A DNA stretch of 36,583 nt from a virus: IMG/VR virus record IMGVR_UViG_3300046703_000186, positions 1 through 36,583 of that record. One strand, given 5' to 3'. The notes beneath the pieces were generated by a model. It ran no database searches. It saw only the letters and a program-made list of their open reading frames with translations, and had not been told where the DNA came from. This document shows positions 1 through 36,583 of this stretch, in pieces. The first letter of the stretch is position 1. Each line of letters opens with the position of its first letter. A program made the translations under genes and the position numbers.

Positions 1-61
1 TATATTGTTTCGTGAGCTGGAAGTATGGCAGACTCCCACAAATATATCCTGCCACCGTCAT
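1..61 (-). CDS. 5' part of small tail-tip protein, continues at the right end of the window
   Basis: The ATG at 61-59 is preceded by GGAGG (spacer ATCAGC) that directly abuts the TAG stop of the tape measure gene. The frame reads MTVAGYICGSLPYFQLTKQY and runs off base 1. The last ten bases of the window repeat the first ten, and in that overlap the frame continues without interruption as KQYTDFTNAGADLK at 36583-36359. The joined product is 91 aa up to an in-frame TAG. Its place, directly after the tape measure and directly before the distal tail gene, suggests a small virion or tail-tip protein. I do not recognise a named family. The open frame and ribosome site are seen directly; circularity is inferred from the repeat and the frame continuity. 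Confidence 0.75.
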   Translation of the reverse strand, partial: MTVAGYICGSLPYFQLTKQY

Positions 62-71
62 GCTGATCCTC

Positions 72-2528
72 CTACTTCAATTTCCCGGCGTGGTAGCCCT
101 GCCGAGCTACGTCATCCATTTCCTTTTTGACAATGCGCTTAAGCTTCCCGGCATCATAGGCTTCGGAAACGGAATGCAAATGGATATCGCCTATTGAGAC
201 TGAGGCTCCTCCGCCGGCGGGCGCCAGGCCGCGGTTAGCACGCATGAAGTTCAGTGTACCCATGCTTCTCATCGCTTCGGGATTCAGGACACCTTCTCCG
301 GCCCTGAGACGATAACCGCCGGTTGTGGAGACTTCGCCACCACCATGCATCCAGGGCAGGAACGTCTTATTAAACTTGTCAGAGCCTGGAAGGCCCTCTT
401 GTGGTTTCTCTTTCTTTTCGCCCCAGTGTGGGATCTTGGGGATATCCTTGAAAGGGCTGATGAGGTTTATAGCCTTTATAGCAAGGTTTACCCCATCAAT
501 AATAAGATTTACAGAGGTCCTTATTGCACCAACTATCCCATCCCACACTGTCTGCCAGGCGGCTTTAACCCCATCCCATATAGCCTTAACCGTGTCAATC
601 AACGGGTCCATGACTGTATGCCAGGCCTTTTTCAATGCACCCCAGACTCCGGTTATGGCACCGCTAATTCCACCCTTGCCATCTTTTCCACCCCAAACGT
701 AACTCCAGGCCCTACTAACAGCGTTCCAGACGGCCTTGACCGTCCTTATAAGCGGGTCGATGACAGCATGCCAGGCTCTTTTGATCCCCTGCCAGATAAG
801 CTTTAAGCCTGCTATTCCCAGGTTCCATATTCCCTTCCAGATCCTAATGATGAACCTGAAATATCCAGCCACCGCATTCCAGATGATCTTAATGGTGGCC
901 ACTATGATCTTAAAGACGGGAACAATGATGTTGCGTATCACCCACACGGCAACCTTGATCTGAAAAGCGATAATCTTAAACAGGACGGTGAAGAACGTCT
1001 TGAGCACGCTCCATATAACCTTCGCCGCTATGATGATGGCCTTCCAGACAACCGTGAGAATCGTCTTGATAGTGCTCCAGTGACTCTTGAAGAAGGCCGC
1101 GATGGGCCTCCATATGGCAAGTAGGAAACGCTGGATGGGTGGCCACACGGCGTCAAATGCCCTCTTTATGCCATCCCAGACCTTTTTCAGCACCGGGCCG
1201 ATCTGCTTCCAGTATTTCTTGATGAGGAGGGCCGCGATAACGACGATAGCGACAATCGCAATAACGACCAGGACGATGGGGTTAGCGGCAAGCAGGGATG
1301 AGAGAGCTGAGAAGCCACTGCTGATCATTCTGAAGGCCTTCATCATGGTGCTGGCCATCTTCAAAAACTTCGCGCCGATTGTCAGCACCGGACCGACCGC
1401 CGCTAACATCAACAGAAATATAACTATGGCGGTGCGAATGGGACCGGGAATCTTGGAGAAGGCGGTGGCGATCCAGCCCACAACAGTCGCAAGCTTGGAG
1501 AATATTGGAAGGATTGATTTGATAGCATCCATGATCCCCTTGCCCAGGGGTTGCAGGGCGAGGGAAACCTTGTTCTTGAGGATCTTGAACCGGTCTCCGA
1601 GGGTCATGGTTTCTTTGGCCGTTTTGTTTATCGAGATCGGGGTTTTCTTCAAGGTCTTTATGAGATCCTCGAAGTTAACCTTGCCCGACCTGATAGCATC
1701 GGCCATTGCAGGACCTCCGCGAGTACCGAACAGCTCGACGGATAATCTTGTGGCCTCGGACGCGCTTCCGGCGTTCTTGATCTGTGTGATAAGCTTCGGA
1801 AATTCAACAGCGGGGTCCTTGCCTGCTTTGGCCAGTTTGGATAGACCGGCATTCAGGCCCATCATAACCTTGGAGGTTTGCAGTCCCGCCTTGTCAAACG
1901 TGCCGATGAGGGCCGCTGATGCTTCAAACGAAAAACCTACGCCCCTCAACTGGGGTCCAAACCTGGTCAAATCCCCCATCAGGCTATTTATAGGGATACC
2001 GGTTTTCGTGGTTACCCCGTACAGATAATCGAGCGCCTTCCCCTGGTCCTTGGTCGCTATCGCCCAGTTATTAAATACCTTCGCGGCATTCGTGCTGGTT
2101 TCTACTACGTCCGACTTGGTGATCCTGGCCAGGTTCAATAACTGTGTCGTGAGGTCCTCAAGAGGTTTGCCCACAAGCCCGGTCTTTATGCGCAGCTGCG
2201 ACATCGCCTCAGCTACCTTCTCGGCGGATTCGGGGACCGTCTTGAGCACCGTCTTGAAGCTTTTCCCGAGCGACTCGGCCGCCTTGCCCGTCTCGCCGGT
2301 GCGCTGCTGTATGATCCTCATGCCCTTACCGACGTCCATCGCGGCGGCCACGGCAATGCCACCAACAGCAAGGATAGGCAGGGTGAGTCCCTTGGTAAGG
2401 CTCTTGCCCATGGAAGCCCATTTTGTTGAGGTAGCAGCAAGGCGCGTGGAAGCCTTGCTCATCCCCGCGTTAAACTGCGCCAGGTCGCTCGTTATTCTTA
2501 CTATTAGAGTCGCTACCGCTCCGGGCAT
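72..2528 (-). CDS. Tail tape measure protein
   Basis: A protein of 818 aa, the longest in the genome, placed directly after the tail assembly chaperone frames as in most siphoviruses. It sets tail length and forms part of the DNA ejection channel. The N-terminal third (about residues 60-330) resembles the phage minor tail/tape measure domain. Strongly hydrophobic segments lie near residues 360-385 and 408-435. The C-terminal half is rich in Trp, Ile and Lys with tandem near-repeats, for example KRAWHAVIDPLIRTVKAVW at about 580 and KKAWHTVMDPLIDTVKAIW at about 625. Such helical, Trp-periodic repeats are usual in this family. The ATG at 2528 has GGGAG seven bases upstream and overlaps the chaperone extension by 59 nt. 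The stop is TAG, followed at once by the ribosome site of the next gene. Confidence 0.95.
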   Translation of the reverse strand: MPGAVATLIVRITSDLAQFNAGMSKASTRLAATSTKWASMGKSLTKGLTLPILAVGGIAVAAAMDVGKGMRIIQQRTGETGKAAESLGKSFKTVLKTVPESAEKVAEAMSQLRIKTGLVGKPLEDLTTQLLNLARITKSDVVETSTNAAKVFNNWAIATKDQGKALDYLYGVTTKTGIPINSLMGDLTRFGPQLRGVGFSFEASAALIGTFDKAGLQTSKVMMGLNAGLSKLAKAGKDPAVEFPKLITQIKNAGSASEATRLSVELFGTRGGPAMADAIRSGKVNFEDLIKTLKKTPISINKTAKETMTLGDRFKILKNKVSLALQPLGKGIMDAIKSILPIFSKLATVVGWIATAFSKIPGPIRTAIVIFLLMLAAVGPVLTIGAKFLKMASTMMKAFRMISSGFSALSSLLAANPIVLVVIAIVAIVVIAALLIKKYWKQIGPVLKKVWDGIKRAFDAVWPPIQRFLLAIWRPIAAFFKSHWSTIKTILTVVWKAIIIAAKVIWSVLKTFFTVLFKIIAFQIKVAVWVIRNIIVPVFKIIVATIKIIWNAVAGYFRFIIRIWKGIWNLGIAGLKLIWQGIKRAWHAVIDPLIRTVKAVWNAVSRAWSYVWGGKDGKGGISGAITGVWGALKKAWHTVMDPLIDTVKAIWDGVKAAWQTVWDGIVGAIRTSVNLIIDGVNLAIKAINLISPFKDIPKIPHWGEKKEKPQEGLPGSDKFNKTFLPWMHGGGEVSTTGGYRLRAGEGVLNPEAMRSMGTLNFMRANRGLAPAGGGASVSIGDIHLHSVSEAYDAGKLKRIVKKEMDDVARQGYHAGKLK

Positions 2529-3122
2529 GCTTGCGCTCCCATGACATTTGATAGAGTTTCAGGTAGGTGATTAGACCTGGCCAGTTAGGTCCGGACTCGG
2601 GCTTTTCCTCTTCCTCTTCCTGGAGCAAGGGGAATAGTTCATCAGGCATGATGAGGGGATCTGATTCTTTGCCTCTGTTAACATTCAGTAGGATCGAGGC
2701 AACAATGCCCGCCCTGTTATCCGCCCGACGACAGGCCTCCTGGAACCGTTCCAGAAGGGCATCGAATTCTTGCGGCGCGAGATCCCAGTATTCCTCGTCG
2801 GTCAGACCGAGGTCGTATCTACCGGCGGCCCAGCGGGTGAGCCCGTCTCGGATAAAGGGGATTCATCCGTTCCCATCAACTCTCCGATGATGTCTGAGAT
2901 CTCCTCGAGCTTATCCAGATCGATCATCTTCGCCAGGCCATCGATCGTGAGATCCGGGTCCTCATGAATGAGGCAGGCCCAGACGATCGTCGCCAGGTCT
3001 GTTGCGGATTCACTCATCTCGCCGATGGATTTCCCAGCGGCTTTCTCGAACTGCATCTGAGACCAGAGGTCCAGCCTGAGAACCCTGGGCCTATCCAGCG
3101 TGATGGTCATGTCTCGCGCCAT
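2470..3122 (-). CDS. Tail assembly chaperone, -1 frameshift fusion (G-T type)
   Basis: Long form of the tail assembly chaperone, which coats the tape measure protein and recruits the tail tube protein during assembly. Translation starts at 3122 and reads 90 codons. At the heptamer C CCT TTA (2859-2853) the ribosome would slip back one base and then read IRDGLTRWAAGRYDLGLTDE and onward to a TAA at 2470-2472, giving about 217 aa. The extension frame has no start codon of its own in a sensible place, is rich in acidic and helical sequence, and contains the LTDEEYWDLAPQEFDALL pattern common in the second chaperone frame of siphoviruses. It ends inside the start of the tape measure gene. The heptamer matches the X XXY YYZ rule. 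Frameshifting itself is inferred. Confidence 0.85.
2802..3122 (-). CDS. Tail assembly chaperone, short form (G type)
   Basis: A product of 106 aa made when no frameshift occurs. It starts at an ATG with AAGGAGG four bases upstream and lies 9 nt after the major tail protein stop. Residues about 1-85 form the folded part (start MARDMTITLDRPRVLRLDLW). The last 16 residues, after the slippery site, are Pro/Gly/Ser-rich and look like the disposable tail of the zero-frame product. Size and position between the major tail protein and tape measure genes are the usual ones for this family. Sequence alone would not identify it strongly; the arrangement with the overlapping -1 frame does. Confidence 0.85.
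   Translation of the reverse strand: MARDMTITLDRPRVLRLDLWSQMQFEKAAGKSIGEMSESATDLATIVWACLIHEDPDLTIDGLAKMIDLDKLEEISDIIGELMGTDESPLSETGSPAGPPVDTTSV
2853..2859 (-). promoter_or_regulatory. Slippery heptamer CCCTTTA for -1 frameshifting
   Basis: On the minus strand the codons TCC CCT TTA contain C CCT TTA. After slippage both tRNAs re-pair on CCC and TTT, and reading resumes at ATC. The new frame stays open for 127 codons to 2470. The base upstream is another C, giving a run of four. Confidence 0.8.
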
Positions 3123-3131
3123 ACGTCCTCC

Positions 3132-3566
3132 TTATGAATCGTATCCCGACATTGTCACCGGTCCGGTCAGCTTGATCTCGACTTTCGCGGTTATTGCATC
3201 CTCAACCGGGAAGCCGATCTCCATGTCCTGCACGTTGGCCGCGAACGTGAATTCCGTGTCTTCCTCATCGGTCGCGATGACCTTCCAGTTGCATGTCTCG
3301 CCAGATTGCTTGAGAGCCCAGAGAGCCTGGTGAGTCGCCGAGTTCGGATCGAAGAAGATCTCGAACTTCAGCTCACCGGTCTCGATGATTCCAGCGATAT
3401 ATTCCTTCGTGCGGAGCAACGACGAGTGAGAAGTGACGTCAACCTGGTCCGTCTTGCCGGACGGCAGGTCGAAATCCTTCACGCCTTCGATGGTCGAAAA
3501 ATGCTCAGTGGGAGTTGCGCTGTCGCCCAACTGCAACTGAGTTCCCCATCCTAGTATTGGTGGCAT
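3132..3566 (-). CDS. Major tail protein (tail tube)
   Basis: A 144-aa protein (MPPILGWGTQLQLGDSATP) between the tail completion gene and the tail assembly chaperones, the standard place of the tail tube subunit. The sequence is beta-rich, with a pattern seen in many siphovirus tube proteins: an early segment on removal or identification of a target (IEGVKDFDLPSGKTDQVDVT) and a late acidic beta-hairpin (DEEDTEFTFAANVQDMEIGF). The chosen ATG at 3566 has AGGAGG five bases upstream; an open frame extends further back, but only through an intrinsic-terminator-like hairpin. That hairpin (3581-3604) directly before the ribosome site may separate this highly expressed gene from the upstream connector genes. 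Confidence 0.85.
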   Translation of the reverse strand: MPPILGWGTQLQLGDSATPTEHFSTIEGVKDFDLPSGKTDQVDVTSHSSLLRTKEYIAGIIETGELKFEIFFDPNSATHQALWALKQSGETCNWKVIATDEEDTEFTFAANVQDMEIGFPVEDAITAKVEIKLTGPVTMSGYDS

Positions 3567-3580
3567 TTTGCCCTCCTTCG

Positions 3581-3604
3581 AAAAAAGCCGCCCCTGAGGC
3601 GGCT
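3581..3604 (-). terminator. Intrinsic terminator-like hairpin before the major tail protein gene
   Basis: On the minus strand the 7-bp stem AGCCGCC/GGCGGCT with a 5-nt loop is followed by TTTTTT and then, after four bases, the GGAGG site of the major tail protein. It sits inside a run of co-directional late genes, so it is likely read through or used to tune expression. Confidence 0.7.
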
Positions 3605-3629
3605 CTTCCATGTTTGTTGTTCAGATCGA

Positions 3630-3998
3630 TTAGCTGCTGTAGGCTTCCTCCCTACACCAGATCCGTACACTCAGAATTGTCCTGTAAAGCGGCGGGGCCG
3701 AATCCGGAAAGTAATCGTCGATTTCGTTCTCGACAAAGACCACCAGGAGATCGGTGCCCTTATAGCAATCCAGGTAATTTCCGATGTCTCGCGCGAGTCC
3801 TTTGGCACTGGCAGAGGTCACGCCATAGACACTGACCTGGTATAGTGGGTGAATTAATGCGGTTCCGCTGTGTGAGCGCACCCGGGGCCCGCCTACCTGT
3901 TGGTATACGATGGCGGGATAGGTCGTCTTCTCCTGAACCGATGGATAAACATTCTCGGTGAATCCTTGCAGGATGTCGACAAGTTCGGTCTCTATCAT
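3630..3998 (-). CDS. Tail completion / tail terminator protein, DUF3168-like
   Basis: A 122-aa protein with start MIETELVDILQGFTENVYPS, followed by TTYPAIVYQQVGG and a later HPLYQVSVYG. Short alpha/beta proteins of this kind (DUF3168, related to tail terminators such as lambda gpU) cap the tail and form the head-tail interface. It lies between the HK97 gp10-like gene and the major tail protein, as in many siphoviruses. The ATG shares a base with the upstream stop (TGATG at 4000-3996), so translation is probably coupled. No ribosome site is needed under that reading and none stands out. Confidence 0.8.
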   Translation of the reverse strand: MIETELVDILQGFTENVYPSVQEKTTYPAIVYQQVGGPRVRSHSGTALIHPLYQVSVYGVTSASAKGLARDIGNYLDCYKGTDLLVVFVENEIDDYFPDSAPPLYRTILSVRIWCREEAYSS

Positions 3999-4399
3999 CA
4001 GATCGCCCCCAGGGCCCTCATCCTTGTCATGAATTCATCCTGCGCTGCGGATTGAACCTGGGGATCCTCGAGGGCCGGTCTCAGGAATGGAGTCGCCGGC
4101 ATTGCCCCCGTATATCGCCCCGTGGATTTCTGAGTTCTCGGAGGCGTCCCGAGTTCCGCGAAGCGCATATAGAAAGCATCTCGTCCGACACCGACGTCCC
4201 GATTTTTCGGGCCCTTGCCGAAAACCTTGATCTCTTCTTTTCCGGCGCCGGTGAGTTCGGGAGCTCCAGCCTGGGCTACTTCCTGCACGACGTCGGCTGC
4301 GGCATCCAGGACCCCCGTTATAACGACGGTTTGGACCTTGGCCTCGATGCCCCTGAACTCCAGGGCGGCTTCCTTACCCCCGATGACGGCGATTCCCAT
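3998..4399 (-). CDS. HK97 gp10-like head-tail completion protein
   Basis: A 133-aa protein (MGIAVIGGKEAALEFRGIEA). The middle carries PKNRDVGVGRDAFYMRFAEL followed by GT and a prolines-containing loop, and the end has MPATPFLRPALED. This FxxRFxExGT then PxxPFLRPA pattern is typical of the HK97 gp10 family of head-tail joining or tail completion proteins. It lies between the head-closure and DUF3168-like genes. The ATG at 4399 overlaps the preceding stop as TGATG; an earlier in-frame start would lie inside the upstream gene and is less likely. Confidence 0.85.
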   Translation of the reverse strand: MGIAVIGGKEAALEFRGIEAKVQTVVITGVLDAAADVVQEVAQAGAPELTGAGKEEIKVFGKGPKNRDVGVGRDAFYMRFAELGTPPRTQKSTGRYTGAMPATPFLRPALEDPQVQSAAQDEFMTRMRALGAI

Positions 4400-4719
4400 C
4401 AGACTTCCTCCCGGCACATCAAGACGAGTTCCCGGGACCGCTCCTCGGTATTGAGCACCGCGAGAATCAAGAGCAACCTCGAACCCAGAAGGATCCTCAT
4501 GGTGCTGTCGATCCCGGATTGATACCGCATGTTCACCTTATGGGTGACATCCGCGTTGACCTGTTGGGCATCGAAGTATTCCCGGCCGCTCAATGGCTCG
4601 ACCGAGGCCCAGGTGTCAAGCACCTTCTCCCATGTGATAATGGGTGCGCCATCGTCACCCTTGGCCGTGCTTATAGGCTTCTGAATGGTTACACGGTGGC
4701 GAAGAAGTCCTGCTCTCAC
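4399..4719 (-). CDS. Head-closure / head-tail joining protein (SPP1 gp16-like adaptor)
   Basis: A 106-aa protein whose start (V/M)RAGLLRHRVTIQKP is the hallmark of the phage head-tail joining family, which stops DNA leakage below the portal adaptor and docks the tail. Later parts show EKVLDTWASVEPLSGREYFD and a beta-strand ending typical of the family. The GTG at 4719 overlaps the upstream stop as GTGA; this start gives the usual N-terminus, whereas the GTG at 4734 would add five residues inside the neighbouring gene. It is the third gene of a coupled connector block. Confidence 0.88.
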   Translation of the reverse strand: MRAGLLRHRVTIQKPISTAKGDDGAPIITWEKVLDTWASVEPLSGREYFDAQQVNADVTHKVNMRYQSGIDSTMRILLGSRLLLILAVLNTEERSRELVLMCREEV

Positions 4720-5282
4720 GCGAACTTCACCCACCTGTAGGGCCCGAGAAGAGCCTCGATCGTGAAGGGAATCCGAGATATCGTCGATCCAACAACTACC
4801 GGCTCCCGGTTTTCATACAGGTGAGCGGCAAGCAACTTGATGGCGTTCCTGATCGCGGCAGGGACATCATTGGCATCATCCCCGTAACCGCAAACGAATT
4901 CGATGATCACGGGGTAGACCGGCGCCAGGACCGCGGCCGGCCAGGTACATCCGTAATTCAGGACCGCCATGTTCCGGTGCAAGTCCGCGGTGAAAGCCTC
5001 GAAATCAAGTTCCTGGTTGTCGAAGTCTGTATACACAACAGACTCCACCGATTGAAGCGGTGGCCAGGGAAGATGCACATGATCCTTCCATGGGAACCTC
5101 GGGAGCTCGACCTGCCAGGTTTGGGTGATCAAGGCTCTCCGGGTGTAGTTCTCCACCCAGTCGACGGCCGATCTTATAAGGCTATCGAGTAGGTTGTTCT
5201 CCTCGTTGCCGTCGATCCTCAGGTAAGCTTTGAGATCGCTGATGCTTACCGGAATCTTCGCGGCCTCGACTGTTCGCTTCAC
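4716..5282 (-). CDS. Head-tail connector, HK97 gp6-like adaptor
   Basis: A 188-aa mostly helical protein. The N-terminal region ISDLKAYLRIDGNEENNLLD followed by SAVDWVENYTRRAL is the signature of the HK97 gp6/SPP1 gp15 adaptor family, which forms a ring under the portal. A later stretch FVCGYGDDANDVPAAIRNAI, then a leucine-rich helix and a C-terminal IEALLGPYRW, also fits the family. It starts at a GTG that overlaps the upstream stop (GTGA). Being placed between the capsid gene and the head-closure gene supports the assignment. Confidence 0.9.
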   Translation of the reverse strand: MKRTVEAAKIPVSISDLKAYLRIDGNEENNLLDSLIRSAVDWVENYTRRALITQTWQVELPRFPWKDHVHLPWPPLQSVESVVYTDFDNQELDFEAFTADLHRNMAVLNYGCTWPAAVLAPVYPVIIEFVCGYGDDANDVPAAIRNAIKLLAAHLYENREPVVVGSTISRIPFTIEALLGPYRWVKFA

Positions 5283-5473
5283 AGGAGCCCCCTCCGAATC
5301 ATCGCCTTGCGGGATATAGCCTTCTCGCGGTCTTCCTTTATCGCCCGCTCCGGCTCAATGAACCCGTTCTTTACGAGCTTCCTGGGGTTAGGTCCGTCGG
5401 CAAAATCGATAACGTCACCAGGCTCATATCGCTTACCGAGGATCACTATCGGTTTCTTGACTACGTGGGACAT
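5279..5473 (-). CDS. Small conserved-type head-region protein, unknown function
   Basis: A 64-residue protein (MSHVVKKPIVILGKRYEPGD) between the major capsid and gp6-like genes. The first 45 residues look like a small beta-barrel with Pro/Gly turns (PIVILGKRYEPGDVIDF, then NPRKLVKNGFIEP), a type common in this position and sometimes annotated as a capsid-associated or decoration-like protein; the rest is a charged helix. The ATG at 5473 has GGAGGG three bases upstream. A GC-rich hairpin and a G-run lie just before it. I cannot assign a function. Confidence 0.75.
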   Translation of the reverse strand: MSHVVKKPIVILGKRYEPGDVIDFADGPNPRKLVKNGFIEPERAIKEDREKAISRKAMIRRGLL

Positions 5474-5482
5474 GGTCCCTCC

Positions 5483-5518
5483 AGGGGGGGGTGGGGGACG
5501 GCACGAATGCCGTCCCCC
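5483..5518 (-). other. Stable hairpin and G-run after the capsid gene
   Basis: Between the capsid stop (5541) and the next gene the minus strand carries an 11-bp perfect stem GGGGGACGGCA/TGCCGTCCCCC (5518-5508 with 5503-5493) closed by a TTCG loop. A C-rich run follows (5 then 8 C on the minus strand). There is no T-tract, so it is more likely an mRNA end-protecting structure or processing site than a terminator. Confidence 0.6.
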
Positions 5519-5540
5519 TCCGGATCGGGTTAGGATCGGA

Positions 5541-6785
5541 CTATGAACTGACGATGTTGTCGAGGACCACAAATGGGCTGGCCTCGGTCACTCCGTCTTC
5601 CAGGGTCAGGGTCGAAGAAAGCCACGGGCTGCCGTCCACGAGCTTGAACGCCTTCACAACGGTGGTGTTCCGTGTGAAGTAGACGTGCTCGCTCATCGCG
5701 ACTGCTATCCCGAAGCCGTCCTTGATCAGGTAGTAGGCGAAATCGGCCAGCATCACGTCACCCTCGGAACCGAGGGCCGGACTGCGCTGATTCTTGAAAA
5801 TGGGCATTCCCAGGATCGTCCCGGGTGTGCCGGCGGCCGCGTTCGGCTGCCATACCAGATGACCTTCGGTGTCTTCCATCTGCAAGAGCCTGGGAATGAT
5901 CGTCGAACTCACTACCCAGAGACCATTCTGTCCGAGGAATGAGCCGTACATCTCGCAAAGGTCCGCATAGGTCACGTCGCCGCTCGTGGTGCGAGGCACC
6001 TGTACTGTGGCCGCATGCCCGATTATCGGTGTCGGGCTGCCCACATTGCGTAGGAACGCCGTATCCTCGGCTGCTACCAGGGCACCGCGGAGCAGGTTAT
6101 TCAACAGAACGCTTGAGGCCGGAGAGTTGCGGAGTAGCTGGTCGGAAACCGGTATGTGGCCGGCGACCTCCTTGGGCGTAAGAACGATCTGGTCAAGCTT
6201 GAAAGCGGTGGCAGGCTTCGTTTCCTGCTCATCGATCCACTGGACCTCTACCCCTCCGTACATGTTGTCGCCGTAATTGACGGCCGGCATCTTGAGGGTG
6301 GCATCGGGCATCGATGCGTCCGCAGGGATAACCGTCGCCCGAGGTCTCACGACCGCTTCTTGGGGGGACACCTGGAGGATTGTGGTGGAGAACTGATCAG
6401 GGACCAGAAAGCCGCCTGCATCCGCATCGGCCACCGACTGCCCACCGAGATCAGTATCCTCGCGCGTCTCGTCGGGGACCAGGCGCGGATCGCTTGGCCG
6501 GAACCTCACGGCATACATGAACTCGCCCAGGCTGCGGAATCCGCCGTCGCCTTCGGGTATGCGCTCCTTGCGCTCCTTCATCTTCTCGTCGATCATCCGC
6601 TTCTCGAGCTCTTCGTGCTGCTCGATGTCTTCGCGGATCGCGTCTGACTCTAGGAGTGCCGCCTTATACTCGGTGGCCTCTTCCTCGTTCAGGCTTCGCT
6701 TCTCTTCGTCAGCCTTGTCGAGTAGCTCTTTTGCCCTCTTGAGCAGGGCTGCCCGCTTCTCGCGTTTTTCCTTATTCGGGTCCAT
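5541..6785 (-). CDS. Major capsid protein, HK97 fold
   Basis: A 414-aa protein. Residues 1 to about 105 form a charged coiled coil (KRAALLKRAKELLDKADEEK), the delta or scaffolding domain that the prohead protease removes. The body follows after a Gly/Asp-rich linker: SVADADAGGFLVPDQFSTTI, then the E-loop region, a strand with KPATAFKLDQIVLTPKEVAG, and the tail region with GTILGMPIFKNQRSPALG. These are standard features of the HK97 family. The start has AGGA nine bases upstream. It follows the protease gene by 19 nt. The predicted length of the mature shell protein would be about 300 residues. Confidence 0.95.
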   Translation of the reverse strand: MDPNKEKREKRAALLKRAKELLDKADEEKRSLNEEEATEYKAALLESDAIREDIEQHEELEKRMIDEKMKERKERIPEGDGGFRSLGEFMYAVRFRPSDPRLVPDETREDTDLGGQSVADADAGGFLVPDQFSTTILQVSPQEAVVRPRATVIPADASMPDATLKMPAVNYGDNMYGGVEVQWIDEQETKPATAFKLDQIVLTPKEVAGHIPVSDQLLRNSPASSVLLNNLLRGALVAAEDTAFLRNVGSPTPIIGHAATVQVPRTTSGDVTYADLCEMYGSFLGQNGLWVVSSTIIPRLLQMEDTEGHLVWQPNAAAGTPGTILGMPIFKNQRSPALGSEGDVMLADFAYYLIKDGFGIAVAMSEHVYFTRNTTVVKAFKLVDGSPWLSSTLTLEDGVTEASPFVVLDNIVSS

Positions 6786-6804
6786 TTTCTTGTTCCTTTC
6801 GTGT

Positions 6805-7512
6805 TTACATTCGCATGGTTAGTTCGAGGCGATGTCGCAGCATGGAGAGATCCGCTGGGATCTCCGCCGGCTCTTCCGTCTCTGGCGAAAGGCCGTTGAG
6901 CGTTGAAATCGCGTTGACGATTACGGCGCGGTCCTCATCATTCAGCTCCGCGCCCGCGTATGACTTGGTGAAAACGGCTTCGAGCCGCTCGTAGGAAATG
7001 CCCGCCCGCTCGAGGGCCCGAACTGCAACATCAGTCGCGGGATAGGCGGGAAATGTACAGGGCGAGAGATCAAAGACATTGCATTCGATGAGCTCGCGCT
7101 GGACGGGTTTGGCCTCTTCGTCCCATTTGTCCTTCAAGGTTCGGAAGCCGAAGGACATCTGACTCACATCGCCGCGGTCTATTGAGACCATGGCGTCCCG
7201 GGCCCACTGAGTATCAGGGGGAAAAGCCTCGAAATAGAGACCTTTCTCATCCTCGGCCACGGTCAGGGTCTTTGCCTTGTTCCTACCGAGGACATAGTTG
7301 GAATCGTGATTCCATAGGGCCCTAATGTCATCAGACTTGATCGAGCGCTTGAAGGCACCCGGCCGAACCATTTCAATGAAGCCACCGAGATCCTCGCTCC
7401 AGGTATTGAAGACCGCGGCATGACCGGCTATCTTGGGCGGCTCATCACCATCCGCGCGTATGGTGCGAAGATCCTCAATGGTGAATGCTCGCCTTTCAAT
7501 CTTTTTGTCCAT
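6805..7512 (-). CDS. Prohead protease, HK97/U35 family
   Basis: A 235-aa protein. The core runs from KIAGHAAVFNTWSEDLGGFI through RPGAFKRSI, then ALWNHDSNYVLGRNKAKTL with the likely catalytic His, and RGDVSQMSFGFRTLKDKW with the likely nucleophile Ser. These match the peptidase U35 (HK97 gp4) family, which cleaves the capsid delta domain and itself during maturation. The ATG at 7512 has TGGAGGT six bases upstream. A terminator-like hairpin that overlaps the portal stop lies immediately before this ribosome site. The C-terminal 60 residues are likely cut off during maturation, by analogy. Confidence 0.92.
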   Translation of the reverse strand: MDKKIERRAFTIEDLRTIRADGDEPPKIAGHAAVFNTWSEDLGGFIEMVRPGAFKRSIKSDDIRALWNHDSNYVLGRNKAKTLTVAEDEKGLYFEAFPPDTQWARDAMVSIDRGDVSQMSFGFRTLKDKWDEEAKPVQRELIECNVFDLSPCTFPAYPATDVAVRALERAGISYERLEAVFTKSYAGAELNDEDRAVIVNAISTLNGLSPETEEPAEIPADLSMLRHRLELTMRM

Positions 7513-7527
7513 CGTTTACCTCCAACT

Positions 7528-7548
7528 AAAAAAGCCCCCGAAGGGGTT
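7528..7548 (-). terminator. Terminator-like hairpin between portal and protease genes
   Basis: Minus strand CCCC-TTCG-GGGG followed by C and TTTTTT, overlapping the portal TAA stop and ending four bases before the GGAGG of the protease gene. The stem is short but has a stable UUCG loop and a good U-tract. Confidence 0.6.
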
Positions 7549-9562
7549 AACCCGGCTCGATGCTACATACACACCCGTCGTGTAACGGCGGGGAAGTACA
7601 GTTCCATGAGGGACTCATGTCGTCGGCGCCCTCAACCGACAAGGAATCATCCGGCCCCATGAAAGGAATATCTATCCCGACTGTCCTACCGTTCATCTCC
7701 TCACAGTATGGGCAGCAGTTGGCATTCGCCGCCCAGACCAGCGCGATGATACCGGACGCGGCAAAGACCGTCCGAGAGACCATCCCATCCGTTCTCACCG
7801 TCTCCCACTCCGCGACACGATCGGGTCGACTCTCCTCCATGCCGTCGAATTCTTCACCAAAAAGCTCCTCGAGGTCAGGCTCCGGCTTCTTCGCCCTCAG
7901 TGGAGACCCAACTATCTTGACCAGCCGGTTATAGGACTGCATGGCCTCCCGGTAGGCGAACTTGTCGACGTGGATCTTAACCGCGGCTTGAACTTCCTCG
8001 GTCATGTCCCTCTCGAGTCCCACCTGGTCGGCTGCAAGAGGCTGAATCGCCTCTGCCAGGGAGAAGAACGGGCCGGCCATTTGCTTCACGATGAATTCCT
8101 GCTGCGGGCCCCTGTAGAATTCCTCCAGGTGAGCTTTCAGTTCATCAGGATCCTTGTGTTGCTTCAGGATCTTCATGACATTTCGGCGCTCACCGCGGAC
8201 AACACGCTGGGTTCCCTCGCGGAAAACACGTTTATATGAGTCGCGTATCCGCCGGCGGGCTACGCCGGAGCGACTTGATCTGACTTCTCTCACCGAAGCG
8301 ACCGCTGGCGGTGCAGGTGCAGTCGGCAGAGCATCCGTCGGCATCATGTTGACCGGCATGTAATACTTGTCGCCGCCCGGGATCGGGTTAAGGTTTTCGC
8401 GGGCCCTCACCTCATTGGCATTCATCAACCCGTCCATCCGCATGGAATGGTAGAAGGCCGCTCTTGCCGCCGAGTCACCACGGAGCAGGGCATCAACTAG
8501 AAACTCGGCATAATAGGTCCCCTGGTCCGCAATGCTGAAGAGCCGAACCTTGACAAGCTGCTCAATCCGTACCAGCCAGGGCCGTATCGTGCCGATCACG
8601 AAGTTAAGTTCCTGCTGCTCGATGTTGGAGAACGTAGCCCTGTCCAGATCTCCGAGCTTATGCGGCGGGAGATTGAACATTCGCGCCACTTCTACTACCT
8701 GGAACTTGCGGAGTTCAAGAAATTGAGCGTCCTCGGGGGCTATAGAATAAGAGGCAAAGTCCATCCCTTCCTCCAGGAAGAGCGGCTTGTGTGCGTTCTC
8801 CGCGCCACCGTGCTGCTCCTGGAAGGATTGCTTGAGATTCTTGAGCGCCTGGTCGGAAAGATCCTCGAACTTGCCAGAAAGCTTGAGGACAATCCCCGGC
8901 CGCATGTTGTTTTTGTAGAACCGCTCGCCGAATGCCTCGGCCGCAAGCCCCAGGCCGACGGCTTCCTTTGCCATCTTGATGACCGAATATCCCTTGATCC
9001 CATCGAACCCCAGGCCGGGGACGTGGAATATATCCTTGGACATCATGGGATAGGTCTGTCCATTCTTCTTCGTGATCTCGTAATAGAGGCCGCTCTTGAG
9101 ATCATCCTCGACCAACAGTTTCGGTTCTACCCTGTTGGCCGGCAGCGGCCAGAGCGCCGTTACCTCATTGAGTGGATCGCGCTCAATCTCCGCATAAAAG
9201 TTGCCATGATGAAGCAGGTGGACCAGGGCCATTTCCCAGAACGTCATCGACGTCATCCCGGGATTCGGCTCATCGTGCAAAAGCGAATACAACGGATGAT
9301 CCGTTGCCTTCTCCCTGCCCTCGTTGTCGAGGCGTTGGTAGACAGGTAAAGGAAGGGAACCCACGGTGCCGGCAATGATCGTGACTGCATTGTAAACGGC
9401 GGTATTGCGCATTGAGCTTTCGGGCGAGACGGTGATACCAGTCGCGGTATCCATCCTGTCCGGCCAGGCAAGCTTACGCCATATTTCGGGGTCGCGGATA
9501 TCTATCGTTTGGACGCTCGCCCTCTCACTGGGAGGGGTTAACACGCGCCTGAACATTCCCAT
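7547..9562 (-). CDS. Portal protein fused to a MuF-like head morphogenesis domain
   Basis: A 671-aa protein. The first about 420 residues are an HK97-type portal: NTAVYNAVTIIAGTVGSLPL, then TSMTFWEMALVHLLHHGNFY, GFDGIKGYSVIKMAKEA, the helical wing, and the ending ENLNPIPGGDKYYMPVNMMP. The remaining 250 residues are a phage Mu gpF-like domain with a cysteine- and histidine-rich end (ANCCPYCEEMNG, then LHDGCVCSIEPG), typical of minor head proteins that are encoded separately in many phages. Here both are one open frame. The ATG at 9562 shares a base with the preceding stop (TAATG). The portal forms the DNA entry dodecamer; MuF domains are internal head proteins. Confidence 0.92.
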   Translation of the reverse strand: MGMFRRVLTPPSERASVQTIDIRDPEIWRKLAWPDRMDTATGITVSPESSMRNTAVYNAVTIIAGTVGSLPLPVYQRLDNEGREKATDHPLYSLLHDEPNPGMTSMTFWEMALVHLLHHGNFYAEIERDPLNEVTALWPLPANRVEPKLLVEDDLKSGLYYEITKKNGQTYPMMSKDIFHVPGLGFDGIKGYSVIKMAKEAVGLGLAAEAFGERFYKNNMRPGIVLKLSGKFEDLSDQALKNLKQSFQEQHGGAENAHKPLFLEEGMDFASYSIAPEDAQFLELRKFQVVEVARMFNLPPHKLGDLDRATFSNIEQQELNFVIGTIRPWLVRIEQLVKVRLFSIADQGTYYAEFLVDALLRGDSAARAAFYHSMRMDGLMNANEVRARENLNPIPGGDKYYMPVNMMPTDALPTAPAPPAVASVREVRSSRSGVARRRIRDSYKRVFREGTQRVVRGERRNVMKILKQHKDPDELKAHLEEFYRGPQQEFIVKQMAGPFFSLAEAIQPLAADQVGLERDMTEEVQAAVKIHVDKFAYREAMQSYNRLVKIVGSPLRAKKPEPDLEELFGEEFDGMEESRPDRVAEWETVRTDGMVSRTVFAASGIIALVWAANANCCPYCEEMNGRTVGIDIPFMGPDDSLSVEGADDMSPSWNCTSPPLHDGCVCSIEPG

Positions 9563-9702
9563 TAGTCGCTCCTCTGATATCCGAGTAGCATCAATAGAAA
9601 GCCGCTCCAAACCAATAATGAATAAGGCGCCAGGATCCAGAGACCCACGCTGACCAGGATCATGCCGGCGGCGATCGCGATATCTGAATAGTCAAACATC
9701 AT
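9562..9702 (-). CDS. Small two-helix membrane protein between terminase and portal
   Basis: A 46-aa frame (MMFDYSDIAIAAGMILVSVG) made almost entirely of two hydrophobic helices separated by LAPYS and ending in a short polar tail GYQRSD. The ATG overlaps the terminase stop (ATGA) and the TAA overlaps the portal ATG (TAATG), so it is embedded by coupling on both sides, which is strong evidence that it is translated. I do not recognise a function. A small inner-membrane protein encoded inside the packaging block is unusual; holin-like or packaging-associated roles are possible but unsupported. Confidence 0.75.
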   Translation of the reverse strand: MMFDYSDIAIAAGMILVSVGLWILAPYSLLVWSGFLLMLLGYQRSD

Positions 9703-11258
9703 AGAGAGGCGAACCCCCGGTCCGCGTAAACGGATTTGCGGCTGGTCTGGCGTACAGCCAGGTCAAGCGCCATGATAGTTGCCACTATCCCATCAATCCG
9801 GTCCGTAGATTTTGCCTTGTTCGGCTTAACATTCGCAGCTGGATCCATGCTCACTACCATATTGTCGGCCATCCATCGGAGCACTTTGTTCCCAAAATGC
9901 TTCAGGCGGCCCGACAAAATAAGATTGAGAAGTTCCTTTGTCGGAGGACTCATATCCTTATAGCCCTGGCCGAATTGGGCCATCTTGAACCCAGCTCCCT
10001 CTAGCTCCTGAACCATCTGCGTTGCACCCCATCGGTCAAAAGCCACTGTCTTGATTTTGTAGATGACCCCGAGCTCCTCGATCTTTGCCCGAATGCTAGC
10101 GTAGTCTATGACATTCCCAGCAGTCGCCTGGATTAATCCCTGCTTCACCCACATGTCATAAGGGACCCGGTCTAGCCGGGAACGCTCAAGTATCCCTTCC
10201 TCAGGAACCCAAAACGTCGGAAGCACGGCATATGTCTCATCCTCTAGCGGAAACACCAGGCAGAATGCGGCAATGTCCGTCGTGCTAGCCAGGTCAAGAC
10301 CGCCATAACATTTCTTGCCCTCGAGTTCAGAGAGTTTGACTTCACCGATGCACTCATCCCAGTTAAACATTGGGATGAAACGCTCTTCCTGCTTAGTCCA
10401 TTGATTCAGGTATAGCCGGCGAAACGCATTTTCATAAGTTGGAACCTGCTTCGCCTTTTCACACTCAGCGCTGAGATATTCCTCATCGAAAATTACCCCG
10501 TAAGAAGGGTTGGCCTTCGCCCACACTGCCGGATCGGTCCAATCTTCTTCAGGTTCTGCGCTGTAAATAACCCCATAAAATGTTGGATCTTCTATAAGTC
10601 CTTCGTTTAACTGCCTGGCATAATCATGCAACTCGTAACACAATGAGTTCTGGTCGTAACCAGCAGTCGTGATGATGATTGTTAGCGGTTGCTCGCGAGC
10701 CCCAGTCGAAGTTGTCAGTGCCTCCCAGAGCTCCCGGGATCTCCAAACATGCAACTCGTCAACGATAATGCCATGCGCATTGAAGCCCCAGGATCCTGCA
10801 GCATCATTGGGAATCGCCCTATAGAAGGAACCCGAACCATAATGCACAATGCGCTTCTGCGAATCAATGATCTTCAAGCGCTTTGCCAGATACGGTGTCT
10901 GTCGGACATAACCAGCTGCTATGTTAAAAACGATGGACGCTTGGTCACGGTCATAGGCCGCACCATAGATCTCGGCGCCAGGTTCACCATCGGCAAGCAA
11001 CAAATACAAGGCCAGGGCAGCGGCGAAACTACTTTTCCCATTCTTGCGCGGAAGTTCTACATAAACGGTTCGGTATCTGCGCCGTCCTCGGTCATCAATC
11101 GTACCGAATATTTCATGGATTAACTCGAGTTCCCATTCAAGCAAGCCAAACCGGTGGCCCGCCCAGCGTCCTTTTGCATGGCGCATCCCGCCGATAAACT
11201 GTAGCGCCTTGTCAATTCGCGCCTGGTCAATCTGGCAACCACGGGCACTCATCATCAT
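9699..11258 (-). CDS. terL: Terminase large subunit
   Basis: A protein of about 519 aa that packages DNA: N-terminal ATPase and C-terminal RNase H-like nuclease. The Walker A region is VYVELPRKNGKSSFAAALAL (about residue 67), Walker B plus catalytic Glu is HGIIVDELHVW, and the coupling motif is LTIIITTAGYD. The nuclease domain shows CYGGLDLASTTDIAAFCLVF with the first acidic residue, a middle VAFDRWGATQMVQEL, and the end KSTDRIDGIVATIMALD with the last Asp. This is the HK97/P27-associated lineage. The start is one of three consecutive ATG codons (or the GTG at 11261) inside the end of the small subunit gene, which it overlaps by about 30 nt. Confidence 0.96.
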   Translation of the reverse strand: MMMSARGCQIDQARIDKALQFIGGMRHAKGRWAGHRFGLLEWELELIHEIFGTIDDRGRRRYRTVYVELPRKNGKSSFAAALALYLLLADGEPGAEIYGAAYDRDQASIVFNIAAGYVRQTPYLAKRLKIIDSQKRIVHYGSGSFYRAIPNDAAGSWGFNAHGIIVDELHVWRSRELWEALTTSTGAREQPLTIIITTAGYDQNSLCYELHDYARQLNEGLIEDPTFYGVIYSAEPEEDWTDPAVWAKANPSYGVIFDEEYLSAECEKAKQVPTYENAFRRLYLNQWTKQEERFIPMFNWDECIGEVKLSELEGKKCYGGLDLASTTDIAAFCLVFPLEDETYAVLPTFWVPEEGILERSRLDRVPYDMWVKQGLIQATAGNVIDYASIRAKIEELGVIYKIKTVAFDRWGATQMVQELEGAGFKMAQFGQGYKDMSPPTKELLNLILSGRLKHFGNKVLRWMADNMVVSMDPAANVKPNKAKSTDRIDGIVATIMALDLAVRQTSRKSVYADRGFASL

Positions 11259-11688
11259 CACCCAACCCCGGCATCAATATTCGAGCCCGCGAACTAGGTG
11301 TCATTCCAAACTCACTGAGATAGGCGCGAATCTGCGCGGAGTGATCGCGGAAAACCTGATGGGCCGGATGCTTCTTGGTCTTATCACCACGGCCTTTCGC
11401 CATTACACCATCTCGTTTTAAAAGGCGCATGGCCTTCATGGCAAATGAATAATGCAACACCAGCATTGTAAAGGCCGGCCCATCTATGGTGGTGAGAAGA
11501 TTGAGCTCTTCTAGTTCGGGTCCTATTTTCTTCCACAACTTCTGCGCATCTTCTGGCAGGCCGGGCGGCATGCGAGGTGCGATGGGCTTCGGCTTCGGCT
11601 CATTTTTATTAGAAGGTCGCCGACCTTTGCCCCTGTCACCCTCGATGACTTTCAGATAATCAGGTTTTGGCGGACGTCCCATAGGCAT
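11227..11688 (-). CDS. terS: Terminase small subunit, P27 family
   Basis: A 153-aa protein with the P27-type start GRPPKPDYLKVIEGDRGK followed by a basic linker, then helical PEDAQKLWKKIGPELEELNL and LTTIDGPAFTMLVLHYSFAM, and a late FRDHSAQIRAYLSEFGMTPS. These are the standard elements of the phage terminase small subunit P27 family, which recognises the packaging site and delivers DNA to the large subunit. An AGGGTG sequence lies upstream of the first ATG; the ATG six bases later is an equally good start. Downstream it overlaps terL. The packaging site itself is not visible to me; the ends of the window are not at this gene. Confidence 0.93.
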   Translation of the reverse strand: MPMGRPPKPDYLKVIEGDRGKGRRPSNKNEPKPKPIAPRMPPGLPEDAQKLWKKIGPELEELNLLTTIDGPAFTMLVLHYSFAMKAMRLLKRDGVMAKGRGDKTKKHPAHQVFRDHSAQIRAYLSEFGMTPSSRARILMPGLGDDDECPWLPD

Positions 11689-11695
11689 TTTTCTA

Positions 11696-12709
11696 TCACC
11701 CTATCAATAACATTTGTTCACCGACTGCCTGCGCGTGCTTCCTGTTGTTGCATATGAAGTGCGCGGCTCTCACATTCTCTTTTGTGTGTGCGCCGCCCTT
11801 CGACATCGGAATAACATGATCGATGGTTGCACTCATCTCAGCTGGGTGTATAATCTTTGGATCGATCTTTGATCCACACAGATGGCAAGTCCAGTTATCC
11901 CGATTAAAAATATAGTCCCTGTCGATAGTCTCGTATTCGACCCCATAATGCCGGGCGCGCTGCCTATGCGTGTAGAACCTGGGCCTGTGAGTCGCCTTCG
12001 TCTTCGACTTTCTCGTTGCCTCAAGGTGTCCAAAATAGCATTCACGTGAACAAAATGTTGTTCTACCGGTTGCCTTCGGCTCAAACTCTTCCCCGCAATG
12101 AACACAAATACAACTTACTGGGCGCTTGCGTAGCGTCTTGTGGGACATTGCCAGGGCACAAGGATTGCTGCAACACGTCTGATCCTTATATGTGGGTGTA
12201 TAAACTGCCCCGCATATGGCACACTCCCATCTTTTGTTCTTAAGCGTCCGTCTGGCTAGGCCCATGCATCCATGCGTACAATACTTTTGTTTATTGCGCC
12301 TCGTCTCAAATTTGCGACCACAGCCTGCGCAAATCTTCTGATGCAAATATTCCATATCGGCTAGTCGACGGCCCTCTTTGGAACATTCCTGCGAACAGTA
12401 TTTCTGGTTACTGCTGTTGGGCTGAAACTGATCCCCGCATTGGGCGCAATCCTTCGGCGGGAATCCCTTTTTCATACTGTTTTGCCTGCAGGTGGTAGAA
12501 CAAAGTTGATGCTTATAAGAAAGAGGCTGAAATCTCTCGCCACATTGCGTACAGATCACCCACTCTGGCCTAGGCCGCCAATGATAGGGGTGCTCCAACT
12601 TGTACTTCTTGCCGCGAGTTCTTCTGCATTGCTCAGAACAGGTTATTCGTTTCGGGCCCCTGTGCTTCGGTTGTTCAAATTTCCTGCCGCATTCAACGCA
12701 TTCGCTCAT
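11696..12709 (-). CDS. HNH endonuclease with six N-terminal zinc knuckles
   Basis: A 337-aa protein. It begins with six similar CxxCG...C...C modules of about 35-40 residues (CVECGRKFEQ, CTQCGERFQP, CAQCGDQFQP, CAGCGRKFET, CAICGAVYTP, CVHCGEEFEP), each ending in a YCSxxC-like pair. After a basic linker comes an HNH nuclease domain: WTCHLCGSKI, then SATIDHVIPMSKGGAHTKEN and AHFICNNRKH. Such genes beside the terminase are often homing or packaging-associated nucleases. The chosen ATG at 12709 directly follows the T-tract of a hairpin and lacks a Shine-Dalgarno site, so expression may be low or coupled to a short frame ending at the same place. It is a clear paralogue of the gene at 12825-13661. 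Confidence 0.88.
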   Translation of the reverse strand: MSECVECGRKFEQPKHRGPKRITCSEQCRRTRGKKYKLEHPYHWRPRPEWVICTQCGERFQPLSYKHQLCSTTCRQNSMKKGFPPKDCAQCGDQFQPNSSNQKYCSQECSKEGRRLADMEYLHQKICAGCGRKFETRRNKQKYCTHGCMGLARRTLKNKRWECAICGAVYTPTYKDQTCCSNPCALAMSHKTLRKRPVSCICVHCGEEFEPKATGRTTFCSRECYFGHLEATRKSKTKATHRPRFYTHRQRARHYGVEYETIDRDYIFNRDNWTCHLCGSKIDPKIIHPAEMSATIDHVIPMSKGGAHTKENVRAAHFICNNRKHAQAVGEQMLLIG

Positions 12710-12731
12710 AAAAAAAGCGCCCGGAGGCGCC
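12710..12731 (-). terminator. Intrinsic terminator abutting the start codon of an HNH gene
   Basis: Minus strand GGCGCC-TCCG-GGCGC followed by seven T and then directly ATG of the downstream HNH gene. It follows the end of the other HNH gene by about 95 nt. Confidence 0.7.
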
Positions 12732-12824
12732 AATCCCTTTCTTTTTCTTGGTCCTGGTTTGCAGTAACTAACCCGATGACTAAGTCGGAATCTCCAGCTT
12801 GCTCACCCAACGGTTTTGCAACTT

Positions 12825-13661
12825 TCAGGTACCAGCGATAATTCGGTGGGGTGGGGGAAGAAGATCTCTTTTGTAACTATTGCAAATAAAATGTGCTAAC
12901 TGCAAATTACTTCTCGTGTGATTCCCACCCTTAGCCAATGGTCTGATGTGATCTAATGTCGGACTCAATGGATGTGGGTGCTGCTCCTCTCTGAGTACGA
13001 TACCCCCACATATCCTGCATACCCAGCCATCCCTTTCATATATTTCCTTGCCCTCTATCTTCTCAACCAACGCACCTTTCAATCGCGCCCTTCTCCTTCT
13101 TTGCGCTTCGCGCCTCTGGCATTTGGCTTTATCTGTTTTCTGATAAGCCTGTCTAGCCTTACCAGTACAGGACAAAGAGCAATAGGTTCTTCCTTTGTCG
13201 CCATATTGTTTAACAAATTGAATGCCACAATATTGGCAAATATATATCGGCTTACCTCTTCTTGCCCGATCAAACTTCAATTGTTGTCTTCTAGCCTGCT
13301 CCTTCCTGCATTCATCTGAGCAATAGATGACATTCTTTCGGCAGTCGTGGAAAGCCTTCCCACAAATCGCACACTTGCAGTTCACTTCCTCGGCTTCCCA
13401 GTACTTCTTCCGTGCTATCTGCAGTTCTAGTTTCTTCGCCCTCTTATGATCGAAGAAGCAATCCCTCGAGCAATACGTAACACGATCGGGTAGTTTAGGA
13501 AGATATCGCCTGCCACACCACAAGCACTTCTCTGGTTGCCTACTTTGGGGATTCTCGTAATTCCATATGTCGCAACATCTATGTGAGCAGTATTGCCTTG
13601 GGACTGACTTCCTTTCATATTCAAAGGGTTGCCCGCAGTTCTTACAGACTGTCGCTTCCAT
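12825..13661 (-). CDS. HNH endonuclease with four N-terminal zinc knuckles
   Basis: A 278-aa protein (MEATVCKNCGQPFEYERKS). Four zinc-knuckle modules start at CKNCGQPF, CLWCGRRYLP, CAICGKAFHD and CQYCGIQFVK, each closed by YCSxxC-type pairs. A strongly basic segment (QRREAQRRRRARLKG) precedes the HNH domain: WVCRICGGIV, then TLDHIRPLAKGGNHTRSN and AHFICNSYKRD. The architecture is the same as its neighbour at 11696-12709 with two fewer knuckles, so the two probably arose by duplication. A GTG at 13698 that overlaps the previous stop is an alternative start adding 12 residues; the open frame further upstream is antisense-like overlap with other genes and was not used. DNA nicking or homing is inferred from the family. 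Confidence 0.85.
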   Translation of the reverse strand: MEATVCKNCGQPFEYERKSVPRQYCSHRCCDIWNYENPQSRQPEKCLWCGRRYLPKLPDRVTYCSRDCFFDHKRAKKLELQIARKKYWEAEEVNCKCAICGKAFHDCRKNVIYCSDECRKEQARRQQLKFDRARRGKPIYICQYCGIQFVKQYGDKGRTYCSLSCTGKARQAYQKTDKAKCQRREAQRRRRARLKGALVEKIEGKEIYERDGWVCRICGGIVLREEQHPHPLSPTLDHIRPLAKGGNHTRSNLQLAHFICNSYKRDLLPPPHRIIAGT

Positions 13662-13692
13662 ATGAGTTAATCGTACACTGGCCCTCTGACAC

Positions 13693-14016
13693 TCACTCAC
13701 CGCGCCTTGTCTTACGGTTGTGGCAACGAGTACAAAGTGATTGAAAGTTACTCCACACGTCCTTGCCGCCATGCCGCTTAGACTTGATATGGTCGACCAC
13801 CTTGGCAGGCTCGCCACACTCCTCACACAAGGGATGCTGCCGTAGGTAAGCATCTCGCCTGCGCTTCCACCTCGAGTCATAACCTCGATCGGCAGCCGTG
13901 CCTCTTGTTGCCTTGTCCCTTCTGTATCCCTCGCCCCTGTGCTCATCACAGTACTGCTCATGCGTAAGGTTCGGGCAGCGAGGATATGCACATGGATGAG
14001 GTGGCTTACGAGGCAT
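13693..14016 (-). CDS. Phage HNH endonuclease
   Basis: A 107-aa protein of the compact HNH type that commonly precedes terminase genes. It starts with a zinc pair CAYPRCPNLTHEQYCDEHRG, then RGYDSRWKRRRDAYLRQHP, the HNH core LCEECGEPAKVVDHIKSKRH, and ends LCTRCHNRKTRRGE. In HK97-like phages such nucleases act with terminase and portal in DNA packaging. The ATG at 14016 overlaps the upstream gene by 11 nt. This is the most likely packaging-related member among the HNH genes here, and the two zinc-knuckle genes between it and terS may be later insertions. Confidence 0.92.
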   Translation of the reverse strand: MPRKPPHPCAYPRCPNLTHEQYCDEHRGEGYRRDKATRGTAADRGYDSRWKRRRDAYLRQHPLCEECGEPAKVVDHIKSKRHGGKDVWSNFQSLCTRCHNRKTRRGE

Positions 14017-14239
14017 GCCCGTTGACCACTGCCCACCACGCCTTCTCTAATAGATCCTCCAGGCCATACATCTTTGCCCATGTGTCGCGTCCCAATACAT
14101 GCACCCCCTTGCTCCCTGTGTGGTGTGGTACGCATAGGGGGATCTCATTGCCTGGCACTAACGCGCGTTTACCCCATGCACCACGGGTATAGAGATGATG
14201 TTTGTGGGCTGGAGTGGCGCCACAGATGTAGCATTGCAT
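14006..14239 (-). CDS. Small HNH-like zinc protein
   Basis: A 77-aa protein starting MQCYICGATPAHKHHLYTRG, followed by NEIPLCVPHHTGSKGVHVLG. The pairs CxxC and the later C-x2-HH with a preceding HH match the metal site of HNH-like proteins found in phages; the nuclease residues are not certain. It starts 11 nt after the encoded CCA of the tRNA gene and overlaps the next HNH gene. A role in recombination or packaging is possible, but I only claim the fold type. Confidence 0.7.
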   Translation of the reverse strand: MQCYICGATPAHKHHLYTRGAWGKRALVPGNEIPLCVPHHTGSKGVHVLGRDTWAKMYGLEDLLEKAWWAVVNGHAS

Positions 14240-14249
14240 TAGTGCCTAC

Positions 14250-14325
14250 TGGTCGCGGCGGTTGGATTCGAACCAACGGCCTCCTGGGTATGAGCCAGGC
14301 GAGCTGTCCACTGCTCCACGCCGCA
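14250..14325 (-). tRNA. tRNA with CAT anticodon (Met-type), encoded CCA
   Basis: Read on the minus strand: acceptor TGCGGCG/CGCCGCG (first pair T-G), D stem GAGC/GCTC with an 8-nt loop, anticodon stem CCTGG/CCAGG with loop CTCATAC, 5-nt variable region, T stem GTTGG/CCAAC with loop TTCGAAT, discriminator A and CCA. Total 76 nt. The anticodon is CAT. The anticodon stem lacks the three G-C pairs of initiators, so it is an elongator Met tRNA or possibly an Ile2 tRNA whose C34 is modified. It starts 18 nt after the end of a terminator's T-tract. Confidence 0.93.
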
Positions 14326-14342
14326 TTGTCTGGAAGCTCAAA

Positions 14343-14371
14343 CAGAAAAGGCCCGCCAATTGGGCGGACCT
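14343..14371 (-). terminator. Intrinsic terminator before the tRNA and late genes
   Basis: Minus strand stem AGGTCCGCC/GGCGGGCCT (9 bp with one G-T pair, 5-nt loop) followed by TTTTCTGTTT. It lies about 90 nt downstream of a strong promoter and just upstream of the tRNA. Confidence 0.85.
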
Positions 14372-14461
14372 CTAAAAATAATTCTAACTCTTGTCGCCTT
14401 ACTGCGGATACATTCCCTTATCCTTTCGCTAGACAACAGTTCTCTAACGTCTATTCTTGCT
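14343..14461 (-). ncRNA. Candidate short leader RNA between promoter and terminator
   Basis: A transcript starting near 14461 and ending at the terminator would be about 115-120 nt. It has no convincing coding frame (only a 4-codon ATG frame). It contains short self-complementary segments (TAGAC/GTCTA and GGATA/TATCC). It could be a small RNA, or the abortive leader of a late promoter that needs antitermination. Existence and start point are inferred from the promoter and terminator only. Confidence 0.45.
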
Positions 14462-14467
14462 AATTCT

Positions 14468-14495
14468 ATTCTATCGCCACAAGCGACACTGTCAA
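14468..14495 (-). promoter_or_regulatory. Sigma70-type promoter TTGACA-16-TAGAAT
   Basis: Minus strand -35 TTGACA at 14495-14490, 16-bp spacer, -10 TAGAAT at 14473-14468, with a second overlapping TAGAAT five bases on. It lies just after the stop of the last small early gene (14503). Confidence 0.75.
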
Positions 14496-14502
14496 TAGAC
14501 GC

Positions 14503-14724
14503 CTACAGCTCGCCCAGCTTGCGCTCCCAGTACAGCGCGTTCTCTTGGTGCTCTGTCTCCATTGCCTCGGCTATCGCGTAAGCGTCCAGATCCTTGATCA
14601 GGCTGTTGTCTTTCCTGCTGCCCCCGCGCTTGTTGAACGTGACAAAGGATCCATGTACACCCAACTGATAAGCTCTCTCGATCGCCCGCTTGTATACCTT
14701 TAACCACAAGTGATAGCTTCTCAA
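14503..14724 (-). CDS. Small basic protein, unknown
   Basis: A 73-aa protein starting at a TTG that overlaps the upstream stop (TTGA). It reads (M)RSYHLWLKVYKRAIERAYQL, then GVHGSFVTFNKRGGSRKDNS and an acidic C-terminal helix EHQENALYWERKLGEL. It is the last gene of the early operon, directly before the 14495 promoter. I do not recognise a family. The TTG start is the only one that keeps the coupled arrangement seen in the neighbouring genes. Confidence 0.6.
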   Translation of the reverse strand: MRSYHLWLKVYKRAIERAYQLGVHGSFVTFNKRGGSRKDNSLIKDLDAYAIAEAMETEHQENALYWERKLGEL

Positions 14725-15023
14725 TCTGGCCTCTTTATTTGTATTCGGAATGCCAACAGTGCGGATTGCCCGACATCGCCTACCCTTGATCTAAGCTTGC
14801 CTGAACCCTGGCTGAGTAACCACTCGATCTCTGCCTCGACAATATTAAAACGGTGGGTGATCTCATCGTGGTCCCTGTCTTGTCTGCGCCTCATCCTATC
14901 CTTGAGGTTCACTAACTCACGCTTGCAATCGGCATGATACGTTTTGCGGGCTGCTGGGAGGGGAAGTCCACAGAGCTCGCAAGGTATTTTTATATGAGTA
15001 ACGTCGTGAACAATATTAGTCAG
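14721..15023 (-). CDS. Small zinc-finger protein with an uncertain, non-ATG start
   Basis: The frame is open from just after the previous stop (15030) to a TGA at 14721 and encodes a zinc motif IPCELCGLPLPAARKTYHAD with a following CKREL, then a basic helix KDRMRRRQDRDHDEITHRF and an amphipathic region. The C-x2-C-x12-H-x2-C pattern argues that translation covers this part. However, no ATG, GTG or TTG lies upstream of it: only CTG (15023) or ATT (15014) would include the finger. A GTG at 14912 would give 63 aa without the finger. The start therefore remains open. Role unknown; the basic helix suggests nucleic acid binding. Confidence 0.55.
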   Translation of the reverse strand: MTNIVHDVTHIKIPCELCGLPLPAARKTYHADCKRELVNLKDRMRRRQDRDHDEITHRFNIVEAEIEWLLSQGSGKLRSRVGDVGQSALLAFRIQIKRPD

Positions 15024-15029
15024 ACAGCC

Positions 15030-15288
15030 TCAGTCCCCTCGCTCTTTCACATTGAAACCGAGTTGCTCAGCCAAAATCTTCGCTATGCCCTCTCTTGTGG
15101 GATCAACCCCGAATATGGAAGCAAACCACTCCAGATAAGTTATCCCCTTCTTCTCACAGTAATCCTTACATGTCATCCCTTCGCAATCGGGGCATGCTTT
15201 GATCTCGATGATCTTTCCTTCCCCCCCAATTTTCAAGATCATCTAGCGATGCCTTATTCAGTGTCTCGCAAAATGGACATGCATACAT
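15030..15288 (-). CDS. Zinc-ribbon protein split by a frameshift at a G7 run
   Basis: An ATG overlapping the upstream stop (TAATG at 15290-15286) opens MYACPFCETLNKASLDDLEN with a CxxC pair. The frame meets seven G on the minus strand (15227-15221). One base out of register beyond it is IIEIKACPDCEGMTCKDYC, with the second and third cysteine pairs, ending in ILAEQLGFNVKERGD at 15030. The total length is 3n+1, so removal of one G fuses both parts into an 85-aa zinc-ribbon protein. Taken literally, there are a 40-aa frame and a separate 70-aa frame starting at 15242 with no ribosome site. The fusion is the better explanation. Sequencing error or real slippage cannot be told apart here. Confidence 0.6.
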
Positions 15289-15488
15289 TAGGCCTCCCTT
15301 GCTTTCAGCATCGCATCAGCAAAGTGGTAAGCCGCTTCAGCGATAATTTCAGAACTCGCTCCGTGCCTTATGCAACCTATCAGCGCACACCCCGCAAAGA
15401 AGTCCCTGATATTGGGCTGACCATAGAACCGACAGGTTTTGCATTCTTCGGGTTCAGCGATGCAATCTTTACAAGCTTCGGGTAGCAT
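15288..15488 (-). CDS. Small cysteine-rich protein
   Basis: A 66-aa protein (MLPEACKDCIAEPEECKTCR) with C-x2-C-x7-C-x2-C at the start, later GCALIGC and a helical tail EAAYHFADAMLKAREA. The ATG shares a base with the upstream stop (TGATG), and its own TAA shares a base with the next ATG. The cysteine spacing suggests one zinc site plus two further cysteines. No function recognised. Confidence 0.7.
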   Translation of the reverse strand: MLPEACKDCIAEPEECKTCRFYGQPNIRDFFAGCALIGCIRHGASSEIIAEAAYHFADAMLKAREA

Positions 15489-15649
15489 CACGCCTCCAAA
15501 CACTCCGGGCAGTTTATAGCCTTCTTCGTCCGCTTCCAGTCAACAAAGGGCACCAGTTGCTTGCGCCGGCAGCGCACCAGGTAGCCACCCTTCGCCTTGA
15601 CCCGGGTGCCATGATGTACTAGCCCGCCGTCACGCCGCTGGATTCTCAT
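15488..15649 (-). CDS. Small basic zinc-binding protein
   Basis: A 53-aa frame (MRIQRRDGGLVHHGTRVKAK) with YLVRCRRKQLVPFVDWKRTK and a final NCPECLEA. The three cysteines and strongly basic composition suggest a nucleic-acid-binding mini-protein. The ATG overlaps the upstream stop (ATGA at 15649-15646), and GGGGG lies eight bases before it. The TGA overlaps the next start. The frame is too short for standard gene callers but is held on both sides by coupling. Confidence 0.7.
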   Translation of the reverse strand: MRIQRRDGGLVHHGTRVKAKGGYLVRCRRKQLVPFVDWKRTKKAINCPECLEA

Positions 15650-15789
15650 CGGACCCCCTTGCGAAAGTCCTTCCTCCGGCCGACAAAGACTCTGGCAATG
15701 TGCCCTTTCTTGTCATCTATCGCGACAACAAGGACTCGCCCGAAAAGAGCTAGGACATGGTCTACGCAACCCCAAGTGAAGTTAAGCAT
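15646..15789 (-). CDS. Small protein of unknown function
   Basis: A 47-aa frame (MLNFTWGCVDHVLALFGRVL) that continues VVAIDDKKGHIARVFVGRR and ends in a basic tail. The shape is two beta-strand-like hydrophobic stretches and a basic end. The ATG lies 2 nt after the upstream TGA. A longer frame backwards would overlap the upstream gene heavily and has no ribosome site, so the shorter start was chosen. Unknown function. Confidence 0.6.
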   Translation of the reverse strand: MLNFTWGCVDHVLALFGRVLVVAIDDKKGHIARVFVGRRKDFRKGVR

Positions 15790-15791
15790 TC

Positions 15792-16283
15792 TCAATCGTC
15801 CCCCCCAGGGTCGATGGTGCATCGGCAATTCGGATGCAGGGGTGGAAAGAAAACGACGTCCGTTATCACAAGATGGCCGAACCACTTCTTGTACCTTATG
15901 CCGGTGTCGATAGCGGTCGCGGGATAATGCTCATGCTTAAACCTCAGTATGAACCGCTGGAATCGCCCGCCATGCGCCCCATATTTGCGCAGCATCTCGT
16001 TACGAATGAACGCCTCTTTGTTGACCTCGATTATGGTGTCTAGCACATTCTCATCTACATCGAAACAACCAAACTCAGCCATCTCCTCCTCCTTGTGACC
16101 GTCTTTGTAGTGAATTGCGCCCCTTGTGACTCCATGCCCACAACAGGCAGCGTCAACACCAGGCAGATAACCAAGGCATGCGTCATATCCCTCCGGGGTT
16201 GGCAACCTACCGCACCTAGCACATGAAATGTCGGCTGCGCCTTCTGTAACCCAATGGCCACGTGATAGAAAACGGACGGTCAC
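15792..16283 (-). CDS. Cysteine-rich two-part protein with possible internal start
   Basis: A 163-aa protein starting at a GTG that overlaps the upstream stop. Residues 18-60 carry ISCARCGRLPTPEGYDACLG then LPGVDAACCGHGV, a cysteine signature I have seen in small phage proteins. After HKEEE, the frame has an ATG (16082) preceded by AAGGAGGAGGAG, an excellent ribosome site, so the last 96 residues (MAEFGCFDVDENVLDTIIEV...) may also be made alone. This second part ends with a Cys pair (LHPNCRCTIDPGGDD) resembling the end of MuF-type or toxin domains. Whether it is one bifunctional gene or two fused genes is open. Confidence 0.7.
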   Translation of the reverse strand: MTVRFLSRGHWVTEGAADISCARCGRLPTPEGYDACLGYLPGVDAACCGHGVTRGAIHYKDGHKEEEMAEFGCFDVDENVLDTIIEVNKEAFIRNEMLRKYGAHGGRFQRFILRFKHEHYPATAIDTGIRYKKWFGHLVITDVVFFPPLHPNCRCTIDPGGDD

Positions 16284-16432
16284 TCTTCGCCCCTCTCCTT
16301 AATGTCGTCCCATGCAACGCGCCCGCTATCGACCACGTCTTGATAATCACGCTCATGCTTGATCGCCCATGCCAGGATCCCAGCTAAGCGGATCATCAGC
16401 TGGGCCATTTGCTCGAGCTGGCTATCGGTCAT
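16280..16432 (-). CDS. Small helical protein
   Basis: A 50-aa frame (MTDSQLEQMAQLMIRLAGIL) continuing AWAIKHERDYQDVVDSGRVA and ending in a charged tail that contains AAGGAGAGG, the ribosome site region of the next gene. It overlaps the upstream gene by 3 codons and its TGA overlaps the GTG of the next gene. The amphipathic helix is not long enough to be a clear membrane anchor. Unknown function. Confidence 0.65.
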   Translation of the reverse strand: MTDSQLEQMAQLMIRLAGILAWAIKHERDYQDVVDSGRVAWDDIKERGEE

Positions 16433-16628
16433 GGGGATCCATCGCCTCTTTGATTTTCCTGAGTGCTTCTTCGCCCGCCTTTGCTATGGGCAACAGAACC
16501 TCCGCCAGTGCTTCATGCAGTTCCAAGAAAGCCTGCCTCAAATCCTTCAAGTCCTCCGAGAACTCAACGTCTATATCTTGCTTGTCAGGAGGAGGCTTCT
16601 TACGAAGGCAGAGGCGGCAGCGTTTCAT
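16422..16628 (-). CDS. Small protein with N-terminal CxxC and coiled coil
   Basis: A 68-aa protein: MKRCRLCLRKKPPPDKQDID, then a long heptad-like helix FSEDLKDLRQAFLELHEALA that continues to EALRKIKEAMDPHDR. ATGA overlap with the upstream stop. A single CxxC pair could form a shared zinc site in a dimer held by the coiled coil; this is inference. No family recognised. Confidence 0.7.
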   Translation of the reverse strand: MKRCRLCLRKKPPPDKQDIDVEFSEDLKDLRQAFLELHEALAEVLLPIAKAGEEALRKIKEAMDPHDR

Positions 16629-17279
16629 CTTTTGCCCGCCATGTACCCTCGCAGGTAGGCAAGGCGCTGGGGACTATCGTATCCACTGGCTCCAACGACT
16701 ACCTCTAAGAGTTCGTCAAGGGAAAGAGCGATGAGCGGCTCAAAAGTTCCTTCCATCTGAGCCTCCACTGCCTTTGCCGACGGGACAGGTATCGGTTTTG
16801 ACGGCGGTTTAGACGGCCTCGAGGGTGCTCCCAGATGACTGCCCATTGGCTTCTCCCCCGCCTTCTTCGGCTTCTGCCCTGGCCTCTTCCCAGCTTCCCT
16901 GCTCTTTCGCTGCGCCTCGTTATAATGCTTCTTACATACCGCCCTATGCAGTACACGTTCTTCCTCGCACTCCTCGATGCTGCATTTCGTCTCTTCGCTC
17001 ACCTGAATTCCCCCTTCTTTCGCCCGGCACTCCGGGCATAACCGCGGCTTCTCCTGGCTGCTTTCCGGTATCTCAAACTTCTTGCGGCACTTCGGGTTCC
17101 TGCACAAAGCCTTCCCTACAATCCCGTCCGCCAGGCTCTTCACGCTCTGCTCCTCACTCTCCCGCCTCAGTGCCTCGTCGATGTCGTCGGTGCCGTACTT
17201 CTTGCATAACTGCTTGAACTGTCGTTCCCAGACTGTCTCGTCGAGCGTGTTTGTCAGCGAGGGCCCCCCCCCGGCTCAT
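16625..17279 (-). CDS. Zinc-finger protein interrupted by a G9-run frameshift
   Basis: An ATG that overlaps the upstream stop (ATGA, 17279-17276) is followed by ATGAGCC and nine G. In the literal frame it continues into an unrelated arginine-rich sequence. One base away the frame is PSLTNTLDETVWERQFKQLC, KKYGTDDIDEALRRESEE, then KALCRNPKCRKKFEIPESSQ, CPECRAKEG, CSIEECEEERVLHRAVCKKH, a Pro/Lys linker, and an acidic helical end. The total from ATG to stop is 3n+1. With eight G the protein is 217 aa. A GTG at 17143 starts the in-frame remainder (172 aa) but would skip good coding sequence. Two zinc modules suggest nucleic acid binding. Confidence 0.65.
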
Positions 17280-17431
17280 TTTCGCTCCCTTTGAGATTGC
17301 CTTTTCGCTTTCCCGCTTTCCCTTATCCTCTCTATTGCCAGGCAGTCTGCACATAACGGGCGATCGGGGATCTTGCTCGCGTCATAGAACGTCTGTTTTC
17401 CACACTCTGAGCAGAGCACCGGCTTAATCAC
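17276..17431 (-). CDS. Small zinc-ribbon protein
   Basis: A 51-aa frame starting at a GTG that overlaps the upstream stop (GTGA). It reads (M)IKPVLCSECGKQTFYDASKI, then PLCADCLAIERIRES and a basic tail KAKRQSQRERK. Two CxxC pairs about 18 residues apart make a zinc ribbon. A longer frame extends back into the upstream gene without a ribosome site. GGGGGAG precedes the GTG closely. Confidence 0.7.
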   Translation of the reverse strand: MIKPVLCSECGKQTFYDASKIPDRPLCADCLAIERIRESGKAKRQSQRERK

Positions 17432-17688
17432 TTGCTCCCCCTTCTGCACTTCACACAACGACGCTTGTGATACTTCGCGTCCACCAGCTCCTCGAACTCG
17501 CCGCCGCAGTCTTCGCATATATGCGTTTCGTGTTCACCTGTTTTCTGGCGTTTCCTTAATGCACGAGTGTAATCTGCACCCTGGGGATCGCGGCGCATAT
17601 CCTCAATCAGTGTACCGAGGAATATGGGCCCGTAGCGTCTCTCGTAAGCCGCCTCATGTGCAGCAAAGAAAGCGTCGATGTTACCCAT
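17428..17688 (-). CDS. Small zinc-ribbon protein
   Basis: An 86-aa protein (MGNIDAFFAAHEAAYERRYG) with a helical first half and a zinc ribbon at the end: CEDCGGEFEELVDAKYHKRR followed by CVKCRRGSK. The ATG at 17688 has AGGGGG six bases upstream. An ATG at 17718 would add ten residues but has no ribosome site. It ends in a GTGA overlap with the next gene. Confidence 0.72.
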   Translation of the reverse strand: MGNIDAFFAAHEAAYERRYGPIFLGTLIEDMRRDPQGADYTRALRKRQKTGEHETHICEDCGGEFEELVDAKYHKRRCVKCRRGSK

Positions 17689-17720
17689 TTGCGTCCCCCT
17701 AACCTCTATACGCGGCATCT

Positions 17721-17858
17721 TCAGGCAAGTAAGGAAAATGCAGCCGTGCTTCTTGCTCTGATATATCTGGAGCAATAACAATCTCCCGTTCCTTCACAGT
17801 TTCCACATTCGATAAACCCGTCACCTGAACAGTCGGTGCAAACGCTTCTCAAGATCAT
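17721..17858 (-). CDS. DnaJ-like mini zinc finger protein
   Basis: A 45-aa frame (MILRSVCTDCSGDGFIECGN) with CEGTGDCYCSRYIRARSTAA following. The repeats CxxCxGxG and CxxCxGxGxCxC copy the zinc finger of DnaJ-type chaperones and of many phage mini-proteins. The ATG overlaps the ParB-like stop (ATGA). Short, but coupling and the cysteine pattern make it convincing. Confidence 0.75.
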   Translation of the reverse strand: MILRSVCTDCSGDGFIECGNCEGTGDCYCSRYIRARSTAAFSLLA

Positions 17859-19165
17859 GGGTTCTCACCATCCGGGATGACCTTCTCAAACTCCAGAGCA
17901 AGTTTGGGAACGTACCCACGCTTGTAGAGTTCCTTTCTGCAATCCCGGGTCCGCCAGCATCCCGAGCAACCCTCGAGGGTCTCCCTGAAAGCCTCCTGGA
18001 CACGCTCGTCCGTCGCCTCCCTCAGCTCCGCGGTTGTATTTACCGGGACCGCCGCCAGAAACTTCTCGAGCTTCTTCTTGTAACAGGCGTCATCTTCGGC
18101 AAGGCAATATTCGTAGGGGCTCTCAATGCCTCTCTCATAATGAAATGCGTTGGGAACCTCATAGCGATCCGTGCATTTATCGCAGACCTTCCCGAAGCGC
18201 CCCGACTTCATCGTCTTCCAGCCGCCATTGACGTATCGTTGCCTCATGATCCGCTTCTTCTTGCAGCGCTTGACCTTTTCGAGGGCTGCCGCTTCCCGCT
18301 CACGCTTATATTCGAGGCAGGTCTGACTCTCCGAGTTGCAGAAAACGCCGCGGTGGTCGGTCCCCAACCAGACCGCTACCTGGTAGTCGAGGTCGAGCAT
18401 GAATTGACACACGTTCTTTTCGTCGTTCCAGCCCTCGCAGCAAGGCGGGATCTCCTGCTTTGGATTCTTGTACGTCTTGCAGAAACCGGAGAGCGCTCTC
18501 TCCTCGAGACCGGCACCGAATTCGGAGACGTGCTTCTCGAGCTTCCGAACATTGTTGACGTCGCCTCGGTAGTTGGAATGTGCGTAGCCTCTCGAGAAGT
18601 CCTTGATGATCCGCTTGCGGATCTCCGGCGTCTCTATCCCACCGACAAGCGACCATGTCTCCATGTCCCTGCCGCCGGCCTTCACAAACGCCTCGAGGAC
18701 CTCGGGATATTTCCCAAGGGAGTACCTGGTCCCCACGTACTTGATGCTCTTCCCCAGAGCCTTCGCAACCGCGGACCGCTTCATGCCGTTCTCGATGAGC
18801 TCCACAATCGCCGGAGCTTCCTCGGCAATGGAGAGGTCAGCACGTTGCAGGTTCTCTACCAGGGCGAGTTGCACAGCAGCAGCCTTGTCCGCCGGCGGGT
18901 CGATAACGCGACAAGGGATCTCCGACATGCCGGCAAGTTTACAGGCCTGGCGCCGGCGGTCCCCGCAGAGAACTGTGTAGTGTTCGTTCTCGGGCCCACT
19001 GCCTTTATCGTTGCTCAGCGACATGTAGACCACCAACGGCTGGAGTAGGCCGAGCTCCTTGATACTTGCGGCGAGCTCATCGAGAGCGGTGGGGTCAAAA
19101 TCCTTGCGCGGGTTGTGCGGATTCGGTTGTAGCTTTGCCAGGGTTATCATCTTCAGATCGCTCAT
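17855..19165 (-). CDS. ParB-like protein with a long cysteine-rich C-terminal region
   Basis: A 436-aa protein. Residues 5-115 form a ParB/Spo0J-type nucleotide-binding domain: KLQPNPHNPRKDFDPTALDE, SIKELGLLQPLVV, CGDRRRQACKLAG (the GxRRxxA box) and LALVENLQRADLS. A helical HTH-like middle follows (MKRSAVAKALGKSIKYVGTR). The C-terminal 220 residues contain more than fifteen cysteines in pairs, for example CCEGWNDEKNVC, KVCDKCTDRYEV and CSGCWRTRDCRKEL. No ParA lies nearby, so this may be a nuclease-like or DNA-binding relative used in phage DNA metabolism rather than partition. The ATG at 19165 overlaps the previous stop (ATGA). Confidence 0.85.
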   Translation of the reverse strand: MSDLKMITLAKLQPNPHNPRKDFDPTALDELAASIKELGLLQPLVVYMSLSNDKGSGPENEHYTVLCGDRRRQACKLAGMSEIPCRVIDPPADKAAAVQLALVENLQRADLSIAEEAPAIVELIENGMKRSAVAKALGKSIKYVGTRYSLGKYPEVLEAFVKAGGRDMETWSLVGGIETPEIRKRIIKDFSRGYAHSNYRGDVNNVRKLEKHVSEFGAGLEERALSGFCKTYKNPKQEIPPCCEGWNDEKNVCQFMLDLDYQVAVWLGTDHRGVFCNSESQTCLEYKREREAAALEKVKRCKKKRIMRQRYVNGGWKTMKSGRFGKVCDKCTDRYEVPNAFHYERGIESPYEYCLAEDDACYKKKLEKFLAAVPVNTTAELREATDERVQEAFRETLEGCSGCWRTRDCRKELYKRGYVPKLALEFEKVIPDGENP

Positions 19166-20034
19166 AACCCCTCCGGTGGCTCGTAGGTGTTGACCTGCCA
19201 TTGCACTTGATCCACGGTTGTCATAGTGCCGTTACCTACGCAGTAGCCGGGGCAATCATGCATGGTCTGAGGGCAACCGAAGTACTTAACCAAGAAGTCG
19301 AAGTTGGCGGCGATACCTTCTTCCCAGTTGTAGAATCCGTACTTGTAATCTTCGCCAACCATCCCCCATGCATTGTAAGAATTGCCGCCGGATTTATTGC
19401 ACTGGCCAGGTGGCAGGGGATGATTATATGTTCTCATCCCATTGGTGCTTTCCGCTTCCGCGATACCCGCCGACAACGATCCTGGTATGCCGGTGCGCTC
19501 TTGATTCTGAATGTAGTACTCACCGCACCCTTGCATAGGGCTACCCTTGTGAGCTAGGTAAGTATCAATGCGCCACACGGCTATCCTGCGTTCCCTTGCA
19601 GCTCTAGCCTCAACCACCGCCGCTTGCATCATCTCAATCGCTGGCCGATCCCGCTCAAGGGGGGCAGGTGCTAGAGACCCAGAGTCACCTTGACTATGCG
19701 CTTTCCCCCCCCCTTCGGCGGTTTCATACAGCAGCGGCTCATCTAAGGGTAGGGTGGTGACTGGGGACGTGGCCGAGGGCGAACTTGCCCCGTACAGGCT
19801 GACCGGCTCGTCGTGTCCGTCACCACCCAAAGGGGCAGCGGGGGAAGAAGACCGTGCGGCAACTCTTGGGGATATTGGAATGGCCTTCTTTTCGCCCCCC
19901 GCTATAATTATCAATGCTCCAATCAACAAAGCACCTATGATTGTCGATATAATGAGCATAGCGGTTATCTGTGTGCTGGCCCTGGCAGGGGATTTTGTGC
20001 GCGGGTGGCCGCTATATCTTCGTGGGTATTTCAT
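19162..20034 (-). CDS. Membrane-anchored muralytic (transglycosylase-like) protein
   Basis: A 290-aa protein. A basic N-terminus is followed by one membrane helix at about 27-46 (ITAMLIISTIIGALLIGALI), then about 130 residues of low-complexity Ser/Ala/Pro/Gly linker, including a poly-Gly codon run of nine G. The C-terminal 100 residues resemble a lysozyme-like or lytic transglycosylase domain: PGSLSAGIAEAESTNGMRTY with a likely catalytic Glu, NSYNAWGMVG, YNWEEGIAANFDFLVKYFG. Topology would place this domain outside the inner membrane. The ATG at 20034 has GGGAGG six bases upstream. It lies in the DNA-metabolism operon and overlaps the ParB-like gene, far from the amidase. Function as an exo-lysin, entry or host-modification enzyme is open. 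Confidence 0.7.
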   Translation of the reverse strand: MKYPRRYSGHPRTKSPARASTQITAMLIISTIIGALLIGALIIIAGGEKKAIPISPRVAARSSSPAAPLGGDGHDEPVSLYGASSPSATSPVTTLPLDEPLLYETAEGGGKAHSQGDSGSLAPAPLERDRPAIEMMQAAVVEARAARERRIAVWRIDTYLAHKGSPMQGCGEYYIQNQERTGIPGSLSAGIAEAESTNGMRTYNHPLPPGQCNKSGGNSYNAWGMVGEDYKYGFYNWEEGIAANFDFLVKYFGCPQTMHDCPGYCVGNGTMTTVDQVQWQVNTYEPPEGL

Positions 20035-20239
20035 TCGTTGCCTCCCATATCTTGCGACACTGTGTGCAGTTCGAGTCAGATGGATTTCCCTCGCGTATTT
20101 CATAGCCAACGGGGTCATGCTGATTGACAGCCAGCGGACGACCACAGATGGACTTGGCCACGAAAGGAGCAGGTGGCAGAGGTCTCCGCAGTAAATGAAT
20201 CCGCCCTATTCTTATCGGATAAGCCAAAGCCACTCTCAT
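20012..20239 (-). CDS. Small zinc-binding protein
   Basis: A 75-aa protein (MRVALAYPIRIGRIHLLRRP) with SICGRPLAV and a late NCTQCRKIWEA. The single Cys followed by a CxxC near the end is a pattern found in many small phage early proteins. The ATG overlaps the upstream stop (ATGA). It overlaps the next gene by 23 nt. No function recognised. Confidence 0.7.
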   Translation of the reverse strand: MRVALAYPIRIGRIHLLRRPLPPAPFVAKSICGRPLAVNQHDPVGYEIREGNPSDSNCTQCRKIWEATNEIPTKI

Positions 20240-20463
20240 CGCCCACTGTCCTTTCTTGCCAACGGCTGCTTGCTTACATCGCTTATAAGCCGCTCTAGCC
20301 TCTTACTGACCTTGTCATATTCCTCGTTGACCTCGAGGGCCGTTGACTGCCAGAATTCGCACTCCTCGGTCAGGCGCACTATTTCCCGATCGCGGTTGTG
20401 AATCTCGATGGCTTGGCAGATGACCACCAGGGCCAGGTAGGCGGCGATGATGATGGCGATCAT
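20236..20463 (-). CDS. Small single-span membrane protein with coiled coil
   Basis: A 75-aa protein: an N-terminal membrane helix MIAIIIAAYLALVVICQAIE, then a long charged helix DREIVRLTEECEFWQSTALE to DKVSKRLERLISDVSKQ. This layout is shared with inner-membrane spanin components and with many unrelated early phage proteins. It lies just upstream of the membrane-anchored muralytic gene. ATGA overlaps on the upstream side and downstream side. An i-spanin role is possible but no outer partner was found. Confidence 0.65.
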   Translation of the reverse strand: MIAIIIAAYLALVVICQAIEIHNRDREIVRLTEECEFWQSTALEVNEEYDKVSKRLERLISDVSKQPLARKDSGR

Positions 20464-20651
20464 GGGGCCTCCCTGATTTTCCGTTGCAGTATTTGCCGTG
20501 CTGCACCGGCCATCGTTAATTTTGGATCCGGACTCTCTGCATAGCGTTGCCTGATTTCGCTCATCGAAGGTTGTATGCCGTACATGCGATATTCCTGAAG
20601 CACCTTTTGAAATTCGAGCGCGCGGTTAATTGCGGAACGGTTGAAGTTCAT
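20460..20651 (-). CDS. Small helical protein
   Basis: A 63-aa protein (MNFNRSAINRALEFQKVLQE) continuing YRMYGIQPSMSEIRQRYAES and ending ARQILQRKIREAP. ATGA overlap with the replication-initiator-like gene upstream. The sequence is entirely helical and charged and could be a small accessory to that protein. Not recognised. Confidence 0.68.
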   Translation of the reverse strand: MNFNRSAINRALEFQKVLQEYRMYGIQPSMSEIRQRYAESPDPKLTMAGAARQILQRKIREAP

Positions 20652-21466
20652 GCCCGCACCCACTTGCCGCCCTTTTTCACTATCTCGCCGGTACGTTTGC
20701 CTGTGTCAAATTCCTTCATCGAAATTAGTTTTCCGTCTACTTCAGCCTGGGGATTGCCGTGTGCATCAACGGGTGCTTGCGGCTTTTGGTCTGGCCGCTC
20801 AGCCTCGGGGATCCCGGTGATCCATTCTTCATACGGCTTCTTGGATCCAAGGAAAGTGGCAGGAAGTTTGATGAACTCAGGGTCCGTTCCAGCTTTGGCC
20901 TTGGCGTAATTTCGGGAAGCTGCTATGAGGACCTCTGGGTCGACCCCTTCCTTCAGTCGGGCATTCCATTTCGCAAAGGCATTGCGCTTCTCAAGCCGTC
21001 TTGGATATGTCTCCCAGAACTCCTGAAATTCGTCCGTATATTCTTCTTTTAATTCTTCTTTCTTTATTGAAATTGAAGATGAAGATGAAAGAGCAGGCGT
21101 GACATTTTCGGAATCATCCGTGAATTCATCGCGTCCCCTTTGCCGCGCCTTCCGTTTCCTGGCTTGCTCACGCTCTTTTCCTTCCCTTTCCATTCGACGT
21201 GATACAAGCGTGACAATTCCGTGACTGTCCGTGACGTTAGCAATTCCGTGTACCTTGTTTTCGTCCAGGAAAGTTTCGAATTCTTCCCCAGTACAGCCAC
21301 ACATTCGGCATATAGCTTCCGTGGTAGCTTGTATATGACCATTGGAATTCTTCCAATGCATATCACAAAGAACCTTGATCCAGATGCCGGTTGAAGACGC
21401 GGAGAGGGGCCGGGTATCGGCCATGAAGTCGTTAACGTAGAATTCCATATATGGCTTCTTCCCCAT
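20648..21466 (-). CDS. Replication-initiator-like protein (DUF1376-type N-terminus)
   Basis: A 272-aa protein. The N-terminal 80 residues, KKPYMEFYVNDFMADTRPLS followed by GIWIKVLCDMHWKNSNGHI, resemble the DUF1376-type winged-helix domain of phage replication proteins. A basic linker (EREQARKRKARQRG) leads to a second module FQEFWETYPRRLEKRNAFAK and PEFIKLPATFLGSKKPYEEW, a C-terminal motif shared by phage replisome organisers and DnaT-like proteins. It would bind the phage origin and recruit host helicase. The ATG at 21466 overlaps the previous stop as TGATG. No phage helicase or helicase loader follows, so the host replisome is probably used. Iterons were not found by eye. Confidence 0.78.
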   Translation of the reverse strand: MGKKPYMEFYVNDFMADTRPLSASSTGIWIKVLCDMHWKNSNGHIQATTEAICRMCGCTGEEFETFLDENKVHGIANVTDSHGIVTLVSRRMEREGKEREQARKRKARQRGRDEFTDDSENVTPALSSSSSISIKKEELKEEYTDEFQEFWETYPRRLEKRNAFAKWNARLKEGVDPEVLIAASRNYAKAKAGTDPEFIKLPATFLGSKKPYEEWITGIPEAERPDQKPQAPVDAHGNPQAEVDGKLISMKEFDTGKRTGEIVKKGGKWVRA

Positions 21467-21696
21467 CAACCATCCCCTCGTTTGCCTACCCCGACCTCCA
21501 CCGTCCAATCCACACCCGCGACCCCATGCGGGCGAAACTTTGATAAATAGAAGGACCTGCGTTTCCTTCTGTGCCCATCAATCGCCGGAACCTTGCTCAA
21601 GAACTCCACCGTAGCCGTCTTGCTTGTACCGCCGACTACCCGGCTGATGTAGTAGCGACCGTCAACGCGAACGCTTACGATGTCGTAGAGGTTCAT
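21466..21696 (-). CDS. Small basic beta-rich protein
   Basis: A 76-aa protein (MNLYDIVSVRVDGRYYISRV) with VEFLSKVPAIDGHRRKRRSF and a short acidic end. The first 40 residues look like a small SH3-like or KOW-like barrel. The ATG directly follows the upstream TAG (TAGATG). It lies just upstream of the replication gene with a TGATG overlap. Unknown function. Confidence 0.68.
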   Translation of the reverse strand: MNLYDIVSVRVDGRYYISRVVGGTSKTATVEFLSKVPAIDGHRRKRRSFYLSKFRPHGVAGVDWTVEVGVGKRGDG

Positions 21697-22005
21697 CTAT
21701 CCCTGTTCCTCTTTCCAGGCCTCGTGAGCCTCACCGTTGACCTCGGGAAGCTCCGGCGCCAGTGTCTCGTCGGGTGCCGGCTTTTTCGCCCTCTTTTTAC
21801 GCGGCTTCTCGGGAGGCCCTTTGACGAGCAAGACTCGGCGCAGAAGGTTTGTCACCGCTTCCTCGCACCTAAGGCAAATGTCCTGAGCCTCTACGTCAAA
21901 CAGGATCTCCCCTAACGCCGATTCATACTTCAGGCTAAGCTTGCCTGCCTTCTCCCCCTCCTGCACTACCTCGCCACGCCGATCACATACTGTCCGTTCT
22001 GCCAA
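21697..22005 (-). CDS. Small protein with Lys/Pro-rich C-terminus
   Basis: A 102-aa protein starting at TTG with AGGAG six bases upstream. It begins (M)AERTVCDRRGEVVQEGEKAG, has an acidic beta-rich middle with DICLRCEEAVTNLLRRVLLV, and a tail KGPPEKPRKKRAKKPAPDE. Cysteines at residue 7 and in CLRC, with an HTH-free pattern, recall small phage proteins with a split zinc site. It overlaps the upstream gene by 23 nt. Not recognised. Confidence 0.68.
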   Translation of the reverse strand: MAERTVCDRRGEVVQEGEKAGKLSLKYESALGEILFDVEAQDICLRCEEAVTNLLRRVLLVKGPPEKPRKKRAKKPAPDETLAPELPEVNGEAHEAWKEEQG

Positions 22006-22195
22006 CTTCTTCTCCTTTCTTCACGCATTCAACGCATTTGAATCCCATCTTCGATCCATCTTTCGTCAATCGAGCACCTACTGTCAGAAGGCGGGAATGA
22101 CCACAGCGAATACAGATGAATGCTCCAAGATCCAAGGCCCTGGCCAGCTGGTTGCGGGCATCAATTGCCTTGCTGCCGTTATCGCCGATCTTCAT
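21983..22195 (-). CDS. Small zinc-ribbon protein
   Basis: A 70-aa protein (MKIGDNGSKAIDARNQLARA) with FICIRCGHSRLLTVGARLTK and GFKCVECVKKGEEVG, two CxxC pairs forming a zinc ribbon. The ATG has GGGAGG three bases upstream. It follows the second pentamer array (22212-22286). Function unknown, nucleic acid binding likely by type. Confidence 0.72.
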   Translation of the reverse strand: MKIGDNGSKAIDARNQLARALDLGAFICIRCGHSRLLTVGARLTKDGSKMGFKCVECVKKGEEVGRTDSM

Positions 22196-22211
22196 TCCCT
22201 CCCTTCTAAGT

Positions 22212-22286
22212 AACCTTGCCTTGCCTAACTAAGCGATGACCTGCCACACCCGGCCTTGTCATGCAATGCCACGCTTCGCCGTGCCA
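22212..22286. repeat. Pentanucleotide-periodic array B
   Basis: Read on the plus strand in fixed 5-nt steps from 22212, 10 of 15 units carry GC at positions 2-3 (tgcct, tgcct, agcga, tgcca, ggcct, tgcaa, tgcca, cgctt, cgccg, tgcca). It fills the gap between the gene at 22295-22855 and the zinc-ribbon gene at 21983-22195. Confidence 0.7.
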
Positions 22287-22294
22287 TATCTGAG

Positions 22295-22855
22295 CTAAAA
22301 CTTCTTCCAATTAACAACCTTGAAACGCCCAAATGGACCTTTCCGTTGCGGCCGGTAATCACCAAGTCCAAGTTTTCCACCAAGGTCATCTACCAAGTCA
22401 CGGACCAGCTTTTCGGAGAAGACCTTGTCATCGTATTGGACTGTGAACTTCGTTCCCCATTCATCGAATCGTGGGCGGTGGCAGATAATCCGTCCGCCCG
22501 TTGACGGAATAACAACTGGCCGGCTGTCCACTTCCCATTTTGCTGGCTTGATCAAACACTCGGCATCGAGGATGAAAATGCCTGATGGGACTAGACTCGA
22601 TTTCTGTGTCGTGAGCTTGGTCTTGCCTACCTTGTGAAATTTCCCAGCCTCAATAAGTCCAGCATAGATGTTCGGGCCTGGGAGGTAGGGGCCGTGTCCG
22701 TTCTGATAGACCTTTGGCTCCGCTTGTTCTCTGGGCGTCCCCTTCTCTGCATTCTGAATACTCGGCTTTACTTCGTTTGGATCATGGTCGGGGAATTTGT
22801 TCATCAATAATGGTGTAATTCCCTCAATGGTCACTTCGATCGTCTTCATCTTCAA
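22295..22855 (-). CDS. Phage protein with possible RAMP/Cas7-like fold
   Basis: A 186-aa protein starting MKMKTIEVTIEGITPLLMNK. It continues GPYLPGPNIYAGLIEAGKFH, SSLVPSGIFILDAECLI, WEVDSRPVVIPSTGGRIICH and ends with a glycine-rich LGLGDYRPQRKGPFGRFKVV. I have seen related sequences in many siphovirus early regions without a confirmed function. The order beta-strand, central IPS/T loop and a terminal G-rich loop followed by GRF recalls the ferredoxin-like fold of RAMP proteins such as Cas7, which could mean single-strand nucleic acid binding. That is inference. GGGGG lies upstream of the ATG. It stands alone between two pentamer arrays, unlike its overlapping neighbours. Confidence 0.65.
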   Translation of the reverse strand: MKMKTIEVTIEGITPLLMNKFPDHDPNEVKPSIQNAEKGTPREQAEPKVYQNGHGPYLPGPNIYAGLIEAGKFHKVGKTKLTTQKSSLVPSGIFILDAECLIKPAKWEVDSRPVVIPSTGGRIICHRPRFDEWGTKFTVQYDDKVFSEKLVRDLVDDLGGKLGLGDYRPQRKGPFGRFKVVNWKKF

Positions 22856-22870
22856 ACCCCCTTGTTAGAG

Positions 22871-22995
22871 TGCCTTGCTCTGCATTACCCTGCCAGGCCC
22901 GGCTTCGCCTCGCTCTGCCACGCCTTACCTCACCTGGCCACGCCTCACGCCGCATCGCCGCGCCCCAGCGGGCCGTTCTGTGCCGAGCCATGCAG
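22871..22995. repeat. Pentanucleotide-periodic array A
   Basis: Read on the plus strand in fixed 5-nt steps from 22871, 19 of 25 consecutive units carry GC at positions 2-3 (tgcct, tgctc, tgcat, then tgcca, ggccc, ggctt, cgcct, cgctc and so on). The array has no credible coding frame and fills the gap before the gene at 22295-22855. On the transcript it reads as repeats of the type NGGCN. Confidence 0.75.
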
Positions 22996-23003
22996 CAAAT
23001 TCT

Positions 23004-23360
23004 TCAAGAGCGCTGTTCTCCATACTCGAACAGCGGCAGCGCTCCGAACTCCGCTTCCATCGCCCTCTCGATAGCCTCTGCCCCCGCATAATATTGCCGA
23101 CCAACCTCACGCCGCTGACTCACACAGTGCTTATATGCGTCATCATCTCGACCTGTGGGCCAGGAGTACCCGCCGTTGGAAGTGCTAAGGATCGGCTTGC
23201 GCAGGTCGCGCCTGGCGTAGTCAACGACCGTCCTCAAGTCGCGGTCGTTGGTCAGCCCGAGATATTGCTGGAGATCCTGGCCGCTTATCGCGTTCTCCTG
23301 GCCAACGTGGTAATTCTGGATTTTGCGTATGGCTCGGTTGGCTAGATCTACAATATCCAT
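23004..23360 (-). CDS. Winged-helix-like early protein
   Basis: A 118-aa protein (MDIVDLANRAIRKIQNYHVG). The middle ENAISGQDLQQYLGLTNDRD, then LRTVVDYARRDLRKPILSTS and NGGYSWPTG, is the pattern of small winged-helix proteins in phage early regions. A helical tail ends in LPLFEYGEQRS. It starts directly after the upstream TAG (TAGATG). DNA binding is inferred from the pattern. Confidence 0.7.
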   Translation of the reverse strand: MDIVDLANRAIRKIQNYHVGQENAISGQDLQQYLGLTNDRDLRTVVDYARRDLRKPILSTSNGGYSWPTGRDDDAYKHCVSQRREVGRQYYAGAEAIERAMEAEFGALPLFEYGEQRS

Positions 23361-23618
23361 CTACCCCTCCGCCTGAATCTTCCGAGCAAGCCTCGAGACT
23401 TCATCCATCTTCTTTCGAGCGAGTTCCAGCTGTCTCTTGTCGATATATCCCAGATGTCGGGACCCGGCGACGATTCCCAGGTGTGACTTAACATGGATCA
23501 CGAGATCGGCTATCTGCTGAACATCACTGAGCTTCTCGAGGGATACAGTTGTTTCAGTGGGGGCCGGTGCCGTGAAGCCTGAGCGATCTGGCCAGACACG
23601 CTTCATAACCTCGCTCAT
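23361..23618 (-). CDS. Small helical early protein
   Basis: An 85-aa protein (MSEVMKRVWPDRSGFTAPAP) with VSLEKLSDVQQIADLVIHVK and a final helix QLELARKKMDEVSRLARKIQ. The ATG has GGAGGT three bases upstream. Not recognised; a structural or adaptor role cannot be judged. Confidence 0.68.
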   Translation of the reverse strand: MSEVMKRVWPDRSGFTAPAPTETTVSLEKLSDVQQIADLVIHVKSHLGIVAGSRHLGYIDKRQLELARKKMDEVSRLARKIQAEG

Positions 23619-23629
23619 GTGACCTCCAT

Positions 23630-23800
23630 TTACTTATCGAATTCCTCGCAGGTGCAGTGCTCGCGGCATTTTCCGCAATCGCGACATCCCCTGGGCTTGA
23701 GTTCCTTGCAGGTTCCGCAGACCTTCCAACCCCTCACCTGCATGAGATATTTTCGGTGATTCAGTTCTCGGCTACGTCTTTCAAGTTCGACCTTGTTCAT
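23630..23800 (-). CDS. Small double zinc-finger protein
   Basis: A 56-aa frame (MNKVELERRSRELNHRKYLM) with WKVCGTCKELKPRGCRDCGK and CREHCTCEEFDK. Seven cysteines in four pairs within 30 residues suggest two zinc sites. The ATG overlaps the stop of the Gp3-like gene (ATGA at 23800-23797), and the TAA lies 11 nt before the next start, with that gene's GGAGG beside it. Short but well supported. Confidence 0.75.
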   Translation of the reverse strand: MNKVELERRSRELNHRKYLMQVRGWKVCGTCKELKPRGCRDCGKCREHCTCEEFDK

Positions 23801-24804
23801 TGGTTTTGCCTCAATGTCGCGTCCACCATTGCGCTCAGGTAACCAAGAAGCTTGTCGGGCTGGTCCTTGTAGCGCTTGAGCAACTGGAGCTGCTTGTCTT
23901 CGGTTTGCTCGCAGATCTCGAATCCCTGCATGATCTCCTTACGCAAATCCTCAGAGATCCCCTCAAGGAGGGTGAGGCGAAGATCTACGTCGATATTCGG
24001 GGTGGCCGCCGGCGGCGTGACCTCACCTCCGTCAGCCGCCGGCAGTGCCTGAACCTCCTCTACATTCCCTTCATGGTCGTGAGCTTGTATCGACTTCGGA
24101 TATGTGTCGTCAGCGCATTCCAGGGGCGCCGGCTCAAGCTCCAACTTCTCTCCTCCCCCGAGGACCAGGCGCTTGACCTCCAGGAGAGAGGCCGCTACGT
24201 CAAGCCGGATGCAGTGGTGCTCCTGAGAGTGCTGCTTGCCGTCGTCGTCGACGTAGGAAATGGTGTAGGGCTCCCGGTAAAGCTTCAGCGGGATCCCGTC
24301 AATCCTGCCGAATAGACCCTGGAGAGTACCGATGAACGCCAGGCAGTTCTCGATCGACCGCCAGGAACTCGTAACGATGTCATAGACGCAGAGCCCGGGA
24401 ACTCGGTAGCAGATGAACGTCAACCGCCCCTGTCGCTTGCAACGCTTTTCAGTGACCATCTGGCAATCCTCGCCAGCGCAGTCGATCTCCTCTTCGCGTT
24501 CCCAATGGTTGGCGATACTGCCGTTACCCCGGCATTTCGGACCCGTGGCGCCCCACATCATGTAGCAGATGTCAAGGATCTCTCGCGGATCCTCGTCATG
24601 AAATATGATGTCCAGTTCGCGGGGTTCTTTGCCGTAGAGCTCGCCTACCTTCGGAGCGTCGACCAGGTTGAAGTAGTTAAGCTCCTTGGGGTACTCCTTG
24701 CCATTGACGCTTACCTGCTTCTCGCCGAGCCGGATCCTGCCAGCCCGGGGTACCCTCAATGGCCTTCTGTCAAGCGCCGCTATACCATATGGTTGTGAGT
24801 CCAT
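23797..24804 (-). CDS. Gp3/recombination-directionality-factor-like protein
   Basis: A 335-aa protein. Residues 1-170 resemble the Gp3-like family, named after the phiC31-type directionality factor: GIAALDRRPLRVPRAGRIRL, KELNYFNLVDAPKVGELYG, ELDIIFHDEDPREILDICYM, then a cysteine cluster (CRGNG, CAGEDCQ, KRCKRQGRLTFICY). The later LQGLFGRIDGIPLKLYREPY also fits. The C-terminal 90 residues are acidic and helical. The family also occurs in phages without serine integrases, where its role is unclear. GGAGG lies nine bases before the ATG. No integrase is present, so excision control is doubtful; a DNA replication or recombination role is equally possible. Confidence 0.6.
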   Translation of the reverse strand: MDSQPYGIAALDRRPLRVPRAGRIRLGEKQVSVNGKEYPKELNYFNLVDAPKVGELYGKEPRELDIIFHDEDPREILDICYMMWGATGPKCRGNGSIANHWEREEEIDCAGEDCQMVTEKRCKRQGRLTFICYRVPGLCVYDIVTSSWRSIENCLAFIGTLQGLFGRIDGIPLKLYREPYTISYVDDDGKQHSQEHHCIRLDVAASLLEVKRLVLGGGEKLELEPAPLECADDTYPKSIQAHDHEGNVEEVQALPAADGGEVTPPAATPNIDVDLRLTLLEGISEDLRKEIMQGFEICEQTEDKQLQLLKRYKDQPDKLLGYLSAMVDATLRQNQ

Positions 24805-24833
24805 GGTTGCCCACCTCCTTTCCTAACCGCGTC

Positions 24834-25352
24834 TTACTGCTCGATAAAACCGATGCTAGTGTGTCCCGCCGCACGGTGATTCCAATACATGGATTCCTCT
24901 GCAAAAACAGATTTCGAGGTTGAATATATGATGATCGAAATGTCTGCGCCTTCTTTGTACGTGTCCATGAAGTGCTTGATAAATTCGGATTGCAGGTCCA
25001 GGGTTCTCCGTTGATGTCCAGATAGGTCAAGTGAATTCGTTTGCCAGTATTCATATCTGCCACACACGACGATGAAGCATTTGGCGTGTCGATCGCCGCT
25101 GTTGAAAAGCTCAAGGTATGCCTCAAATCCGTAGCCCAGGCAGCCTTCGGGAATAACCTGTTTTTGCATGACCTTGAATCCCGGCGGATAATATTGAGGG
25201 GAACCTGCTTTGAACGGTCCTAGGATCCATTGCGGTTCTCTATCCCAGGGAATGGCTTGTTTCCGTTCACCCTTGGCAATGCCAGTTCCAAAGAGCAATA
25301 GACCCGCGCATATTATCATCAAGCATGATCTGAATCTGCTCATGTCCATCAT
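24834..25352 (-). CDS. Secreted protein of unknown function
   Basis: A 172-aa protein. A basic start and hydrophobic stretch (FRSCLMIICAGLLLFGTG) followed by IAKGERKQAI look like a signal peptide with cleavage near residue 27. The mature part has aromatic-rich beta sequence (PWDREPQWILGPFKAGSP, GFEAYLELFNSGDRHAKCF) and no recognised domain. Two of its four cysteines would be in the mature part (CLGYGF, CFIVVC), so a disulfide is possible. AGGGG precedes the first of three nearby ATGs. It lies directly after the regulators, the usual place for morons or exclusion proteins. Confidence 0.65.
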   Translation of the reverse strand: MMDMSRFRSCLMIICAGLLLFGTGIAKGERKQAIPWDREPQWILGPFKAGSPQYYPPGFKVMQKQVIPEGCLGYGFEAYLELFNSGDRHAKCFIVVCGRYEYWQTNSLDLSGHQRRTLDLQSEFIKHFMDTYKEGADISIIIYSTSKSVFAEESMYWNHRAAGHTSIGFIEQ

Positions 25353-25374
25353 CCCCTTTCAACCGCGCTGCAAC

Positions 25375-25710
25375 TTATGAAGGTCTGCCCAGATCCGCTG
25401 TGACAGGATTGCCATAGCTACTACGTGCTCCGACAGCTCTAGTAACTGGGATTGCAATTCCATCACCTGCTCCGATCGCCGCTTCTCCTGTTTCGTTGCC
25501 GTCGTAACCGCACTCATAATTACCTTCTGACCCGCCTACCCTTACCTGCACCTGTAGGCTTGCCAGAACTTCCTCCCGGTCAAATAGCAATTTTCCACCA
25601 ACCCGCATGACCCCTATCTTCCCGGCGCCAACCCAGGCATAGACCGTTTCCCTGTGAACTTTCAGGTAGTCGGCCATTTCCTGTGTAGTCAGCAAGTGAA
25701 CCTGTATCAC
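25375..25710 (-). CDS. Excisionase-type helix-turn-helix protein
   Basis: A 111-aa protein starting at a GTG that overlaps the upstream stop (GTGA). Residues 5-55 are an excisionase/MerR-like HTH_17 domain: LLTTQEMADYLKVHRETVYA, WVGAGKIGVMRVGGKLLFDR, EEVLASLQ. The rest is Gly/Ala-rich and probably disordered. Such proteins bind DNA as excisionases or transcription regulators. No integrase is seen, so a regulatory role beside the XRE protein is more likely. Confidence 0.82.
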   Translation of the reverse strand: MIQVHLLTTQEMADYLKVHRETVYAWVGAGKIGVMRVGGKLLFDREEVLASLQVQVRVGGSEGNYECGYDGNETGEAAIGAGDGIAIPVTRAVGARSSYGNPVTADLGRPS

Positions 25711-25979
25711 TCCGCCGGCACCTCCTCCGGGTAGTACTCCGACACAACAGACTGCCTGATGGGCTCGCCAAGAACGCTGGCAATTCTCTTGATTTCCTCA
25801 GAGGTGAGATTGAACTGGCCGCGTTCGGCCCAGGAGAGGTAGCCTCGATTGACTTTCGTCAGGATGCTTAGTTGGCGAATGGACATTCCCTGCGCCTTCC
25901 TTAGCTTCCGAATGTTGCTCTCGTACCTGACTGAGGTTTCCCTGTTTACCTTGGATCCTGCTTGGTTTAACCGCTCCAT
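25707..25979 (-). CDS. XRE-family regulator, probably leaderless
   Basis: A 90-aa protein starting MERLNQAGSKVNRETSVRYE. The HTH is SNIRKLRKAQGMSIRQLSIL and TKVNRGYLSWAERGQFNLTS, then EEIKRIASVLGE. It lacks the peptidase-like domain of cI-type repressors, so it is a short Cro-like regulator. The frame is open back to 26075, but a strong promoter (-10 at 25991-25986) lies inside that stretch, which would put the transcript start at or next to this ATG. A leaderless message is known for lambda cI from pRM. Inverted repeats with TGTCA half-sites overlap the promoter and may be its operators. Confidence 0.8.
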   Translation of the reverse strand: MERLNQAGSKVNRETSVRYESNIRKLRKAQGMSIRQLSILTKVNRGYLSWAERGQFNLTSEEIKRIASVLGEPIRQSVVSEYYPEEVPAE

Positions 25980-25985
25980 ATGATG

Positions 25986-26014
25986 AATATAAGCCCTCAT
26001 GTGGCACACGTCAA
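25986..26014 (-). promoter_or_regulatory. Early promoter TTGACG-17-TATATT
   Basis: Minus strand -35 TTGACG at 26014-26009, 17-bp spacer, -10 TATATT at 25991-25986. The expected start is within a base or two of the ATG at 25979. It would drive the whole early operon. Confidence 0.75.
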
Positions 26015-26117
26015 GTAGTAATTGACAGAAGTTAACCCTATCCAAGGCCTGAGTAAGTGTCACAGAGCTTGACATGCTTGGGTAGACGTCTGCCCGGTTG
26101 ACTTGCTTGGATCCAAG
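26009..26117. promoter_or_regulatory. Candidate operator region with inverted repeats
   Basis: Plus strand: CGTCAA-7-TTGACA at 26009-26027 overlaps the -35 box; TGTCA-7-TGACA lies at 26058-26074; TTGACNTGCTTGG occurs twice in direct orientation at 26069-26081 and 26098-26110; and CTTGGATCCAAG at 26106-26117 is a perfect palindrome. The region 25980-26134 holds no gene that I accept. Confidence 0.5.
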
Positions 26118-26134
26118 AGCTTGTAAAGCAGGAA

Positions 26135-26160
26135 AGCCCCCCGCTTTCGAGCGGGGGGCT
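26135..26160 (-). terminator. Strong hairpin at the end of the late operon
   Basis: An 11-bp perfect stem AGCCCCCCGCT/AGCGGGGGGCT with a 4-nt loop, 19 nt after the stop of the small membrane protein gene. The T-tract on the minus side is weak (TTTCC), so it may need a factor or act mainly by its stability. It separates the late operon from the control region. Confidence 0.75.
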
Positions 26161-26179
26161 GTACCTTGTCAATTTCGAT

Positions 26180-26386
26180 CTAAGGGGTGGATGGGGTATC
26201 TGTCGCCGGCGGGCTCGGGCCCGCATCTGCCGGCCGCGGTAGACCTACCCAGGTCAGCACTGAAGTGACCATTCCGATCCCCGCAGTCATCAGCACATAG
26301 TTACCCGTTAGGCCGCCAAACACCGCAAGCGCGGCGCCGCAGACGAGGGCGACCAGCGCCAGTATCCATAGTTGAGTGCTGCTCAT
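26180..26386 (-). CDS. Small membrane protein, holin candidate
   Basis: A 68-aa protein (MSSTQLWILALVALVCGAAL) with two hydrophobic helices, the first at about 6-25 and the second at about 28-48 (YVLMTAGIGMVTSVLTWVGL), and a Pro-rich soluble tail PRPADAGPSPPATD. The ATG at 26386 has AGGAGG eight bases upstream. Size and two-helix layout fit a class II holin; it is the last gene before the terminator, about 1.5 kb after the amidase. There is no direct evidence for pore formation. Confidence 0.65.
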   Translation of the reverse strand: MSSTQLWILALVALVCGAALAVFGGLTGNYVLMTAGIGMVTSVLTWVGLPRPADAGPSPPATDTPSTP

Positions 26387-26402
26387 ATGCTTCACCTCCT
26401 TG

Positions 26403-27494
26403 TTACGCAGACTTCCGCAAAAATACAAAAGGAGTTGCCCAAGCATCATATGTTAAAGCGCCAGCAGGAAAAGAACTTGGCAATGCTCCATATGCGTTCG
26501 TTATGCGTATGCCACTAATCCTATAAGTTGTTGCTGGGGTATCAATACCAAAAATTGGTATGTTAGAACCCTCCCTTGCACACGTCATGTTCGGGCTAGC
26601 AACTCCGGCTAAACACACCAGACCATAATACCCAGGGGAAAGAGTGGTGTTAATTACAGCTTCTGCTGTTACGTGTGCGCCAGATACATCAAGCGCTCCG
26701 CTATCAACTATTAGGCTTCCTGGCCTATCGCTACCAGGTGTCCAATTGTAAATTCCAATCCTACATACGGCACCAGGTGTATTATTGGTATAACCAGTTC
26801 TAACAGCAATCCTATCAAAAGTTTCTGAATTTGGTGTGACTACAAAAAGAAGGGCACAAAGCGCATTATAGGTACAAGTACCAGATGTTGGATCAAAACT
26901 ATCTGTTGTATAATACCTTCCAACTATGCGGAACCCCCAAGGTGAAAAGGATGGCCCTGTAGCGCCTTGTGCTCCGGGATCACCCTGCGGCCCTTGTGCT
27001 CCGGGATCACCTTGGGGCCCTTGTGCTCCGGGATCACCCTGCGGCCCTTGTGCTCCGGGATCACCCTGCGGCCCTTGTGCTCCGGGATCACCCTGCGGCC
27101 CTGTTGAACCCTGTATTCCCTGGGGACCTTGTGCTCCGGGATCACCCTGCGGCCCTGTTGAACCCTGTATTCCCTGGGGACCTTGTGCTCCGGGATCACC
27201 TTCTTCCCCCGCCGGACCTTGTGCCCCTGCTGGACCTTGTGCTCCGGGATCACCTGCTGGACCTTGTGCCCCTGCTGGACCTTGTGCTCCTGTGGCGCCT
27301 TGTGCTCCGGGATCACCCTGGGGACCCCCCGCCGGACCTTGTGCCCCTGCTGGACCTTGTGCTCCGGGATCACCTGGAGCGCCTTGTGCTCCGGGATCAC
27401 CTTCTTCCCCCTGGGGACCGGGGGGACCCTGCTTTGCAACTTTCACAACTCTTAATTGGGGTTGGCTGAGCACAACCGTAACAGTGTAACTCAT
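26403..27494 (-). CDS. Collagen-like fibre protein
   Basis: A 363-aa protein. A short N-terminal strand region ([20 protein letters not shown]) is followed by roughly 55 Gly-X-Y triplets, mainly [12 protein letters not shown], with a one-residue break near the second GPAG and two IQGSTGPQ inserts. The remaining 175 residues form a beta-rich head: [52 protein letters not shown]. This is a trimeric fibre layout, with the triple helix as a shaft and the head for binding. The ATG at 27494 overlaps the upstream stop (ATGA). It lies between lysis genes and so may be a head or tail appendage rather than a core tail part. Confidence 0.85.
26943..27435. repeat. Collagen-coding tandem repeat DNA
   Basis: The plus strand holds many copies of CTTGTGCTCCGGGATCACC, often in a 27-nt unit with CTGCGGCC. 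A longer 63-nt unit containing CCCTGTTGAACCCTG occurs twice (about 27098-27190). Repeats are in frame and encode the Gly-X-Y shaft, so the copy number can change without frameshift and is a risk for assembly. Confidence 0.85.
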
Positions 27495-27844
27495 GATTGA
27501 TACCCTCCGGTTATGTCTTTGCAAACTGGCAACTCCGCAACGAAAAGAGTTTCTTTCACCCCTGTTGACCAGGTCACCTCCACGTCCAACATATATGCGG
27601 AGTCACCCTCGGTTGATTCCTCCATCACGTCATTGGACACGGTGATCGTAAAGGAGCCGTTCCCGTCTTCGCGGGATATGTCTACCCCGTCAGTAGTCTC
27701 GGTTACGTCATCCCTGGCATGCAAGGTGAATTTGATATCCGCGTCGGTGAGGACGATGGGCTCGCCGTCTTCATTTTCTATCGCTATGGGCAGGACGAAC
27801 GTATCACCGTGGTATACACTCTCGAGCGTTATCATCTCAGCCAC
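27491..27844 (-). CDS. Beta-domain phage structural-type protein
   Basis: A 117-aa protein starting at GTG with AGGAGG nine bases upstream. It reads [40 protein letters not shown] and later [20 protein letters not shown], a beta-sandwich pattern like the N-terminal BppU-type or Ig-like domains that bind fibres to baseplates. It is coupled to the collagen-like gene and may anchor that fibre. A terminator-like hairpin precedes its ribosome site. The family assignment is by pattern only. Confidence 0.7.
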
Positions 27845-27868
27845 TTCCGTGTGCCTCCTTTAGGTACT

Positions 27869-27891
27869 AAAAAAGCCCCCGTTTTGGGGGC
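27869..27891 (-). terminator. Intrinsic terminator-like hairpin after the amidase gene
   Basis: Minus strand GCCCCC-AAAAC-GGGGGC followed by TTTTTT, 25 nt after the amidase stop and eleven bases before the GGAGG of the next gene. Confidence 0.75.
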
Positions 27892-27916
27892 AACATGTGA
27901 ACCGCCGAAGCGGGAG

Positions 27917-28828
27917 TTACTTTGGAACCTCGCGGATGCTGATGTCGATAGGGTCAGCGCTCTTGATAATGAGTTTGAAAGACCCCTTGAGCCCCGCGAA
28001 TTTCGGCTGCTGGAGGATACGGCTCATGCTGTGGTCATGCTGCACAGGTGTCTTAAACTCTTGGCCGTCCGAAGGAGTTGCCGGGAACGATCCGTCTTTG
28101 CCCTCGAAGATGAAAACCACCTCTCGGGTCTTGCCGTCTGTCGTCACCCAGTAGTCGGCCCTGTCTCGGTAGCAGTCGATCTTCCTAGCTTCCGTAACTT
28201 GGTTATAGTCCCAGGATTGCATATCGTCCTCCTTGGGTTTTACGGGCCCATGCTTGATATAGGCCAGCACGTCGTTTTGTAGCTTTCCGTTGGCAACGAA
28301 CTGCGCCAGCAGGTTCGCCGGGCAATCGGTACCCTTGCCCCAGGGATCCCCAGGACGGCAAGGGGGCAATTCTTGATGGCCGAATATCCAGCGGCCAGCC
28401 AGCGGCTTGAACCCGGGACGCTTATAGATGTCGGCGCAGAGGGCTACCAGTGCGGAGTATTGCGGCTCTTGCATGACGGTCGAGCCGTGGAAATCGCCCT
28501 GATTCTCGATGCCTACACCCTTGGAGCTCCAGCCGAAGACCTGCCCACCACCGGAGTTATAGATAGCGCCGCTGTTGGCAGTCCACAAACGGTTCTCATA
28601 AACTCGCCCCGATTGAAAGCAGGAATAGGCTTGCAAGATGTCCCAGGCGCCATACTTCGATTCGTGTTCTGACTGCCACATCCTCATCAAGCCCTGCTCC
28701 TGGCCGACAGACAAGAGGCCGTTGGGCGAGTCAGTATAGTGAATGATGATTACGTTTTTTTCATAGGGCCCGGTCGGTGCCCCGGCAGGTGAAGCAAGCC
28801 CTGATTGCGAACGGGGGATGACAGTCAT
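27917..28828 (-). CDS. N-acetylmuramoyl-L-alanine amidase endolysin
   Basis: A 303-aa protein. Residues 20-185 form an amidase_2/PGRP domain: KNVIIIHYTDSPNG with the first zinc His, YENRLWTANSGAIYNSGGG, SKGVGIENQGDFHGS, WIFGHQELPPCRPGDPWGKG and TDCPANLL with the second zinc ligand pair and Cys. It cuts the bond between MurNAc and the stem peptide and releases progeny. Residues 200-303 (DDMQSWDYNQVTEARKIDCY and onward) form a separate C-terminal region, possibly for wall binding. No signal peptide, so it would need a holin. ATGA overlap with the acetyltransferase gene. Confidence 0.9.
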   Translation of the reverse strand: MTVIPRSQSGLASPAGAPTGPYEKNVIIIHYTDSPNGLLSVGQEQGLMRMWQSEHESKYGAWDILQAYSCFQSGRVYENRLWTANSGAIYNSGGGQVFGWSSKGVGIENQGDFHGSTVMQEPQYSALVALCADIYKRPGFKPLAGRWIFGHQELPPCRPGDPWGKGTDCPANLLAQFVANGKLQNDVLAYIKHGPVKPKEDDMQSWDYNQVTEARKIDCYRDRADYWVTTDGKTREVVFIFEGKDGSFPATPSDGQEFKTPVQHDHSMSRILQQPKFAGLKGSFKLIIKSADPIDISIREVPK

Positions 28829-29367
28829 GATACCTCCAGAATCAACGCCGGATCATTGCTCATAAGCGCCGGCAGATTTTCCCTGATCTTGTCTTCCGGC
28901 CAGTCCCACCAGCGAAGCTCGAGCAGCCTTTCCACCGTCTCATCATCAAATCGCCGGTAGATCTCCTTGGCGGGATTGCCGACGACCACCGCATAGGGCC
29001 GGACGTCCTTCGAGACGACGGCGAATGCACCAATGACCGCGCCATCACCAACCGTTATCCCATGCAGGATCTTGGATCCGGATCCGAGCCAAACATCATT
29101 TCCGATATAGATCTCGTTAGGTCTGTGATATAGCTCGAGATCCCCGGGCGCCCAGGCATTGAGATTGTCGAATGGGTAACTTGAGATCCGGTCGATGTTG
29201 TGATCCCCGCCGAACTCCAGTTCCACACCGTCTGCTATCGAACAGAAGCGACCGATAACTAACTTAGATCCTTCACCCCCGACGACCTTCGGCAAGCCGT
29301 ATGTATATTCGCCGATCTCACACCACGATCCAGTGAAGTGGTCCTTCAGGTAAGGGACTCGGCTCAT
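28825..29367 (-). CDS. Hexapeptide-repeat acetyltransferase (CatB/WbbJ type)
   Basis: A 180-aa protein with left-handed beta-helix repeats: LVIGRFCSIADGVELEFGGD, the loop with HNIDRISSYPFDN, EIYIGNDVWLGSGSKILHGI, TVGDGAVIGAFAVVSKDVRP, YAVVVGNPAKEIYRRFDDE. These match the CatB-like xenobiotic or sugar O-acetyltransferases, with the catalytic His in the GGDHN loop. In this setting, beside glycosyltransferases, a sugar acceptor is more likely than an antibiotic. The ATG at 29367 overlaps the upstream stop (ATGA). It closes the sugar cassette. Confidence 0.88.
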   Translation of the reverse strand: MSRVPYLKDHFTGSWCEIGEYTYGLPKVVGGEGSKLVIGRFCSIADGVELEFGGDHNIDRISSYPFDNLNAWAPGDLELYHRPNEIYIGNDVWLGSGSKILHGITVGDGAVIGAFAVVSKDVRPYAVVVGNPAKEIYRRFDDETVERLLELRWWDWPEDKIRENLPALMSNDPALILEVS

Positions 29368-30032
29368 GCCTTGCTCACCCAAAACGAACCTCCCACCATG
29401 TTCTTTTCCGAGAGTCCGTATTTTCCCCGGATCTCATCAGGGTATTGTCTGACCATAAAGTGAACCGGGAAGATCACCTTGAAATTACTGCCTCCCATGA
29501 GCATCGCCCTCAAAATGTACTGCTCGTTATACCCAGCACTGATCCATTGGGGCGGGTAATCCCAGGGTAAAAATATGTCGTGAAAATGGATCACCACTCC
29601 GCTCTTCAATCCTGGTAATACTTCAAAGAATAGAAACGGGAGTTCGGAACCGTACCAGAAAACATGAGACGTATCTATGAAAAGGATGTCCCCCGGTTGC
29701 AGTAGGTCGAAAGTCTCAAGGGATGTTTCCTGCACCGGGCCCTTTATAAGGTCGAGAGAGTCAATGTCAATCCTCGGTTCGGGGTCGATGCAAAGATGTT
29801 TGGCGCCCGTAGTCTCCGATATCAGCAGGGAAGAGAATCCACAGCCGGCCTCGATTATCAAATCCGGTTGTAGTGATCTGAGCATGCCCTGCAAGGTATA
29901 GGCATCCGCTCCACCAAACCACGAGTTATCAAGGTAATACCCCGGACCCTTATCCTGAATAGGGGTTATCTCGAAACCATGGAGAATATCCAGTGCCTCT
30001 TCGTCCTGGTAGTCAACCATGTCAAACTGCAT
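29364..30032 (-). CDS. SAM-dependent methyltransferase
   Basis: A 222-aa protein (MQFDMVDYQDEEALDILHGF). The SAM motif is PDLIIEAGCGFSSLLISETT, then HLCIDPEPRIDIDS with the acidic ribose contact, and GDILFIDTSHVFWYGSELPF with KSGVVIHFHDIFLPWDY. The pattern fits class I methyltransferases of the Methyltransf_24 type, known from sugar and O-antigen loci. The ATG at 30032 has GGAAGTGG upstream and overlaps the glycosyltransferase gene by 11 nt. The substrate is probably a glycan made by the neighbouring enzymes; this is inference. Confidence 0.85.
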   Translation of the reverse strand: MQFDMVDYQDEEALDILHGFEITPIQDKGPGYYLDNSWFGGADAYTLQGMLRSLQPDLIIEAGCGFSSLLISETTGAKHLCIDPEPRIDIDSLDLIKGPVQETSLETFDLLQPGDILFIDTSHVFWYGSELPFLFFEVLPGLKSGVVIHFHDIFLPWDYPPQWISAGYNEQYILRAMLMGGSNFKVIFPVHFMVRQYPDEIRGKYGLSEKNMVGGSFWVSKA

Positions 30033-31371
30033 GCGGCCACTTCCGATCAAAAAGGTCTCTGTCCTTTTCGCGCCTGATCACGAAATCGGTCAAGGTGCTT
30101 ACAGTCTTGCTGTGGAAATGATGGATTTCCACATTCACGCTCTGCACGGGTTCATAACCCATCTCGCAGAGCCGGATATAATAATCGTTATCTCCGTACC
30201 AGTACACGAACTGCTCATCAAAGGGTCCAACCTGGTCATAGGCTTCCCTCGACAAAAGGAAACAGAACCCTGCGAAACCATTCGGATGTTTCCCGGGCCG
30301 ATCGGGTATCTTCGTCCGCAATGGCCGTCGTCCGAGCATCTTGTTGTGAACCTCGAAATTCGCACGGGCCCTCTCCCCATGCTTATAGGAGGGGCATACT
30401 ACGTGTTCCCCGTGCTCGAGCAACTTCTCCGCCCACATATCTGGAAGCACCAGGTCGTTGTTAAGAATCGCCAGGTGAGACCCCTGGGCTGCCTTGCAGC
30501 CTTGATTCCAGGATCGCGACATTCCAACATTGCGCTCGTTGCGAATGACCGTTACTCCCTCGAGGATCTCCGTGGTCTCGTCGGTGGAACCGTTATCGAT
30601 GATGATGATCTCATACGGAATATGGACGGTCTGCTGAATGTTCCCGATGATCGCCACAGTGTACTGTGCCTGATTCATCACCGGGATAATGATCGACAGA
30701 AGACCGATCTCGGGATTCACCGGTGCTATCTCCCTGGATTCCCATGCCATGTAATTCTGTTCTTTTGTCACTCCCACGCTGGGCCCACATTGCGTTCCCG
30801 CCACCACCTTATCTACCCAGACCGGTTTCAGACGCTGCGAAAGGTTATGCGCCGCGTTGAAGTCGCCGGAATACTTGCCGTGCCACTGACCATATTTCTT
30901 GTGCCGCGAATGGTAGACGATGCTCGAGCATGGAATGTCGTTCAGCACAAGCTTCCGGCCGAACGCCTTCGGCATGATATTCTTTCCCAGCAAGAACTTG
31001 CAGATGATGAGATTGCCAGCGTCCCTCATATGTGGCTCAAGGGTAGCCAGAGCATCTGGGGTGAGAAACTCGTCATCATCATCCAGGACCATTATCCAGC
31101 CGTCTTTGACCGCCTCCAGCAGATCATTGACATACAGGTTATAGAGCGCGTCTCGATAGTGGACTTGGCCATTTGGTACAGGTGGGGAAATCTTGCCGAT
31201 CGCGGGGACCAGGACGTCTGCCTCCCCAGCGTATGAACAGGGCCGATCGATGCTCACTATATGGCGAATCGTCCCCTCCCATTTCTGGGCCAGTAAAGAT
31301 TCCCGGTGGCGCCGAAAATGATTCGGGCGATCACACGTCCTGGTCAAGATATTCAGCAGGGGTTTAGCCAC
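30022..31371 (-). CDS. Two-domain GT2-type glycosyltransferase
   Basis: A 449-aa protein starting at a GTG that overlaps the upstream gene by 8 nt. Residues 1-200 form a first GT-A-like domain: LLNILTRTCDRPNHFRRHRE, WIMVLDDDDEFLTPDALATL with a DxD-like acidic run. Residues 222-449 form a second, canonical GT2 domain: LSIIIPVMNQAQYT, YEIIIIDNGSTDETTEI, HLAILNNDLVLPDMW, FAGFCFLLSREAYDQVGPFD, GDNDYYIRLCEMGYE. Both have metal-binding acidic motifs, so the protein could add two sugars in turn. Substrates are not visible from sequence. Confidence 0.88.
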   Translation of the reverse strand: MAKPLLNILTRTCDRPNHFRRHRESLLAQKWEGTIRHIVSIDRPCSYAGEADVLVPAIGKISPPVPNGQVHYRDALYNLYVNDLLEAVKDGWIMVLDDDDEFLTPDALATLEPHMRDAGNLIICKFLLGKNIMPKAFGRKLVLNDIPCSSIVYHSRHKKYGQWHGKYSGDFNAAHNLSQRLKPVWVDKVVAGTQCGPSVGVTKEQNYMAWESREIAPVNPEIGLLSIIIPVMNQAQYTVAIIGNIQQTVHIPYEIIIIDNGSTDETTEILEGVTVIRNERNVGMSRSWNQGCKAAQGSHLAILNNDLVLPDMWAEKLLEHGEHVVCPSYKHGERARANFEVHNKMLGRRPLRTKIPDRPGKHPNGFAGFCFLLSREAYDQVGPFDEQFVYWYGDNDYYIRLCEMGYEPVQSVNVEIHHFHSKTVSTLTDFVIRREKDRDLFDRKWPHAV

Positions 31372-32014
31372 GCTCCAGTACCTTCCTCATCCTGTCCGGC
31401 CGTCCCGTCGCCCACCTGTACCGCTTCCACATTTGCAGGTTTACCCGCTGATTGAACTGCCTTTTGGTAGCATCCTCGACATGCCAGAGGTGGTAAACAT
31501 CGCCCGGGATGAATACAGCAGGCTGGAACATGGTGTCCACCGCGCGGCTGAAACTCTCGTCCTCGCCGCCCCAGCCTTCATACCGCGGATCGAAACCCCC
31601 TACCTCGTCAAATAAGCGGCGGGAAATGATATTGACCCCGCCGGCGTATTTGTACTTATGGCGCTCACTCTCAACAGGCAGCAAATCGAACGGTAAGTCC
31701 TCATAACCCAGGAGCCCCTCCGTGGCCTCCTGGGTGAGGTTGAGACACCGGTTATATGGAACTACCCATTCACCCTGGAGAAGCCCCTGTGACAGTTGTT
31801 TCGCTGTAATAACAGTATCCGCGTCGATGATAGCGAGTGTATCGCCGGTCGCGAAGGAAACGCCGTGGTTGACGGCCTCCGCTTTCGACCTCCGGGAGCT
31901 CACGCCAATTTCGACCTCAAACCCTTGGGCTAGGTAGTAGGCATGCACCCACCACATAACCTTCTGGCGCCATTCGTCGTCGCCGTAAAAGGGGATGATG
32001 ATCGTTGTGTCCAT
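31364..32014 (-). CDS. GT2-type glycosyltransferase, galactosyltransferase-like
   Basis: A 216-aa protein (MDTTIIIPFYGDDEWRQKVM). Motifs are SRRSKAEAVNHGVSFATGDT, LAIIDADTVITAKQLSQGL (DxD), YKYAGGVNIISRRLFDEVGG, FDPRYEGWGGEDESFSRAVD with the ED base, then the C-terminal VYHLWHVEDATKR. The GGED part is typical of GT families with a galactosyltransferase-like C-terminus. The ATG at 32014 overlaps the preceding stop as TGATG; an earlier start would run into the membrane protein gene. It opens the sugar cassette. Confidence 0.88.
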   Translation of the reverse strand: MDTTIIIPFYGDDEWRQKVMWWVHAYYLAQGFEVEIGVSSRRSKAEAVNHGVSFATGDTLAIIDADTVITAKQLSQGLLQGEWVVPYNRCLNLTQEATEGLLGYEDLPFDLLPVESERHKYKYAGGVNIISRRLFDEVGGFDPRYEGWGGEDESFSRAVDTMFQPAVFIPGDVYHLWHVEDATKRQFNQRVNLQMWKRYRWATGRPDRMRKVLERG

Positions 32015-32412
32015 CAGATAACATGGGTCAGAGCGAGAATGGTAAATAGAACTCCGAGAAAAGTGGCAAGGCCAAAGAGGGCTTTCCATGTCCAGCTCGG
32101 CACCTTGAAAATAAGTTCGAGAGAGGTCAGCCGCTTTTCCGTTTTCCCTGCCGCGGTATCCATTCCATCCATTCGTTCTGTCAAATTGTGGTCATCACGT
32201 TCGCGGCGGGTCACTTCATTGTCGATAGTAGTCAGCAGGTTGTTGGTGATCTCCAATTGCGTCTTGTGGACCTCGCCGATCTCGCGGCGTAATTCATTCA
32301 CGCCATTCTCGATACGCCCTATGCTTCCGTTCTGCGCTCGCTGATAGCCTGCTTGCTGTTCTACGTACCGGGTGAACTCGGGCACCTGCAAGCAGTTCTC
32401 GTGGTCACCCAT
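32014..32412 (-). CDS. Coiled-coil protein with C-terminal membrane helix
   Basis: A 132-aa protein (MGDHENCLQVPEFTRYVEQQ). A long helical stretch from about 25 to 100 (NGSIGRIENGVNELRREIGE, TNNLLTTIDNEVTRRERDDH) is followed by a single membrane helix WKALFGLATFLGVLFTILAL. This resembles XhlA-type or other phage lysis-helper membrane proteins, but the family has about 90 residues. AGGAGG lies seven bases before the ATG. Located between tail fibre and sugar genes. A holin-partner role is one option; anchoring of the sugar enzymes is another. Confidence 0.7.
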   Translation of the reverse strand: MGDHENCLQVPEFTRYVEQQAGYQRAQNGSIGRIENGVNELRREIGEVHKTQLEITNNLLTTIDNEVTRRERDDHNLTERMDGMDTAAGKTEKRLTSLELIFKVPSWTWKALFGLATFLGVLFTILALTHVI

Positions 32413-32427
32413 TATCGGCTCCTCCTA

Positions 32428-32508
32428 TTATTCATATATGTTGTAGTCAACACCGTCTATCGCGCACTGGCATCCGATGTACCCAGTAATGCTCCGTCGA
32501 TCGCGCAC
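32428..32508 (-). CDS. Possible 26-residue peptide
   Basis: A short frame starting at a GTG one base after the fibre gene stop: (M)RDRRSITGYIGCQCAIDGVD followed by YNIYE and TAA. An alternative ATG (32510, TAATG overlap) opens a 17-codon frame that ends at TAG. The segment holds two copies of a 14-nt repeat. Evidence is only position and composition. Confidence 0.3.
   Translation of the reverse strand: MRDRRSITGYIGCQCAIDGVDYNIYE
32453..32506. repeat. 14-nt direct repeat pair
   Basis: Plus strand CCGTCTATCGCGCA at 32453-32466 and CCGTCGATCGCGCA at 32493-32506, one mismatch, 40 nt apart start to start, in the gap between the short collagen-like gene and the coiled-coil membrane protein gene. 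Confidence 0.7.
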
Positions 32509-32509
32509 A

Positions 32510-33163
32510 TTACGCCCACGAGGGATATGGTATATACATCTGCGGGATTAACATCTGCACTACGTGGAGCTCAGTGATAAGTGGATATTTGGCGTAGCCT
32601 GCGTCCTCGTGGTCTACAATCGCTCTGGTCGTCCAACGACACGTTTCTTCGGGTTGCATACCGAACGAGGCAACGTGGGTTATCGGTACGAAATCGTCAG
32701 TTGGAGTTACGGTCGCCCATGATCGCCCAACGATGGTGGAAAAGTCATCCACCGTCTCCTGTAGATAAGTTCGGAACATCCATTGAATTGATTCGTCTTG
32801 GTTCTCGCCAGGTATCAAGAACCCGTGAAGAAAAATATGAAGGAGCGCCGGCGCGGTCGATGAATCTATCGTTATTATGCCGCTGGCCTCCGTAAACACG
32901 ACGCCAGGCCAGGCATAATACAGCGTTCCTTCGATATCCGGGTAAGCCAAGTAGGCCGAGCCCGCACCATAGTCCTCGATACCCCCTGCCGGACCTTGCG
33001 AACCATCGGCTCCATCGGCTCCTGGTGGTCCCGGCGTGCCTCCTCCTCCACCGCCCGACGGAAATGACTTCGGGGTGTTGTAAGGGTCAAATGATATGCT
33101 AGCGAGCATATTCCTCATGCTCACGCCTGGCCCGCCGGGGCTTATCCGCAATGTACCGCTCAT
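32510..33163 (-). CDS. Short collagen-like tail protein
   Basis: A 217-aa protein (MSGTLRISPGGPGVSMRNML). After about 37 residues there is a Gly run and six to seven Gly-X-Y triplets (TPGPPGADGADGSQGPAGG). The remaining 155 residues form a beta-rich domain beginning YGAGSAYLAYPDIEGTLYYA with WMFRTYLQETVDDFSTIVG. It lies at the end of the tail-tip genes, coupled by ATGA to the hub-like gene, so it is probably a tail-tip fibre or adsorption protein. It shares the collagen theme, but not the head domain, with the long fibre at 26403. Confidence 0.8.
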   Translation of the reverse strand: MSGTLRISPGGPGVSMRNMLASISFDPYNTPKSFPSGGGGGGTPGPPGADGADGSQGPAGGIEDYGAGSAYLAYPDIEGTLYYAWPGVVFTEASGIITIDSSTAPALLHIFLHGFLIPGENQDESIQWMFRTYLQETVDDFSTIVGRSWATVTPTDDFVPITHVASFGMQPEETCRWTTRAIVDHEDAGYAKYPLITELHVVQMLIPQMYIPYPSWA

Positions 33164-34197
33164 GCCGTCACCTCTTCGCTCTCTATGTCGAATTCGGTTT
33201 CAGCTATCGCAAACGTAGACATTTCGTTAAGCGTGGCAGCGTCATTGACATTTGTTTGCACTGACGCCAGGTCCTCTATGAATACCAACGACCCAGGCTT
33301 GATAAGTCGGACATCAGATTCGACCCCGGTGTTGACATCATAGATGCGCTCGAGTGTTAGGTCTGAGGCCGGTCGCATGGTCGTACTCTCCTGCAAGGCA
33401 ACTTCGGCTTTCTGCTGCGCCATTGCCTCCGTGCAGTATTCCTCGATCACGAGTATCCCGTCACATCTGCCGTACAGTTTAGAACTAGCCTGATCGGGGC
33501 CATCATCCGGCCACCAGAAGGTTTCCCAGGTCGTACCGTCAGTGGTGTATTTGACCAGCACGTAGTTTGTGATGCTATCCCGCTCATACATGAGGCTGGT
33601 GTGGCAGTCCTCCATGCGAACCTTGTAAGAGATCATGCTGGGTTTCGGGTAGAAGTCGAACTTGCGGTCCGCCCCCACACCCATAACATAGCCGTTATAC
33701 TCGTTGATTTTTCCCAATATCGTGTTGTAGTAGAGGTCGTCTCCCAGGTCCAGGTCTGCCGGGAAGATGTAATCATCGGTGTAAATGTTTCCTCTCTCGA
33801 ACTCCAGGTCGGTGTCCGCCATCAGGTTCGCAAGTATCCAGTCCGACCCTTTCATGCCGGCAGTCAATGGCGTCGCGTTAATCCTCTTGGTCAACAGAGC
33901 AAAGTATCCATAACAGGTAACCTCTATGCCGGTGTCCTCCTCCGCCTGTATGTTCACCGAGGATATAAGGCCCTCCCAGGCTACGCGATCGCCCGCCGAT
34001 AGTTTGACCTTGTTTCTGATTTGGAGGTCCGGGTAGCTGAAGCGCACATCGCGCACTATGGGAAATGTGCAAGCGTCGTAGCCTACGCCATCCTTGGCTG
34101 AGAACCGGAGGCCGTTTATGCCAGGACTGATATCCTGATATTTCACGCTCCCGGTGACGTCGTATACTTCTATGATGAGTTTGGGCCAGATTACCAT
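33160..34197 (-). CDS. Tail-tip hub-like protein
   Basis: A 345-aa protein (MVIWPKLIIEVYDVTGSVKY). The first 190 residues follow the plan of siphovirus baseplate hub/tail-associated proteins: a domain that lays out a frame (NGLRFSAKDGVGYDACTFPI, VKLSAGDRVAWEGLISSVNI, GIEVTCYGYFALLTKRI), then helical LADTDLEFERGNI. The end carries SLVFIEDLASVQTNVNDAAT. It shares its start with the stop of the distal tail gene (ATGGTAA overlap). It probably forms the trimeric plug or hub below the distal tail ring. Family assigned by pattern and position. Confidence 0.75.
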   Translation of the reverse strand: MVIWPKLIIEVYDVTGSVKYQDISPGINGLRFSAKDGVGYDACTFPIVRDVRFSYPDLQIRNKVKLSAGDRVAWEGLISSVNIQAEEDTGIEVTCYGYFALLTKRINATPLTAGMKGSDWILANLMADTDLEFERGNIYTDDYIFPADLDLGDDLYYNTILGKINEYNGYVMGVGADRKFDFYPKPSMISYKVRMEDCHTSLMYERDSITNYVLVKYTTDGTTWETFWWPDDGPDQASSKLYGRCDGILVIEEYCTEAMAQQKAEVALQESTTMRPASDLTLERIYDVNTGVESDVRLIKPGSLVFIEDLASVQTNVNDAATLNEMSTFAIAETEFDIESEEVTA

Positions 34198-36200
34198 CGG
34201 TAAACCGGCCTATATTTGAATGTGGGGATCACGACGGGATTCAGTTGATCGTCATTGTTCACGCTGTTGACAGCTAACAACGTGAAGTTGCAGCCTTTGG
34301 GATCTATCACAAAGTTTGGCGTTCCCTTAGTGTGCATGGGGTCATACACCTGCGCCTTGTTGAGCGTGCCGTCAATGGACGTTAGAATCTGCTTTGAATG
34401 GGAGTCGAGTATGAGATATGGGGTTGAGTATTCCGAGACCTCAACAAAAGATCGGTCTACCGGTATCAATGCAATCTCGTCATACCAGAAGTTGTCAGTG
34501 AGTCCCGGGTCAGTCTCCAACTGGATAACCTGCTCTAACGTTGACTCATCCGCATTGTCGCTTATTAAATGAGTCGGTATTTGTATGGAGTCCATCCGCT
34601 CGGAGAGAAGTGCCATTTCGGTAAACACATGCTGTTGTGATTGGTCTGATTCGAGTCTTTGGGGTACGGTGCTCGGGCTTATGATTTCCCCGCCCGTGGT
34701 CCGGATAAAGGACTTGAGCGTAACTCCGTGAAACTGAGGAGCTGCTGTACCATCAAAGGAAAACCCGGCTGTTGGAATGACCAGCCCTCGGTGTGAATCT
34801 ATGGGAAATGTCGCCTCGATGACAGCCCGGTCAAGTTCCATCATGGACATGTCGTCGAAGTATAGCCTGGCCGGATACCCGTAAAAATGCGCCGCTGCCC
34901 ATGCCCGCCAATATGGTTGTAGCTGAGTCGTGCCCGCAGGAAGACTTGTGTAGGGCAAGAAAAAGACCTTCTGCTCCCATGATGTCGGTGGCAGGTAGTT
35001 AAAGGCGGTTATGGTGCCTAAGTAGTTGTCGCTCACATCATGACAATGTATGCCCAGTAGCGAGCGCATATACTTAGATTCGTTGCCCGTCCTCCTAAAC
35101 CATGCGGAGATTATGTGGTCCTTGGTAGGATCGATTGTATAAAGCTCTGTGAATAAGCGACCTATTATTCCAGGGTGGTATCCCCATTCAATGCTAGCTA
35201 CGGCACAGGCGGTCCCCGCACTTCCAGTATGCACCGGAGCAACAGAGGCTCCAAAGATCACCTGGGTTATTTCATTGCTGAACCTCTCTGGAGTCCAGTG
35301 GTCCCAGATGGTTTCAGCCCCTATGGAATCGTATTCTTCAAGGCCCCCATCTGTAAGCATCTCTGCATCCAATACCGTGGACACTAAGCGATAGTCACCT
35401 GTCCTGCGAGTAGCGAGGGAAACCGCCGCCCCGGCGGTCGGCTCCACGACGGGCTCCCAATCCTCAGAATATAGGTAGCGCTCGCCGAGTATGTAGTGTG
35501 TGGGGTACGGAGTCTGCGCCTCCAAGTAGATGTCACACAGCGCGAGATCGTCACCTTTGACGTTCTCTGGAGCTATGGTTATCTTGGTGGGTGTAAGGCC
35601 GGTATCTATGTCAAAGTCCGCGTCGGTGAGTTCTTCCCACCTGCCATAAGGCTGCTTCGCGTCCAGGTTGCAGGAGATGATCGCCATGTTGGCATCCTGA
35701 TATTCCCGGTCCCAGGCTCGGCTATCTTCTATCTGGGCTGCTGGAAAGCATTCGTAATAGCGCTCGTCCTGATCCTCCGTGCCGCTTTCAAAGAGGTGCA
35801 TGAGGTATATCTCATCGCGCCGCATCTCGATCATAAGCGCCTCCACCTTGTCGTGGAGGTCCGCTTCGTCATCTCCGATAACCTTGATCTCGAGGGGCAC
35901 GACGATTGTTTCAATTTTGGTCTGGGTCGGTGAGAGTTTCTTGTAATCAGCCAGTGGACTTTCCGCAAACTTCTGTGTCTGAGAAGCGGGCTGCGGAGCA
36001 AAGGTATTCAGCTGGACGAAATAATCAGTGCAGTCATTGATGTCCAGCAGGATGTTCCCAGTGGTCCCATCGGTTCTGACGTATTCTTTGTCGACAAATT
36101 TCAAGATCATGTGATCAACCACAACGGACACTCCTGCCGTAACCTCCGGTGGAACCGCGGTATACGTTATTTCTAGCGCGGGCGGTAGCGAAACGTCCAT
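34191..36200 (-). CDS. Distal-tail-like protein with inserted carbohydrate-binding-like domain
   Basis: A 669-aa protein (MDVSLPPALEITYTAVPPEV). The N-terminal 230 residues read like a tail-ring protein (VPLEIKVIGDDEADLHDKVE, RYYECFPAAQIEDSRAWDRE, MAIISCNLDAKQPYGRWEEL). Residues about 290-470 look like a beta-sandwich of the carbohydrate-binding type: LTDGGLEEYDSIGAETIWDH, HIISAWFRRTGNESKYMRSL, YPARLYFDDMSMMELDRAVI. The last 200 residues return to tail-like beta sequence, ending TFKYRPVYRW. The ATG overlaps the TGA of the frame behind the amber codon (TGATG). Attachment to host glycans is a reasonable inference. Confidence 0.75.
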   Translation of the reverse strand: MDVSLPPALEITYTAVPPEVTAGVSVVVDHMILKFVDKEYVRTDGTTGNILLDINDCTDYFVQLNTFAPQPASQTQKFAESPLADYKKLSPTQTKIETIVVPLEIKVIGDDEADLHDKVEALMIEMRRDEIYLMHLFESGTEDQDERYYECFPAAQIEDSRAWDREYQDANMAIISCNLDAKQPYGRWEELTDADFDIDTGLTPTKITIAPENVKGDDLALCDIYLEAQTPYPTHYILGERYLYSEDWEPVVEPTAGAAVSLATRRTGDYRLVSTVLDAEMLTDGGLEEYDSIGAETIWDHWTPERFSNEITQVIFGASVAPVHTGSAGTACAVASIEWGYHPGIIGRLFTELYTIDPTKDHIISAWFRRTGNESKYMRSLLGIHCHDVSDNYLGTITAFNYLPPTSWEQKVFFLPYTSLPAGTTQLQPYWRAWAAAHFYGYPARLYFDDMSMMELDRAVIEATFPIDSHRGLVIPTAGFSFDGTAAPQFHGVTLKSFIRTTGGEIISPSTVPQRLESDQSQQHVFTEMALLSERMDSIQIPTHLISDNADESTLEQVIQLETDPGLTDNFWYDEIALIPVDRSFVEVSEYSTPYLILDSHSKQILTSIDGTLNKAQVYDPMHTKGTPNFVIDPKGCNFTLLAVNSVNNDDQLNPVVIPTFKYRPVYRW

Positions 36201-36583
36201 CAGCTTGGCCCCTGCCCAATATCTATTACAAATATGCCCGTATAATCGGGGGTCAGCGTGAACGCCTCACCGTTCGGGCTAAAGTTCTGCCCCATGTTGT
36301 AATAAGCCAGTATTTTCATATCAGCCGCTGTTGCCGGTGAAGAGTCATATATCACGGCCTAGCGGATATTCGTTAGAGTGGCATTCGCCCACTCGATAGC
36401 AGTCGCCGTAATCCCATAGTCGTTGAGGCTATACGCGAGAGACAAACCTCCCGCGTCATATCCAGTACCGGAAACCTCATTGGCGAAGTCAGCCGCACAA
36501 GACCATGTCGACGGATCGGCCTGGTCGGTGAAGAGGGCACATTTCAGATCAGCCCCGGCATTTGTGAAGTCGGTATATTGTTT
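36200..36583 (-). CDS. 3' part of small tail-tip protein with in-frame amber codon
   Basis: Continuing from 61-1, the frame reads KQYTDFTNAGADLKCALFTD, then ADFANEVSGTGYDAGGLSLA and TAIEWANATLTNIR, and meets TAG at 36361-36359. The same frame then continues AVIYDSSPATAADMKILAYY, NMGQNFSPNGEAFTLTPDYT, GIFVIDIGQGPS and ends in TGA at 36202-36200, which shares its A with the ATG of the next gene. With the amber codon read, the protein is 144 aa. The part after TAG has no ribosome site or convincing start of its own, and small phage proteins of this type usually read an aromatic residue at that point. Either the codon is read through, or it is a mutation or sequence error. Confidence 0.75.

Follow-up and report, generated by a model that had tools for sequence, protein, structure and literature searches.

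A single in-frame amber codon at a conserved tyrosine place in a phrog_644-family phage gene: very probably a recent nonsense change or a sequence error

The A1 protein of phage Q-beta is a virion protein made by programmed readthrough, in which a stop codon within a structural gene is followed by an open frame, and the short form that ends at this stop is a complete coat protein. A second kind of system is found in the stop-recoded phages that use code 15, in which TAG is read as Gln (PMC9523058). In-frame stops in prokaryotic genes are also often short-lived (PMC7918605). Here we describe a gene from the virus record IMGVR_UViG_3300046703_000186, analysed over positions 1 to 36,583 (“the window” below means this whole stretch of 36,583 nucleotides). 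It resembles the Q-beta gene in carrying a stop followed by an open frame within a structural gene and the code 15 phages in carrying an in-frame TAG within a late structural gene; unlike the Q-beta stop, its stop halves one domain. Its relatives in the phrog_644 family, among them Gordonia phage Sixama gp104, Rhodococcus phage REQ3 Orf58 and satellite phage MiniFlayer gp6, have in common with it a whole-length domain, at 30-40% identity, and, once the window ends are joined, a length of about 144 residues, and an amino acid, mostly Tyr, stands in them where this gene has TAG. From these sequence comparisons we consider it very probable that a conserved Tyr codon became TAG through one recent nonsense substitution, be it a real variant or a base error.

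The locus comprises the following features, all on the minus strand:

36362-36583, minus strand: part of the phrog_644 gene 5' of the TAG, cut at the window end
36359-36361, minus strand: amber codon TAG, in frame, at residue 75 of the in-window part and at the conserved-Tyr place
36203-36358, minus strand: 52 sense codons 3' of the TAG, the C-terminal part of the same domain by profile match and identity
36200-36202, minus strand: TGA that closes the whole frame and shares its final A with the ATG behind it
34191-36200, minus strand: the 669-aa tail gene, whose ATG is preceded by a Shine-Dalgarno-like AGGGG
1-61, minus strand: the missing gene start, an ATG at 61-59 behind AGGAGG, joined in frame via the 10-base overlap AAACAATATA

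The minus-strand letters round the amber site are ...ACG AAT ATC CGC TAG GCC GTG ATA TAT GAC..., and, as an earlier note on this DNA had described, the TAG at 36361-36359 is followed by 52 open codons and then by TGATG, whose ATG (36200-36198) starts the 669-aa gene. An open stretch of this length is not rare, since 14% of the minus-strand TAG triplets in this window have at least 52 open codons behind them. The stretch is coding, in agreement with its earlier description as protein-like, because homology and codon usage indicate this, and not openness alone. Codon usage prefers the phrog_644 frame on either side of the TAG; for the 52-codon stretch this frame scores +5.0 and the two alternatives -6.9 and -4.6. 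The phrog_644 frame has no frameshift and no stop besides the TAG. The second codon behind the TAG is an in-frame GTG, upstream of which inspection of the sequence revealed no Shine-Dalgarno motif. The overlap with the following gene had been taken to imply that ribosomes regularly reach the TGA. The argument that TGATG proves passage through the TAG does not hold, because an intact ancestor would hand down the same overlap, and because the 669-aa gene has its own AGGGG and restart at the GTG behind the TAG is possible.

The read-through frame matches phrog_644 across the TAG (E 8.2e-12, residues 11-122 on profile positions 26-144 of 174). Matches to 22 phage records, chiefly from phages of Gordonia, Rhodococcus and Tsukamurella, all span 80% or more of the frame, and no break in the phrog_644 domain is seen in the relatives from phage records and viral contigs. 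A phrog_644 gene would be expected to have an unbroken frame; here the TAG interrupts it, and by homology the gene is an interrupted family copy. The name “tail-tip gene” given to it earlier is not established, phrog_644 being without an assigned function; one relative, Sixama gp104, is annotated as a minor tail protein. At the place of the TAG the homologues have Tyr in 82 of 90 cases, Ile in 6, His in 2 and a stop in none (codons TAT 65, TAC 17, Ile 6, His 2), the 90 places not being independent, as many loci are close kin and in a few cases one phage is present in two collections; a thinned alignment of 31 rows agrees, with Tyr in 27 homologues and Ile in 3. This distribution bears out the mutated Tyr-type codon that the earlier note had offered as one explanation. 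That note had also considered homologues ending at the same place with unrelated sequence behind; the alignment returned mostly Tyr there, and no homologue that ends.

The relatives found are only about 30-44% identical to the phrog_644 frame, and identity to the homologues is 38.6% before the TAG and 39.1% after it. Because identity is thus equal on both sides (39%), either the lesion arose recently or ribosomes read through the codon. To judge from profile and identity, the two sides of the TAG are one domain, not a short gene with an extension. Searches for near relatives found none with the read-through protein alone, none with the 669-aa gene (in viral contigs and phage records) and none with the 345-aa gene, and the exact DNA pattern round the TAG matched no near relative. 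Among 20 records with related terminases that were searched for the phrog_644 gene, two carry it, neither with an internal stop, and 13 of 793 sampled bacterial genomes have a relative. The only TAG flagged there, listed inside a match at one locus (L158), was rejected as a parallel case, being the normal end of its gene.

The start of the gene lies at the other end of the record. Positions 1-10 and 36574-36583 of the window are identical over 10 bases (AAACAATATA), and joining the ends at this overlap supplies an in-frame ATG start codon directly after the tape-measure gene, the motif AGGAGG lying a few bases ahead of it. The joined frame has 144 codons, with the TAG counted, and most homologues have 144 or 145 residues, 144 being the modal length; since the joined frame matches the family length, the whole frame corresponds to the ancestral gene. 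No end repeat was recognised for the record. As the join restores one in-frame gene, the window probably represents a whole genome that was opened within the phrog_644 gene, and the locus should be annotated as one interrupted phrog_644-family gene spanning the record ends.

An AlphaFold model of the read-through protein, built with 30 homologues as alignment (mean pLDDT 84.1, pTM 0.79), places the TAG residue 75 inside a central beta strand (73-80), with three more strands behind it. According to the model, a product terminated at the TAG would be without about half of the sheet and is for this reason unlikely to be a functional short form. No significant match emerged in the PDB, whether compared by sequence or by fold, and viral fold matches are weak and to unnamed phage proteins.

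These results bear on whether the TAG could end a product that the phage uses. The earlier note had put forward programmed readthrough giving a minority long form; the TAG would then end a short form with a function of its own. The open frame with its coding signal up to TGATG agrees with this. The homologues, however, make the long form alone; in the 90 homologue places (about 30-44% identical) there is neither a stop nor an end at this place, and the short form would break within a beta strand and not at a domain end. The 104 nt downstream of the TAG also fold into no stable structure (z -1.2), although some readthrough sites need none. On this evidence programmed readthrough is very unlikely indeed. 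Just as hard to credit is a split gene, in which translation would stop at the TAG and begin anew at the GTG two codons on, the two fragments then assembling: the GTG stands in frame, but it has no visible Shine-Dalgarno motif upstream, the break falls mid-strand and no homologue is split there.

The use of TAG elsewhere in the window bears on the remaining alternative, that the host or a cell state decodes UAG, by an amber suppressor tRNA or with pyrrolysine, such that the full-length protein is still made and the TAG is tolerated. TAG terminates seven other genes, the major capsid and tape-measure genes among them, and behind these seven TAGs there is either no known homology or the next gene from its own start codon. 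Genome-wide reassignment of TAG was rejected for this reason. Whereas code 15 genomes hold many in-frame TAGs and suppressor tRNAs, a single in-frame TAG was recognised in the window, and the phage carries neither a tRNA with anticodon CTA nor any tRNA other than a tRNA-Met with anticodon CAT, as the earlier note had correctly stated in excluding the phage's own tRNA as a suppressor. A UAG-decoding host would fit the intact gene on both sides of the TAG, with no decay behind it, and the nearest terminases in named genomes, which are from Sporotomaculum and a Deltaproteobacteria assembly, come from groups of which some members use pyrrolysine. Pyrrolysyl-tRNA synthetase (PylS) was below the cut-off in both of these genomes, which may not be hosts. 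With seven ordinary TAG ends, one in-frame TAG and a phage tRNA that reads Met set against it, decoding by the host appears improbable, and the more specific version, in which the phage keeps one sense UAG in a virion protein while UAG means stop elsewhere, is scarcely to be expected. If the host did decode UAG, the full-length virion protein would be made only while its UAG-decoding tRNA is active.

The reading that we prefer is that one Tyr codon mid-way in a one-domain virion-type protein of the phrog_644 family was turned into TAG, carried by the assembled phage variant or produced by a base error near the contig end. We give a real nonsense variant roughly even chances, and a sequence error is possible if doubtful. 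Some 220 bases separate the TAG from the contig end, near which coverage may be low. Where the host has no amber suppressor, translation would give a fragment of 91 residues, probably unfolded; the 669-aa gene could nonetheless be translated, either through its own ribosome-binding site or by a restart. We infer a recent origin for the change and a lack of function for the fragment. Against a mutation or error stands the intact remainder of the gene, which would be equally expected if the TAG were decoded as an amino acid. A near-identical strain (L092), from metagenome 3300046710, shares 99.6% identity with the window over most of 8562-16849, the TAG site being outside the covered part. Inside genes the two differ by substitutions and in-frame indels only, with no stops and no frameshifts, and the window is therefore not generally error-ridden in the part that this strain covers. 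Between the two there is also a cluster of changes with a 3-base indel at 15895-15922 and another at about 16295-16655, where a few hundred bases are inserted.

If a nonsense change or error is the right explanation, the locus carries little weight, being a single gene copy, damaged or wrongly sequenced, of a phage from a metagenome; the finding is ordinary. It does offer a caution, in that a long coding frame behind a stop, with a gene coupled to it, mimics recoding until homologues show one domain on both sides of the stop.

Other genes of the window, all on the minus strand, deserve brief mention. A collagen-like protein with a 27-base repeat (26403-27524; Pfam Collagen, E 3.9e-25) is likely a tail fibre. 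Between the tail genes and the amidase lysin lies a run of sugar-type genes (28825-32089) encoding a hexapeptide transferase, a methyltransferase and two glycosyltransferases, a notable cargo for a 36-kb phage, and these perhaps modify the virion or the host surface. Adjoining the terminase genes are two or three genes for HNH-type endonucleases (11696-14016), with repeats that resemble zinc ribbons, and a ParB/KorB-like protein (17855-19201) suggests plasmid-like maintenance or a regulator.
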